IMG/VR virus record: IMGVR_UViG_3300027525_000006
Span: 1-50,465 of that record
Origin: a virus
Length of the DNA: 50,465 nucleotides
Strand: one strand, 5' to 3'
Shown: positions 1-50,465 of the stretch, in pieces
How positions within the stretch are numbered: the stretch's first letter is position 1
Layout: every line of letters starts with the position of its first letter
Position numbers and translations under genes: made by a program
Notes under the pieces: generated by a model
The model's database searches: none
Told to the model about the DNA's origin: nothing
Seen by the model: only the letters and a program-made list of their open reading frames with translations

Positions 1-365
1 GTCACTTATATGTAACTTTGGTTCATAATCCAACACCTTCTTCAAGCGGTATGATATCAGTTGGATTAAGCGGTGCACCTTCAATTTATAATAATCCAAG
101 TGTATATTCTATAGAAGTATACGCAAAACAAGTATACACAAACTTAAATAGTTCAACTCCATTGTGTAGTGAACAAATTACTAAAACTGGTTATTTTAAC
201 GCTCCAACTGTTGCTGGAGCAACTCAACAATACACAAGTATAACAGGTACTAGTTTACAAACTGGAACAAGATGGGTTTGTGAGGAGGCTGAAGTAGCAA
301 CTGTACATTATCAGTTTACAAATGGTATTAAAACAAATACTGACTCAAATCCGGAGTGTATTTAA
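1..365 (+). CDS. C-terminal end of an unknown, possibly adhesin/fibre-like protein (5' truncated)
   Basis: The reading frame is open to the left edge of the window (codons in phase from base 3), so this is the tail end of a longer gene and not one that starts at the TTG at 18. About 120 residues are visible, rich in Ser, Thr, Asn, Gly and Tyr, with few charged residues and two Cys-containing stretches. This composition is typical of beta-rich phage adhesin or fibre tips and of host-like surface proteins. It is followed 3 bases later by a membrane-anchored protein. The family is not recognised; 'adhesin-like' rests on composition only. Confidence 0.4.
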   Translation, partial: HLYVTLVHNPTPSSSGMISVGLSGAPSIYNNPSVYSIEVYAKQVYTNLNSSTPLCSEQITKTGYFNAPTVAGATQQYTSITGTSLQTGTRWVCEEAEVATVHYQFTNGIKTNTDSNPECI

Positions 366-368
366 TAT

Positions 369-1187
369 ATGATAACTTTTAATTACATATTAGACAAATT
401 AAAATCTCTAAATAAAAACACTATTGTTTTTATTTTAGGGGCTCTTTTTATGCTTCTTTTTTTAAGACAGTGTAATCAGATCAGTTCATTGAAACAAGAA
501 ATTAAGAAAGTTCAGCAGACTGCAGATAGAAATTTAAATAATTATAAAGCTAGTTTAGATACAATCTCAACAGAAAGAAATTCTAATGCTGAATTAGTTT
601 CAACAATTAGAGGTTATGAATTAGAGGTTAGTTCTTTAACTGAAGATAATAAAAAGTTAATTTCTAAATACGCTAAAGCTCTTAATATTAAGAAAGAAAC
701 TGAAAAGATTAATTCTTTAATTAAAGCAGAGTTAGAGGTTAAAGATTCTATTATTAATGCTAATGCATTTTTAATTCAAACAAAGGATACTCTTAAATTT
801 ACCATAAACGATAATAAAGAGTGGGATAAATATAACTGGAGAAGGTTCTCAGGTGAAGTTAACATTTTAAAGAAAGATACTCTATTTAGTATTTCTTCTA
901 GCGAATTTAGATTTAATCAAGGTATTAGTTTACAAGCTGCAATACTTGAAACACCAGAGGGTAACAGATTAAAAATCACTTCACCATATCCGGGTTTAGA
1001 GTTTACTCAAATTGAAAATATCAGTTTGGTAAATGATGAGCTAAATAGACCAAGAGCTAATAAAGCAGGATGGTCAATCGGATTAGGTGTAGGTTATGGA
1101 TTTAATTTAAATACAGGACAGGTAGTCAATGTTGGACCTACATTAGGTGTTGGTTTAATTTGGTCACCTAAATGGTTAAGATTTTAA
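369..1187 (+). CDS. Membrane-anchored coiled-coil protein, possible spanin-like lysis protein
   Basis: 272 aa. Residues about 18-33 form one hydrophobic segment (IVFILGALFMLLF) after a short basic N-terminus. A long polar, heptad-rich coiled coil follows (about 38-125), then a mixed region, and a Gly/aromatic beta-like C-terminus (about 234-270, e.g. WSIGLGVGYGFN, GPTLGVGLIW). An inner-membrane anchor, a periplasmic coiled coil and a beta-rich end that could contact the outer membrane resemble Rz-type spanins. Similar layouts occur in proteins of unknown function in phages of Bacteroidota. No lipobox is seen. No holin or endolysin lies next to it, so the lysis role is inference from architecture. 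Confidence 0.45.
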   Translation: MITFNYILDKLKSLNKNTIVFILGALFMLLFLRQCNQISSLKQEIKKVQQTADRNLNNYKASLDTISTERNSNAELVSTIRGYELEVSSLTEDNKKLISKYAKALNIKKETEKINSLIKAELEVKDSIINANAFLIQTKDTLKFTINDNKEWDKYNWRRFSGEVNILKKDTLFSISSSEFRFNQGISLQAAILETPEGNRLKITSPYPGLEFTQIENISLVNDELNRPRANKAGWSIGLGVGYGFNLNTGQVVNVGPTLGVGLIWSPKWLRF

Positions 1188-1203
1188 AATATAAAAAGAA
1201 AGA

Positions 1204-3267
1204 ATGGCGCAATCATCAAAATTTGCAAGAATTGACGAAGACGTTCTATTAGAATTTATCTATCACGATCAAGATATTAGTGTATTAGATAATGCTAAAA
1301 TTGAGAACGACGACAATGGCAGTCAACTAAAATATTTAAATACAGTTGGTGGTGATAATAGTGCTTCAAGATTTCTAATTCACGAATTAGGTTCTGATGT
1401 AGTTAATTTTACAGTTAACGTTGCAAATGGATTTGTATACGTAAATAACTTTGCTTCTAGAGAGTTAATTGTTAAAAATGGTTCAACATATAAATTTGAT
1501 CTAAACGATTTATCAATTGATAATTTAAATGGATTCTATATTAATGGAGTTGCTCAAGTTCACAATGGTGGAATTGTAACCTATACTCCAAATACAAATG
1601 GAACTTATACATATTCTTATGTTAATCTAGCAGGTAAAGAATTTGTTGGAGGAATAATTATCGTAGGTGATAGAGCAAATTCATTATGGGCAAGACCACT
1701 ACAGGAAACAGGTAATTCGATTAGAACAGCACCTGGTGAAAGCGGTAGATATTACGCAGTTCCTACTGGGAATGATTCAGAGTTCGCTTTACTTGGTAAT
1801 GATTTAGCTTATTTAGATTCACTAAGTTGGCAAGGTACTTCTAGCGCTGGTTTAACAGTTGTTCCAGTTGGAACAGTACAGGCCGTTTGGTATGATACGA
1901 TTAGATTACACTTAAGAACCGGATATTCATTCAGTGGTAGAGGTTATGAAGGTTTTAATTTTCAAGTTAGAGTAAAAAGACAATCAGGTGAGTATGGATA
2001 TCTTACTTCTATTGTTTATTTAAATTCATCTAATTTTGAAATTCAAAATCCACAACCATTTACATTAGGAGATAGTTCTTTCTCTAAGTTTGTTGAAATT
2101 AAAGTACCTTCATTAGTTCATTTATACGATTCTGCATTAAATGAAGAATTCACAACTTCTTTCTTTGGAACTGGAACTGATTTACCTTTAGCTTCTGCTA
2201 ACTATGAAATTAAATTTAATTTAATTGATGAGGTTAAAACTATTTCAGGTTACGATTATATTCAAATTGCAAATAGCAAAGAACTTGTACTTTCACAAGA
2301 AGATGAATATTTAGATATTGCAGTTAACGTACAAGAATCTGACTTAGGAGATTACTTTGAAATATTTGGAACTAAAGACGGTTCACAAGCTGGTTTTGAA
2401 AATTATATTAACGGTAGACTTCAAACATCCGGAGATGATATCGTAGTTTTTTATGACATTGAAGTTAGTGAACAAATTGGTTTAAATTATATTAGTACAT
2501 ATCAAACAACATTCGTTCAGACCGCAAATTATGACACTGCCCTAATTTATAGACCAGTTATTTTAAATGCGTCTTCTTCGAGTAACTTCTTACTTAGAGT
2601 TGCAATGCGCATTTATAATGAAACCGATAATACTCAAATTTTAAAATTAGGTTCTCTTATCTATAATAAACCTAAGAAGTATGGTCGTAGAATGTCTAAA
2701 ATTAATTTAAATGGAAATGTTGCACCTTCGATTGTTTACAACAAATTAGCAAACACGAGCGTCAACCGAGAATTAAATCAATTTGTAAATTCTATTAGAC
2801 CAGCAATCGGAGAAACTAAATATGTTCCAGTAGCATTAGATACATATGGCATTATGGCAGGTTCTACTAATATCACATTAGATACAACAGAGATCAAAGC
2901 TACTAACGAAATTAAATACTTACCTGAAGGAGAATCTTCGATTACTCTTTCTAAGGTGTCAGACAATTTTATTAAGTTTAGCATTGTTAAACCTAAAGGA
3001 GATTCATTAGAATCAATTAGTCTTGTAAATGCAGACGATATTATTCTAATTATTAAGTCAGGAGAAGTGGAACAACAAATTAATCACAATCCAACATTCC
3101 CAGATATTGATTTAGGAAAAGGAGAAGTATTCTTTAAGGTTCCAAAATCAGTTGCGGTCAGATTTGATCAAGCTGATACTAATTTAACACAAGACAAATT
3201 CTATATTAATTTAAAGAATGGTGAAACAGAATCATTGTTATACCATGGTAAAGTTAACATTATCTAA
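1204..3267 (+). CDS. Large beta-rich virion protein, probably tail/baseplate
   Basis: 687 aa beginning MAQSSKFARIDEDVLLEF. It is composed mostly of alternating hydrophobic/polar strands with many Asn, Ser, Tyr and Gly and no transmembrane segment, as in T4-like baseplate or fibre-attachment proteins. Its stop overlaps the start of the next gene (TAATG-type junction at 3265-3269), so the two are probably translated together. The next gene looks like a tail-tube-fold protein, which supports a tail or baseplate role. I do not recognise a specific T4 counterpart. A neck, whisker or fibre-connector role is equally possible. Confidence 0.45.
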   Translation: MAQSSKFARIDEDVLLEFIYHDQDISVLDNAKIENDDNGSQLKYLNTVGGDNSASRFLIHELGSDVVNFTVNVANGFVYVNNFASRELIVKNGSTYKFDLNDLSIDNLNGFYINGVAQVHNGGIVTYTPNTNGTYTYSYVNLAGKEFVGGIIIVGDRANSLWARPLQETGNSIRTAPGESGRYYAVPTGNDSEFALLGNDLAYLDSLSWQGTSSAGLTVVPVGTVQAVWYDTIRLHLRTGYSFSGRGYEGFNFQVRVKRQSGEYGYLTSIVYLNSSNFEIQNPQPFTLGDSSFSKFVEIKVPSLVHLYDSALNEEFTTSFFGTGTDLPLASANYEIKFNLIDEVKTISGYDYIQIANSKELVLSQEDEYLDIAVNVQESDLGDYFEIFGTKDGSQAGFENYINGRLQTSGDDIVVFYDIEVSEQIGLNYISTYQTTFVQTANYDTALIYRPVILNASSSSNFLLRVAMRIYNETDNTQILKLGSLIYNKPKKYGRRMSKINLNGNVAPSIVYNKLANTSVNRELNQFVNSIRPAIGETKYVPVALDTYGIMAGSTNITLDTTEIKATNEIKYLPEGESSITLSKVSDNFIKFSIVKPKGDSLESISLVNADDIILIIKSGEVEQQINHNPTFPDIDLGKGEVFFKVPKSVAVRFDQADTNLTQDKFYINLKNGETESLLYHGKVNII

Positions 3268-3818
3268 TGATCTTAAATAGTAGAAATAATTTATTTAACT
3301 TTAAGTTTCCTCGTAAGTTTATTCCTATCGAGGTGGCTGACAAGTATCGTAAATATTTAAATAGGATGCCAGGTAATTTAATGACTGAACCTATTGATTT
3401 TATTAACTATTCTATTCAGGGTGTTTCTCTTCCAGGTATTTCATTTGATCCAATTGAACAATCTCCTAATGATGGAACTACAACGTATCATAGAGGTGCA
3501 GTTCCAATTCAAAATACAATTGAGAGACAATTTCAAGTTGAGCTGCAATTATTAGATGGTTTCATTAACTACTGGATTATGCAAGACACGTTGTTATATT
3601 ATTATTCAAGACAAAAGAAAGAACCTTTTACAGATGATCTAAAACTTCAGATCTTAGATGCTGAAGGTATTCATGTGATGAGCGCGGTTTTTGAAAAGCC
3701 AATCTTTAATTCTATTTCAGAACTTGAATTAAATATGAGTTCTAATATTGCTGAATTTAGTACGTTTACTCTTAACTTTTATTATAATAAATTTAACTTA
3801 ACACTAGAGATAGATTAA
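3267..3818 (+). CDS. Tail-tube-fold structural protein (gp19/gp54-like)
   Basis: 183 aa. The pattern INYSIQGVSLPGI, then a beta segment with YHRGAVPIQNTIERQF, a helix with conserved aromatic residues (FINYWIMQDTLLYYY), a second beta pair and a final beta strand (FSTFTLNFYYNKF) matches the order of elements in T4 gp19-type tube proteins and the tube-like domains of gp48/gp54. It overlaps the stop of the upstream structural gene and ends just before a late-promoter motif at 3821. Which member of the tube/tube-initiator family this is cannot be decided from sequence alone. Confidence 0.4.
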   Translation: MILNSRNNLFNFKFPRKFIPIEVADKYRKYLNRMPGNLMTEPIDFINYSIQGVSLPGISFDPIEQSPNDGTTTYHRGAVPIQNTIERQFQVELQLLDGFINYWIMQDTLLYYYSRQKKEPFTDDLKLQILDAEGIHVMSAVFEKPIFNSISELELNMSSNIAEFSTFTLNFYYNKFNLTLEID

Positions 3819-3820
3819 CG

Positions 3821-3828
3821 GATATATA
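3821..3828 (+). promoter_or_regulatory. Late promoter candidate GATATATA
   Basis: Exact copy of the GATATATA motif, between genes and only 4 bases before the ATG at 3833. If it is used like the T4 late box (TATAAATA), the transcript would be almost leaderless. Confidence 0.5.
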
Positions 3829-3832
3829 CTAT

Positions 3833-4201
3833 ATGAAAACATTTTTAGATTACATTACTGAAGAAAATATCAGTGAGCAACAATTAACTATTCTTAAAGA
3901 ATCTTTACAGTCTGAATGGTCTGAAGAACTTGAGGAAAAAGTTGATGCTGCATTAGAAGAATTTGTCAAAGAGTATAAAAATGAAGATGGAACTTATAAT
4001 GTTGAAAAGTTCAATGAAGAGATGACGAATGAAGGTTTATTAGGAACCATCTTTGGAGGTCTAACTGGATTTGCTTTAGGTAAAACTATTGGTAAAGCGG
4101 TTGCTAAAGTTCTTGGAATCGAAAAAGGTGTTATGTATGATATGTTAACTTCAAGACTAGTAGGTGCCGCTCTTGGTTCTGCTCTTGGTAGCTCTTTCTA
4201 A
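3833..4201 (+). CDS. Glycine-zipper head protein with capsid-targeting-type N-terminus
   Basis: 122 aa. The N-terminus MKTFLDYITEENISE closely resembles the capsid-targeting peptide of T4 internal protein III (MKTYQEFIAEA), with I-x-E sites ending at residues 10 and 15. An acidic helical part follows (16-63), then MTNE (64-67). After that comes a Gly/Ala-rich hydrophobic stretch (GLLGTIFGGLTGFALGKTIG) and a second one near the C-terminus (LVGAALGSALGSSF), typical of glycine-zipper membrane-active proteins. I infer a packaged precursor whose acidic pro-part is removed, leaving a membrane-inserting peptide that could act during DNA entry. The internal cut after MTNE fits the protease consensus only loosely. 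Confidence 0.5.
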   Translation: MKTFLDYITEENISEQQLTILKESLQSEWSEELEEKVDAALEEFVKEYKNEDGTYNVEKFNEEMTNEGLLGTIFGGLTGFALGKTIGKAVAKVLGIEKGVMYDMLTSRLVGAALGSALGSSF

Positions 4202-4202
4202 A

Positions 4203-4865
4203 ATGGTTTACGTCACTATTGACTTTTCTTTGAACTCTCCAGGTATTTGTATTTTTAATGACAAAACCCAACAGTATCATTTTATTTCTTATTTAAAAAG
4301 TGGGTTAGGCACTAAAAAAGAACAAAAGATTCAAGAAGATCTTAAAAATCTTAAAGGTGTAACTCTATATTATCAACCTGATTTTTCAAATAGCAAAACA
4401 TACTCTTCAGCAGAGTTAGCTAAAATCAATAGATACGTCACAACCGCCGATAAGATTATAAATCTCATTAAAGATATTGTTCAAGACATGGATGAATTTG
4501 TGTTTGCATTCGAAGGAACCAGCTATGGATCAAATGGCGGAACAAACAATATGATTGACATGGCAGCAGGTGCCGCAATCTTAAAACTCAAAATCTTAGA
4601 AAACTTCTCACCGATCACAATCGAAACGGTTGCTCCTTCAACCATTAAGAAACACGCAGGTAAAGGCAATATGAATAAAGCTCAACTGTGGAAAGTTTTT
4701 CTTGATAATACATTAGAAGATAAAATTATTGGAGAATCTGAAATGCATTCTTTTTGCGTTAATGAAGTGGGGGAAACTTCTAAGATACCAAAACCCTTTG
4801 ATGATTTGGTTGACGCTTACTTCTTAAATGCATATCTGAAGAGTACATTTTACCTTCAGGCTTAA
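4203..4865 (+). CDS. RuvC-like Holliday-junction resolvase (RNase H fold)
   Basis: 220 aa from the ATG at 4203, placed 1 base after the preceding stop; an in-frame ATG at 4164 would overlap the previous gene and adds nothing conserved. The first strand carries an acidic residue (VYVTIDFSLNSPGICIF). A central FEGTSYGS supplies a Glu, followed by the helix MIDMAAGAAILKLKIL, then TVAPSTIKKHAGKGN, and finally KPFDDLVDAYFLNAY with the C-terminal Asp pair. This D-E-D-D order is that of RuvC-type resolvases. It would cut branched recombination or packaging intermediates, the job T4 gives to endonuclease VII (gp49). It sits next to the replication/recombination block. Confidence 0.7.
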   Translation: MVYVTIDFSLNSPGICIFNDKTQQYHFISYLKSGLGTKKEQKIQEDLKNLKGVTLYYQPDFSNSKTYSSAELAKINRYVTTADKIINLIKDIVQDMDEFVFAFEGTSYGSNGGTNNMIDMAAGAAILKLKILENFSPITIETVAPSTIKKHAGKGNMNKAQLWKVFLDNTLEDKIIGESEMHSFCVNEVGETSKIPKPFDDLVDAYFLNAYLKSTFYLQA

Positions 4866-4929
4866 AACTTAAAGCTTATACTTACCTTTCGCCGAAAAGT
4901 TTCAACCAAAATAAAATAATTACATAAAC

Positions 4930-5112
4930 ATGGAACAATTATCCTCACAGGACCTTATGGACCTACACTCTATCCTATCTAAGATGGTATCTCTTCATAG
5001 TATAGAAGAATCCGAAATGATAGATATCTTAACAAAGGCTGGACTAGCAAGACTCCCAGAAGGTCAAGGTTGGATGGACTCCACCGGATCAATTTACACA
5101 CTTCTTCGATAA
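4930..5112 (+). CDS. Small hypothetical protein
   Basis: 60 aa (MEQLSSQDLMDLHSIL...), acidic, mostly helical, with no membrane segment or recognised motif. It lies between the resolvase and the gp32 promoter region. Codon use matches neighbouring phage genes, and the start context (ACATAAACATGG) resembles others in the window, which supports a real gene. Function unknown. Confidence 0.5.
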   Translation: MEQLSSQDLMDLHSILSKMVSLHSIEESEMIDILTKAGLARLPEGQGWMDSTGSIYTLLR

Positions 5113-5117
5113 TTTTA

Positions 5118-5125
5118 GATATATA
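5118..5125 (+). promoter_or_regulatory. Late promoter candidate GATATATA upstream of gp32
   Basis: Exact GATATATA motif just after the stop of the small gene and 12 bases before an early/middle-type promoter. It could give late transcription of gp32. Confidence 0.4.
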
Positions 5126-5136
5126 GATTAGTTATG

Positions 5137-5168
5137 TTTGAAACTTTTTTAGGGTTTCACGTATAACT
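5137..5168 (+). promoter_or_regulatory. Early/middle promoter TTTGAAAC-N17-TATAAC for gp32
   Basis: TTTGAAAC at 5137-5144 and TATAAC at 5162-5167, separated by 17 bases. The same spacing and boxes occur before gp45, gp41 and the sugar-gene block. The transcript would have a leader of about 70 bases before the gp32 ATG at 5245. Confidence 0.6.
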
Positions 5169-5244
5169 ATTGAAAGTTTTTAAAGGTACCAATTAAAGAA
5201 CAATCAACGAATTAAAGTTAAACGAAATTAAAGTATTTAAAGTA

Positions 5245-6174
5245 ATGGCAGATTTTGACATTTTCAACCTGAGTGTATCAGATATTGACACTCACAACAC
5301 AACAGCAGCTTCGGCAGATGTAATCTACAAGCCAAGCGCAGATCAAGGAAAAGACGGAACTTATAAAGCTCTTATCCGCTTTGTTCCAAATCCTTCAAAC
5401 CCACGTAATTCACTTGTTAAAAAGTATGTACACTGGCTCACAGATGCTAGCGGTAACGGCAAACTTGTGGATTCTCCATCAACAGTTGGCGAGAAATGCC
5501 CAATTGCTGATGCATTCTTTAAATTGCGTAACAGCGATTCAGCAGTTGACCGTAAGATGTCAGAAAAGTTGAAGCGTCGTGAGCAATATTACGCACTTAT
5601 TAAAGTCATTAAAGATCCTCAACATCCAGAATATGAAGGTCAATATTTGATCTACAAGTTTGGTTATAAGATCAAAGAAAAGATTGATGAGGAGTTGAAG
5701 CCAGCATTTGGTGAGCCAACACAAGTATTTGACCTCTTTGAAGGTAAAAACTTTGAGTTGATTATCACTCGTCAAGGTGAATACAATAACTATGATAAGT
5801 CTAAGTTCTCTGCAAGTAAGTCAGCCGTGATCATTAACGGTGAACCAGCAGAACGTACTAAAGAAGCGATGACAGTTATTAAAGCAGAGCTTGATGCTGC
5901 ACCTTCTTTGGAACCTTACGAATACAAAGCATGGGACGAGGAATCTCGCTCATTTGTAAATGGAATCCTTCGTCAGTATTTGAATCCAGGAAGCTCAATC
6001 GATGAAGTTGTTAGCAAGCCAAAGCCAGCGGCTAAGGCTAAAGTTGCAGAAGCAGCTGCACCAACATCAAACGGTTCAGACTTTGAATTCCCTGAAGAAA
6101 TGACAACTACGCCAAAGTCTTCAGCTACTGATAGTGATGATCTTGATTCTTTTTTGAATGACCTCGACATCTAA
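5245..6174 (+). CDS. 32: Single-stranded DNA-binding protein gp32
   Basis: 309 aa. It follows T4 gp32 in order: short N-terminal cooperativity region, an OB-fold core with YKALIRFVPNPSNPRNSLVKKYVHW, LIKVIKDPQHPEYEGQYLIYKFGYKI and NYDKSKF, a low-complexity linker and an acidic tail (DDLDSFLNDLDI) very like the T4 tail DDTDLDDLLNDL. It coats ssDNA at replication forks and recombination sites and recruits partners through the tail. T4 gp32 binds zinc through one His and three Cys. Here only one Cys (in EKCPIAD) and one nearby His remain, so the zinc site appears lost. The primase start lies inside its last codons. Confidence 0.95.
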   Translation: MADFDIFNLSVSDIDTHNTTAASADVIYKPSADQGKDGTYKALIRFVPNPSNPRNSLVKKYVHWLTDASGNGKLVDSPSTVGEKCPIADAFFKLRNSDSAVDRKMSEKLKRREQYYALIKVIKDPQHPEYEGQYLIYKFGYKIKEKIDEELKPAFGEPTQVFDLFEGKNFELIITRQGEYNNYDKSKFSASKSAVIINGEPAERTKEAMTVIKAELDAAPSLEPYEYKAWDEESRSFVNGILRQYLNPGSSIDEVVSKPKPAAKAKVAEAAAPTSNGSDFEFPEEMTTTPKSSATDSDDLDSFLNDLDI

Positions 6175-7285
6175 AATCGACGAGTCTCTTAAATCTAAGA
6201 TTAGAAGTCTAGTTAAACAGGTTGTCGTAGCACAACACGTAGACCCTAACAAAAGGATGCTTAAGGAAATGCCAGGGAGAATATCCCTGGCATGCCCTTA
6301 TTGTGGGGACTCTACAACCGATACAAAAAAGAAAAGAGGTAACTTGTATTGGGAAAGCCTGCAATATCATTGTTTTAACTGTGGAACGCACAATGATGTA
6401 TACTCGTTATTAAAAGATCATCACGTTAATTTTAGTGATCGTGAGGATTCTATCGCAGTAATTGATTATATCCAATCACATAAAATCGAAGTTAATCACG
6501 TTGAAGTTTTAGAACATGATATCTTTAAAAAGATTTATGACTTAGCTCCAACTCGCGAAGAATTAACTCAACGCTTTGGATTTAAAGAAATTGAACCTGG
6601 AGATCCAGGCTTTTTCTATCTTCGTGGAAGAATGCTTTCTCATAAGATGGAAAACTTTATGTATTCTTCTCGAGATAAGAGACTTATAGTATTGAATCAA
6701 GCTCCTAACAATAAGGTTATTGGTTTTCAAACTAGGGCTCTTACTAAATATAGGAATGCAAGATACTTAACGTACGATATTGAAAAGATTTATCAAGAAA
6801 TGGGTAAAGAATTACAAGTTACTGAAGAGCAACTTATAAGTCTTAAGAAAATATCTACATTATTTGGTGTTTTAACCGTTGATCTTCAACGTGAAGTTAC
6901 AATGTTTGAAGGACCTATTGATGCTATGTTTATAAACAACTCCATTGGACTTGCAACTGCAGGTCGCTCAACTGAAGAGTTTGATGAAATTCCAACTATT
7001 CGTTACATGTTTGATAATGATGAAACAGGTAAAAAGAAAATGATGGAAAAATTAAAAAGAGGCAAGAAGATCTTCATGTGGGGTAAGTTCTTTGATGAAA
7101 CTAAACTAGATGTTAAGTGGGAAAAATACTTAAAAAGTATTGATAAAAATGAAAGGGATAAATATCCTAAAGAAATAGGTGATTTGAATGACCTAATTAG
7201 AGTTACATATTATCTTAAAGATAAGTGTATTTCTGATTTGTCAAAGTATTTTAGCAATTCAAAGCTTGATGCGTATTACCTATGA
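6158..7285 (+). CDS. 61: DNA primase gp61
   Basis: 375 aa. The N-terminal zinc finger has C46-P-Y-C49 and H71-C72-x2-C75 (CPYCGDS ... YHCFNCG), matching T4 gp61. A TOPRIM-type core follows with FEGPIDAMFI and MFDNDETGKKKM. It makes the RNA primers for lagging-strand synthesis together with the gp41 helicase, encoded at 37406. The ATG at 6158 overlaps the last 17 bases of gp32, so the two are probably translationally coupled. A further overlap of a few bases joins it to the next small gene. Confidence 0.93.
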   Translation: MTSTSKIDESLKSKIRSLVKQVVVAQHVDPNKRMLKEMPGRISLACPYCGDSTTDTKKKRGNLYWESLQYHCFNCGTHNDVYSLLKDHHVNFSDREDSIAVIDYIQSHKIEVNHVEVLEHDIFKKIYDLAPTREELTQRFGFKEIEPGDPGFFYLRGRMLSHKMENFMYSSRDKRLIVLNQAPNNKVIGFQTRALTKYRNARYLTYDIEKIYQEMGKELQVTEEQLISLKKISTLFGVLTVDLQREVTMFEGPIDAMFINNSIGLATAGRSTEEFDEIPTIRYMFDNDETGKKKMMEKLKRGKKIFMWGKFFDETKLDVKWEKYLKSIDKNERDKYPKEIGDLNDLIRVTYYLKDKCISDLSKYFSNSKLDAYYL

Positions 7286-7497
7286 AAAATATAAGTATTA
7301 ACGAAATGATTGATCAAGAGTTTGAAGAATTCGAACAAGATCGTAACAAACGAAAAAACATTAAAGGTTTCTTAAACTTTGCAATGTCTGAACTTAGCTA
7401 TAACGAGCAATCGTTTAATATCTCAGAATTAAAGTTTAAAAAGAAACTTACTACTAGCGTTTACGTAAAAGGTAATAATAACAACCAACTCTTCTAA
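7282..7497 (+). CDS. Small hypothetical protein between primase and uvsY
   Basis: 71 aa, highly charged, overlapping the primase stop by an ATGA-type junction, hence in the replication operon. It ends in NNNNQLF after a flexible Asn-rich stretch. A short C-terminal hydrophobic tail of this kind (xLF) is how several T4 proteins (gp43, gp33, gp55) bind the sliding clamp, so a clamp-binding role is possible but unproven. No family recognised. Confidence 0.5.
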   Translation: MKNISINEMIDQEFEEFEQDRNKRKNIKGFLNFAMSELSYNEQSFNISELKFKKKLTTSVYVKGNNNNQLF

Positions 7498-7507
7498 AAA
7501 GAATTAC

Positions 7508-7936
7508 ATGGCAGATTTAAAGGAAAAGATACTTAAATTAGATGAGTATTTAGGTAAACAGAGATTAGACTGGACCGAAAAAATCAAAGACTTAACGGAA
7601 GATTTAAAGAAGGGTGTAAACCTAGAACAGGTTAGTTCATATTCATTGAGCTACAGACAGATTATGGTCGAACAACTGGCTTCGATGTCAAATCGAATCC
7701 GCGCTCAAAAATCAGTTGTTGATCAGAAGTACAAACAAAAATGGTTAGAATATTACAATTACGATTATAAACTAACCGACAAACAGCGTGAAAAATTTGT
7801 AGAAGCAGACCTATCAGATGACAAGCATATGCTTGAGCTTCTAGAAACTCAGAAATCCTTCATTGAAGGAACTGTAAAAACTCTTGATAATATGGGCTTT
7901 GCAATAAAGAATCGCCTTGATATGTCAAGAATATAA
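7508..7936 (+). CDS. uvsY: Recombination mediator UvsY
   Basis: 142 aa, helical and basic. The C-terminal part (TVKTLDNMGFAIKNRLDMSR) matches the end of T4 UvsY (GFAIKHIQDMR), and the length is the same as the T4 protein. UvsY loads the UvsX recombinase onto gp32-coated ssDNA. It lies directly upstream of uvsW, as in T4, and uvsX is encoded at 35357. Start context TTACATGG is shared with several other genes here. Confidence 0.85.
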   Translation: MADLKEKILKLDEYLGKQRLDWTEKIKDLTEDLKKGVNLEQVSSYSLSYRQIMVEQLASMSNRIRAQKSVVDQKYKQKWLEYYNYDYKLTDKQREKFVEADLSDDKHMLELLETQKSFIEGTVKTLDNMGFAIKNRLDMSRI

Positions 7937-7954
7937 AAAAGAATAGTATGACTT

Positions 7955-9454
7955 TTGGTACTAACTTTAACAGACGACAATCTATATTTAAGGATTGACG
8001 AAGCTACTGAACTAGAAATAGAACAGGTTAGAATTTCACTTACGAAAAGAATCGAAAGTTGGAGATTTAACCCACTAGTTAAGAGGGGCGTTTGGGATGG
8101 GTATGTCACTTACATCAAGGATGACAAATGGATACCGGCTGGACTGTGGAGATATGTGATTGATGTTTGTAAAGAATATAATTTTGAAGTTCAGGTTAAT
8201 GGTATTCGTAGATTAATAGATCCAGATATCTCCGCCGAAACCTTTGAAAAATGGGCGCTTGATTTCTTTAAGGGCTCTGAGATCACTCCTCGAGACTATC
8301 AAATTGAAACAGCATACAATATCTTAAAGTTTAGAAAGTGTCTAGCAGAGCTTGCAACAAGTGCTGGTAAGACTCTAATATCTTTCTTGACTATTGCATA
8401 TATGTTAGAAAAGAAAAAGGCAGAACGTATTTTGTTCATCGTTCCTAATGTTTCTCTAGTTGTTCAGGCACATGAAGATTTTCATGATTATAATTATATG
8501 AATAAAGTTGATTTAAGAATTCAACAAATTTTTGCAGGTCAAAAAATTAAATCAAATAAAAATATTGTAATAGGTACATACCAATCTTTGATTAAAAAAT
8601 CAGTAGAGTACTTTGAGCAATTTGACGCAGTTATTGTTGACGAAACTCACAAGGCAAAATCAGCGTCTATTAAAACCATTTTACAGAAATGTACTAAAGC
8701 GCAATATAGATATGGGTTATCTGGTACTATTCCAAAGGATGGAACTTTAGATAAATTAACATTAATGAGTCAAACTGGCCCGGTAATTAGTGAAGTAAAG
8801 GCAAGTTTCTTACAAGATCAAGGTCACATTGCGAAGTGTGTGGTTAAAGTAATTGAAATGAATTACGCAACCGATTCACAACGATTAGCATTTCAAGAAT
8901 TAGCACAAAATAAATACGACAGTAAAGATGTATTCCAATTGGAACAAAATTTTATCATTAATAGCGAAGGTCGTCTTGACTTTATTTCAAGCGTTATCGC
9001 CAGAGTACCACGCAATTCCCTTGTACTTTTCCACAGGATTGAACATGGTAAAAGGTTATATGAGAAACTACGACAAGAGAGTAATAAGAGGGTTTATTAT
9101 GTTGATGGCGGTACAGACAAAGATATTCGCGAAGAATACAAGAAAAAAATGGAAGCAGGAGAGGAAGTGGTTATTGTCGCCTCGTATGGTACATTCTCCA
9201 CAGGTATCTCGATTAAGAAAATTCACAACATTTTCTTTACAGAATCGTTTAAATCAGAGGTAATTATTAGACAATCAATTGGTAGAGGTTTACGTCAACA
9301 TGAGTCAAAGGATAAAGTGTTAATTGTTGATTTTGTTGACGATATTAGAACCGATGAATGGGATAATTATCTATTTAAACATGGAAAGGCAAGACAAGCA
9401 ATTTATCGACAAGAGAAGTTTGATTACAATATTAAAAGAGTAACCTTTGAATGA
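7955..9454 (+). CDS. uvsW: DNA/RNA helicase UvsW (TTG start as read)
   Basis: 499 aa superfamily-2 helicase. A UvsW-type N-terminal domain (WRFNPLVKRGVWDGYVTYI) is followed by Walker A LATSAGKTL, DEAD-type VDETHKAKS, motif III LSGTI, and motifs V/VI ASYGTFSTGISI and RQSIGRGLRQH. It unwinds branched DNA and R-loops and drives the switch to recombination-dependent replication. The only in-frame start that preserves the conserved N-terminus is TTG at 7955. An ATG 7 bases upstream is out of frame, but dropping one G from TTTTGG would give MTFVLTLTDDN. The start may therefore be a sequencing slip or a true rare start. Confidence 0.93.
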   Translation: MVLTLTDDNLYLRIDEATELEIEQVRISLTKRIESWRFNPLVKRGVWDGYVTYIKDDKWIPAGLWRYVIDVCKEYNFEVQVNGIRRLIDPDISAETFEKWALDFFKGSEITPRDYQIETAYNILKFRKCLAELATSAGKTLISFLTIAYMLEKKKAERILFIVPNVSLVVQAHEDFHDYNYMNKVDLRIQQIFAGQKIKSNKNIVIGTYQSLIKKSVEYFEQFDAVIVDETHKAKSASIKTILQKCTKAQYRYGLSGTIPKDGTLDKLTLMSQTGPVISEVKASFLQDQGHIAKCVVKVIEMNYATDSQRLAFQELAQNKYDSKDVFQLEQNFIINSEGRLDFISSVIARVPRNSLVLFHRIEHGKRLYEKLRQESNKRVYYVDGGTDKDIREEYKKKMEAGEEVVIVASYGTFSTGISIKKIHNIFFTESFKSEVIIRQSIGRGLRQHESKDKVLIVDFVDDIRTDEWDNYLFKHGKARQAIYRQEKFDYNIKRVTFE

Positions 9455-9462
9455 GATATATA
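9455..9462 (+). promoter_or_regulatory. Late promoter candidate GATATATA for the head-protein cluster
   Basis: Exact GATATATA directly after the uvsW stop and about 33 bases before the ATG at 9496. It marks the switch from replication genes to internal head proteins. Confidence 0.55.
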
Positions 9463-9495
9463 AAGTACATGTAAACTAAATAAATTTATTTAAAA

Positions 9496-11364
9496 ATGGC
9501 ACAATTAAACAAAATTAAATCATTTAAGTCTTTTTCAGACGTAATGGCTCAAGATAAGGCCGTTAAAATTGCTGAAGAAAATGCAACAAAGAGAGGCGAA
9601 TTAACAGCTAAAATTGCAGCATTATTAGACGAAATGAATATCACATCATTCGAGGACTTAGAAGAAGATGTAAAAAGAGAATTTATTACTAAAGCATTTG
9701 GTAATGTTTCTGAAGAAGAAGCAGGTATTGAAGCTGAAGAATTAGAAGATGAAACTAAAGTGGTTGATTCAGATGTTGAGCAACCAGAAGACGTTGAAAA
9801 AGAATTAGATCTAGAAGGTGAAGGTGACGCTGAAGGCGATGAAATCGCTGAAGGTAATGCATTCATTTTTGCTGCAGCAAAGGCTAAAGCAGCTGGAGAA
9901 AAGGAATTCGAATTCAATGGTAAAACATATAAAGTAACCTTAAAGAAAGACACGGGTCTTAGAGAATCTGTGCTAATTATTACTGAAGGTACAAGAGGTC
10001 AATTTGGCAAAATTTATAAGACTGGTGAAATTGCATCAGTATATACACATTACGATTCTTATCCAGAAAACATGCTTCCAATCATTAAGAAGGCATACAA
10101 AAAAGGTACAGACGTTGATGCTGTAATCTCTAAAGGAGATAACTCTGGCTTAGAAGCAGATATTAATAAAATGAATTTCTACGGAGATGTTAATAGCATG
10201 AAACCAATGAAAGGTAGTGTTAAAAATCTTAAGAAATACATTAATGACGCCGACAGTAACGGAGCAGAATATGCATATTTATTCGACGAAAGAGATGGTA
10301 AATGGTATATGATCGAATTATACGGTGATAGAGATTTAAAACCTGCATTTGAATCAACACAGGTTGAAGAAGGCAATGCATTTAGTGATGCTGTAAGAAA
10401 AGCTAAAGAAGCTGGTGAAAAAGAATTTGAATTTGAAGGTGAAACTTACAAAGTAGAAGAAGATTTAGAATCAGTTTTATGTGAAGCAACTGTAGAAATG
10501 GATGCAATGGATCCAGATGATAAGGACTTCTTAAAATTTTTAAAGAAGCATAAAGTAACAATCATTGATAAAAAAATGGATGGTCCAGGCGGTGGTAACC
10601 CAGTTATCACAATGCAAGGTAAAAGAAAAGATCTTGAAGCTGTTTTAGCTGATGAAGAATTAGGATGGGCTGATCCAGACCTAGCAGAATATATTGAAGA
10701 ATCAATTTTAATTGAAGCTGCAGTTGAAGAATCAGTAGTTACTGAAGTAAACGAAGCTGAAATTAAGTCTGATGATGAATTCAAAGAATATGCATTTTCA
10801 GTTTTACAAAAAGCTTTTGGCTCTGACTTTGACGAAGCTAAAGCACAGGAAGTTGTTGATGGTATCTTAGGTAAAGTTGACGGAGATTACGGAGCTGCTG
10901 TAGGTATGTTAACATCTTCATTAGGTGAATCATTAGAAGTTAATGAATCTAAAGAAGAGGATGAAGCATATTCAATTATGCAAGACCTTCTTGATGAAAG
11001 AGATCCATTTGAACTAGAAATGATGGAACCAGAAGAAGCTGAAGAGGTAGTTTCTTCATACGGCCACAAGGGTTCTAAAGCAAAGAAAATTGCACAATAC
11101 TTATACAACATGGCTTCAACTGGTGCATTTGAATCAGTAACTAATGAATCAGTTGAAGTTGCCGAAAAAAAAGCTGATGGTACAATCTCCGATGACGAAG
11201 ACGAAAAAAGAGAAGAATTGTTAGGTGAAGTTGAACAAGTAATGGACACTTTACTTAAAAGAATCAAAGAGGTCTCATTTGAGATTGGAGGAAATTTCAG
11301 AGCACCTGGCATTCAACATGATGCTAAAAAGGTGATTGACAGTATGGTCAAAAAGTTTAAATAA
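9496..11364 (+). CDS. Internal head polyprotein 1 (acidic, multi-domain)
   Basis: 622 aa, very acidic. The N-terminal part (to about 75) is helical. Residues about 76-119 (AEELEDETK ... EGEGDAEGDEIAE) are nearly the same as a stretch of the prohead protease/scaffold at 47514. Two copies of a module beginning EGNAF and containing AGEKEFEFxGxTYKV follow (from residues about 119 and 292). Candidate prohead-protease sites are IAE (117-119), ITE (162-164), VEE (290-292), VTE-VNE (415-420), VNE (482-484) and VTNE (about 550). Between these lie what look like separate small domains. I infer a packaged precursor cut into several peptides. The exact cuts, and whether every site is used, are unknown. 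Confidence 0.55.
   Translation: MAQLNKIKSFKSFSDVMAQDKAVKIAEENATKRGELTAKIAALLDEMNITSFEDLEEDVKREFITKAFGNVSEEEAGIEAEELEDETKVVDSDVEQPEDVEKELDLEGEGDAEGDEIAEGNAFIFAAAKAKAAGEKEFEFNGKTYKVTLKKDTGLRESVLIITEGTRGQFGKIYKTGEIASVYTHYDSYPENMLPIIKKAYKKGTDVDAVISKGDNSGLEADINKMNFYGDVNSMKPMKGSVKNLKKYINDADSNGAEYAYLFDERDGKWYMIELYGDRDLKPAFESTQVEEGNAFSDAVRKAKEAGEKEFEFEGETYKVEEDLESVLCEATVEMDAMDPDDKDFLKFLKKHKVTIIDKKMDGPGGGNPVITMQGKRKDLEAVLADEELGWADPDLAEYIEESILIEAAVEESVVTEVNEAEIKSDDEFKEYAFSVLQKAFGSDFDEAKAQEVVDGILGKVDGDYGAAVGMLTSSLGESLEVNESKEEDEAYSIMQDLLDERDPFELEMMEPEEAEEVVSSYGHKGSKAKKIAQYLYNMASTGAFESVTNESVEVAEKKADGTISDDEDEKREELLGEVEQVMDTLLKRIKEVSFEIGGNFRAPGIQHDAKKVIDSMVKKFK
9721..9852 (+). repeat. Acidic module shared with the prohead protease/scaffold gene
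   Basis: Encodes GIxAEELEDETKxVDSDVE and DLEGEGDAEG, also found at 48663-48793 in the gp21-gp22 fusion with only scattered differences. This is dispersed duplication of one module between two head genes. Confidence 0.75.
9850..9936 (+). repeat. GNAF/EFEFxGKTYKV module, copy 1
   Basis: 87-base module paired with a second copy at 10369-10455 inside the same gene. Both copies keep the core GEKEFEF and TYKV. Confidence 0.7.
10369..10455 (+). repeat. GNAF/EFEFxGKTYKV module, copy 2
   Basis: Second copy of the 87-base module, in the same frame and about 520 bases downstream of copy 1. Each copy is preceded by an acidic x-x-E site that fits the prohead protease. Confidence 0.7.
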
Positions 11365-11372
11365 ATTTAGAG

Positions 11373-11409
11373 AAAACTTGACCCGGATTTTTCTGGGTCA
11401 AGTTTTTTT
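11373..11409 (+). terminator. Rho-independent terminator
   Basis: A 12-base stem (AAAACTTGACCC at 11373-11384 with GGGTCAAGTTTT at 11395-11406) and a run of seven T, 9 bases after the stop of the polyprotein gene. Confidence 0.85.
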
Positions 11410-11423
11410 ATTATATTAGCCTT

Positions 11424-11729
11424 ATGAAACACGTTAAACTATTCGAGCAATTTGTTAATGAAGCAGGTATTTTCAATACCTATAATACTATTGTTGGCTA
11501 CGAGCTTAAGAAGTTTATGGATTCATATAAGGAATTACACAAGGACAACCAGGTGATTTACGACAAGAAAGAGGATATTTCTTATGGTATTCGTAAAGGG
11601 TCAAAAGAGGCTCACTGGAAATACTTCCATGATGATGGCAGAATCTATCACTCTGAAAGAGATAGAGATGTTCTTGGTCTAATTCACGGTGCTAAAATGG
11701 TATCAAAAAATCATCCATGGTCAAAATGA
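11424..11729 (+). CDS. Capsid-targeted internal head protein (101 aa)
   Basis: Begins MKHVKLFEQFVNEAG: the short lysine-starting amphipathic peptide plus V-N-E that recurs through this cluster and resembles the T4 capsid-targeting peptide MKTYQEFIAEA. The predicted mature part (after residue 13) is about 88 aa, basic and aromatic (HWKYFHDDGRIYHSERDRD). No family recognised. Its stop overlaps the next gene's ATG (ATGA), so they are co-translated. Function after packaging is unknown; T4 proteins of this type are injected with the DNA. Confidence 0.6.
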   Translation: MKHVKLFEQFVNEAGIFNTYNTIVGYELKKFMDSYKELHKDNQVIYDKKEDISYGIRKGSKEAHWKYFHDDGRIYHSERDRDVLGLIHGAKMVSKNHPWSK

Positions 11730-12313
11730 AACACATAAAACTATTTGAACAATTTATAAATGAAGGTTTTGATAAACCTTTACATAAAAAGATATTGAAA
11801 TTTATTGAATCTACTAAAACATATATGGAGGTTTATGATGAAAACAATACCGAAGAGATCTTGTTACAAACAAGAGAAAATGGTGATGTTGGATACGAAG
11901 AAGTAAGTGATATAGATATCGCAGAAGCCGAAAGAGTTCAGAAATTGATTAAAAATAAGTTTCCAGATTTAAGAGTTAGTATTGAAGAAGTTGATGAATG
12001 GGTACATTTAAACATTTTAGGACCTAAAGTACCAGAATACAGATACAAATTCCAAAAAGCAGATCCAAAAACAGGCTCAGGTTTTTCTGAAACTTTTAAT
12101 ACATTTGATGAGATGCTTAAAAAACGAAAAACATTTGTTGGCGGTGTTAATTGGAAAGATGTTAAAAAGAATTTAGATAAAATAACAGACTATCCAAATA
12201 ACTTATTTACTGGCTGGCACTCTAGTAATAAAATTGTAATATCTAAGGCTGGCGATAGAGGTAATGACTGGGGCTATGACTTTTATGTATATAAATTAAA
12301 GGACGAAGAATAA
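11726..12313 (+). CDS. Capsid-targeted internal head protein (195 aa)
   Basis: The ATG at 11726, overlapping the previous stop as ATGA, gives MKHIKLFEQFINEGF, matching the other leaders; an in-frame ATG three codons upstream would add MVK and spoil the match. The I-N-E site ends at residue 13. The mature part is mixed alpha/beta and not recognised. It contains an aromatic-rich C-terminal region (NLFTGWHSSNKIVISKAG, then WGYDFYVYKL). Confidence 0.6.
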   Translation: MKHIKLFEQFINEGFDKPLHKKILKFIESTKTYMEVYDENNTEEILLQTRENGDVGYEEVSDIDIAEAERVQKLIKNKFPDLRVSIEEVDEWVHLNILGPKVPEYRYKFQKADPKTGSGFSETFNTFDEMLKKRKTFVGGVNWKDVKKNLDKITDYPNNLFTGWHSSNKIVISKAGDRGNDWGYDFYVYKLKDEE

Positions 12314-12315
12314 TT

Positions 12316-12645
12316 ATGAAACACATAAAACTATTTGAAGCTTTCTTAAATGAAAGAGCAGCAGACTATGAATACTTAGTAGATCTATTGTTAAACGCTG
12401 ATTTAAAATACGACGTTTATTACAATAACTCTTGGAGAGTTGTTAATGTTGGTGGTACAGGGTATGATAAAGGTGATTTAGTTAAGCAGTTTAATGCTAA
12501 ACCAGGCCAATCTCAAAAAATTAAGGATAACTTCTATTTAGCAGCTCAAAACCCTGCTGAAACAATGAAGCAAATTGATAAACTTACAAAAGGTAAAATT
12601 GAAGTAAAGCAAGAAGGTAGCTTATTAAAATACACTGTAAAATAA
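12316..12645 (+). CDS. Capsid-targeted internal head protein (109 aa)
   Basis: Begins MKHIKLFEAFLNERA with L-N-E ending at residue 13, the best match in the cluster to the (L/I)-x-E consensus of the T4 gp21 protease. The remainder (about 96 aa) is small, basic and beta/alpha mixed, with no recognised family. It is separated from both neighbours by 1-2 bases. Confidence 0.6.
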   Translation: MKHIKLFEAFLNERAADYEYLVDLLLNADLKYDVYYNNSWRVVNVGGTGYDKGDLVKQFNAKPGQSQKIKDNFYLAAQNPAETMKQIDKLTKGKIEVKQEGSLLKYTVK

Positions 12646-12646
12646 A

Positions 12647-13939
12647 ATGAAATTACTTCTAACATATCAAGAGTTCTTAATTGAAAAAGCAAACCGAGAT
12701 CTAAATGAGTGGAGAGATTCTCAACTTATTATGGAAGGTGGTGCAGCGGGCCACATGAGTCACCCGTTTGATGAGACTGATTTGACCTTTGGAGATTTCA
12801 AGAAAATCATTGAGAAGGGCTTGAGTGGTAATCTACACTTTGAAGAAGAACCTACTGAGAAGACCGATGGTCAAAATGTATTCGCAACTGTTCAAGACGG
12901 CGAAGTTAAATTTGCTCGTAATAAAACAGAATTAAAGTATCCTATGGATCTTAAAACTTTTAAGCAAAAGTTTGAAGGTCACCCAAGTAAAATGGTTGAG
13001 GAAACGTTCCAATTTGCAGCTGAAGATTTAGCAAAAGCTCTAATTAAATTATCAGCCAAAGATTTAGAAGCGTTTGACAATGGTAAGAACTTCATGAATA
13101 TGGAGTTAATTTACTCAAAGAATCCAAACGTCATCTATTACGATAGAGATGTTATTCAATTCCATGGAATTAAAAAGACAGATGGCGAAGGTAATATTAT
13201 TGGAGAAGAATCAAGTTACGCTAAAAGTATCGCAGCAGCTTTAGAAAAAGTTAAAGCAAACGTTGGTAATACTTTTACAATTATTCCTCCACAGGTTATT
13301 AAACTAGGTAAAGATATGAACTTTGATCAAAATAAGGCTAAGTTCTTTAAACAAGTTCAAGATCTACAGGATCGTTATAAATTAACAGATGCTGATGAAG
13401 TTTCAATGTATCATGAGATGTGGTGGAGAGAACAAATTGATCAAAACTTTCCAGGTTTATCACAGGATATTAAAGAAGGTCTCTTACTAAGATGGGCGTA
13501 TCAAGACAAAAAGACTCTTAATATGAGATCACTTGATAAAGAAGTGGGTAAAGAAGGAGCAGCAAAGGTTAAAGAATTTGATAAGATTTCAGGTCAAAAG
13601 TACAAAGAGAACATTAGACCATTTGAAGACTTATTCTTAGAACTAGGAAGCGTTATTCTTAAAAACGCAAGTAATTTTGTTGCTGCTAACCCAAGTGCAG
13701 AAATGCAAAGATTACACAATCAAATTAGAACAGAAGCCGATAAAATTAAAAAAGGTGGAGATGTCAAGCAGGTTGAAAAAGTAATGTCAGAACTTGACCG
13801 TTTAAATAGAATTGGAGGCATTGAATCCATTATTCCAACTGAAGGTATTGTATTTAGATATAAGGGTAAAGTAATGAAACTTACAGGTACATTTGCTGCA
13901 ATTAATCAGTTGATGGGTATTATAAAATACGGTAGATAA
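12647..13939 (+). CDS. Capsid-targeted ligase-like nucleotidyltransferase
   Basis: 430 aa. The leader MKLLLTYQEFLIEKA shares TYQEF with the T4 internal-protein leader and ends in L-I-E (11-13). The body shows the spaced motifs of the polynucleotide ligase/capping fold: motif I K72-T-D-G, motif III-like NMELIY (M152, E153), motif IV E399-G-I-V and motif V V-M-K411-L. Such proteins form a covalent nucleotide-lysine intermediate and seal or cap nucleic acid ends. The gap between motifs III and IV is long and filled by a helical insertion. The ligase-like call rests on motif order. Substrate (DNA or RNA) and activity are not known, and a non-ligase nucleotidyltransferase is possible. Confidence 0.6.
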   Translation: MKLLLTYQEFLIEKANRDLNEWRDSQLIMEGGAAGHMSHPFDETDLTFGDFKKIIEKGLSGNLHFEEEPTEKTDGQNVFATVQDGEVKFARNKTELKYPMDLKTFKQKFEGHPSKMVEETFQFAAEDLAKALIKLSAKDLEAFDNGKNFMNMELIYSKNPNVIYYDRDVIQFHGIKKTDGEGNIIGEESSYAKSIAAALEKVKANVGNTFTIIPPQVIKLGKDMNFDQNKAKFFKQVQDLQDRYKLTDADEVSMYHEMWWREQIDQNFPGLSQDIKEGLLLRWAYQDKKTLNMRSLDKEVGKEGAAKVKEFDKISGQKYKENIRPFEDLFLELGSVILKNASNFVAANPSAEMQRLHNQIRTEADKIKKGGDVKQVEKVMSELDRLNRIGGIESIIPTEGIVFRYKGKVMKLTGTFAAINQLMGIIKYGR

Positions 13940-13940
13940 A

Positions 13941-14483
13941 ATGAAAAAAGTTAAATTATTTGAAGCATTTATTACAGAAGGAAAATGGTCTAAAATTATG
14001 ACTGGAGTTAAAAAAGGTTCTAAGTCAGGTCCATGGACGGTAGTGGTTATCAAAGATGGTAAGGTTATCGACCAATTGCATGTTGATATAATGGATGCTA
14101 TTCCAGCATCTTATGAAGCTGCCAAAAGAAAACATCCTAACTCTAAAATTTCTATTGAAGATAACGAGGGTATGATTGTATATAATGAATCAGTAGTTAA
14201 TGAAGCTGTTGCAATGAGTTTAGATCAAATGACAGATTGGTTAGAAGACGAACTTGGGTTTAGATTTGTTGATACGACAGAAAGATTTAACGGTAGTAAA
14301 GGTGGTATTTGGTTAGCAGCAGACGACAAGGAAGAATTTAAAGGTAAAGTAGTTTATGACTACTATGCAAAAAGCCCTGCTTATGAAATGGGAGTTTTAA
14401 AAACGTTTGCAAAAGAATTGCAAAAAAGAGGATGGTATAGTGAATTTTACGATCCAGGAACTGTGATGCTCTGGCAAAAATAA
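13941..14483 (+). CDS. Capsid-targeted two-domain internal head protein
   Basis: 180 aa. The leader MKKVKLFEAFITEGK carries I-T-E. A first small basic domain (about 14-80) follows, then the linker NESVVNEAVAM with V-N-E at 86-88, then a second domain of about 90 aa (MTDWLEDELGFRFVDTTE ... GWYSEFYDPGTVMLWQK). The same ESVVNEA linker separates domains in the gene at 20638. I infer two mature proteins released from one precursor. Neither domain is recognised. Confidence 0.6.
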   Translation: MKKVKLFEAFITEGKWSKIMTGVKKGSKSGPWTVVVIKDGKVIDQLHVDIMDAIPASYEAAKRKHPNSKISIEDNEGMIVYNESVVNEAVAMSLDQMTDWLEDELGFRFVDTTERFNGSKGGIWLAADDKEEFKGKVVYDYYAKSPAYEMGVLKTFAKELQKRGWYSEFYDPGTVMLWQK

Positions 14484-14498
14484 GATTAAATAAAAATT

Positions 14499-16382
14499 AT
14501 GGCACTTAAAAAATTAAGAGAACATTTTCAGGAGACAAACTCAAATGCTTTTCAAAAGCTATTGAGCAATAGAGTAATGGTTGTTGAAAAAATTTCAGCA
14601 CCATCTTTTTACGTTCGTAGAGTTAATGATAAATTTGAATTTTACAAATCTTCAAATGGAGAACCACTTACTATCGTAGATCGTACTATTATGTCATTAT
14701 ATGAAATTGCAATTAAACATATTCAAAGTTTAGATCCAACTTCTAAAGAATCTCTTCCACATGATTTTAAGTTTGGTTTTGAATATTTACCAGAAGAAAA
14801 GGTGTCACGTTTTGAATACACTAAAACACCAAACAATACTTTAATCTTAACTCATATTCAACAATTAACCGAGAGCGGTAAAGTTAAAAAAACAATTATA
14901 GATCCTACTATCATTAAGAAGTGGTCTAAAGTATTAGACGTTGAACCACAAACTGTTTTATTTGACGGTATGTTAACTTCAATGCAAAAAGAAAAACTAA
15001 CAAGATTGTTAGAAATGAATGATAAAGAGTTTTCTGCTAACTATGATTATTTAACAGAAACTGAAAATATGACATCATTCACTAAAGAAATTTACAAGAT
15101 CTTTAATCCAAATGCGCATGCTACGATTTTACAAGAAGATTTAGAAAAAGAAATTGATGGATTAATTCTTAACTTCGCAGAAGGTAAAAAAATCTATTCA
15201 TATAAACTTGAAGACTTTATGAGACAATCTCTTAATGAAGGTCGCGAAAGTTCTCATATTTATCAAATCACAGTTGCGGATCTTTTAGAATATTTCATTA
15301 ACTATGATTTCAGTGAAATTCAATTAGTTGAAGAGACCGCTGATCATAGATATATCGAATTAATGTCAATTGCGTTTAATGAATATGTTACAAAGAACGC
15401 ATCTAAATATATTGGAGTTAACTTTGAAAGCGCTGAATTCTCAAGTGCAGAATCATTCAAGTTAAACACTAACTTTGTTAAAAACGAGAAAACACTACGT
15501 CACGTTTCAAATGAAGTTCTTTCTGAATTGTTTAAAATTACTTTAGGTACTTTTAGAAAGAAGAGAACAAAGACATCAGATATCATTAACGATGATATGA
15601 TGAAGCAAATGAATGAAGTTATCGATACTATTAATCAGGTTGTTTTCGTAGAGAACACTGATGAAAATTCTATTTATGATTATAAGAACTTTATGTTGCA
15701 TAATAATATTAAGACAAAAATGAGTTTAAACGAAGCATTAAAAATTAATCATGGTGAACAAGGCGCTGAACCAGTAAATATGTTTGTTGGAAGATTTCAA
15801 CCATTTACATTAGGTCATGCTAAAGTTCTTGAAACTATTCACAAACAAAATGGTTTTCCAGTTGTTGTATTCTTAGTTAAATCTAAGACTGTAAAAAAAG
15901 GTGATGAATTTAGCAGACCATATGATGAAAAATTACAGGTTGAAATGTTCAAACAGGTTCAAAAACAATATCCATTCCTAAAAGAAATCATTGTAGTTTC
16001 TTCAGCGGCAATCGATATGATGTTTAATGAACTACGTCCTAAATATGAACCAGTTCTTTGGGGAACAGGAACAGATAGAATGAAAGCATACGGTTATCAA
16101 GTTAATAATGATTCTTATAGAGATCAATTAAATGTCCGTAAAGACTTTAGCCTTTATGAAATTCCAAGAACTGACGATAATATTTCTGCTACTAAAGTTC
16201 GTAACGCAATGTTAGATGGTGATGAAGCTTCATTTAAAGCAATGACTCCTAAAGCGCTTCATAAGATGTATAAGACTTTAAAAACACAATTAGAAAAGTC
16301 TATGAATTTAATCACTGCATCTAAAGATCAACCAGAAGGTTTAATGACCTTTGAACAATTTATGAATAAACTACAAGGATAA
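14499..16382 (+). CDS. Ligase-like domain fused to a NadM-type adenylyltransferase, head-cluster enzyme
   Basis: 627 aa. The N-terminal half has ligase/capping-fold traces: VVEKISAPSFYV (K31), GFEYLPE (motif III), EIDGLIL (218-223) and YSYKLED (motif V), although motif I lacks the usual K-x-D-G. The C-terminal half is a HIGH-superfamily nucleotidylyltransferase: GRFQPFTLGH (431-440) and ISATKVR (562-568), most like NMN adenylyltransferases of the NadM/NadR type. It may make NAD from NMN, or adenylylate another substrate. The protein ends MTFEQFMNKLQG, a C-terminal echo of the capsid-targeting peptide, while its own N-terminus only has LREHFQET. The fusion and its packaging are inferred. Confidence 0.65.
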   Translation: MALKKLREHFQETNSNAFQKLLSNRVMVVEKISAPSFYVRRVNDKFEFYKSSNGEPLTIVDRTIMSLYEIAIKHIQSLDPTSKESLPHDFKFGFEYLPEEKVSRFEYTKTPNNTLILTHIQQLTESGKVKKTIIDPTIIKKWSKVLDVEPQTVLFDGMLTSMQKEKLTRLLEMNDKEFSANYDYLTETENMTSFTKEIYKIFNPNAHATILQEDLEKEIDGLILNFAEGKKIYSYKLEDFMRQSLNEGRESSHIYQITVADLLEYFINYDFSEIQLVEETADHRYIELMSIAFNEYVTKNASKYIGVNFESAEFSSAESFKLNTNFVKNEKTLRHVSNEVLSELFKITLGTFRKKRTKTSDIINDDMMKQMNEVIDTINQVVFVENTDENSIYDYKNFMLHNNIKTKMSLNEALKINHGEQGAEPVNMFVGRFQPFTLGHAKVLETIHKQNGFPVVVFLVKSKTVKKGDEFSRPYDEKLQVEMFKQVQKQYPFLKEIIVVSSAAIDMMFNELRPKYEPVLWGTGTDRMKAYGYQVNNDSYRDQLNVRKDFSLYEIPRTDDNISATKVRNAMLDGDEASFKAMTPKALHKMYKTLKTQLEKSMNLITASKDQPEGLMTFEQFMNKLQG

Positions 16383-17866
16383 TGAATTATAAAGACATAA
16401 GAGTTAAGTTTCAAAAAGCAATGAATGAGGCAAGACAGCCTTATAGTCAAGGATTATCACAAGTCATTAGAGATATTTTATTAAAGAATAAAGTCAGAGG
16501 TAACAAAACACAGAAATTAGACGAGCTTCGTTTTGGTATTTCAGGAGATTCTAAACAAACAGTTGATTATTTAAGCAATGTTGCCTTGAAAGGAATTAAT
16601 CAACAACACTATACTATTACGTTTGAGGGACCAGATAGAGCTAAAAAAGGAGATGCTAAATCAGGAACTTATAATACATATAAGATTACTATTTTAAATC
16701 CAATCTCAATTAATAAATACAAAGCCCAACCCGGAGATGTCGTTTACATTATCGATAACTTAAAGGCAAAATCAAATATTCAAAATAAAATGTTAACCCC
16801 AGATGGCTTAGGTCTCGGAGGTAAAACATTTAAAAATTTAGATGAGGTTAAAAGAGCAGTTGAAACGGCTTTACTTCAATTAGTATCTAATGAATCGATT
16901 TCAGAAGTTCATAAAGAGTTCATGTTACTCCTAATCGATAGCTTAAGAACAATTAAAAAGAGATATACTCACGTTTCAGACGTAGCAGCAGGAGCAACTG
17001 ATCAAATATTTTTCGAAGGAGAATATGGAGATCACTTAAGTGATCCAGATGTTGCTAAAATTGCAAAAGATTATGGTGAAATTTTAGGAGGTATCTATAT
17101 GTTACAAATGACAGGCGGTGGAGCTAAAGGGTTAGAATTTCCAACTGCTGCCAATGAACCACTTGTTGACTTTTATATTGATGGACAGGGTTTATCAATG
17201 AAAGCTGGAACCGGTGCAAGTGCTTCTTTAAGTAATGTTGCATCTTTAATTTCACAAAATCCATCAAAATGGGAAAACTTAATGTCAACTGAAAATGAAA
17301 AGTTAATGTTAAAGGTAGTTCAGTTATTTGGTAATGAAACTGCATTCATGGGAATGTTTAAAGTTGCTGAATTATTAAATACACCAGGATGGGAATATCT
17401 TAAAGAACTCTTAGGTGATAAAAACTTAAAGGCCGATAAATTAGATTCTACTAAACTAACACAATGGGTACGTGAATATTTCACTAAGAATCCAGATGAA
17501 GCATATGAAAAGTTTGACACATACTTTAGTAGATTAAATAAAAAACCAGATGGTTGGGATAATAAAGAATTACAAATTGAAGATGCTATTCAGCGTAAAG
17601 AAGGTTACGGTTTGATATTCTCACCTCTTGCATATCACGTTAAAGATCAATTAAACGACAATGATTTATTAATTGACGCATTGGCATCAGTTGTTCAAAA
17701 ATTTGATGTTCTACAATTATACATTGATTTATCTATTAACACTAAGAAAAAATATCAAAAATACTTATTAAAAAAGTTTGCTGAAGGCAAGTTTTTATTT
17801 AATGCAACTCCATCGGTCAACATGCCAACAAGAAACAAGTTTTCTTTCAAGATGGTTAAAAAGTAA
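16382..17866 (+). CDS. Head-cluster protein, possible PD-(D/E)XK nuclease
   Basis: 494 aa, ATG overlapping the previous stop (TAATG). The N-terminus MNYKDIRVKFQKAMNEARQP carries M-N-E at about 14-16 in the leader position. In the middle, a Glu in KDYGEILGGIYML (about 233), then PLVDFYIDG with D263 and LSMKAG with K274 give an E...D...SxK order like the catalytic core of PD-(D/E)XK nucleases. It is surrounded by a conserved-looking FPTAANEPLVDF and GTGASASLSNV. If correct, this would be a nuclease carried in the capsid. The motif is degenerate (Ser instead of Asp/Glu before x-K), so the enzymatic call is weak. Confidence 0.45.
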   Translation: MNYKDIRVKFQKAMNEARQPYSQGLSQVIRDILLKNKVRGNKTQKLDELRFGISGDSKQTVDYLSNVALKGINQQHYTITFEGPDRAKKGDAKSGTYNTYKITILNPISINKYKAQPGDVVYIIDNLKAKSNIQNKMLTPDGLGLGGKTFKNLDEVKRAVETALLQLVSNESISEVHKEFMLLLIDSLRTIKKRYTHVSDVAAGATDQIFFEGEYGDHLSDPDVAKIAKDYGEILGGIYMLQMTGGGAKGLEFPTAANEPLVDFYIDGQGLSMKAGTGASASLSNVASLISQNPSKWENLMSTENEKLMLKVVQLFGNETAFMGMFKVAELLNTPGWEYLKELLGDKNLKADKLDSTKLTQWVREYFTKNPDEAYEKFDTYFSRLNKKPDGWDNKELQIEDAIQRKEGYGLIFSPLAYHVKDQLNDNDLLIDALASVVQKFDVLQLYIDLSINTKKKYQKYLLKKFAEGKFLFNATPSVNMPTRNKFSFKMVKK

Positions 17867-17874
17867 GATATATA
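17867..17874 (+). promoter_or_regulatory. Late promoter candidate GATATATA for head polyprotein 2
   Basis: Exact GATATATA directly after a stop and 29 bases before the ATG at 17904; a second AT-rich TAATATTATAAA stretch follows. Confidence 0.5.
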
Positions 17875-17903
17875 ATCTAATATTATAAAAAATAACAATA
17901 CAC

Positions 17904-20066
17904 ATGGATTTCAATAATTTCTTAAACGAAAGACGTATTACTATTAAAAGAAGATATACTGAAAATCACCCAGCACTAGAAGCTGGTCAATCTGCTAGAG
18001 TACGTAATAAAATTTTAGAAGCAATTGCAGACGGATCTATTACAACTGAAGAGTTTGAAAATATTGTCTCTGAAATTTCTAATGATTCTAAAAGATGGGT
18101 TAAGAGAAACTCAAGATATTTCAGCGTATCTGAAGAAGGAGTTTCATTATCTAAGTTCGGTAAAAGAATTCTAAAGAGCATCGCAGTAAATGAAGCTTTA
18201 ATTAATGAAGAAAAATCAGCATCTGAAAAGCTGGCTGATGAAGTTTCAGGCGAACTATATCAAGCAACTCTAAGAGGAAACTCAGCTACAGTTACTGCAA
18301 CTACTACAACACAAACTTGGGACGATGGAGTTCCAGTCCTAAAATATCTTGCAAAAGGTAAGGGCAAGCCAGTTAAAATGGAAAAGAAAGTATTCAATGT
18401 TGTTCACGATGTTGCACATGGTTGGTTCTATTTTACAGATGGTAGAAAATGGTTCGGTCTTCATATGGAAGATGGATATTACGATCCTTCTGATTTACCA
18501 TTCGATCTTAAAGTGGCAGAATCAGTAGATGAAAAAACAACTAAGAATCCAGAAGTATGGGTTCCTGGTGATTTTGATAAAGCAGTAGGTAAATTAAAAG
18601 CTTCTCAAATCACAAGAGAAAAGATTATCGAATTAGCAAAAAAATATGATGTTGGTGTAGTTGATGCAATTGCGTATGTAGAATACGGCTGGAGCTTAGA
18701 CCTATCAGAAAATAATAACACAGAAATGGCAAACAATTTTATTTACGAATCATTCACAGAATTCGTTAACTCATTAAATGAGAATCAACAAATTAATGAA
18801 GGTAAAACAGAAAACGGTAAAGTAGTTACTGCGTGGAAAAAAACAGGTCTTACAGATCTTGATGCAATTGCTAAGGTATATGCTGATGCAATGGAAGATG
18901 CAAATTTCCATAGAGAAATCGTAACTTCTAAAGCAATTGGTTCTGCATCAAGAGCTAAGAAAATGGATGTAGACCCTTCTAATATTTCTAGTGCAGCAGG
19001 ATGGTCTGGGTATGCAATTGCAAACGGTACTGTAGATTTCTTAAGATCTATCGATCAAGAAGCAGCAGCTGATAAACTATACACTGCAATCTCTAAGTTT
19101 AATTTAAACGAATCGACTTTAATTAACGAAGCATTCAAATCTTCAAAGCTTTCTTCGATCGCTAATCTAAATTATGGAGACCAGTCTTTCTTTAAGGCGG
19201 TTGCAGCATTCACAAGAGTAAAACTAGATCAGATCACTGACGATCAAGTTGTTGAAATGACTCCAAAAGAGGCTTACAAAACTAAAGCACATCCAGACGC
19301 ACTATTCTTCTACATTTCCGACAATGAGAAGACTAATCCGTATGCTGACAGAAACTCATGGAATAAAAACATTCCAGGAAACACTCTACTTGCAGTTGCA
19401 AATGGTAGAAACGAAATGTTTAACGTGTCATGGGAAAAATCTTGGGCTACTAAAGACAATAGCAAGACGCTTAAGAACGTTGGTAGATACGGAGAAGGTC
19501 ATGGTGTAGATAAGAGACACTCTGGCTATGGTGCTTCAGGTCTATCAAACATCAAAAGACTTTCTGAAGTTGCAGATAGAGTTCTAATGTTTGACCCTTC
19601 AATTCTTCCTTCATCAACAGATCAAAGAGTTGAAAGAGCTGCTGCTAAGAAAGGTGCAATTGCTTTTATGAACGATAAAGAATTTAAAGCGATTAATCAA
19701 AAGAGATATACAGAAATTTTATCTACTAAGGCTGCAGCACTCCCATTAGACAAGGAAGTTGACAAAGCAATTAATATGTTAACTAATCAAATTAAAAAAG
19801 GTTTAGCAGCTGGAGAAACGACAAGATACGGTGATATTAAGATCGGAACCAATAAAAAAGGAAACGATGCTAAGTTAAGAGATGCTTCAAATCATATGTC
19901 AAGTATTCTCGATGCATACTCAAATTATGTTGAATATTCTAATAAAGTTACAAAGGCCACACAGGATGGAGAAAGAACTTCATATTACACAGAATACGTT
20001 AAACAATACGCTAAAGACGTTGCAGATAAAATCAAACAGATCCCAACATTTGACTATGCTTGGTAA
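17904..20066 (+). CDS. Internal head polyprotein 2
   Basis: 720 aa. The leader MDFNNFLNERR has L-N-E at 7-9. Further protease-type sites are VNE-ALINE (95-102), QQINE (297-299) and TLINE (407-409); each lies in a flexible stretch between apparently folded domains. Predicted pieces are 10-102 (basic, helical; contains a segment like TTEEFENIVSEIS), 103-299 (starts EKSASEKLADEVSGELYQAT), 300-409 and 410-720. Upstream of 297 the segment YESFTEFVNSLNENQQ again mimics a targeting peptide. No domain is recognised. The repeated pattern of leader-like peptide plus (L/I)NE before each domain is the main support for a polyprotein. Confidence 0.55.
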   Translation: MDFNNFLNERRITIKRRYTENHPALEAGQSARVRNKILEAIADGSITTEEFENIVSEISNDSKRWVKRNSRYFSVSEEGVSLSKFGKRILKSIAVNEALINEEKSASEKLADEVSGELYQATLRGNSATVTATTTTQTWDDGVPVLKYLAKGKGKPVKMEKKVFNVVHDVAHGWFYFTDGRKWFGLHMEDGYYDPSDLPFDLKVAESVDEKTTKNPEVWVPGDFDKAVGKLKASQITREKIIELAKKYDVGVVDAIAYVEYGWSLDLSENNNTEMANNFIYESFTEFVNSLNENQQINEGKTENGKVVTAWKKTGLTDLDAIAKVYADAMEDANFHREIVTSKAIGSASRAKKMDVDPSNISSAAGWSGYAIANGTVDFLRSIDQEAAADKLYTAISKFNLNESTLINEAFKSSKLSSIANLNYGDQSFFKAVAAFTRVKLDQITDDQVVEMTPKEAYKTKAHPDALFFYISDNEKTNPYADRNSWNKNIPGNTLLAVANGRNEMFNVSWEKSWATKDNSKTLKNVGRYGEGHGVDKRHSGYGASGLSNIKRLSEVADRVLMFDPSILPSSTDQRVERAAAKKGAIAFMNDKEFKAINQKRYTEILSTKAAALPLDKEVDKAINMLTNQIKKGLAAGETTRYGDIKIGTNKKGNDAKLRDASNHMSSILDAYSNYVEYSNKVTKATQDGERTSYYTEYVKQYAKDVADKIKQIPTFDYAW
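18201..18268 (+). repeat. INEEKSASEKLADEVSGELYQAT module, copy 1
   Basis: 68-base stretch nearly identical (4 differences by eye) to 21526-21593 in the gene at 20638. It starts exactly at the I-N-E cleavage-type site, so the duplicated unit is a linker plus the start of a mature peptide. Confidence 0.85.
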
Positions 20067-20092
20067 AACTTAAACACTAATACATATAAAAA

Positions 20093-20635
20093 ATGAAACA
20101 CGTAAAATTATTTGAACAATTCGCAAACGAAAAAGTTTACAGATTAACTGGAATGTATGCATCTAAAGGTATTATTGGAGCTTTAATGCAAGCATTTAAA
20201 AAAGAGATTGAAAGAATCAGCCACAACGGTGATCCAGTTGAAACCCTAGACGAAGTTAATGCAGCTTGGGCTAAATGGGCTCCAAAGGACGGCGCTAAAA
20301 TCATTATTGACAGAGTAATGAAAGCCGTTAAGAACAAAGAAGAGGTTGCATTTATTACAGCTTCATTGAACTCGAAATGGGAATTAAACCCTGAGTTCGG
20401 CGATGGTGTAGGCGGTGTAATGAGATTCTACATTCCAAACGACTTTGTAATCAACGTTGGTTTCATGGATGACGCTGATGGTAGCAGATATTCAAGAAAA
20501 CTTGATGGCGGGTTGAACACTCCACTTTTTATTGCATCTAAAGATGTTGAAATCATGGGAGCATTCGATCCAGAAGTTGGTCATAACAATGTTGAGATCA
20601 GAGGTCGTGAGACTATGATGGCTGACGAAAAATAA
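20093..20635 (+). CDS. Capsid-targeted internal head protein (180 aa)
   Basis: Leader MKHVKLFEQFANEKV, nearly identical to the leader at 11424, with A-N-E in the cleavage position. The mature part begins with a helical region (IGALMQAFKKEIERI, WAKWAPKDGAKIIIDRVMKA) and ends with a beta-rich, acidic region containing GVGGVMRFYIPNDFVINVGF. No family recognised. It lies 26 bases after polyprotein 2 and 2 bases before polyprotein 3. Confidence 0.6.
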   Translation: MKHVKLFEQFANEKVYRLTGMYASKGIIGALMQAFKKEIERISHNGDPVETLDEVNAAWAKWAPKDGAKIIIDRVMKAVKNKEEVAFITASLNSKWELNPEFGDGVGGVMRFYIPNDFVINVGFMDDADGSRYSRKLDGGLNTPLFIASKDVEIMGAFDPEVGHNNVEIRGRETMMADEK

Positions 20636-20637
20636 TT

Positions 20638-22233
20638 ATGCCAAGTACAAGTAAATCACAACAACGACTAATGGGAGTTGCATACGCTGTTAAATCTGGT
20701 GATATGCAACTTTCTGACATTGATAGCGAGTACAGAGACAAGGTAAAAGAATTAGTGGACGGCATGTCCTTAAAGGATCTTAAAGATTTTGCATCTACTC
20801 CGCATGAAGGTTTACCTGAAGTTGTTGAAAATATTACACCAGCTTCGATTGGAGGTATGGGTCAAGTTCAACTACCTATCAAAACAGAAGTTGGATCTGG
20901 TGATGTCCCAGCAGGTCGAGGAGATGCTAAAAAAAGATATAAAAAGAAAATGAAATTTAAGCACAAAATCGCAACATACGAAGAATTTCTTTCTACCAGC
21001 AAAGAAGCAGTAAATGAAATGGGTATTAATGATCCAATTCTAATCGCGTTTAGAGCTGCTAAAATGAAGCGCGAAGCTGAATTGGCAAAACCAAAGCGCA
21101 AACCTCTTTATGGTAAGCAGAGACTAAAAGCTGAAGATGATCTATGGTACATTAGCCAAGAGCTAAAAGACCTTTATTCTGATAGAGGTCAAATGCTAAT
21201 TGACATGGAAGAAGAGGCTGAAGCTGAAGGTGGTCCAATTGCCGATGAATATGGCGATAAGCTAAACAAGATTGAAGATGAGATTCAAAAGCTTATTGCT
21301 AAGAGAAACAAGCTTGAAATGATGTTAGCTGAATCAGTGGTTAATGAAGCTAAATTCAAAGCTGGTCAAGTTTGGATGTGGAAGCATGTTGATGGAGATA
21401 AGGAAGTTGAAATCACTGATATCAAACCTAATGGAGATGTTGTAGGTAAGGTTAAAGGAACTTCAGACGAATTTATTGTTAGAGACGCTAATAAATGGCT
21501 TAAGAAGAAAGTGTCTGAATCTGTAATTAACGAAGAAAAATCAGCTTCTGAAAAGCTGGCTGATGAAGTTTCAGGTGAATTATATCAAGCAACATCAGAA
21601 GAAATTGATGAAAAAACAATCTATACTGGTCGAACTGAAGTAGATATTATGGATGAAGTTGGAGGTGATATTCATAGCATATACGGTAAATTAAATGATT
21701 TAGCAGAAGAGACAACTGATGCTAAATGGAGAAAAGCCATTGAAGGTATTATTAAAAATCTTGAAGGAGTTGAAAACAAAATTGGTCAAACTGCTAACAA
21801 GTTAGGTGTTGTTCCAACATATGAATCAGAAGAAGTTAATGAAGCTCGTTCAATCAATAAGATTCAAAAAGAATACTCAGCTGTAGTATCTGAAATGTCT
21901 GAAGTTGTTTTAAACTGGAAAGTCGCTAAAGAATCAGGTGATACTAAAGCTGAAGCTAACTTTTTAGCAAGATTAAAAGAACTTACTGCACAGAAAAAAT
22001 CTTTAGAGAAAGAATTAAATCAAGCTGTAATGGGTAAAGATAGAAACGCTGAATTAGCGGGAGCTTTAGAATCTTTAATGTTAGAAGGTTCTATGTCAGA
22101 AATTGATATTATTGCTCAAGAAGCTAAGAATTTAAAGGACTTTATTAAAGAAGTATTAAAATATCTTAAGGTTGAAGACTCAAAGGAATTAAGAGATTGG
22201 TTAACGTCATTATACGCACCTTATCAAAGTTAA
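20638..22233 (+). CDS. Internal head polyprotein 3 with DUF3008-like N-terminus
   Basis: 531 aa. Residues 1-62 (STSKSQQRLMG ... KDFASTPHEGLPE) look like the small DUF3008 family found in many phages. A basic linker with IATYEEFLSTSKEAVNE (V125-N-E127) follows, a complete internal capsid-targeting-like peptide. Further sites are SVVNE (235-237), SVINE (297-299), EEVNE (400-402) and MLE (about 481-483). These divide helical coiled-coil pieces from a small beta domain (VWMWKHVDGDKEVEITDI, 240-290). I infer processing into four or five peptides. None has a known function. Confidence 0.55.
   Translation: MPSTSKSQQRLMGVAYAVKSGDMQLSDIDSEYRDKVKELVDGMSLKDLKDFASTPHEGLPEVVENITPASIGGMGQVQLPIKTEVGSGDVPAGRGDAKKRYKKKMKFKHKIATYEEFLSTSKEAVNEMGINDPILIAFRAAKMKREAELAKPKRKPLYGKQRLKAEDDLWYISQELKDLYSDRGQMLIDMEEEAEAEGGPIADEYGDKLNKIEDEIQKLIAKRNKLEMMLAESVVNEAKFKAGQVWMWKHVDGDKEVEITDIKPNGDVVGKVKGTSDEFIVRDANKWLKKKVSESVINEEKSASEKLADEVSGELYQATSEEIDEKTIYTGRTEVDIMDEVGGDIHSIYGKLNDLAEETTDAKWRKAIEGIIKNLEGVENKIGQTANKLGVVPTYESEEVNEARSINKIQKEYSAVVSEMSEVVLNWKVAKESGDTKAEANFLARLKELTAQKKSLEKELNQAVMGKDRNAELAGALESLMLEGSMSEIDIIAQEAKNLKDFIKEVLKYLKVEDSKELRDWLTSLYAPYQS
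21526..21593 (+). repeat. INEEKSASEKLADEVSGELYQAT module, copy 2
   Basis: Second copy of the 68-base module found at 18201-18268, again beginning at the I-N-E site and in the same reading frame. Differences are mostly synonymous, which suggests the protein segment is maintained. Confidence 0.85.
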
Positions 22234-22238
22234 TTTCA

Positions 22239-22269
22239 TTTGAAACATTTTTAAAAAGCTCGATATAAT
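22239..22269 (+). promoter_or_regulatory. Early/middle promoter TTTGAAAC-N17-TATAAT
   Basis: TTTGAAAC at 22239-22246 and TATAAT at 22264-22269, 17 bases apart. The -10 box lies partly in the loop of the overlapping terminator hairpin. It would serve the operon beginning at 22308. Confidence 0.6.
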
Positions 22270-22283
22270 TATCGAGCTTTTTT
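22253..22283 (+). terminator. Rho-independent terminator overlapping a promoter
   Basis: A 12-base stem (AAAAAGCTCGAT at 22253-22264 with ATCGAGCTTTTT at 22271-22282) followed by T residues; it ends the head-protein operon. Loop ATAATT is shared with the promoter -10 box. Confidence 0.85.
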
Positions 22284-22307
22284 ATTTTACAAGGCTTCTA
22301 ACTTATA

Positions 22308-22553
22308 ATGATGCAACCATTCCTATTTAAACCCGATAATTACGAATCATGGTCAAGTAAGGCGATTGAAAAAATCGAATTAACCATTGAAAGTTGTCAA
22401 ACGCGTTGTCAACTTGAAACTGCTGCCAAGATGGTAGATAACTTCGTATTAATTATGGTTTTGAATGAAACTTATTCACAGGAAATAGTACAAGATATAT
22501 CGCGTCAACTATATTTATGCTTAAAATTAAAAGAAAGTAGATTACATGGATAA
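22308..22553 (+). CDS. Small hypothetical protein
   Basis: 81 aa (MMQPFLFKPDNYESW...), helical, with two Cys in CQTRCQLETAAKMVDNF and no membrane segment. First gene after the promoter/terminator at 22239-22283; it overlaps the start of the cytidylyltransferase-like gene by 8 bases. No family recognised. Confidence 0.55.
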   Translation: MMQPFLFKPDNYESWSSKAIEKIELTIESCQTRCQLETAAKMVDNFVLIMVLNETYSQEIVQDISRQLYLCLKLKESRLHG

Positions 22554-23124
22554 AAATAAAGGTAAAATCGGCTTTACCGCTGGTAATTTTGATCTTTTGC
22601 ACCCTGGTTACATTTATACATTTGAAACCGCTAAACAACACTGTGATTATTTTATGGTGTTTTTGCAAATGGATCCCTCAGAAACTCGATTTACAAAATA
22701 TAAACCAGTTATTCCATTGTATGAACGATACAAGACTTTAATGGCTATTAAATATGTAGATGAGGTAGTATGTTATCAAACTGAAGAAGACCTAATTAAA
22801 TTAATCGAGTTCTATAAGCCAGATATTCGTATTTTAGGAGATGATTACATTGGTAAGCGCTTTACTGGTGATAATCTTCCACCTGAAGTTATTTACACAA
22901 CACGTTCACATGACTGGTCAACTACTAAGTTGAAAGATTTGATTACTATTCAAACTGTAAAGCAAAATCCAGAAATTGTAGACCGTGCAAAGAATGAAAA
23001 TTCAACTTCGTCAGCACAAAGATTAATGTTAGCAATTAGAGATCAAATTGCTCAACATGCTGAAGGAAATCTTACAGAAGATCAATATAAAAATGCAATT
23101 AAAGAATTATTAGAACAAGCATGA
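22546..23124 (+). CDS. TagD/GCT-like nucleotidylyltransferase
   Basis: 192 aa. The N-terminal GFTAGNFDLLHPGYIYTFE is the HxGH-type signature of cytidylyl-/adenylyltransferases (here H-P-G-Y), and WSTTKLKDLI corresponds to the distal (S/T)-T-x-(L/I)-K motif. A C-terminal helical extension of about 50 aa follows. Family members couple CTP or ATP to a phospho-sugar or polyol such as glycerol-3-phosphate. It overlaps the next gene, a nucleotide-sugar dehydratase, by 4 bases, so both probably act in making an activated sugar. Replacement of the last His by Tyr is unusual and may change substrate or activity. Confidence 0.75.
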   Translation: MDKNKGKIGFTAGNFDLLHPGYIYTFETAKQHCDYFMVFLQMDPSETRFTKYKPVIPLYERYKTLMAIKYVDEVVCYQTEEDLIKLIEFYKPDIRILGDDYIGKRFTGDNLPPEVIYTTRSHDWSTTKLKDLITIQTVKQNPEIVDRAKNENSTSSAQRLMLAIRDQIAQHAEGNLTEDQYKNAIKELLEQA

Positions 23125-24047
23125 GAATAGTAGTAACAGGTGGTATGGGTTTTATTGGCTCATCATTCGTAAATTTGTTGGGCCGTAAATTGCCAACTGC
23201 ACAGGTAGTTGTAGTTGATAAGATGACTTATGCAGCAAACCCAAATAATCTCAAAACACAAGTAACTCTAATCAAAGAAGATATTTGCGATGTAACCGTA
23301 GAAGATCTCGGTGATTATGATTATTTGGTCCATTTTGCAGCGGAAAGTCATGTTGATAATTCTATTAAAGATGGCCGACCATTTATTCGCACTAATGTTG
23401 AAGGAACCTTTAACCTTATTGAATGTGCTCGTCAAAACAAAAATCTAAAAAAGTTTATTCATATTTCAACCGATGAAGTTTATGGAGATATGAATGATAT
23501 AGATACTTTAGCAGAAGCTCATGAGAAATATCCATTACACGGATCTTCTTATTATTCTGCAAGTAAAGCAGCTTCTGATCTTTTAGTTGAAGCAGCAGGC
23601 CGTACATTCGGACTTCCATATTTAATTACACGAACTTGTAATAATTATGGAGCTCATCAAAACGCAGAGAAATTTATTCCAAAAATCATCCAATCAATTA
23701 AAGAAGATAAGACTATTCCAGTTTACGGAGATGGTCGCCAAGTTCGAGAGTGGATCGATGTTGAAGACAATGTTCAACTGATTTATGAACTAATGTTATC
23801 TGATCAATTAAATGAAGTTTACAACATTGGCTCAGGAGAACGTTACGAAAACATTGAAATCGTGAACATGATCGGTGAAATGTTGGGTAAAACACCAAGG
23901 TTTGAATATGTTACAGATCGTTTAGGTCATGATCGAAGATATGCACTAAACTCAACTAAAGTCAGAGAAATCTTCTCAGACTGGGAAATCCTATCCTTTC
24001 AAGAATTCTTATTAGAACAAGTTAACGAATTAAAAGAAAAAGTATGA
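23121..24047 (+). CDS. NAD-dependent nucleotide-sugar dehydratase (RmlB-like)
   Basis: 308 aa short-chain dehydrogenase/epimerase. The Rossmann motif GGMGFIGSSF is at about 7-16; VDKMTYAANPNNL resembles the RmlB motif DxLTYAGN; HFAAESHVDNSI, STDEVYGD with the catalytic D-E, and YSASKAASDLL with the Tyr-x3-Lys pair follow. RmlB converts dTDP-glucose to dTDP-4-keto-6-deoxyglucose. The enzyme is close to that type, but UDP or CDP sugars cannot be excluded. It overlaps both neighbours by 4 bases. Its product may feed the glycosyltransferases at 25951 or 32150. Confidence 0.85.
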   Translation: MRIVVTGGMGFIGSSFVNLLGRKLPTAQVVVVDKMTYAANPNNLKTQVTLIKEDICDVTVEDLGDYDYLVHFAAESHVDNSIKDGRPFIRTNVEGTFNLIECARQNKNLKKFIHISTDEVYGDMNDIDTLAEAHEKYPLHGSSYYSASKAASDLLVEAAGRTFGLPYLITRTCNNYGAHQNAEKFIPKIIQSIKEDKTIPVYGDGRQVREWIDVEDNVQLIYELMLSDQLNEVYNIGSGERYENIEIVNMIGEMLGKTPRFEYVTDRLGHDRRYALNSTKVREIFSDWEILSFQEFLLEQVNELKEKV

Positions 24048-24259
24048 AAGCACATTTAGTAGATATGTTACGTAAATCAGCAGAAGCTGACAAATCAAAG
24101 GCATTATTAACACTTGAATTATTGTCAAATCACGCAGCAGGTATTGGAGATCACTCAACGGGTGACTTTTACAAAAACGCAGAAGAAGCTCTTACAATGT
24201 TAGTGGATGCTGATGACAAGCTTGAAGCATTAGACAAATATTTTCAAACTCAAGTATAA
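24044..24259 (+). CDS. Small helical protein of a type found in marine T4-like phages
   Basis: 71 aa. The start overlaps the dehydratase stop (ATGA). It is helical, with the distinctive central stretch HAAGIGDHSTGDF. I recall similar small proteins in marine T4-like phages, without known function. Ends shortly before a terminator. Confidence 0.55.
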   Translation: MKAHLVDMLRKSAEADKSKALLTLELLSNHAAGIGDHSTGDFYKNAEEALTMLVDADDKLEALDKYFQTQV

Positions 24260-24282
24260 TTGAAAATATTTAGAAAATAATT

Positions 24283-24312
24283 AACCCGGGATTTTTTAGT
24301 CTCGGGTTTTTT
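24283..24312 (+). terminator. Rho-independent terminator
   Basis: A 9-pair stem (AACCCGGGA at 24283-24291 with TCTCGGGTT at 24300-24308, one G-T pair) and T-run, between the genes at 24044 and 24348. TATAAT at 24327-24332 just downstream may be a -10 box, but no TTTGAAAC precedes it. Confidence 0.8.
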
Positions 24313-24347
24313 GTTTATATTAGCTGTATAATTAAAAGATAAGCAAT

Positions 24348-24617
24348 ATGACAAAACAAGATTTCATCGACAAACACGGAGAGTTTCAACCAGTTGAATT
24401 ATTTGGCACTTATGACGTTATTCGCCGTATCTCTAGCAACTTAAGTGATCTACACATTGAAAAAGAGTTCTTTACTTCAGAAGAAATGGATAACAAGCTG
24501 AATGCGATAAAGCAATATATGTGGGACTATGCAGCTGTGATGCTTGAAGAAGAGCGTCAAAAGCGATATGAAGAGCAAGAGATGAAAGAATTTAATGCAC
24601 ATTTAGGTAGAATTTAA
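24348..24617 (+). CDS. Small hypothetical protein
   Basis: 89 aa, helical and charged, with an acidic/Glu-rich C-terminal helix (MLEEERQKRYEEQEMKEF). First gene after the terminator at 24283; one base before the next start. No family recognised. Confidence 0.5.
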   Translation: MTKQDFIDKHGEFQPVELFGTYDVIRRISSNLSDLHIEKEFFTSEEMDNKLNAIKQYMWDYAAVMLEEERQKRYEEQEMKEFNAHLGRI

Positions 24618-24618
24618 G

Positions 24619-25212
24619 ATGAGTAATAGGCAATTCACATGGTGGCGTAGGTTTCATACTTCTCGAAAACTACTAAAAGATCTCTATTGGAAAGGATATT
24701 CTCGCCTTCTTCAACGAATTGAATTTGGAGAGTTTGAATATGATCAATTGTCAGAACAAACTCATTTAGAGGAGCTCCTATATCAGATAGAATGTCAACA
24801 AATTAAAAATGAATTTAGCTACACTCGAGATCCAGAAATTATTCAAGAAAAAATTAGAGATCGACGAAAATTAAAAAATAAGCGAGTTGGTATAATGATG
24901 GAAAAACATCTTAAGCGTGAAGCCGAATTGCTTAGTCAACTTAGATTAGAACTTGCCGAGGAATTTAGTCTTGATGTTGACTATATACGAGAATACATGG
25001 AAACCTTTGATGGTACCACTAGGCAGCTTTTTTATGTGCTTAGATCCATTTCACAAGGTAGAACAATACCTACATTCGAACAAATAGATTTATTCCCTCG
25101 TTCACATTCAGAGCAGCCTAGGCACATATTAAAGGATCGAGATCCAATAATTAAACGAGCATGGAATAACTTAGTTAAAGAACGTAAAATATGGAATGCA
25201 TATGGAAACTAG
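24619..25212 (+). CDS. Hypothetical basic helical protein
   Basis: 197 aa. The N-terminus is rich in Trp, Arg and Tyr (FTWWRRFHTSRKLLKDLYW), and the centre is a strongly charged helix (KIRDRRKLKNKRVGIMMEKH). No motif identified. Overlaps the following small gene by 11-17 bases. A nucleic-acid-binding role is possible from its charge only. Confidence 0.5.
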   Translation: MSNRQFTWWRRFHTSRKLLKDLYWKGYSRLLQRIEFGEFEYDQLSEQTHLEELLYQIECQQIKNEFSYTRDPEIIQEKIRDRRKLKNKRVGIMMEKHLKREAELLSQLRLELAEEFSLDVDYIREYMETFDGTTRQLFYVLRSISQGRTIPTFEQIDLFPRSHSEQPRHILKDRDPIIKRAWNNLVKERKIWNAYGN

Positions 25213-25480
25213 ACCTATTATAGTTTATTGGTTACCTTACGAAGATGATCGAGAAATGGTAAGGCTTTTTAGTAGACATCAAGACTTTGTATGTTGTGTG
25301 ATGGCAAAGGATAATCAAGAAGCTATTCAAAAAACAATACAAATTGCACAGAGCACAGGCGTCCCATATGTTAAAATCATGGGAGTTGCAATTGGTCGAG
25401 AAGAGTGGGTTAATGAAGAAAGTCCATTAAAAGATAGTTCTCCAAAATCAACAAATGCCAGAAACAAAACGCATATATAA
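25196..25480 (+). CDS. Small hypothetical protein
   Basis: 94 aa from the ATG at 25196, or 92 aa from the ATG at 25202; both overlap the previous gene's end. Alpha/beta pattern (PIIVYWLPYEDDREMVRLF ... VPYVKIMGVAIG) with a disordered Ser/Lys-rich tail. No family recognised. Confidence 0.5.
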   Translation: MHMETRPIIVYWLPYEDDREMVRLFSRHQDFVCCVMAKDNQEAIQKTIQIAQSTGVPYVKIMGVAIGREEWVNEESPLKDSSPKSTNARNKTHI

Positions 25481-25488
25481 GGTATAAT
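25461..25488 (+). promoter_or_regulatory. Possible degenerate early/middle promoter
   Basis: GAAAC at 25461-25465 and TATAAT at 25483-25488 with the same 17-base spacing as the TTTGAAAC promoters, but lacking the first TTT. Located just before the gene at 25507; weak. Confidence 0.3.
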
Positions 25489-25506
25489 TAATCAAACATA
25501 TTTTAC

Positions 25507-25791
25507 ATGGATAATAAATCAATCTCACTAGAAGCTCACGAACTTATCAATAATCGATCTGAAGAAAAAGATCGTATGTATGGACCTTTCTCTGAAGGTA
25601 TGGATCGAGCTGCTCTCATTTTTAAAGGTATGACAGGTCTAGATGTAACTGGCCGCGAAATGTATATGGCTCTTATTGCTCTTAAATTTTCACGTGAAAG
25701 TTATAACCATAAGCGTGACAATTTACTCGATGCAATCGGCTATATTCAAGGTCTTGATAACTATGTAAATGAAAAACAAAATAATGGATGA
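25507..25791 (+). CDS. DUF6378-like helical protein (dNTP-metabolism neighbourhood)
   Basis: 94 aa. Pattern EAHELINNRSEEKDRMYGP ... DVTGREMYMALIALKFSRES ... NLLDAIGYIQGL matches the small helical phage proteins of the DUF6378 type (YGxP near the start; the KxxR and D-x2-GY ends), which look like reduced MazG-type folds. No catalytic EExxD set is evident, so hydrolase activity is uncertain. It lies upstream of the DNA glucosyltransferase and gp56 dCTPase. Confidence 0.5.
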   Translation: MDNKSISLEAHELINNRSEEKDRMYGPFSEGMDRAALIFKGMTGLDVTGREMYMALIALKFSRESYNHKRDNLLDAIGYIQGLDNYVNEKQNNG

Positions 25792-25954
25792 TTTAACTCG
25801 AGGTACTGCTGTTAGCCATCTAAAGTTAGGAAATGGCAAAATAACCGAATTTTATGAATTCTATAACACTATATTTGTCGATGTGTTATTTGAAAAAAGT
25901 ACAGAACCGATTTATATTAAAATAGAAGATTTAAAAATAGAAAATAAGAAATGA
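25784..25954 (+). CDS. Small hypothetical beta-rich protein
   Basis: 56 aa from the ATG at 25784, which overlaps the upstream stop as ATGGATGA; a longer form from 25769 would add five residues. Residues form a compact SH3-like strand pattern (GTAVSHLKLGNGKITEFYEF). Its stop overlaps the next ATG by 4 bases, keeping the operon tight. Function unknown. Confidence 0.45.
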   Translation: MDDLTRGTAVSHLKLGNGKITEFYEFYNTIFVDVLFEKSTEPIYIKIEDLKIENKK

Positions 25955-27177
25955 AAATCGCATTAGTCTTAGCAAAAGGAGTAGAGGGTTGTGGTCTAAC
26001 AAGACACACTATTGAATTCTACAATTGGTTAATTAAAGAAGGTCATGAAGCAACCATCTATTCAGCTACTGAAAAGGTTTGGCCACGTCAAAAAACAACA
26101 GACATTGTTACAACGTATTTTAAAAGAGCAGACATTCCAAAAATTGCAAAGGAATTAAACTCACACGATGTAGTTTATTACACCTCATTTCCACACAAAT
26201 CAGTGGGCGATGAGTTCAATGAAGATTTCATTGAGCATTGTGTATATGGTTTAACAAATCCAATTAAAGTTGGAAACTGTTTAGATCACAATACTCAAAA
26301 CCTTGCAAAGAATCACAAGTATTGGGAGATCATGACACAGATGGACGCTATGTTCAACTACTCTTTGACTTCTAATTTTGCAAACAAACTTAGAGAAGAG
26401 GCACCAGATACTCCTCTTATCGAAATGAACCTAAATCCATATGATTATGATGCATGGCTCCCAACTTGGAAACCAGCTGAAGAACAAATGCGACGAGTTA
26501 CTTACTTTGGTCGATTTGCTGGATTTAAGGATCCATTCCGTATGTTTGATATTATGAACCTTTTGAAAGGTAATGATTTTGTAACAGAAGCTCGTGGCGT
26601 TGAACGTTCTATTGGTGCTCTTCCAATGTTCTTAAATGACGATCGTTCTCCTCGCCAAGATGTGTTTGAAGTTAATGAAAAAAAGAATCCTATAATTTAT
26701 CCACAGGTTGATGATAAAGTATACATTTATGGTCCTTATAATTTAGCTGAAGGAATGGGAGAGCTTTCAAACTCAATGTTTGGTGCAGAGTTCTTTAATC
26801 TTCCAGCTCGTCTTTATGGTTCGATGATTGAATATGCAATGTGTGAAGTTATTGCAGCGGGTACAATTCCATTATTCGATAAACATTGGGGAGAGAACGT
26901 AATCCACCGAACAGAAAAGGTTCCTTTTATTGAATTAGAAGATTTTGCAATCTTTGTTGATAAGAATAATGTAGAAGCTTCAATTCCTCAAATCTTAGAA
27001 TTGGCTAATGACCATAAACGCAGAGATGCCTTTAGAAAGAACTCTCTTCGGTTAGCTAAACTACATAACGCACCAGAAGTAGTTAACACAGATCTTTTCG
27101 AAGCTATCTCTAATGTAACAAAAAGAGCTAATAAACCAGGTCCAGTTCAAGAACTAAAAACAAACTCACTTTTCTAA
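25951..27177 (+). CDS. agt: DNA alpha-glucosyltransferase homologue (T4 Agt-like)
   Basis: 408 aa GT-B enzyme. The N-terminus KIALVLAKGVEGCGLTRHTI lines up with T4 alpha-glucosyltransferase (RICIFMARGLEGCGVTKFSL), including EGCG. YFGRFAGFKDPFRMFDI parallels T4 WIGRTTTWKGFYQMFDF, and the late part EYAMCEVIAAGTIPLFDKHW parallels EYTHLELGACGTIPVFWKST. T4 Agt transfers glucose from UDP-glucose to 5-hydroxymethylcytosine in phage DNA. Directly downstream is gp56 dCTPase/dUTPase, required for such modified DNA. The sugar and acceptor base here are not shown. The tail ends TNSLF, similar to other clamp-type tails in the window. Confidence 0.8.
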   Translation: MKIALVLAKGVEGCGLTRHTIEFYNWLIKEGHEATIYSATEKVWPRQKTTDIVTTYFKRADIPKIAKELNSHDVVYYTSFPHKSVGDEFNEDFIEHCVYGLTNPIKVGNCLDHNTQNLAKNHKYWEIMTQMDAMFNYSLTSNFANKLREEAPDTPLIEMNLNPYDYDAWLPTWKPAEEQMRRVTYFGRFAGFKDPFRMFDIMNLLKGNDFVTEARGVERSIGALPMFLNDDRSPRQDVFEVNEKKNPIIYPQVDDKVYIYGPYNLAEGMGELSNSMFGAEFFNLPARLYGSMIEYAMCEVIAAGTIPLFDKHWGENVIHRTEKVPFIELEDFAIFVDKNNVEASIPQILELANDHKRRDAFRKNSLRLAKLHNAPEVVNTDLFEAISNVTKRANKPGPVQELKTNSLF

Positions 27178-27188
27178 GTATAAATTAC

Positions 27189-27656
27189 ATGGCAAATATA
27201 GATAACGAATGCAAAGATCTTGAAGTAAAAGATTTTTACGACCAGTCAACTACACACTTGGCTGATATTATGGAAAACCAAAAGAAAATGCAAGAGCAGA
27301 CTTATGGTTTCAAATTTGAAGATATGACAATTAGAGAAGTTATGAACTTCTGGCATGTTAATACACACGCAGTCGTTGATGAAATTCATGAAATGACGGA
27401 TGCACTTGGCGGTATTAAAGATGGATCTGGCAATGCAGTATGGAAATACTGGAAGAAAGATTTCTCAAAGTATGAAACTATGAAAGTTTCAGATCTATCA
27501 GATGGCGACAAGAAAGAATTGTATATGGAATGGGTAGACATTCTACACTTCTTTATAAACTACGCGGCCTCAATCGGATTAGATGCAAAAACAGCATACA
27601 ACTATTATTTCGCAAAAGCAGAAGAAAACGTTAACCGCCAGAAAAATAACTATTAA
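27189..27656 (+). CDS. 56: dCTPase-dUTPase gp56
   Basis: 155 aa all-alpha NTP pyrophosphatase. VDEIHEMTDALGG and AVWKYWKKDF, then ELYMEWVDILHFFINYAASI and YYFAKAEENVNRQKNNY, match T4 gp56 (AVWKKWKARY, ELVDIFHFVLNM, YYLKNAENFARQDNGY), including the acidic Mg-binding residues. In T4 it hydrolyses dCTP and dUTP to the monophosphates. This keeps plain cytosine out of phage DNA and supplies dCMP for hydroxymethylation. It overlaps the start of the polymerase N-part by 1 base. No gp42 hydroxymethylase lies in the window. Confidence 0.9.
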   Translation: MANIDNECKDLEVKDFYDQSTTHLADIMENQKKMQEQTYGFKFEDMTIREVMNFWHVNTHAVVDEIHEMTDALGGIKDGSGNAVWKYWKKDFSKYETMKVSDLSDGDKKELYMEWVDILHFFINYAASIGLDAKTAYNYYFAKAEENVNRQKNNY

Positions 27657-29053
27657 TGATTTTAGATATTGAGCAAAGAGACAAAGACGTCATCATTTCC
27701 TACTATGATGTCGAAGGCAAAGTAGCATTTAAACAATATCCAATTTCACAGTTTCAAAACTGGTATATCTGTGACGAAAAAGAACGAGGAGTAAGTACTG
27801 AATTTAAAAATTGGGATGGTCGACCTGTTAAATTAGGTCCAGCTCGCCAGTTCAATAAGTTCTCAATGGTCTATTTTATTGATGGATTACCAGAAAGAGA
27901 TAAAGAAGAACTACTGGCATATAATATGCCTAAGACATATTTTGTCGATATTGAAACTGAAATCGTTGATGGTTTTCCAAAGGCTGAAGAAGCTAAATCA
28001 AGAATTCTTTCTTTCTCTATCATTACACCTGAGCGTAAAGCGATTGTTTTAGGTCTTGAAGATATGGATCCTAAGAGTATTCAAAAGATTGAAGATGATA
28101 CTAATGAATATTTCAAAGATTTTGATCAAGATTGGGAATTTAAATACCATAAGTTCAACACTGAATATGATATGGTATACACGTTCTTAATGAAGTTCTT
28201 ACCTAAATTTCCAATGATGACAGGATGGAACTTTATCAACTATGACTGGCAATATATTGTTAATCGCTGTAAAAGACTTCAAATTGATATTAATGAAGTT
28301 GGTATGACTCAAAGTGTTGATAGAACTGATTCACGCCCACTTCACATTGGAATTCTGGACTACATGCAATTGTATGATAAATATGATCGCTCAGTTAAAG
28401 TAAAGGAATCTAATTCACTCGATTATGTTTCGAGTCAAGTATTAAATACAAATAAAATTAAGTTCACAGGTTCACTCCAAGATCTTTATAGAGATAACTT
28501 TACTAAATACATATACTATAACGTAGTTGACTCCGTGTTAGTCTATTATATAGATCAGAAACTTAAATCAATGGAAGTTCTTTTAACCTTGGCGAATATT
28601 ACTAAGATGCCACTGTATAAAGCAAGTTCTCCAGTAGCAATCACAGAAGCTCTTATGGCTCGTAAATTAGCTGAACAAGGAATGCGAATTGGAACAGAAC
28701 AACGAGAAGATGGTCAAAAGGATGGTCAATACGTTGGAGCTTTCGTTAAAGAACCTATTGTAGGTTACTATGAAGGAATTAGTGCATTTGACTTTGCTTC
28801 ACTATATCCTTCTATTATGAGACAGTTTAACATCTCACCGGATGCATATGTTGAACAAGTTTATAAGAGTCAGATTAAAGAACGAAGAGAAGATAAAGAA
28901 GTTATTGTTTGCGATAACGGTGTAGTGTATAAAAAAGAAGATAGTATTCTTAAAAAGATATTAACAGATTTATACGACCAACGGAAACAATATAAGAAAA
29001 TGTCGTATGATTATTTCACAAAAGCAGACCAACTTAAGAAAAGAATAACATAA
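27656..29053 (+). CDS. 43A: DNA polymerase gp43, N-terminal part (exonuclease and palm motif A)
   Basis: 465 aa. Family-B polymerase N-half: exonuclease motif I D98-I-E100 (YFVDIETE), motif II region GWNFINYDWQYI, motif III YNVVDSVLVYYID, and palm motif A DFASLYPSIMRQFNISPD. The protein stops in the fingers (LYDQRKQYKKMSYDYFTKA), before motif B. Motifs B and C are in a separate gene at 33796. The two halves, 465 plus 401 aa, together approximate T4 gp43 (898 aa). No intein or homing endonuclease is seen at the break. The halves presumably associate non-covalently to make one replicative polymerase. Confidence 0.93.
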   Translation: MILDIEQRDKDVIISYYDVEGKVAFKQYPISQFQNWYICDEKERGVSTEFKNWDGRPVKLGPARQFNKFSMVYFIDGLPERDKEELLAYNMPKTYFVDIETEIVDGFPKAEEAKSRILSFSIITPERKAIVLGLEDMDPKSIQKIEDDTNEYFKDFDQDWEFKYHKFNTEYDMVYTFLMKFLPKFPMMTGWNFINYDWQYIVNRCKRLQIDINEVGMTQSVDRTDSRPLHIGILDYMQLYDKYDRSVKVKESNSLDYVSSQVLNTNKIKFTGSLQDLYRDNFTKYIYYNVVDSVLVYYIDQKLKSMEVLLTLANITKMPLYKASSPVAITEALMARKLAEQGMRIGTEQREDGQKDGQYVGAFVKEPIVGYYEGISAFDFASLYPSIMRQFNISPDAYVEQVYKSQIKERREDKEVIVCDNGVVYKKEDSILKKILTDLYDQRKQYKKMSYDYFTKADQLKKRIT

Positions 29054-29091
29054 TAACTTTAACCCATATGGGCTCTGAATATTGACTCGTA

Positions 29092-29099
29092 GATATATA
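29092..29099 (+). promoter_or_regulatory. GATATATA motif between polymerase N-part and nrdB
   Basis: Exact late-promoter-type 8-mer, but a terminator hairpin follows within 23 bases (29122-29146), so a transcript from it would be very short or would need read-through to reach nrdB. Confidence 0.35.
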
Positions 29100-29121
29100 A
29101 CCTACATTCAATACAAGTAAG

Positions 29122-29146
29122 AGGCCTTTCTGATGAAAGGCCTTTT
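29122..29146 (+). terminator. Hairpin terminator upstream of nrdB
   Basis: Perfect 9-base stem AGGCCTTTC (29122-29130) / GAAAGGCCT (29135-29143), TGAT loop, then a short T-run. It ends the operon containing agt, gp56 and the polymerase N-part. Confidence 0.75.
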
Positions 29147-29180
29147 ATAGTCTAAAAGGAATATAAAAAAATACAAAAAA

Positions 29181-30200
29181 ATGGAAAATACACATTCTAA
29201 TTTATTTAAAGAAAGAATTGAATACAAGCCATTTGAATATCCGGTTTACTACACAGAGGGTTGGTTAAAACAAATGCAAGCATTTTGGTTACACACTGAA
29301 ATTTCAATGCAAGGAGATGTCAAAGACTGGAATGAAAAATTAACAGATGCAGAAAAGAATTTAGTAGGTAACATTTTATTGGGGTTTGCACAAACTGAAT
29401 GCGCAGTTTCAGATTACTGGACAGGTATGGTTACGCATTGGTTTCCTAAGCATGAAATCAAACAAATGGCAATGGCATTTGGATCACAAGAAACAATCCA
29501 CGCAACTGCATATTCATATTTAAACGAAACATTAGGTCTTGAAGATTTCTCAGCATTCTTACATGAACCAGCAATTTCAGAGAAGTTTGAATTGTTAACT
29601 TCAACTGAAGCAGATTGGACTCATGAGGACCTACAAAAATCAGCAACTGCCAGAAAGCAAGTTGCTAGATCACTAGCAATCTTCTCAGCGTTTGCTGAAG
29701 GAGTTTCATTGTATTCATCGTTTGCAGTTCTTTACTCGTTTCAAATGAGAAACTTGTTAAAAGGAATTGGTCAACAGATGAAGTGGTCAGTTCGTGACGA
29801 ATCACTACACTCTAAGATGGGCTGTCAATTATTTAAGCACATGTCCACAGAATATCCTGAATTGAAAGAGGACGTAAAAGATGATGTGATTCGTGCAGCT
29901 GAGCTCATGGTTGACATGGAACATAATTTCATTGATAAGATGTTTGAAATGGGAGATCTTGATAATCTAAAGGCTAGTGATCTAAAACAGTTTATTCTTA
30001 AAAGAGCAAACGAAAAAATTGCAGAATTAGGTTACACTGATGGACCATTTATGAAATATGATGAAGCTGCTGCTTCTGAATTAGATTGGTTTTATCACTT
30101 AACGGGTGGAACAACACATACAGATTTCTTTGCAACCAGACCTACAGATTATTCTAAGGCAGGCGAAGATGAAAACTGGGATGAAGACGAATTATTTTAA
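29181..30200 (+). CDS. nrdB: Ribonucleotide reductase small subunit NrdB (class I R2)
   Basis: 339 aa. Di-metal helices with E73 (QTECAVSDYW), E104 and H107 (SQETIHATAY), radical-position Tyr111, then FAEGVSLYSSF and RDESLHSKMG for the remaining ligands. The first metal ligand is Glu where classical class Ia R2 has Asp; the Tyr is kept. The acidic C-terminal tail (DEDELF) fits the R1-binding tail. With NrdA it makes deoxynucleotides for phage replication. It lies 9 bases upstream of nrdA and, unusually, inside the interval that separates the two polymerase halves. Confidence 0.95.
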   Translation: MENTHSNLFKERIEYKPFEYPVYYTEGWLKQMQAFWLHTEISMQGDVKDWNEKLTDAEKNLVGNILLGFAQTECAVSDYWTGMVTHWFPKHEIKQMAMAFGSQETIHATAYSYLNETLGLEDFSAFLHEPAISEKFELLTSTEADWTHEDLQKSATARKQVARSLAIFSAFAEGVSLYSSFAVLYSFQMRNLLKGIGQQMKWSVRDESLHSKMGCQLFKHMSTEYPELKEDVKDDVIRAAELMVDMEHNFIDKMFEMGDLDNLKASDLKQFILKRANEKIAELGYTDGPFMKYDEAAASELDWFYHLTGGTTHTDFFATRPTDYSKAGEDENWDEDELF

Positions 30201-30209
30201 TAAATTTAT

Positions 30210-32024
30210 ATGGGAAAGAAAGTAGAAAGCATTAATCATGGTGAAACCCTAGGATGGGAAATCGGAGTAGATTTTCCAACATGGGGCAACACTGAGATTT
30301 ATGTAAAGACAATTAGCAATGGCTATCTTATGCAGGGTGAAACACCAAAGGATGCATATTGGAGAGTGGCAACAACGGTGGCAAAGCGTTTACAAAAACC
30401 AGAAATGGCAAGTAAATTCTTTGATTATATTTGGAAGGGATGGTTGAATTTAGCTTCTCCAGTTCTTTCAAATACAGGAACTGAAAGAGGCCTTCCAATT
30501 TCCTGTTTCGGTATTGACGTAGCTGATTCAATTCATGATATTGGTGCAAAGAATTTAGAGATGATGTTGCTAGCAAAACACGGAGGCGGAGTTGGTATTG
30601 GTATTAACCAAATCAGACCAGCCGGTGCAAAGATTAGAGGCAACGGAACAAGCGATGGTATTGTTCCATTTTGTAAGATTTATGATTCAACTATTTTAGC
30701 AACTAACCAAGGAAGCGTAAGACGAGGAGCAGCTTCAGTTAATATTGATATTGAACATGCAGATTTCTGGGAATGGTTAGAAATTCGCGAACCAAAGGGA
30801 GATGTAAACCGTCAATCATTGAACCTACACCAATGTGTTGTAATTTCAGATGGTTTTATGCAAAAGGTAAAAGCTGGCGACAAAGAAGCTCGTAAAAGAT
30901 GGACTGCAGTTATTCGCAAGCGTAGAGCGACTGGTGAGCCATACATTATGTTTAAAGGCAATGTAAATCGTTCAAATCCAGATGCATATAAACAGAATGG
31001 ATTAAAGGTTTATATGACAAACATTTGTTCTGAGATTACGCTACACACTGATGAAAATCACTCATTCGTTTGTTGTTTATCTTCAGTGAACCTTGCAAAG
31101 TATGATGAGTGGAAGGATACAGATCTTATTTATACAGCGACATGGTTTCTTGATGGTGTTCTTGAAGAATTCATTCAAAAGGCAAAATTTATGCGTGGAT
31201 TTGAAAACTCAGTTCGTTCTGCAGAAAAAGGTAGAGCACTTGGACTTGGAGTTCTTGGATGGCACACATACCTACAAGAACGTAATATTCCGTTTGAAGG
31301 TTTAACAGCTCAATTTGAAACTCGTAAGATTTTCTCAATGATTAAAACTGAAAGTGAAAAAGCAAGTAGAGATATGGCAACTGACATGGGTGAACCTCTA
31401 TGGTGTGTTGGAACAGGGATGCGCAACACACACTTAAGAGCAATCGCACCAACGGTTTCTAATTCTAAATTAAGCGGTAATGTTTCAGCGGGTATTGAAC
31501 CATGGGCTGCCAATGTTTTCACAGAACAAACTGCAAAAGGAACGTTCATTCGTAAGAATCCAACTCTTGAAGCAGCTTTAGAAGAAATCGGTAAAAACAC
31601 AAAGGAAACATGGGACCAGATTTTAGTTGATGGTGGTAGTGTTTTTGGTCTTTCATGGATCGATGACTACTATGTACATGTTTCATCTAAAACTGCTCCA
31701 TTACATAAAAATAAAATGGAAAGATTATCAGAACTTCAAAGAGATAATTATATTCCATTTAAATCAATATTCAAGACGTTTAAAGAAATCAATCAATTAG
31801 AATTGGTAAAACAAGCAGGCGTTAGACAACAATACGTTGATCAGGCAGTTTCTTTAAATCTTGCGTTTCCAAAAGAAGCAGAACCAAAATTCATCAATCA
31901 AGTTCACTTAGAAGCATATGATCAGGGTATTAAAACTCTTTATTATATGAGAACTGAAAGCGTACTTAGAGGAGATATTGCAGCAGCTGCGATCGATCCT
32001 GACTGTCTTTCTTGTGATGGATAG
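30210..32024 (+). CDS. nrdA: Ribonucleotide reductase large subunit NrdA (short form)
   Basis: 604 aa. Active-site loop N271-I-C273-S-E275, redox cysteines C99 (PISCFG) and C288/C289 (SFVCCLSS), and glycine-rich KHGGGVGIGINQIRP. The C-terminal TESVLRGDIAAAAI is followed by C-L-S-C for thioredoxin or glutaredoxin exchange. It is shorter than the cellular enzyme (about 750 aa) and has no N-terminal ATP-cone, so dATP inhibition is probably absent, as is typical for phage enzymes. Paired with nrdB upstream. A structured RNA and terminator region follows directly. Confidence 0.95.
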   Translation: MGKKVESINHGETLGWEIGVDFPTWGNTEIYVKTISNGYLMQGETPKDAYWRVATTVAKRLQKPEMASKFFDYIWKGWLNLASPVLSNTGTERGLPISCFGIDVADSIHDIGAKNLEMMLLAKHGGGVGIGINQIRPAGAKIRGNGTSDGIVPFCKIYDSTILATNQGSVRRGAASVNIDIEHADFWEWLEIREPKGDVNRQSLNLHQCVVISDGFMQKVKAGDKEARKRWTAVIRKRRATGEPYIMFKGNVNRSNPDAYKQNGLKVYMTNICSEITLHTDENHSFVCCLSSVNLAKYDEWKDTDLIYTATWFLDGVLEEFIQKAKFMRGFENSVRSAEKGRALGLGVLGWHTYLQERNIPFEGLTAQFETRKIFSMIKTESEKASRDMATDMGEPLWCVGTGMRNTHLRAIAPTVSNSKLSGNVSAGIEPWAANVFTEQTAKGTFIRKNPTLEAALEEIGKNTKETWDQILVDGGSVFGLSWIDDYYVHVSSKTAPLHKNKMERLSELQRDNYIPFKSIFKTFKEINQLELVKQAGVRQQYVDQAVSLNLAFPKEAEPKFINQVHLEAYDQGIKTLYYMRTESVLRGDIAAAAIDPDCLSCDG

Positions 32025-32036
32025 ATAATTAAAGGT

Positions 32037-32080
32037 GTGGCTGTGATGGCCACTCTTAGGACCGTTATAGTTAACGGAAC
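32037..32080 (+). ncRNA. Two stacked hairpins ahead of the terminator, possible structured RNA
   Basis: Hairpin A GTGGC (32037-32041) / GCCAC (32049-32053) and hairpin B CCGTTA (32062-32067) / TAACGG (32072-32077) stand between the nrdA stop and the terminator. Together they make a compact three-stem 3' end. The base composition is less AT-rich than the surroundings. Could be a stabilising mRNA end or a small RNA; no known family recognised. Confidence 0.4.
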
Positions 32081-32119
32081 GAGGCCAGGAGTTCGCTACT
32101 TCCTGGCCTCACTTTTTTT
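32081..32119 (+). terminator. Strong terminator after nrdA
   Basis: Perfect 10-base G+C-rich stem GAGGCCAGGA (32081-32090) / TCCTGGCCTC (32101-32110), 10-base loop, then AC and seven T. The strongest terminator in the window. Confidence 0.9.
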
Positions 32120-32149
32120 AAAGAAATAAATATAAATAAAAATAGGTTT

Positions 32150-32791
32150 ATGTTTTCAGTAGTTATTCCAACCTTATGGAAAAGCAAATACACAGTTAAC
32201 TTAATTCAAAGTTATTTAGATTGTGATCTTGTATCTGAAGTTATATTAATAGATAACGCAAAGAATGATGCACCATCGTTTGATTTTAATCATAAATCTA
32301 AATTAGTCCATATAAAACAAGAAAATAACATATATGTTAATAGGGCATGGAATCTGGGTGTCACATTAGCAAAATACGAAAATGTTATAATATCAAATGA
32401 TGATATAGAATTTGACATAAATTCAAATCTTCATTTCATAAATCAATTAGAGGGTTATGGGGCAATAGGTTGCAATACATATTGCTTCAACAATGATATA
32501 TTTGGAATAGGAGTTAGAGAACTTGAAGATTTTTTACTTGAAAATAAACATTATATCACTAAAGGATGGGGATGTTTACTTTTTATTAAGAAGAGCAAAT
32601 GGGTATCAATTCCAGAAGATCTTTTAATTTGGTTTGGTGATGATTGGATTAATAAAACAATTGAACCTATTCAATCTATTTATATTAAAGGTGGAATTAA
32701 TACTGAAATGTCAACTTCGTCAGGTCAAATCGAAATGAATCGAATCGTAGATAGTGATGTCAATACATGGACCATCAAATATAATAAATAA
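32150..32791 (+). CDS. Glycosyltransferase family 2-like protein
   Basis: 213 aa GT-A fold. SVVIPTLWKSKYTVNLI and VSEVILIDNAKND form the nucleotide-sugar end; NRAWNLGVTLAKYENVII precedes SNDDIEFD, the metal-binding D-x-D region; KGWGCLLFIKKSKW and the late WFGDDWI contain the usual acceptor-side Asp. It would transfer a sugar to DNA, protein or a surface glycan; the acceptor is unknown. It sits alone between the nrdA terminator and a late-type motif, and may use sugars made by the 22546-24047 genes. Confidence 0.75.
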   Translation: MFSVVIPTLWKSKYTVNLIQSYLDCDLVSEVILIDNAKNDAPSFDFNHKSKLVHIKQENNIYVNRAWNLGVTLAKYENVIISNDDIEFDINSNLHFINQLEGYGAIGCNTYCFNNDIFGIGVRELEDFLLENKHYITKGWGCLLFIKKSKWVSIPEDLLIWFGDDWINKTIEPIQSIYIKGGINTEMSTSSGQIEMNRIVDSDVNTWTIKYNK

Positions 32792-32799
32792 GATATATA
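32792..32799 (+). promoter_or_regulatory. Late promoter candidate GATATATA
   Basis: Exact GATATATA directly after the glycosyltransferase stop, 24 bases before a 48-codon gene. Confidence 0.5.
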
Positions 32800-32822
32800 G
32801 ATTATAAATACATAACTCTATA

Positions 32823-32969
32823 ATGGAACAGAAACACGTATATGATTTTGTAGGTTGGCAAGCTGACCAATTAGGAATGACAAGAGAGCAATACATGGCT
32901 CATTATCAAGCTAATCAAATCGGATTAGGCATTGATGAATCTTTAGAAACTGAAGAATCTGAAGAGTAA
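32823..32969 (+). CDS. Short hypothetical protein (48 aa)
   Basis: ATG at 32823, stop TAA at 32967-32969: MEQKHVYDFVGWQADQLGMT ... ending in an acidic ETEESEE tail. It has a late-type promoter upstream and phage-like codon use. The body (EQYMAHYQANQIGLG) could form one helical hairpin. Too short to place in a family. Confidence 0.45.
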   Translation: MEQKHVYDFVGWQADQLGMTREQYMAHYQANQIGLGIDESLETEESEE

Positions 32970-32975
32970 TACTTT

Positions 32976-33006
32976 TTTGAAACTTTATGCGGTTTATGGT
33001 TATAAT
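32976..33006 (+). promoter_or_regulatory. Early/middle promoter TTTGAAAC-N17-TATAAT for gp45
   Basis: TTTGAAAC at 32976-32983 and TATAAT at 33001-33006 with 17 bases between. It gives a leader of about 25 bases before the clamp gene. Confidence 0.65.
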
Positions 33007-33036
33007 ACCTAAACGTATATTAAATTCAAAAACAGT

Positions 33037-33789
33037 ATGAAAATTAAGATTAACAAAGTCGATCAAAACAGCTTTATTAGCTTTGTGAATAGATTGAAAG
33101 TCATTGACTCTTTCATCTATTTCAAAATCAAAGATGGAGTTGTACAAGCTTCAGCTTATTTGCCTCAACGAGATGCAGTTAAGCACCACCGTATTCCTTT
33201 GGCTCAAATGTTCCAAATCGAAGAAGGTCAAATCACAACAGAAAAAGAATTGAAGATTGCTTTCTTCGATGCACAGAAGTTAACTGATGCATTTAAGCAG
33301 TTTGAATATGATTCAATCTCTGGTGAATTTGAATTCATCGAAAACGAAGATGATTGTGTTGCAACTACTTTCCGCATCTATAACGATGAACTCGAGATCA
33401 ACCTTGCATGCTCTGAACCTTCTTTGGGTTACAAAGATTTGACAGACGCACAGATTCAAGCTATCTTTAATGTTGACTCTGCAGCATACAAGTTTGACAT
33501 TGATTACACTACACTAAATAAAGTACGTTCATTATTCGGTTTGGATAAAGAAGAAACATTCTCAATCGAAGCAAATGGCAAAGGAGTTAAACTGACCGGT
33601 AACACATATAATATGCTTGTTACACCAGATTATGATGGTACTTCAGGAGGTAAAGTTACATTGTTTAAAAAGTATTTGAATCTTTTGGATAAAGAAGATT
33701 ACACAGCAAACGTTTTAGATAACCGCGTTGTTCTTCGTTCAAATGACTCAGAAACACTTTTAACAATCGCAACCTGCGCATCAGCGTAA
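33037..33789 (+). CDS. 45: Sliding clamp gp45
   Basis: 250 aa with the repeated beta-alpha-beta pattern of PCNA-type clamps (FIYFKIKDGVVQASAYLPQ; ELKIAFFDAQKLTDAF; FSIEANGKGVKLTG; YTANVLDNRVVLRSND). Length is close to T4 gp45 (228 aa). It tethers the polymerase to DNA and, in T4, also activates late transcription with gp33 and gp55. It lies 6 bases before the polymerase C-part, under a strong-looking early/middle promoter. The clamp-loader genes 44/62 are not in the window. Confidence 0.78.
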   Translation: MKIKINKVDQNSFISFVNRLKVIDSFIYFKIKDGVVQASAYLPQRDAVKHHRIPLAQMFQIEEGQITTEKELKIAFFDAQKLTDAFKQFEYDSISGEFEFIENEDDCVATTFRIYNDELEINLACSEPSLGYKDLTDAQIQAIFNVDSAAYKFDIDYTTLNKVRSLFGLDKEETFSIEANGKGVKLTGNTYNMLVTPDYDGTSGGKVTLFKKYLNLLDKEDYTANVLDNRVVLRSNDSETLLTIATCASA

Positions 33790-33795
33790 TAACCT

Positions 33796-35001
33796 ATGGT
33801 ATTGGAGAATATAGAAAAGCTTATTAGTAAGCCTGAAAACGAGCTTACAAAACAAGAGATCAAAGAATTAGTCGAGTACTATGAAATGATGTCAACTAAA
33901 TATACAGCATATGAACAAGCTGTTAAAGTTACGTTGAACTCTATCTATGGTGCATTCGGTAATAAGTGGTTTCACTTCTTCAATATCGATATTGCGGAGT
34001 CAATTACCCTGCAAGGCCAAAGTGCTATTCTTTATTCTGAAAAAATTCTTAACAAATACTTTCAAGAATTTTGGCATAAAGATACAGAAGTACACCAGAA
34101 ATTTAATATAAAAGTTAAGAATCATCTTAATAAGCCATCCGTGGTTTACATTGACACAGATTCTTGTTACGTTCAATTTGAAGAGATGTACGAGTCCATT
34201 GAATGGCTAGAAGAAAGCATGACAATCGACAAGTTTATCATGGAGTTGTACAACTTCAGATTGAATGATTATATTGTAAAGTGTATGCAAAGATATGCAG
34301 AAGCAACAAACACGGATAACTTCTTAATGTTCGAACTTGAAACTATTGCATATTCTGGAATTTGGCTCGCTAAGAAAAAGTATTTACAAAATATTGCATG
34401 GGAAGATAAACTATCAATTGACGATAGATATCCGACTTTAAAAAAGATCAAAACAATTGGATTCGATACAATCCAATCTTCAACCCCTGCATTAGCACGT
34501 AAACACTTAACTGAAGCTCTTAAAATTGTACTTTCAGAAAAACCAACAGGTGATCTTCTTAAAAAACTAGTTGATTATTTGAAGAAATGTAAGAAAGAAT
34601 TTCAATTAGCAGATGTTGATCAAATTTCATTTAACAAGAGAACTAATAATATCGAAAAGTATATTGTAGATGATACAATTGAATTTCAAATTGGATCTAA
34701 ATGTCCTCCTAACGTAAAGGCTGCAGGCTTCTACAATTATCTTATGAATACTAATTCAAAGTATAAAAACAAATATAAGATGATTGGTAATGGTGAAAAG
34801 TTAAAATTATATCATTGTAAACATGCTATTTCAGATATGTTTGCTTATATGCCAGGTGATCACCCGTACGAAATTGCACCAGAAATTGATTATGAAATTC
34901 AATTTGAAAAAAGCGTCATTGACCCATTGAATCGAGTGTTAACATCAGTTGGTCTACAAACTTTAAATAGAAATTTAATTTATTCAACCTCACTATTTTA
35001 A
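33796..35001 (+). CDS. 43B: DNA polymerase gp43, C-terminal part (motifs B and C)
   Basis: 401 aa. The new N-terminus is a short helical extension (MVLENIEKLISKPENELTKQ) that precedes fingers motif B KVTLNSIYGAFGN and palm motif C VYIDTDSCYV, followed by the thumb (IWLAKKKYLQNI). It continues family-B polymerase gp43 exactly where the 27656 gene stops. The tail LIYSTSLF fits a clamp-binding C-terminus (T4 gp43 ends SLFDMFDF). It is co-transcribed with the clamp, while the N-part belongs to another operon, so balanced expression of the two halves must be arranged in some other way. Confidence 0.93.
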   Translation: MVLENIEKLISKPENELTKQEIKELVEYYEMMSTKYTAYEQAVKVTLNSIYGAFGNKWFHFFNIDIAESITLQGQSAILYSEKILNKYFQEFWHKDTEVHQKFNIKVKNHLNKPSVVYIDTDSCYVQFEEMYESIEWLEESMTIDKFIMELYNFRLNDYIVKCMQRYAEATNTDNFLMFELETIAYSGIWLAKKKYLQNIAWEDKLSIDDRYPTLKKIKTIGFDTIQSSTPALARKHLTEALKIVLSEKPTGDLLKKLVDYLKKCKKEFQLADVDQISFNKRTNNIEKYIVDDTIEFQIGSKCPPNVKAAGFYNYLMNTNSKYKNKYKMIGNGEKLKLYHCKHAISDMFAYMPGDHPYEIAPEIDYEIQFEKSVIDPLNRVLTSVGLQTLNRNLIYSTSLF

Positions 35002-35003
35002 TT

Positions 35004-35177
35004 ATGAAAGTAACAATTGAAACACTTAGAGAATTGGTAAAAAAGTATCCAAATAATTTGGAACTTGGTGATGCAATTAGAAAAATGGTTTGGTCTTTTG
35101 AAAAAGACCAAGAAAAACCAAATAAGAATCAAGTAACTATATTTGATGTAATTAGAGAAGAAGATGGCAAAAATTGA
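35004..35177 (+). CDS. Small hypothetical protein (57 aa)
   Basis: ATG at 35004, two bases after the polymerase stop, ending at TGA 35175-35177: MKVTIETLRELVKKYPNNLE ... NQVTIFDVIREEDGKN. Helical, charged; overlaps the next gene by 14 bases. The internal inverted repeat at about 35093-35110 (GGTCTTTT/AAAAGACC) lies within it. No family recognised. Confidence 0.5.
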   Translation: MKVTIETLRELVKKYPNNLELGDAIRKMVWSFEKDQEKPNKNQVTIFDVIREEDGKN

Positions 35178-35370
35178 TCCAAAACAAAGCGACAAGTTGT
35201 ATACTGAAGAACAGTTACAACAAATTAAAGAGTATGCAAAGATTCATGCTCGTTTACGTGTTCTAAAGTCACAAATGGCAGAGATACAGGATGAAACTGA
35301 AGATTTGATTGAAACTTTAGACAAAATGAGACTAAAAGAAAATAAAGAAAATACAAATGGCGAAAAATAA
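35164..35370 (+). CDS. Small coiled-coil protein upstream of uvsX
   Basis: 68 aa, almost entirely one charged amphipathic helix (QLQQIKEYAKIHARLRVLKS, QMAEIQDETEDLIETLDKM). It overlaps both neighbours, ending 14 bases into uvsX. Function unknown; a recombinase accessory role is suggested only by position. Confidence 0.5.
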   Translation: MAKIDPKQSDKLYTEEQLQQIKEYAKIHARLRVLKSQMAEIQDETEDLIETLDKMRLKENKENTNGEK

Positions 35371-36466
35371 ATTTACATTTGAAGATTTAAATGCTGAATT
35401 AGCAAGTTTAAATCCTCTAGGTTCCGTTATGAACCAATCTAATTTCAGTGAAGTTACCGAATGGATTAACACAGGTAATTATCACTTAAACGCATGCGTT
35501 AGTGGGTCTCTTTTTGGAGGTTGGCCAAATAACCGTTCATGTTCAATTGCAGGTCCATCTGGAACAGGTAAAACATTCTTGATGCTAAACTCTGTTCGCG
35601 AAGCAATCAACATGGGTTACAATGTAATCTATTATGATTCAGAAGCGGCAGTAGATAAAGAGCAAATGGAAAAGTTTGGTATTGATACTTCTATGGTAAA
35701 CTATCAACCTATCAACACGGTTCAAGATTTTCGTACATCTGTTACCACTATCACACAAAAGATGCAGGATATTAAACGTAAAGGTGGAGAAGTTCCCAAA
35801 GTAATGATAGTACTCGATTCAGCTGGTAACTTAGCAACAGCAAAGGAAATCGAAGATGCTGCAACAGGTTCAGATAAGGCAGATATGACTCGATCTAAAG
35901 TTCTTAAGTCGATCTTTAGAATTATTATGACTCCTCTAGCTGACCTTAAAATTCCTTTCTTATTCACCAATCACACATACCAAACACAAGACTTTATTTC
36001 TCGTCAAATTGCAGGTGGTGGAACAGGTCCACAATACGCAGCCTCAATTGTTCTTATGTTAAATAAAGCGCAACTAAAGGACGGAGCAGAAAAGGTTGGT
36101 ATTGTAGTTAATGCTAAACCAGATAAGAATCGTTTTGCAAAACCACATCCAATTAAATTTCACTTACACTTTTCAGAAGGTATGAATCCTTACGTTGGTC
36201 TTGAACAATATGTTGCATGGGATGTATGTGGCGTAGCTAAAGGAGTTATTGAAAAAGGTGAAAAAATTCCTAAAGCAACTGCACGCACCTGGATTTGTAA
36301 ACACCTTGATGAAACTGTAACAAATAAAGAATTCTTTACAAGTAAAGTTTTCACAGAAGAAGTTCTACAGCAAATTAATGAGCACATTAAACCAATCTTT
36401 AACTATAATACTGAAATCGACGCAGTAGATATTGAAGATATGTTAAATGAAACACTAGAAGCTTAA
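35357..36466 (+). CDS. uvsX: RecA-like recombinase UvsX
   Basis: 369 aa. Walker A GPSGTGKTF (about 73-81), NVIYYDSEAAV, Walker B-type VMIVLDSAGNL, FLFTNHTYQTQDF and the Gly-rich loop GGGTGPQYAASIVLML match T4 UvsX. It forms filaments on ssDNA and drives strand exchange with UvsY and gp32, both encoded upstream. The start overlaps the coiled-coil gene, and the stop overlaps the next gene (TAATG). Confidence 0.95.
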   Translation: MAKNKFTFEDLNAELASLNPLGSVMNQSNFSEVTEWINTGNYHLNACVSGSLFGGWPNNRSCSIAGPSGTGKTFLMLNSVREAINMGYNVIYYDSEAAVDKEQMEKFGIDTSMVNYQPINTVQDFRTSVTTITQKMQDIKRKGGEVPKVMIVLDSAGNLATAKEIEDAATGSDKADMTRSKVLKSIFRIIMTPLADLKIPFLFTNHTYQTQDFISRQIAGGGTGPQYAASIVLMLNKAQLKDGAEKVGIVVNAKPDKNRFAKPHPIKFHLHFSEGMNPYVGLEQYVAWDVCGVAKGVIEKGEKIPKATARTWICKHLDETVTNKEFFTSKVFTEEVLQQINEHIKPIFNYNTEIDAVDIEDMLNETLEA

Positions 36467-36777
36467 TGAAAGTTAATGTACATAAAATATCAGAGGATAA
36501 GCTTCCAATTAAGTATATCTTAGGAATTCATGAATCATTAGAATCATTTCCAGATGCATTTGATATATTGTACATTTTTATCAATGAAGCAGTAAAGCGA
36601 CCTGATAGACAAAAAGATACCTTTAGCAAACATGCTTTAATGCGATATTTTTCAAAGGGTAACCATGAGAATGCAGAAGAGGGTCTTAAACGAGCAATAC
36701 AATTGGGTTTAATTGAACAAACAAAAGATGAACCCGGAAAAGAAACCTACAAAATAAAAATAAATCCATATTTATGA
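36466..36777 (+). CDS. Small hypothetical protein, winged-helix-like
   Basis: 103 aa overlapping uvsX and the following oxygenase by 1-4 bases. The C-terminal half (HALMRYFSKGNHENAEEGLK, then LGLIEQTKDEPGKETYKI) has the helix-helix-wing pattern of a winged-helix DNA-binding fold. No known T4 homologue recognised. Could be a replication accessory protein or a regulator. Confidence 0.45.
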   Translation: MKVNVHKISEDKLPIKYILGIHESLESFPDAFDILYIFINEAVKRPDRQKDTFSKHALMRYFSKGNHENAEEGLKRAIQLGLIEQTKDEPGKETYKIKINPYL

Positions 36778-37349
36778 TAGCAGTATTTGATGATTTCATT
36801 CAAGATGAAACACTATTAAACGATATCGCAGCTGAAGGCGATGATTTCTTTTATCCAACTGGTAAATATACCTATTGGAAGGGTTGGTGGGCTAAACCAG
36901 CTTCAAACGTAAAGCAAAGATTGACACAATATATCTGGGGTACTAAATTTCCTTTATCGAATGTAAATATTACAGCAGATGGATTTGAATATTGGACAGG
37001 TATTCAATCTGCTGAAATGACAGGTCGTAGAAACTATCTTGAATTACACTTAGACGATGACGTAGTATATCGTCAACAGACGGGTAATAGAATGTTTCCA
37101 GTTCTAGGATGTGTATACTATCCTCCCGGATTTGAATTTGAGGGTGGCGATTTGGCAATTTATACAGATGGCGAAGGAAAGACACCTGAGTTAATTAAAA
37201 CCCGTCCAAATAGACTTGTAATCTTTAATCCAGGTGAAGTTGTTCACGGAGTTCAAGAGGTTACTAAGGGAACTAGAGGTGCAATTGCAATTAACGTCTG
37301 GGCAGAAGAGCCATGGTCAGTTGGTGCAGGTCACATTACACTAGAATAA
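36774..37349 (+). CDS. 2-oxoglutarate/Fe(II)-dependent oxygenase
   Basis: 191 aa double-stranded beta-helix. NYLELHLDDDVVYR supplies the H-x-D iron ligands, GCVYYPPGFEFEGGDLAIY the central strands, VIFNPGEVVHGVQEVTKG the distal His, and TRGAIAINVW the Arg that binds 2-oxoglutarate. This prolyl-hydroxylase/PiuC-like type is common in marine T4-like phages, usually with unknown substrate. Given the DNA-modification genes nearby, base or protein hydroxylation is possible, but the sequence does not decide. Confidence 0.8.
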   Translation: MIAVFDDFIQDETLLNDIAAEGDDFFYPTGKYTYWKGWWAKPASNVKQRLTQYIWGTKFPLSNVNITADGFEYWTGIQSAEMTGRRNYLELHLDDDVVYRQQTGNRMFPVLGCVYYPPGFEFEGGDLAIYTDGEGKTPELIKTRPNRLVIFNPGEVVHGVQEVTKGTRGAIAINVWAEEPWSVGAGHITLE

Positions 37350-37354
37350 TATCA

Positions 37355-37385
37355 TTTGAAACAATATCAACAAACGCTCTATAAT
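37355..37385 (+). promoter_or_regulatory. Early/middle promoter TTTGAAAC-N17-TATAAT for gp41
   Basis: TTTGAAAC at 37355-37362 and TATAAT at 37380-37385, 17 bases apart, 20 bases before the helicase ATG. Confidence 0.65.
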
Positions 37386-37405
37386 AGGGTATATACTACA
37401 ACTAC

Positions 37406-38719
37406 ATGAAATTCGGACCAGAGTTTGAAAAAATATTCTTTAAGTTATCTTTAGGTAAACCAAAATACTTAGAGACAATTAAGAAGGGCTTTTATACCCT
37501 TGATGATATTGACACATTACACTTCTTAGCTAATAAGTTTTACCAAAAGTTTCATGAGACACCTTCTGCTGAGCAGATGAAAGCTCTCATTCAAAACCCA
37601 AAGATAAAAGGCAAAGTTGATGAAGATATCGTAGACATGATCTATGCGGTTGATCTTCGAGAATATGATGAAGAATGGTTAACACAAACTACTGAATCTT
37701 GGATCAAGTGGAGAAACTTTGATTCATCTTTAATGGACATCATTGAATATGTTAAAACAACTGAAGTTACTCCAGATACCGCAGACGATATTATTTCTAA
37801 AGCAAAGGCATTAATCAATGATAGAAATTCAATTATCTTTAATTCAGATATTGGTCTTGATTTCTTTAACGCAGAAGATCACTATAATGAAAAACGAGCT
37901 AAAGTTAGCACAGGATATGGATTCTTAGATCGAGTTCTTGACGGCGGTTATGATAAAGATGGTTCATTAGTTGTTTATGTAGGCGAGCAAAACATTGGTA
38001 AGTCTATTTTTCTTGCAAATGACGCAGCTAATTTTGTTAAGATGGGAGTTAATACTGCATTTGTAACTGCTGAAATGGCAGCTCATAAGATTATGAAACG
38101 TATCGGCGCTAACTTGCTTACAATTTCAATGAATGAGTATGAAGAAAAAGCTAAGAATAAAGATTTAATGAAGCGTAAGCTTGAAAATGTAGGAGATGGC
38201 TTTACTCCACCAGGATCTTTATTTGTAAAGCAATTTCCAACATCACAGGCAACTGTGACAGATATCGAAGCCCACTTAAAACAAATTGAAGAAGAGAAGC
38301 GAATTAAACTTGGTGCAATCGTAATTGACTACATTAATATTCTAGCAAACTATCGTAATCCAAATTCTGAAAATATGTATCTTAAGATCAAGCAAATTGC
38401 AGAAGATCTAAGAGCAATGGGAGTACGTAATGGTTGGCTAATTGTTACAGCAACGCAGATTAACCGTAATAATTATAACTCGAGCGATATTGGTATGGGT
38501 GATGTTGCAGAATCTGCTGGTCTTTCACATACTGCAGATATGATGTTAGGTATCATTCAAGATGACTTAATGCGTGCCAGCTATGAGTATTGGTTAAAGA
38601 TCTTAAAGATTCGTGACGGAGAAGGAAAGGGCACCAAGTGCAAACTACAAATTAACTATAATTACATGAGACTCACTGAGACAGACGAAGTGACAAACTC
38701 AAATATACACAGTTTATAA
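37406..38719 (+). CDS. 41: Replicative DNA helicase gp41 (DnaB-like)
   Basis: 437 aa. RecA-fold helicase with Walker A GEQNIGKS, NTAFVTAEMAAHKIMKRIGA, Walker B-type GAIVIDYINIL, H3/H4-type IVTATQINRNNY and GDVAESAGLSHTADMMLGI, and an arginine-rich end LKILKIRDGEGKGTK. Unwinds the fork and interacts with the gp61 primase. Directly overlaps the next gene by one base. Confidence 0.93.
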   Translation: MKFGPEFEKIFFKLSLGKPKYLETIKKGFYTLDDIDTLHFLANKFYQKFHETPSAEQMKALIQNPKIKGKVDEDIVDMIYAVDLREYDEEWLTQTTESWIKWRNFDSSLMDIIEYVKTTEVTPDTADDIISKAKALINDRNSIIFNSDIGLDFFNAEDHYNEKRAKVSTGYGFLDRVLDGGYDKDGSLVVYVGEQNIGKSIFLANDAANFVKMGVNTAFVTAEMAAHKIMKRIGANLLTISMNEYEEKAKNKDLMKRKLENVGDGFTPPGSLFVKQFPTSQATVTDIEAHLKQIEEEKRIKLGAIVIDYINILANYRNPNSENMYLKIKQIAEDLRAMGVRNGWLIVTATQINRNNYNSSDIGMGDVAESAGLSHTADMMLGIIQDDLMRASYEYWLKILKIRDGEGKGTKCKLQINYNYMRLTETDEVTNSNIHSL

Positions 38720-39162
38720 TGAGAACTAAAAGAGATAAAATTTTCGATAATACATTCGAAGAAACAGAATTCGAATATGATCCATCTTTAACATTTGAAG
38801 TTGCACCGTCTTATTTAGATTCTCGAAGTGAAGAAGATAAAATTGAAGCGGGCTTGATCGCAGATCAAATTCATGAACTAATTATTAAATCGAGATTTAA
38901 AGTTTTTAATGAAATCGATGAGTTTCAACAAACTATTAAACTAAAGAAACTTGATATCAATGAGGTATATGAATATGTTTCTGATGAAATGAAAACAAAG
39001 CATTCACTAGTTGATGTGTTCTCAGAACTTAGCGATTACTTTAACATCAATCCTACGCGTTTTTATCAATCACTAGGAAATAAATTTAAAGAAGAATTAA
39101 TCGAAGAACTTGACGAAAGAACAAACATACTGAAAAGAAAGAACATCAACAGATTATTCTAA
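38719..39162 (+). CDS. gp33-like late-transcription coactivator candidate
   Basis: 147 aa, acidic and helical. Position between gp41 and gp47 and the pattern MKTKHSLVDVFSELSDYFNI followed by LGNKFKEELIEELDERTNIL resemble gp33-type proteins of T4-like phages (short helix, SYxEA-like segment, then a Leu-rich end). It ends INRLF, a clamp-binding-like tail as in T4 gp33 (DFLL). T4 gp33 links the sliding clamp to host RNA polymerase for late transcription. Similarity is weak; it could be an unrelated recombination accessory protein. Confidence 0.35.
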   Translation: MRTKRDKIFDNTFEETEFEYDPSLTFEVAPSYLDSRSEEDKIEAGLIADQIHELIIKSRFKVFNEIDEFQQTIKLKKLDINEVYEYVSDEMKTKHSLVDVFSELSDYFNINPTRFYQSLGNKFKEELIEELDERTNILKRKNINRLF

Positions 39163-39168
39163 TTAGTT

Positions 39169-40284
39169 ATGATTGATAGTACAATCTTAAACAAACCCGT
39201 AAAAAGGATTTGGATCTTAGGAGACATGCACCTTGGAGTACGTTCAAACTCCATGGAATGGTTAGATATCCAAAAAGATTTCTATGAAAACTTGTTTATT
39301 CCAACTCTTCAAAAAAATGTAAGAGAAGGTGATATTCTAGTACAAGTAGGTGATGCATTTGATAATCGCCAAAGTATTAATCTAAAGGTACTTAATTACG
39401 CAGTTGATCTTTTTGAAAGATTAGGTGAAATTCTACCAACCCATGTCATTTGCGGTAATCATGATATTTGGGCAAAAAAATCAAATGATGTAACCTCAAT
39501 CGATTCTCTTAAGTGGATTCCAAATGTTGCAATCTATAAAGATCCTGAATTATTTAATTGGGGTGGAAAAAAGGTTTTATTAATGCCATGGAGAAGAGAT
39601 GCTGCACATGAAGCAGAAACTCTTGCAGAATATCCAACCGCCAATATTGTCTTTTGTCATTCTGAAGTTAAAGGTATCAAATTAAACTCTAAAGTAACAA
39701 ATGATCATGGCTCAGATTCCCAGTCATTTGACAGATATGATGCAGTGTATTCTGGTCATATTCATTATAGACAAAAGAAAGGAAAGTTGAGAATGGTTGG
39801 TACTCCATATCAATTGACTAGATCAGATGCCAACAACGCTAAAGGGTTTGATCTGGTTAATTTAGAAGACATGTCAGAGACTTTCTTTGAAAATAATATA
39901 TCTCCAAAGTTTATTAAGACATATCTCACGGGTCTTTATAATGTACCTCTAGGTGAATTCAAAGAAGAAATTCGTAATAACTTCGTAGATCTATATGTTC
40001 CTTCAAATATTGCAGCTTCTAACGCGCTATCGAAATTAATTAATAAGATTCAAGAAATTGGTCGTAAAATCGAACCAAATATCTATGAGCAAGATACATT
40101 CATCGACAAAGATATGTATGACATGGATGAAATTGAAGATTTATATAAGAATTATAATATTCTTCATCTATGTAATATGTATATTGATGGTCTAGGTCAT
40201 GATGATGAAACAAAAGCACAGATTAAAGATAAAATAAAGAAACTGCACGATCTCTGTGCTTATAATTACGATAGCGATCAATGA
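39169..40284 (+). CDS. 47: Recombination endonuclease subunit gp47 (Mre11-like)
   Basis: 371 aa calcineurin-type phosphoesterase: DMHLGVRSNS (motif I), VGDAFDNRQ (II), CGNHDIWAK (III), FCHSEVKGI (IV) and SGHIHYRQK (V) supply the metal ligands. It partners gp46 to process DNA ends for recombination-dependent replication and host DNA degradation. It overlaps the gp46 start by 4 bases. Confidence 0.95.
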   Translation: MIDSTILNKPVKRIWILGDMHLGVRSNSMEWLDIQKDFYENLFIPTLQKNVREGDILVQVGDAFDNRQSINLKVLNYAVDLFERLGEILPTHVICGNHDIWAKKSNDVTSIDSLKWIPNVAIYKDPELFNWGGKKVLLMPWRRDAAHEAETLAEYPTANIVFCHSEVKGIKLNSKVTNDHGSDSQSFDRYDAVYSGHIHYRQKKGKLRMVGTPYQLTRSDANNAKGFDLVNLEDMSETFFENNISPKFIKTYLTGLYNVPLGEFKEEIRNNFVDLYVPSNIAASNALSKLINKIQEIGRKIEPNIYEQDTFIDKDMYDMDEIEDLYKNYNILHLCNMYIDGLGHDDETKAQIKDKIKKLHDLCAYNYDSDQ

Positions 40285-41954
40285 AAATTCAATCAATAGA
40301 ATTTAAGAACTTTGCAAGTTACGGAAATTCAATTCAAAGATTAGAGTTTGAGGACGATAAATCAGAATTGTTTTTAACACTCGGTAAAAATGGTCATGGT
40401 AAAACTACTATTGCAAACGCAATTGTCTATGCGTTATATGGTAAAGTTGAAGGTGTTAAGTTAAGCGATTTACCCAATAGAATTAATAAAGATCTCTGGG
40501 TTAAGATTAACCTTCAGTGTAAAAATACAGAGGTTGAAATTGAACGAGGCCTTTCTCCTAATATATTTGAAGTACGCTTAAATGGAATCGAATTTGATAA
40601 GGCAGGTAAGCGCTCAGTTCAAGAATATTTAGAGGAAGAAATCTTTGGTATACCATACCATGTATTTAAAAATATCATTATTCTTTCAGTGAATGATTTT
40701 AAGTCATTTTTAACAATGACAAATCATGATAAAAAACAAATCATAGATAGAATGTTTGGATTTTCTATCTTAAATGATATGCAGCGTGCAATTAAAGAGG
40801 ATCGTAAAAATCTAAAGACAGATCTTGATAGTTATGAGCGTGAACTAAAGCAAATTAACGAAAATATTACTTCGGTTAATATGAAGTTAAATCAGTTAAT
40901 GGCTGAATCTAATGAAAAAGACAAGCAAAAGATTCAAGAGCTTAAAGATTCATTGATTAAATACAATGATAACAAGAAAAAACTTGAAGAAGCTCAAATT
41001 AAAATAACAGAATCATTAGGAACTGTTAACGAGGAATTAGCTGAAAAGCAAACAGAAAAGTCTTCACTTGAGTTTGAATTACAATCTTTAAAAAGAAAAT
41101 TAAAGTTGTATGAAAGCAACGCATGTCCAACTTGTGAAAGTCCATTAACGACTGATTTTCACCAAGATCGTAAAGTTGAAATTCAATCTAAGCACGATAA
41201 TTTGCCAACTCAAATTGAAGAATCTGAGATATCAGTAAATGGTATTAAAGATAAGTTAGCAGAACTAAGACAGAAAGATAGAGCAGTTAGAGATAAAGTG
41301 AGTTCTATTTCTGTTAATATTAATAATCTTAAAAGAGAATTACTTAAAATTCAAGATTCTGTAGGTAATGAAAAAAGCTTTATACACCTTAAACAGATTA
41401 TTAGCGAATTTGAAGAGCAAGAAGTCGATAAGGTTAGTTCAAAAGAAGTTACCAATTCAGAATATTATTTCTTAGAAAAGCTAGAAGACATTTTAGGTGA
41501 CGATGGTGTTAAAAACTTGGCTATCAAAACTATTCTACCGGGTTTAAATACTAACATCGCTGCCATGGCCCAAACCATGCACCTTTCTTTCCATATTCGT
41601 TTTGATGATAAGTTTAATTGTATTATTAATCACTTAGGTGAAGAAATTAATCCATTAACTCTTTCAACAGGTGAACGTAAAAAAGCAGATTTTATTATCA
41701 TTATTGCAATTATTAAAATTCTTAAGTTAAGATTTCCACAATTAAACCTACTATTCCTAGACGAATTGTTAAGTTCAGTTGATGCTGATGGAGTTCATAA
41801 CATTCTTAAAATTTTAAGTAATGTTATTAAAGAAAGTAAGATTAATACATTCGTTATTAACCATACTGTTCTTCCACATGAATTATTTGATAAAAAGATT
41901 CAAATCTATAAAGAAAATGGCTTTTCTAAATTTGAGATCGAGTCAATCGATTAA
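40281..41954 (+). CDS. 46: Recombination endonuclease subunit gp46 (Rad50-like)
   Basis: 557 aa SMC-family ATPase. Walker A LGKNGHGKTTIANAIVYALY (about 32-51), long coiled coil interrupted by the zinc-hook ACPTCESPL, ABC signature LSTGERKKADF, and Walker B LLFLDELLSSVDADG. The arms are short, as in T4 gp46 (560 aa). Forms the gp46/gp47 complex with the gene upstream. A late-type motif starts 5 bases after its stop. Confidence 0.95.
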   Translation: MKIQSIEFKNFASYGNSIQRLEFEDDKSELFLTLGKNGHGKTTIANAIVYALYGKVEGVKLSDLPNRINKDLWVKINLQCKNTEVEIERGLSPNIFEVRLNGIEFDKAGKRSVQEYLEEEIFGIPYHVFKNIIILSVNDFKSFLTMTNHDKKQIIDRMFGFSILNDMQRAIKEDRKNLKTDLDSYERELKQINENITSVNMKLNQLMAESNEKDKQKIQELKDSLIKYNDNKKKLEEAQIKITESLGTVNEELAEKQTEKSSLEFELQSLKRKLKLYESNACPTCESPLTTDFHQDRKVEIQSKHDNLPTQIEESEISVNGIKDKLAELRQKDRAVRDKVSSISVNINNLKRELLKIQDSVGNEKSFIHLKQIISEFEEQEVDKVSSKEVTNSEYYFLEKLEDILGDDGVKNLAIKTILPGLNTNIAAMAQTMHLSFHIRFDDKFNCIINHLGEEINPLTLSTGERKKADFIIIIAIIKILKLRFPQLNLLFLDELLSSVDADGVHNILKILSNVIKESKINTFVINHTVLPHELFDKKIQIYKENGFSKFEIESID

Positions 41955-41958
41955 TAAT

Positions 41959-41966
41959 GATATATA
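41959..41966 (+). promoter_or_regulatory. Late promoter candidate GATATATA
   Basis: Exact GATATATA, 6 bases before the ATG at 41973; same very short spacing as at 3821. Confidence 0.55.
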
Positions 41967-41972
41967 CTCTAT

Positions 41973-43097
41973 ATGGCAAGTTATAATTTAAAATACAATT
42001 CAGACGATAGTATCATACGTCATGCAATTATTGGGTTATTAGCTGATTTAAATAACAAGATTTTCTTTTATCGTCAGTTAGATAATAACACAAGAGTAAC
42101 GGTTGATGTACCATTCTATTATGCAATTTCAGGTGATGATCAGTTTTTAAGAGATAATTTCTTATTTTCAACTCCATCAGGTCCTGATTGTTTTCCAGAT
42201 GCTGGATTCGCGGATGGCAACTACGATCAAATTCCAAGAGGAGTCGTTAATTTAACTGGGATGTCAATCGATTCAGGAAAATTAGTTAATAAAAGAAACA
42301 TGGGTTCTTATACTAAGATGAATCAAGAAGGAGCAATGGAAGGTTACGTTGCTGAATTTGAAATGGTTCCAATTACTTTATCGGTTGATGTCGAGATTCT
42401 TGTTAGTTCAACACTAGATGCCTTTAAACTAACTGAAGCGATTATTAAAAAATTATATAAGTCAAACTATTATAATGTAGAAGTAGGTCATTTAAATGAA
42501 GGAACATATCGTTTAACTTCATACTATTCAGTACCTGATGACTATGAAATTCAAAGACCAATTGATTTTTCTTTTGAAAAGAAAGAAGAGTATAAGATTT
42601 CAGTTCCAATCGAAATTAATACGTTTATTCCAGCATTTGAATGGGATACTGAATTACACGTTGGAAATAGGATGTTTGAGATCAGATCAACTTCTGTCAC
42701 AAAGGCTGATTTAAACGAACCTACTCAAAATCTAAATAGAGCACAGGACACTCAAATGATCACAGGAGATGGAGTTACGGCAGGTTTTGTAAATACAAAC
42801 TATGTGTCAGATTCTACATTTAATGCAAGTGCAATACAACTACCGTCACAGCAACCTATTACTAGAAATGTAATCGATTTAGATGCTAATATAGTTTCTC
42901 AACCAACTGTAATTAATGCAGGTTCACTTGGACAAGAAGCAATTATCATTGCAACAAACGGAGACGTAACAATAGATACAACAAACTTCGCTGGATCTCC
43001 ATCAATTACTATTTTATCAGGCGGTACAATGTCTATTAAATATTTTAATGGATTATGGTATCCTATTGGTTCAGTCAACACTAATATAATTTACTAA
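41973..43097 (+). CDS. Tail-completion/sheath-stabiliser protein, gp15-like
   Basis: 374 aa. Early part HAIIGLLADLNNKIFFYRQL with VTVDVPFYYAISGDDQFLRD resembles T4 gp15 (LMGDLFSNIQIKRQL, IRVPITYASKEHFMMK). Then PRGVVNLTGMSIDSGKLVNK and MVPITLSVDVEILVSSTLDA, FKLTEAIIKKLYKS parallel gp15 PRINLHLVDFSY and IKMIYELSIFTRYEDDMFQI. Gp15 caps the tail tube and sheath at the head-proximal end. The C-terminal 120 aa is beta-rich and Asn/Thr/Ile-rich (VTIDTTNFAGSPSITILSGG), more like a fibre-type addition absent in T4. The gp15 call rests on pattern and position. Confidence 0.6.
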   Translation: MASYNLKYNSDDSIIRHAIIGLLADLNNKIFFYRQLDNNTRVTVDVPFYYAISGDDQFLRDNFLFSTPSGPDCFPDAGFADGNYDQIPRGVVNLTGMSIDSGKLVNKRNMGSYTKMNQEGAMEGYVAEFEMVPITLSVDVEILVSSTLDAFKLTEAIIKKLYKSNYYNVEVGHLNEGTYRLTSYYSVPDDYEIQRPIDFSFEKKEEYKISVPIEINTFIPAFEWDTELHVGNRMFEIRSTSVTKADLNEPTQNLNRAQDTQMITGDGVTAGFVNTNYVSDSTFNASAIQLPSQQPITRNVIDLDANIVSQPTVINAGSLGQEAIIIATNGDVTIDTTNFAGSPSITILSGGTMSIKYFNGLWYPIGSVNTNIIY

Positions 43098-43105
43098 ATT
43101 ATTTA

Positions 43106-43113
43106 GATATATA
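43106..43113 (+). promoter_or_regulatory. Late promoter candidate GATATATA
   Basis: Exact GATATATA, 23 bases before the ATG at 43137, followed by an A-rich leader. Confidence 0.55.
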
Positions 43114-43136
43114 CAAAAAGAAAAAAATTAAACATT

Positions 43137-43895
43137 ATGAAGACTAATATTTTAGCACCTTTCGTTAAGACTGAAGATTCTGTAAAATTCTACGTTAATG
43201 GTAGAGTTTTTGAGATGAAAAATAATGAGCTTAACGAAACAGAAACTATAGATTCAACATTAAAGTCTGCGATTGCAGCTTTTGAATCTTTTGACTTTTC
43301 AAATGATAGCATTAAGTGGTTCCATGGTCCATACAAGTTTTCTTACGTTATGAATGAAAGCACATTTATGTCTAATACTTCATTAATCGAGGGAAATACA
43401 TTCTCAAAGCACGTTCTTTCAGCTGGTATGGTAAGATATGAGCATAAGCATAAAGCTGAATTATTTGAATCACTACCAACTTTATTAGAGAACTTTATCA
43501 TTTTAGATTTTGCAGCTACTTTTGAAGGAAACAATAACATTGTTAACGTTTTCAAATTAAACGAAGAAGTATATGTTGCAAGATTTAACACACAGAATAG
43601 AATCTCTAAATTCTTTAAAGCAAGCAATGCAAATGCAGCAGCAGAATTTGTAACAGAACAAACTGGAGAAAGTGCAGTTACTTTCTTAAGAGATTTAGTT
43701 GATGGTGAAGCAGCTCAATTAGCAGAGCAAGAAGCAACTATCGCATCTTATAATGATATGATTGCTTTCTTAAAGGACCAAAGAGGTTTATTAGCCGAAG
43801 CTGACAAATCAATTGAAGAGATCAAGGCAGCTGATACGTTAATCAGTGAAGAGATCAAAGTTTGGGAGCAAAAGATTGCTACTATTTTAGCATAA
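43137..43895 (+). CDS. Hypothetical virion-type protein with C-terminal coiled coil
   Basis: 252 aa. N-terminal beta/alpha part (DSVKFYVNGRVFEMKNNEL; IKWFHGPYKFSYVMN) and a C-terminal helical, Ala/Glu-rich coiled coil from about 180. Preceded by a late-type promoter and ended by a strong terminator, so probably a highly expressed late single-gene unit. No family recognised. Candidate head or tail accessory protein. Confidence 0.5.
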   Translation: MKTNILAPFVKTEDSVKFYVNGRVFEMKNNELNETETIDSTLKSAIAAFESFDFSNDSIKWFHGPYKFSYVMNESTFMSNTSLIEGNTFSKHVLSAGMVRYEHKHKAELFESLPTLLENFIILDFAATFEGNNNIVNVFKLNEEVYVARFNTQNRISKFFKASNANAAAEFVTEQTGESAVTFLRDLVDGEAAQLAEQEATIASYNDMIAFLKDQRGLLAEADKSIEEIKAADTLISEEIKVWEQKIATILA

Positions 43896-43920
43896 CACCA
43901 AACTACACACAAATTCAACT

Positions 43921-43956
43921 AAGAGATGAGGGTTAATTCCCTCATTTCTTGTTTTT
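43921..43956 (+). terminator. Rho-independent terminator
   Basis: 12-pair stem AAGAGATGAGGG (43921-43932) / CCCTCATTTCTT (43939-43950), one G-T pair, TTAATT loop, then GTTTTT. Confidence 0.8.
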
Positions 43957-43983
43957 AAACCTTTTTTACTTTTTAAGTATAAT
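43953..43983 (+). promoter_or_regulatory. Early/middle promoter TTTTAAAC-N17-TATAAT for gp55
   Basis: TTTTAAAC at 43953-43960 (one mismatch to TTTGAAAC) and TATAAT at 43978-43983 with the usual 17-base gap. Places the late sigma factor under the earlier promoter class, as the regulatory cascade would need. Confidence 0.55.
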
Positions 43984-44007
43984 CTATATTAAATTAAAAT
44001 TAACCAA

Positions 44008-44382
44008 GTGGCTAGAAAAAAGAATTACTTAAATAATAGAGATCTTTATGACGAAATGAAGCTTTCAAAAGAACAAGATAAGCTAACTCCGAATGCGGAG
44101 AAGATGCTTATTCTTCTTGCTGAAAGAACTATCAATCGCATGAAATATGTTAGCGAAGACGATAGAATGGATTGCCTCCAATTCGCTATTTTAGATCTAC
44201 TTAAATACTGGAGAAACTTTAATCCAGATTATCCAAACGCGTTTGCATATTTTACAGAAATTGCTAAACGAGGATATGCTAAAGGTTGGAATAAGATTCA
44301 TCCACAGAAATATAAAGGAACTATTTCAATTGATGGTTCTAATGATTATAGTGGAGAACAGACTGGAATTTATACCATCTAA
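44008..44382 (+). CDS. 55: Late-transcription sigma factor gp55 (GTG start)
   Basis: 124 aa from a GTG. NYLNNRDLYDEM matches T4 gp55 NYVNNKELLQAI. AEKMLILLAERTINRMKYVS, then EDDRMDCLQFAILDLLKYWR and NFNPDYPNAFAYFTEIAKRG follow the order of sigma region 2 (core binding and -10 recognition) in gp55. It directs host RNA polymerase to the late box, here probably GATATATA. The protein is shorter than T4 gp55 (185 aa), and its end TGIYTI only loosely resembles the T4 clamp-binding tail SLDFLYE. It abuts gp4 directly. Confidence 0.82.
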   Translation: MARKKNYLNNRDLYDEMKLSKEQDKLTPNAEKMLILLAERTINRMKYVSEDDRMDCLQFAILDLLKYWRNFNPDYPNAFAYFTEIAKRGYAKGWNKIHPQKYKGTISIDGSNDYSGEQTGIYTI

Positions 44383-44871
44383 ATGTCAATTAAAAACGTC
44401 AAACCTACTAAAAACTCAGGGTTTAATCAAGGATATTTTACCCCACAATTCCCACAAAAATATGTTGGACCAACTCCGATCATATATAGATCTTCATGGG
44501 AACGTAAGTTTATGATATGGTGCGATGTTAATGATAAAGTAACGCATTGGTCAAGTGAACCTGTAGAAATTAAATATTGGTCAAGACAGGATAATAAACC
44601 ACATAAATACTATCCAGATTTTTATTTTAAACAGATTCAGCAAGATGACACAGTTAAAGAATATTTAGTTGAAATCAAACCCAAGGCACAGATTCAAAAA
44701 CCACAACCACCCAAGCAAAATTCAAGAAAAGCATTAGAATCCTATAAATTTCTAGCCGAACAGTATGTTAAAAATATGGATAAATATAATGCAGCTAAAA
44801 GCTATTGCGAAGGTAGGGGTTGGAATTTTATAGTACTAACCGAAGATACGATGTTAAATGGGTTACGTTAA
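44383..44871 (+). CDS. 4: Head completion protein gp4 (TnsA-like fold)
   Basis: 162 aa. IIYRSSWERKFMIWCDVNDK, VTHWSSEPVEIKYWS and KYYPDFYFKQIQQDDTVKEY-LVEIKPK match T4 gp4/50 (FCRSSWERRFFTFCDMSENV, IKWASEPVHIKYY, YFPDFLVV, EVIEVKPKK), including the E...PD...ExK of a restriction-like nuclease fold. It finishes the packaged head before tail attachment. Starts right after the gp55 stop and overlaps the next gene by 14 bases. Confidence 0.9.
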   Translation: MSIKNVKPTKNSGFNQGYFTPQFPQKYVGPTPIIYRSSWERKFMIWCDVNDKVTHWSSEPVEIKYWSRQDNKPHKYYPDFYFKQIQQDDTVKEYLVEIKPKAQIQKPQPPKQNSRKALESYKFLAEQYVKNMDKYNAAKSYCEGRGWNFIVLTEDTMLNGLR

Positions 44872-45445
44872 AAATAGAATCAAAGAACTTAGTAAAGAAT
44901 CTGGTAGTATAAATGCTGCCAAGAAAACGGCTGAGAAATGGTTTGAAGATAGCGTAAAAAGTAGAAAATTAACAGAGGCCGAATATACTAGAGCACGTTT
45001 TGAACCAGGTAAAATTTACGTATTTGAGTACACACCAATTACAGAAAACTTACCATGGTTTGATAAAAATCCAGTTGTTCTTGCAATTGAACAAGTAGAT
45101 GGAAATGATTTAGGTATTAATTTAAATCTTCTACCCGTTGAATTTAAGGAACAATTGTTAGATGATTTGTATAATAGATTAGAACGTCAGATTAATAGAG
45201 CTAGTTCTGGTAAAAGAGGATTAGATGCAGAAGGTCAAAAGCCTTTAAGAATTACATATGATGGTATGAAAGCATACTTAAAAAGATTTGGTTTTGATTT
45301 TGCAATTAGACAATATATTCCTAATCGTAAAAACAATCAAGCGGTTATTACATATAATAGATGGCCAGATATCGCACTATGTGACTTTATTGATTTAGAA
45401 GGAACAACAGTGCAACAAATTAGAGCAATGTTTTCTAATCGATAA
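44858..45445 (+). CDS. Conserved T4-like virion-assembly protein (gp2-like candidate)
   Basis: 195 aa. The core PGKIYVFEYTPITENLPWFD-KNPVVLAIE, then GINLNLLPVEFKEQLLDDLY, is a pattern I associate with T4-like phage proteins (x-Y-x-P ... P-W/Y-Y/F-D ... LNxxxLP). Position next to gp4 and upstream of the portal gp20 suggests a head-completion or DNA end-protector (gp2) role, since genes 2 and 4 are neighbours in T4. Assignment to gp2 is tentative; I cannot recall the T4 sequence well enough to confirm it. Confidence 0.45.
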   Translation: MGYVKNRIKELSKESGSINAAKKTAEKWFEDSVKSRKLTEAEYTRARFEPGKIYVFEYTPITENLPWFDKNPVVLAIEQVDGNDLGINLNLLPVEFKEQLLDDLYNRLERQINRASSGKRGLDAEGQKPLRITYDGMKAYLKRFGFDFAIRQYIPNRKNNQAVITYNRWPDIALCDFIDLEGTTVQQIRAMFSNR

Positions 45446-45451
45446 AAAAAG

Positions 45452-45459
45452 AATATATA
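45452..45459 (+). promoter_or_regulatory. Variant late promoter AATATATA before gp20
   Basis: One mismatch to GATATATA, 24 bases before the portal ATG at 45484, in the usual position. Confidence 0.45.
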
Positions 45460-45483
45460 ACTAAAATATAATATAAGAATATA

Positions 45484-47082
45484 ATGGCAGGATTCGTAGA
45501 TAGAAACGGACCATTCAGTTACAATAAGAAACCTTTTACCCTGAGAGATCAGCTTAAAAAGTTATCTTCGTTTGGTATGTATTATGACGATTTAGTCTTA
45601 AGACAATCACAGGCGATTGGTCCTATTGAAGACGCGATTGGATATGGTCAGATAAACCCACTTGGTTTAGATAATGATGATATGTATGGTGCATTTGCTG
45701 CACTATCGATGTCAGATACAAATATGCGAAAGAATATCCCATTCTTTGATCAGAATTATGCTGCTAAAAGAGATGAACTTCGAGCATTTTCAACATATGA
45801 TGAAATCGAAGATATCTTAGATATTCTTTGTGACGAATCAATCGTATACGATAATAAAAACTTTTTTGCAAATCCAGAAATTATCGGAATGGATGTTAGT
45901 GATGAAGTTCAAAAATATTTAAATAAGTCTTATAGAGACATTTATCAGTATTTTGGATTTACACAAGATCAATCTGCATGGTATTACTTTAGAAAATTCT
46001 TAATTGATGGTTATTTAGCATTTGAAATTATTTATAGTCCTGATCAAACAGAGATTATTGGTTTCAAGGAAATCGATCCAATTACACTTGTTCCAGGATA
46101 TAATAAAACAGATAAGAAAAAAGTTTGGACACAATTTAAGGATAATCCAACTAAAGAGAGAACATTATATGACTCTCAGATCATTTATATTTCTTATTCA
46201 TCTATTACTACAGCATCTAGGGTAAGTTACCTAGAGCGTCTTGTAAGAGCTTTCAACCTATTAAGAATTATGGAACACACCAGAATTATCTGGGCGGTTA
46301 CCAACTCTTCTTACAGAATGAAATTTATCATCCCAGTTGGTGGTAAATCTAAGACCAGAGCAAAACAATCTCTTGCTCAATTAATGAGTAACTATAAAGA
46401 AGTTGTAGACTTTGATTGGGATTCAGCAAGCATGACAACCAATGGTCGTCCAATGCTGCAATTTAATAAAGAGTATTGGTTACCTTCTAAGGATGGTGAA
46501 CAACCAGAAATTGAAACTTTAGGCGGTGAAGGTCCAGAATTAAATGATACTGAAGCTCTTAAGTATTTTTCTGATAAATTGAAAATGGTATCTAAGATTC
46601 CATTCAATAGATTCATGTACGAAGATGGTGGAGGCGAATTTAATCTTGCAGCCGATGGTATGATTAGAGATGAAATTAAATTTTCTAAATTCATCAACCG
46701 TTTACGCTCAGTTTTCCAAGAGGTATTGGTTAAGCCACTTTATATTCAAATGTGTCTTAAGTATCCTGAATTTTCAGACGATCCAGGATTTAAAACTCAA
46801 ATCTCATTACAATTTATTGAAGAGAACATGTTCTCTGAATTAAAGCACATGGAAATCATGGAACGTAGAATCGATTTCGTTAGTCAATTAAAAGATTCAT
46901 TAGTTAAAACAGATCCTGTGACAATGGAAGAAGAATCATACTTTGATATGGATTTCTTAGTAGATCGATACTTAAAATTATCTCCAGACGATAAAGCAGC
47001 CAATGAAGCATATAAAGCAAGAAGAACTGCAAAAGATGCTGAAGAACCTGAAGTTGATCCAATGGACATGGGAGGCTTTTAA
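45484..47082 (+). CDS. 20: Portal vertex protein gp20
   Basis: 532 aa. NYAAKRDELRAFSTYDEIED, ILDILCDESIVY, YLERLVRAFNLLRIMEHTRI, IWAVTNSSYRMKFIIPVGGK, EYWLPSKDG with IETLGGEGPELNDTEALKYF, and DEIKFSKFINRLRSVF follow the conserved line-up of T4-type portals (RITRAPERRVFYIDVG, YWLPRREG, LGEIDDVxYF, DEVKFxKFIxRLR). It forms the dodecameric ring for DNA packaging and initiates prohead assembly. Followed by a late-type motif and a small core protein, as gp67/gp68 follow gp20 in T4. Confidence 0.95.
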   Translation: MAGFVDRNGPFSYNKKPFTLRDQLKKLSSFGMYYDDLVLRQSQAIGPIEDAIGYGQINPLGLDNDDMYGAFAALSMSDTNMRKNIPFFDQNYAAKRDELRAFSTYDEIEDILDILCDESIVYDNKNFFANPEIIGMDVSDEVQKYLNKSYRDIYQYFGFTQDQSAWYYFRKFLIDGYLAFEIIYSPDQTEIIGFKEIDPITLVPGYNKTDKKKVWTQFKDNPTKERTLYDSQIIYISYSSITTASRVSYLERLVRAFNLLRIMEHTRIIWAVTNSSYRMKFIIPVGGKSKTRAKQSLAQLMSNYKEVVDFDWDSASMTTNGRPMLQFNKEYWLPSKDGEQPEIETLGGEGPELNDTEALKYFSDKLKMVSKIPFNRFMYEDGGGEFNLAADGMIRDEIKFSKFINRLRSVFQEVLVKPLYIQMCLKYPEFSDDPGFKTQISLQFIEENMFSELKHMEIMERRIDFVSQLKDSLVKTDPVTMEEESYFDMDFLVDRYLKLSPDDKAANEAYKARRTAKDAEEPEVDPMDMGGF

Positions 47083-47089
47083 AAAATTA

Positions 47090-47097
47090 GATATATA
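47090..47097 (+). promoter_or_regulatory. Late promoter candidate GATATATA
   Basis: Exact GATATATA 5 bases before the ATG at 47103 (very short leader). Confidence 0.55.
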
Positions 47098-47102
47098 ATT
47101 AT

Positions 47103-47447
47103 ATGAAACACGTAAAATTATTTGAAGAATTCTTAAGTGAAGAAGCAATGAAAGTGACTCCAGAATCTGACGTTATTGTAGACGATTACATAACAGATAA
47201 CGCTGAAGAAATCAAAAGTAGCGAGATTATCGGTGCTATTGTAAGCTCAGAATCAGAAAAGGAGTTTCAAGATTATTTTTATAATACATATGGTCAAGGA
47301 GCTTTCACAACAAACGATATTCAAACTTTGATTAAGTACTATAATGATTATCTAGAAGAAGTAACTGCTAAAGAAACAGAGGAAGAAGAAGCTGCTAAAA
47401 AAGAAACTGAAGCGGGTTCTGAAGAAGATCCATTGGCAGGGATATAA
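47103..47447 (+). CDS. Small prohead core protein with capsid-targeting peptide (gp67/gp68 position)
   Basis: 114 aa. Leader MKHVKLFEEFLSEEAM with L-S-E at 11-13, the same family as in the 9496-22233 cluster. The rest is acidic and helical with a Glu/Ala-rich tail (EETEEEEAAKKETEAGSEE). It lies between portal and protease, where T4 encodes the acidic core proteins gp67 and gp68. This links the leader peptide to core assembly and is the best positional evidence that these leaders target the prohead. Confidence 0.65.
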   Translation: MKHVKLFEEFLSEEAMKVTPESDVIVDDYITDNAEEIKSSEIIGAIVSSESEKEFQDYFYNTYGQGAFTTNDIQTLIKYYNDYLEEVTAKETEEEEAAKKETEAGSEEDPLAGI

Positions 47448-47480
47448 TAATATTTTTTAAAAATCACACTTTTTACAAAA

Positions 47481-47488
47481 GATATATA
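47481..47488 (+). promoter_or_regulatory. Late promoter candidate GATATATA
   Basis: Exact GATATATA 25 bases before the ATG of the protease/scaffold gene. Confidence 0.6.
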
Positions 47489-47513
47489 GTACAAATATAA
47501 TAAAATAATAAAT

Positions 47514-49472
47514 ATGAGCAATAAAGACCTATTAATCTTAGAGAGATCTTCGTCTGAATTAGAATTTAAAAGCGAAGCAGGTGTTTATATTCTTGAAGGT
47601 ATCTTCGGCGAGTTAGATAAAAAGAATCGTAACAACCGTATTTATACTGCAGAAGAATATTTACCACAAATCGAGGCTCTTCAAGATAAAATTAAGGCAT
47701 CTAAGCTTTTAGGTGAATTAGATCACCCACAAAACTTTGACGTTTCTTTAAAGAATGTTTCTCACATTATTGAAGAAATCACATATGATGCTGAAAACAA
47801 ACAAATCAAAGGTCGTATCCGTTTATTAGATACTGATGCAGGCCGTCAAGCTAAAGCATTAGTTGATGCTGGAGTTCCACTTCAAATTTCATCAAGAGCT
47901 GCGGGTGCAGTTGAATCTAATGGTCAAGTAAAAATTAAACAATTATTTACTTATGACTTAGTCGCTGATCCAGGATTTGAAAACGCTGAATTAAAGCGCG
48001 TAAACGAATCTTATGGATTTGAAAACGATTCAGATATTCAAATTTACGAAATCAGTGGTCCAGCTAACTTAACAGAAAACACAACAATTGAAAATAAAGA
48101 ACCAGAAAAAATGGCAGAATCTAAATTTATCACTGTTGAAGATTTTAACAAATATTCTCAATATCTTTCTGAAGAAATTAAGGGCATTAAACAATCTTTA
48201 ACTGAAGCTAATGAAAGCGGTAATGAAACCGAATTAGCAAACTTAAAGGAGTATGCAACTTATTTGGCTGAAAAATTAGATCAGTCAATTCAATACTCTG
48301 AGCATGTTGCTGAGAAAGCTGACCAATCTATTCAATACGCTGAAACTTTAGCTGAGAAATTAGATCAGTCAATCCAATACTCTGAGCACATTGCTGAAGG
48401 TTTTACACAAATTAAAGAATATACTAATTACTTAGCAGAATCTTATAACGAAGGTGCAACTACACATGCTAATTTATTAGAATACATCGAATACTTAAAA
48501 GAGAACTTAGAAAAAGTTACTGAATATGCAGAATACGTTGCTGAAACAGTTAACTCTAACTTATTAGTTGAAGACACTGCTGAAGAGATCGAAGATCAAG
48601 AAGTTGCATTAGGCGAGCCAGAAAAAGTAGAAGATGAAGGCGAATTAACTGAAGCTGAAGAAGCTGGAATTCCTGCTGAAGAATTAGAGGATGAAACTAA
48701 AGAAGTTGATTCAGACGTTGAAGAACCAGTAAACGTTGAAAAAGATCTTGAATTAGAAGGTGAAGGCGACGCTGAAGGCGAAGAAATTACTGAAGCAGAA
48801 GAAACTGAAGCAGAAGAAACTGAAGCAGAAGCAGCAGCAGAAGAGGCTGAAGCAGAAGAAGCAACAGAAGAGGCAGAGGAAGCAGCAGAAGAGGCTGAAG
48901 AAGCAGCAGAAGAGGCTGAAGAAGCAGCAGAAGAATCTAAAGAAGATACAATGGAATCTTATAAAAATTCAATCACTGAAAAACTTTCTGCTCTTATTAA
49001 TAAAGCACAAGAAAAAAAGACAAATGATCCACACTTCTTTAAGTTTGTATCTGAGTCAACAAGAAACTCTTATAACGAATTATCAATTGAAGAAAGAACT
49101 AAAGTATTAACTGCAGTTGAAGGTCGTGGTTTCTTAACTGAAGGTCAAATCATCACATTATGGAATTCAGCATTAATTACTGATGCTCCAACTAATGAGC
49201 CTAATGTTACAAAGATGATGCCTATCGAATATAAAGAAAGATGGAATACTCTTTCTGAATCTAAGAAAGCACAAATCTTAGCTCAATCTAAATACCACAA
49301 ATTAGAAACTGAATATCAAGTTGCTAATTTCTGGCAGACAAGAGATCTAAGAGAAGTTGCACCAGTAATGGAAAAAGTTGCAATGATCAAAGAATCTAAA
49401 GAAGAGTCAAAAACTTTAGGTTATGATACAACTTCTATTGCTGCTGAACTTGCTAAGAGATTCAAAAAGTAA
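47514..49472 (+). CDS. 21-22: Prohead protease gp21 fused to scaffold gp22-like core protein
   Basis: 652 aa. Residues 1-165 match T4 gp21: YILEGIFGELDKKNRNNRIY, GELDHP with His71, QISSRAAG with Ser126/127. I-L-E at 8-10 sits where T4 has LLIE. V-N-E at 163-165 lies at the end of the protease. From there the protein is scaffold-like: long coiled coil with three 14-residue repeats, a Glu/Ala-rich segment (about 420-485), and a helical C-terminus (SITEKLSALINKAQEKKTND ... AAELAKRFKK). In T4 the protease and scaffold are separate genes 21 and 22. An in-frame ATG at about 48111 (MAESKFITVEDFNKY) could also give the scaffold alone. Ends before a terminator. Confidence 0.85.
   Translation: MSNKDLLILERSSSELEFKSEAGVYILEGIFGELDKKNRNNRIYTAEEYLPQIEALQDKIKASKLLGELDHPQNFDVSLKNVSHIIEEITYDAENKQIKGRIRLLDTDAGRQAKALVDAGVPLQISSRAAGAVESNGQVKIKQLFTYDLVADPGFENAELKRVNESYGFENDSDIQIYEISGPANLTENTTIENKEPEKMAESKFITVEDFNKYSQYLSEEIKGIKQSLTEANESGNETELANLKEYATYLAEKLDQSIQYSEHVAEKADQSIQYAETLAEKLDQSIQYSEHIAEGFTQIKEYTNYLAESYNEGATTHANLLEYIEYLKENLEKVTEYAEYVAETVNSNLLVEDTAEEIEDQEVALGEPEKVEDEGELTEAEEAGIPAEELEDETKEVDSDVEEPVNVEKDLELEGEGDAEGEEITEAEETEAEETEAEAAAEEAEAEEATEEAEEAAEEAEEAAEEAEEAAEESKEDTMESYKNSITEKLSALINKAQEKKTNDPHFFKFVSESTRNSYNELSIEERTKVLTAVEGRGFLTEGQIITLWNSALITDAPTNEPNVTKMMPIEYKERWNTLSESKKAQILAQSKYHKLETEYQVANFWQTRDLREVAPVMEKVAMIKESKEESKTLGYDTTSIAAELAKRFKK
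48273..48398 (+). repeat. Three tandem 42-base repeats in the scaffold coiled coil
   Basis: Units at 48273-48314, 48315-48356 and 48357-48398 encode 14-residue heptad pairs of the type (K)LDQSIQYSEHVAE. Units 1 and 3 are nearly identical and unit 2 is more diverged. Related, weaker units flank them. Confidence 0.75.
48663..48793 (+). repeat. Acidic module shared with head polyprotein 1
   Basis: Counterpart of 9721-9852: encodes AEELEDETKEVDSDVEEP and LELEGEGDAEGEE. Placed just before the Glu/Ala-rich segment of the scaffold. Confidence 0.75.
48793..48938 (+). repeat. Short Glu/Ala codon repeats
   Basis: GAAGCAGAAGAA-ACT and GAAGCAGCAGAAGAGGCT-type units repeat in tandem and encode EAEET and EEAEEAA runs in the scaffold. 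Likely to vary in copy number. Confidence 0.7.
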
Positions 49473-49492
49473 TCAAGATAAATATTAAAACA

Positions 49493-49530
49493 AAATAGGA
49501 GGTTTATTCTAAGTATTAGACCTCCTATTT
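49493..49530 (+). terminator. Hairpin terminator between scaffold and capsid genes
   Basis: 11-base stem AAATAGGAGGT (49493-49503) / ACCTCCTATTT (49520-49530) with a 16-base loop; T-run is weak, so partial read-through to gp23 is possible. Confidence 0.65.
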
Positions 49531-49587
49531 AATTTACTATAAAAAATTAAAAAAATAAAAAAATCATTTTTTTACTCTTTTAATCAG

Positions 49588-49595
49588 GATATATA
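49588..49595 (+). promoter_or_regulatory. Late promoter candidate GATATATA for gp23
   Basis: Exact GATATATA between the terminator and the capsid gene. Leader of about 95 bases, the longest in the window, extremely A-rich before the ATG. Confidence 0.6.
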
Positions 49596-49694
49596 GTAAT
49601 ATAAAATTAATCGATTATTAGTTAAGAAGCAAAAGACTAAAAGACAATCGAGAAAACAACAAATAAAACCATTAAAAAAAAATATAAAATTAAA

Positions 49695-50465
49695 ATGGCA
49701 AATTTAATCAATGAGGCTGAAGTAAGATCTACATGGGCTCCAATCATCGAATCTGCAACAGGAATCAATGATGCTGAGAAATTAGCATGGATGTCTACTT
49801 ACTGCCACAACCACAAACTTTATGAAGACGCGAACATCATGTCTTTAGATCCAACAATGAACCTTCACGGTATGGGTGCAGTTGCATTCCCATCTGCAAT
49901 CGGTGCAGCTGACGGATCAGGTGACAAAGCTCCAACTTTATTACCATTAGCAATGCAAGTTGCTGCTCAAACTGTAGGTTTAGATTTAGTACCTGTAGTT
50001 CCTATGGCTGGTCCAATGGGCTTATTATCTTACTTAGACTTCGTATACGAAGGCGGTAGATTAGATAACGCAGTTACTCCTACTTACGTTAAGACAGCTG
50101 ACGCTGCTGCAGGTAACGACGTTTTAGTTGGTACTTCTAGAATCGACGGCAAAAACATCATCAAAATCGTTGACGCTTTAGGTGTTGGTGAATCTTCAAT
50201 CGCTGATAGATACACATCTCCTGAGTTAGTTAAGGCTTTAGAAGATCACGTTAAAGGTTTCTCTGCTTCTAACGAAGCTGGTGCTCCTTTCTCTAGAGAA
50301 GCTGGTGAAAGAACTGCTGACAAAGTTATGGGTCTTTCATTATTCTCTAAATCAGTTGCTGCTGAAACTTTCCAAGTTGCTGCTGCAGTTACAAGAGAGC
50401 AAGTACAAGATCTTAAGCAATTCGGTGTTGACGCTGTAGCTCAAGTTGAGGCAGTTTTAACTAAC
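49695..50465 (+). CDS. 23: Major capsid protein gp23 (3' end outside the window)
   Basis: First 257 codons; open to the window edge. The N-terminus MANLINEAEVRSTWAPIIES resembles T4 gp23 KAELLNKWKPLLEG, and position after gp21-gp22 follows T4 order. T4 gp23 is cut after FLTE at residue 65. Here candidate (L/I)-x-E sites are INE (5-7), IIE (17-19) and LYE (42-44). LYE, followed by DANIMSLDPTMNLHGMG, lies closest to the T4 cut in context. Codon use is more biased and C-richer than neighbours, as expected for a very highly expressed gene. Confidence 0.92.
   Translation, partial: MANLINEAEVRSTWAPIIESATGINDAEKLAWMSTYCHNHKLYEDANIMSLDPTMNLHGMGAVAFPSAIGAADGSGDKAPTLLPLAMQVAAQTVGLDLVPVVPMAGPMGLLSYLDFVYEGGRLDNAVTPTYVKTADAAAGNDVLVGTSRIDGKNIIKIVDALGVGESSIADRYTSPELVKALEDHVKGFSASNEAGAPFSREAGERTADKVMGLSLFSKSVAAETFQVAAAVTREQVQDLKQFGVDAVAQVEAVLTN

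Follow-up and report, generated by a model that had tools for sequence, protein, structure and literature searches.

The window, the whole 50,465-nucleotide stretch of viral DNA analysed here, encodes three proteins (P1, P2 and P3) that we read as a module packaged in the phage head, processed by protease and injected, with P1 repairing RNA; we put the probability of this whole reading at about one in two. It is based on homology, predicted folds, an invariant active site in P1, leader peptides and gene fusions, together with three distant relatives in which the genes are syntenic with those for terminase and portal. P1, P2 and P3 would be loaded into the prohead via T4-type targeting peptides, located N-terminally in P1 and both internally and C-terminally in P2; the head protease would trim the module, which would then enter the cell with the DNA. 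Once inside, P1 would form a lysyl(K72)-AMP intermediate and seal RNA ends, most plausibly those of tRNA cut by anti-phage RNases. The nucleotidyltransferase domain of P2 (P2nt) would serve as an NMNAT-like adenylyltransferase partner of P1, the ligase-like half of P2 (P2lig), a putative relative of Rnl2, may be mainly structural or nucleic-acid-binding, and P3 would be a nuclease-like partner. RNA repair as the module's biological role is a tentative assignment.

The two ORFs of the earlier note, P1 and P2 (14499–16382, 627 residues), lie where it had placed them (Table 1). It had described them as carried with a head-protein cluster, which holds for the leaders they share but not for adjacency: the leader cluster occupies 9.5–22 kb and is preceded by genes for an ssDNA-binding protein, a primase and a DNA helicase, while the genes for the portal and the head protease, like the major head genes, are found 23–28 kb beyond it. 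PADLOC matched no known defence proteins.

Table 1. Features of the module and of other leader-bearing ORFs (positions in the window)
Feature	Position	Strand	Basis or remark
Three small leader-bearing ORFs (MKHVKLFEQFVNE, MKHIKLFEQFINE, MKHIKLFEAFLNE)	11424..12645	+	
P1, RNA-ligase-like covalent nucleotidyltransferase, 430 aa	12647..13939	+	ORF, AlphaFold2 model, Foldseek, invariant motifs
P1 leader MKLLLTYQEFLIE, T4-type capsid targeting sequence, L-x-E cleavage site	12647..12685	+	
P1 motif I, K72-T-D-G	12860..12871	+	K72, D74 and G75 invariant in 101/101
P1 motif III, MELIY (E153)	13100..13114	+	E invariant, 101 sequences
P1 helical insertion, motif IIIa to motif IV, ~160 residues (about 226–388)	13322..13810	+	Helices in model
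P1 motifs IV and V (E399-G ... K411-L-T-G)	13841..13888	+	Invariant in 99/99 with column present
Leader-bearing ORF between P1 and P2 (MKKVKLFEAFITE), internal ESVVNEA site	13941..14483	+	
P2lig, Rnl2-like fold, degenerate ligase motifs	14499..15653	+	Modelled L044 orthologue, motif decay
P2 inter-domain linker, FxxF motif (IYDYKNFML) and processing-type site SLNE/AL (slash, cleavage point)	15654..15755	+	
P2nt, HIGH-superfamily NadM-like nucleotidyltransferase (GRFQPFTLGH ... ISATKVR)	15756..16304	+	Pfam and PDB profiles
P2 C-terminal leader-like tail MTFEQFMNKLQG	16344..16379	+	41/47 relatives
P3, PD-(D/E)XK-nuclease-like protein (E233, D263, K274)	16382..17866	+	Invariant residues; nuclease role putative
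Leader-bearing protein (MDFNNFLNE)	17904..20066	+	First ~100 aa fused to stand-alone P2nt in relatives
Leader-bearing ORF MKHVKLFEQFANE	20093..20635	+	
Acidic ORF with same leader type (MKHVKLFEEFLSE)	47103..47447	+	Between portal (45484) and head protease (47514)

Fold and active site of P1

Sequence-profile searches with P1 (Pfam, PHROGs, NCBIfam and PDB) returned nothing significant, so comparison at the level of structure was needed. An AlphaFold2 model (pLDDT 91) was searched against the PDB with Foldseek; the best matches were T4 Rnl1, fungal Trl1 and archaeal RNA ligases, and the first 39 were all ligases or capping-superfamily proteins. The top scores are modest (best E 3.3e-3, probability 0.80–0.91), and the substrate might yet be DNA. 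The ligase fold proposed from sequence is thus matched among covalent ligases, and the proposed motifs KTDG and EGIV are real, with invariant residues in the P1 family (Table 1). In the model, the motif-bearing strands span residues 149–155, 400–405 and 408–412. The KxDG motif, motifs III, IV and V in order on the right strands, and the fold together place P1 in the superfamily of covalent nucleotidyltransferases (ligase/capping), and we predict that it is probably an active covalent adenylyltransferase. An invariant His/Asp element (H36, H39, D42) lies directly before the ligase core, and the helical insertion exceeds the usual motif spacing of ligases.

Members of the P1 family occur in at least 593 IMG/VR stretches. 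P1 falls outside the T4 Rnl1 family PF09511, having no Pfam match, and in relatives PF09511 matches other loci. A kinship with LigA found no support (the adenylation-domain profile PF01653 was matched in 0 of 14 relatives), and a role as the phage's main DNA ligase was rejected, since canonical ligases coexist in relatives. Although both have ligase folds, a profile comparison of P1 with P2lig was not significant. Judged by its sequence, P1 appears to represent a previously undescribed RNA-ligase-like family with intact catalytic residues: it shares the fold and motifs I, III, IV and V with T4 Rnl1 and the Trl1/archaeal RNA ligases, but differs from them in lacking a sequence-family match, in its long helical insert, in its capsid leader and in its partner nucleotidyltransferase.

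The two domains of P2, and P3

The P2lig orthologue of one relative (L044) was modelled, and its best PDB match was T4 Rnl2 (E 5.6e-6, probability 1.00); part of the family also carries an EKxxGSSF-like motif I. P2lig differs from T4 Rnl2 by motif loss: across 88 sequences, the catalytic motifs of Rnl2-like ligases were not conserved, the motif III Glu being kept in 33, the motif I Gly in 32 and the nucleophilic Lys in 82. Because these two residues, and sometimes the Lys, are lost, the earlier description of this half as ligase-like stands for its fold but is weakened for an enzyme.

P2nt, in turn, scores above the Pfam cut-off for CTP_transf_like (32.8 bits versus 21) and above that of TIGR00125 (34.4 versus 27.7), and a profile search against the PDB ranked an archaeal NMNAT first (E 3e-11). 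These results bear out the NadM-type domain previously read from TLGH and ISATKVR, and the HxGH-type and ISSTxxR-type motifs seen in the alignment place it in the HIGH superfamily. Against NMNAT-specific curated models (equivalog/subfamily) it scores far below the cut-offs (25.9 bits versus 409, and 26.1 versus 127).

With NMNATs as its best profile matches, injected P2nt might itself be an NMNAT that sustains NAD+ under host NADase defences, with P1 as a passenger; NAD rescue of this kind has been proposed by the authors of virion-proteomics studies (PMC9602691, PMC10665884), and phage NAD+ salvage is already known (PMC9503650, PMC12774641). We consider this unlikely. Besides the missed NMNAT-specific cut-offs, a NAMPT/NadV partner was found in only 1 of 14 relatives, whose contigs may be incomplete, whereas every NadM-bearing phage in one survey also had one (PMC9503650). 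Moreover, NADases produce ADP-ribose and nicotinamide, not NMN, and this explanation leaves the fully invariant active site of P1 unexplained. Given these cut-offs and the scarcity of NAMPT/NadV, the earlier suggestion that NAD synthesis counters NAD depletion is unproven. P2nt shares a NadM-related HIGH adenylyltransferase domain with the phage NadV–NadM salvage systems, but it lacks their Nudix domain, is usually without NadV/NAMPT, and has ligase partners instead.

The three marked residues of P3 are invariant in 11 sequences and resemble the E ... D ... (E/Q/S)xK signature. P3 had no profile match, and no nuclease was among the 50 fold matches listed, so the nuclease role read from this signature is putative. 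The protein encoded after the S-PM2 cytidyltransferase, p143, was rejected as a P1 homologue; it has a P3-like signature, with a weak profile link to P3 (probability 3.7).

Fusions and co-encoded enzymes in relatives

Among relatives, P1, both P2 domains and P3 are reshuffled into varied fusions; the forms include P2lig+P3, P2lig+P2nt+P3 and P2nt alone. Almost all P2nt copies of a distant clade are joined to P1; at the three loci of this clade that were checked, the P2nt–P1 gene lies directly upstream of terminase and portal. An isolate, Microcystis phage Mel-JY01, also has the P2nt–P1 fusion. (phrog_3041, of 678 positions, found no support as a P2nt–P1 family; P2nt matches its first part only.) One relative (L164) combines a CCA-adding enzyme (PolyA_pol, 1.5e-29), P2nt and P1 in a single ORF of 1907 residues. 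Because fusions recur among relatives, we consider P1 and P2nt to be functionally linked, likely acting in one pathway. The similarity of fold and the fusion with the CCA-adding enzyme point to RNA as what P1 may seal. Against this, no end-healing kinase or phosphatase was seen beside P1.

The earlier note had suggested the repair of genome ends, and P1 could in principle repair ends or nicks in the incoming DNA while P3 trims the ends: the superfamily of P1 is common to DNA and RNA ligases, P3 has a PD-(D/E)XK-like signature, and in the distant clade the gene adjoins terminase. However, RNA ligases head the structural matches of P1. In addition, 6 of the 14 large relatives encode a canonical ATP-dependent DNA ligase, among them 4 of the 5 with the longest contigs. 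Both points weaken this proposal and make it distinctly unlikely. Against the RNA-repair reading, canonical Rnl1 and Rnl2 are already present in 5 and 2 of the 14, respectively.

The surveys and literature searched, mostly open-access, yielded no earlier description of a pairing between a nucleotidyltransferase and an RNA ligase. The enzyme set looks as if it could repair nucleic acids early in infection; if confirmed, it would be a repair kit delivered before gene expression, as host RNases strike.

Leaders, processing sites and packaging

T4 capsid targeting sequences are followed by cleavage under an (L/I)-X-E rule (PMC9026906). A leader motif of this type is present in 9 of the 57 ORFs of the window, versus 0.23 expected from shuffled N-termini. 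In a non-redundant set of 56 stand-alone P1 relatives, 55 have it, where 3.3 would be expected; the T4-like leader noticed on P1 is thus not due to chance. The leader-like end MTFEQFMNKL of P2 likewise recurs as a type, in 41 of 47 P2 tails where 0.06 would be expected, and a prohead-protease-type site between the P2 domains is found in 46 of 47 relatives, against a background of 15%; sites of this type also follow the domains. A point against the module as read here is that the P2nt–P1 fusions of the distant clade have no N-terminal leader. An acidic ORF between the portal and head protease genes carries the same leader, at the position of T4 genes 67/68; it therefore provides an internal control that ties the leader to the prohead core.

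Leader-bearing homologues of P2nt have been detected by mass spectrometry in cyanophage virions (PMC10665884, PMC9602691), although the authors flagged co-purification as possible. Two of these, S-CREM2 gp154 (MKNFSSFLTE/A) and S-SCSM1_91 (MKSFLQFLKE/A), match the P2nt profile (6e-13 and 3e-25), and a cytidylyltransferase was detected in S-SZBM1 virions too (PMC9146016). Reported virion detection is limited to P2nt homologues, with none for the P1, P2lig or P3 families. The leader enrichment and these homologues support the suggested parallel with Alt, and we predict that the module is likely packaged in the head.

T4 Rnl1 (gp63) has a double role, as a ligase and in tail-fibre attachment. With this precedent, and given the late, head-proximal location in distant relatives, the ligase fold might serve virion assembly and not the infected cell. 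We find this improbable: the catalytic residues of P1 are invariant, its leader is of cargo type with a processing site, and P2nt homologues persist in mature virions. Least likely of all is a self-recycling NAD+-dependent ligase, delivered in the head for RNA repair, in which P1 takes AMP from NAD+ and P2nt rebuilds NAD+ from NMN; it would account for an AMP-transferring ligase fused or adjacent to an NMNAT-like domain throughout, and the His/Asp element speaks for it, but P1 has no recognised NAD-binding Ia domain and the NAD-ligase profile is unmatched in 14 relatives.

Packaging of host-takeover proteins is classic in T4. With T4 internal proteins and Alt, presumed to be packaged and injected, the module shares a short amphipathic N-terminal leader with an (L/I)-X-E site and, with Alt, which gp21 cleaves at both ends, a C-terminal propeptide (PMC9026906). 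It differs in its cargo (ligase-fold, nucleotidyltransferase and nuclease-like proteins), in having many more cargo ORFs, and in placing targeting motifs between domains and at C-termini as well. The nearest virion cases are the cyanophage cytidylyltransferase/NMNAT-like proteins (S-SCSM1 ORF91, S-CREM2 ORF154 and S-SZBM1_140), the first two being P2nt homologues with the same leader type; beside them, P1, P2lig and P3 were undetected with these profiles. Such proteins had no known reason to be in virions, and the module, through recurrent fusion, offers one. The 1907-residue protein resembles polyvalent head-packaged phage proteins, which are large, multidomain and predicted to enter with the DNA (PMC9503650), although this domain set is absent from the surveys consulted. 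Because targeting motifs and protease sites are modular inside multidomain cargo, further cargo should be predictable from sequence alone. The leader-bearing protein downstream of P3 (17904..20066) matches the product of L044:12277–13620 (BLASTP, 6e-26).

Predicted enzymes of the locus

Translation of the window, a contig of a T4-like phage, showed that both ORFs singled out in the earlier note are real, with exact coordinates: P1, an RNA-ligase-like covalent nucleotidyltransferase, and P2, which joins a ligase-like half (P2lig) to a nucleotidyltransferase (P2nt). They had been described as carried with the head-protein cluster; because portal, protease and major head genes lie at 45–50 kb, the P1–P2 cluster is in fact distant from head genes in this contig.

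Features of the window
Feature	Position	Details
ssDNA-binding protein, primase, DNA helicase	5.2-9.5 kb	
Leader-cluster protein	9496-11364	multidomain
P1	12647-13939	430 aa
Small ORF between P1 and P2	13941-14483	with leader
P2	14499-16382	627 aa
P3	16382-17866	overlaps P2 end
ORF 17904	17904-20066	
Leader-cluster protein	20638-22233	multidomain
Second nucleotidyltransferase (HldE-like), then nucleotide-sugar epimerase	22546-24047	
DNA polymerase, two ORFs	27656-29053 and 33796-35001	ribonucleotide reductase subunits and other genes in between
Head protease	47514-49472	652 aa

Profile searches with P1 returned no significant match. Its confident AlphaFold2 model (pLDDT 91, pTM 0.86) bore out the proposed ligase fold: the first 39 PDB matches were covalent nucleotidyltransferases, headed by T4 Rnl1, fungal Trl1 and archaeal RNA ligases (E 3e-3 to 1e-2), and the best viral-library matches include phage proteins annotated 'cytidyltransferase-like', consistent with P2nt–P1 fusions among relatives. 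All 101 relatives aligned share K72, D74, G75, R91 and E153, and E399, G400 and K411 do not vary in 99/99 sequences with the column present; helices (about residues 226–388) lie between motifs IIIa and IV. We predict, with high probability, that P1 is catalytically active and transfers adenylate.

The ligase reading of P2 stood as to fold and failed as to catalytic motifs: a modelled P2lig orthologue (L044) matches T4 Rnl2 (E 5.6e-6, prob 1.00), and the motifs are decayed (motif III Glu 33/88, motif I Gly 32/88, Lys substituted in 6/88). The window copy keeps the Lys, has EKISA instead of EKxxG, and carries D where motif IV normally has Glu. P2nt scores above Pfam and TIGR00125 cut-offs and is NadM-type as suggested, its profile ranking archaeal NMNAT first in the PDB, NaMNAT and NadM-Nudix next, and CoaD behind. 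P3 is a candidate nuclease-like protein, judged from the PD-(D/E)XK-like arrangement of invariant E233, D263 and K274; a profile search returned no match for it, and no nuclease appeared among the 50 fold matches listed. The gene after the S-PM2 cytidyltransferase (p143, L170:4546-6306) has a P3-like nuclease signature, IPEAANEALIDY...ISVKSK, with weak profile support.

Leader peptides and virion proteins

Packaging of this enzyme module in the head is well supported. An N-terminal FxxF(h)xE peptide (e.g. MKHVKLFEQFVNE), the T4-type capsid-targeting leader, begins 9/57 main window ORFs; shuffling every N-terminus would yield 0.23 by chance. Around P1 in 29 relatives, which are not independent, 110/442 ORFs carry it (5.3 expected), and P1 itself does in 55/56 non-redundant stand-alone copies (3.3 expected). 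Leader ends are consistent with the cleavage rule of the T4 head protease gp21, (L/I)-X-E (PMC9026906). One of the nine, ORF 47103, lies between portal and head protease, the position of T4 core proteins gp67/68, and is an internal link from leader peptide to prohead core.

P2 lacks an N-terminal leader. The C-terminal leader-like motif spotted earlier is kept in 41/47 tails (0.06 expected). Two features mark the inter-domain linker: another FxxF motif (39/47), and a processing-type site, e.g. SLNE/AL, which is present in 46/47; in the remainder of these proteins, 15% of stretches of equal length contain one. With its linker site and C-terminal motif, P2 resembles T4 Alt, which is cleaved at both ends (PMC9026906).

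Internal ES(V/I/L)xxE(A/S) sites, e.g. ESVVNEA, recur in the 9496, 13941 and 20638 products, which by sequence look like polyproteins cleaved by the head protease. The 17904 and 20638 products share INEEKSASEKLADEVSGELYQAT, a shuffled module. The protease ORF contains repeated (F/Y)xxYLxE motifs and perhaps combines protease and scaffold in a single protein.

'Cytidylyltransferase/NMNAT' proteins have been reported from virion proteomes of cyanophages S-SCSM1, S-CREM2 and S-SZBM1 (PMC9602691, PMC10665884, PMC9146016), with co-purification a possible explanation according to the reporting papers. Two were compared with the P2nt profile: S-SCSM1_91 (3e-25; N-terminus MKSFLQFLKE/A) and S-CREM2 gp154 (6e-13; MKNFSSFLTE/A). 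In these two relatives, the virion protein is a leader plus a P2nt-type enzyme domain. We found no literature report of P1, P2lig or P3 in virions. A 69-aa annotated virion protein, S-SCSM1_93 (L168:5808-6017), DUF3008-like by eye, has a C-terminal leader-like motif, TFKEFLEYIE.

Readings of function

These data describe T4-type cargo with an enzyme family and pairing for which we found no literature description. Early-infection RNA repair is the best single reading, with a probability of about 0.4 for that step. The readings were weighed against the gene content of 14 large P1-encoding relatives, whose contigs may be incomplete, making absences soft; Rnl1 occurs in 5/14 and an Rnl2-type ligase above cut-off in 2/14. 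NAD rescue, proposed earlier as a counter to NAD-depleting defences, is the next most probable reading. NAMPT was found in 1/14 of these possibly incomplete contigs, so a NadV–NadM salvage pair is not the pattern. DNA repair is less probable still. Canonical DNA ligase coexists with P1 in 6/14, and four of the five longest contigs from relatives are among these six, which weakens the earlier suggestion of genome-end repair and makes P1 unlikely to be the replicative ligase; Microcystis phage Mel-JY01 (190 kb) gave no canonical DNA ligase match. An assembly role is more doubtful again, and a self-recycling NAD+ ligase least probable of all; no NAD-type ligase appeared in the 14 possibly incomplete contigs.

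Domain shuffling among relatives

Besides the window's [P1][P2lig-P2nt][P3], relatives show [P1][P2lig-P3][P2nt + N-terminal domain of window 17904] and [P1][P2lig-P2nt-P3]. P2nt is fused to P1 in Mel-JY01, L091, L142–L162, L164 and L165 (in L151 the P1 ORF starts at the contig edge, so its fusion state cannot be judged), and in reverse order in L163; P2lig stands alone in huge phages and P2nt in cyanophages. Three distant loci were tested (L154, L161, L164); in each, the genes for terminase large subunit and portal come after the P2nt/P1 fusion, and ORF sizes and order match at most other distant loci. At L164:835-6558, a single 1907-aa open frame unites P2nt and P1 with a CCA-adding enzyme; phage RNA ligases are known to partner with nucleotidyltransferases, CCA-adding ones included (PMC7824862). 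L164 is a Flavobacteriales MAG contig in which this ORF adjoins phage terminase and portal. In one relative (L011:3922-11163), the P1–P2 pair is duplicated in tandem, and the copies have diverged.
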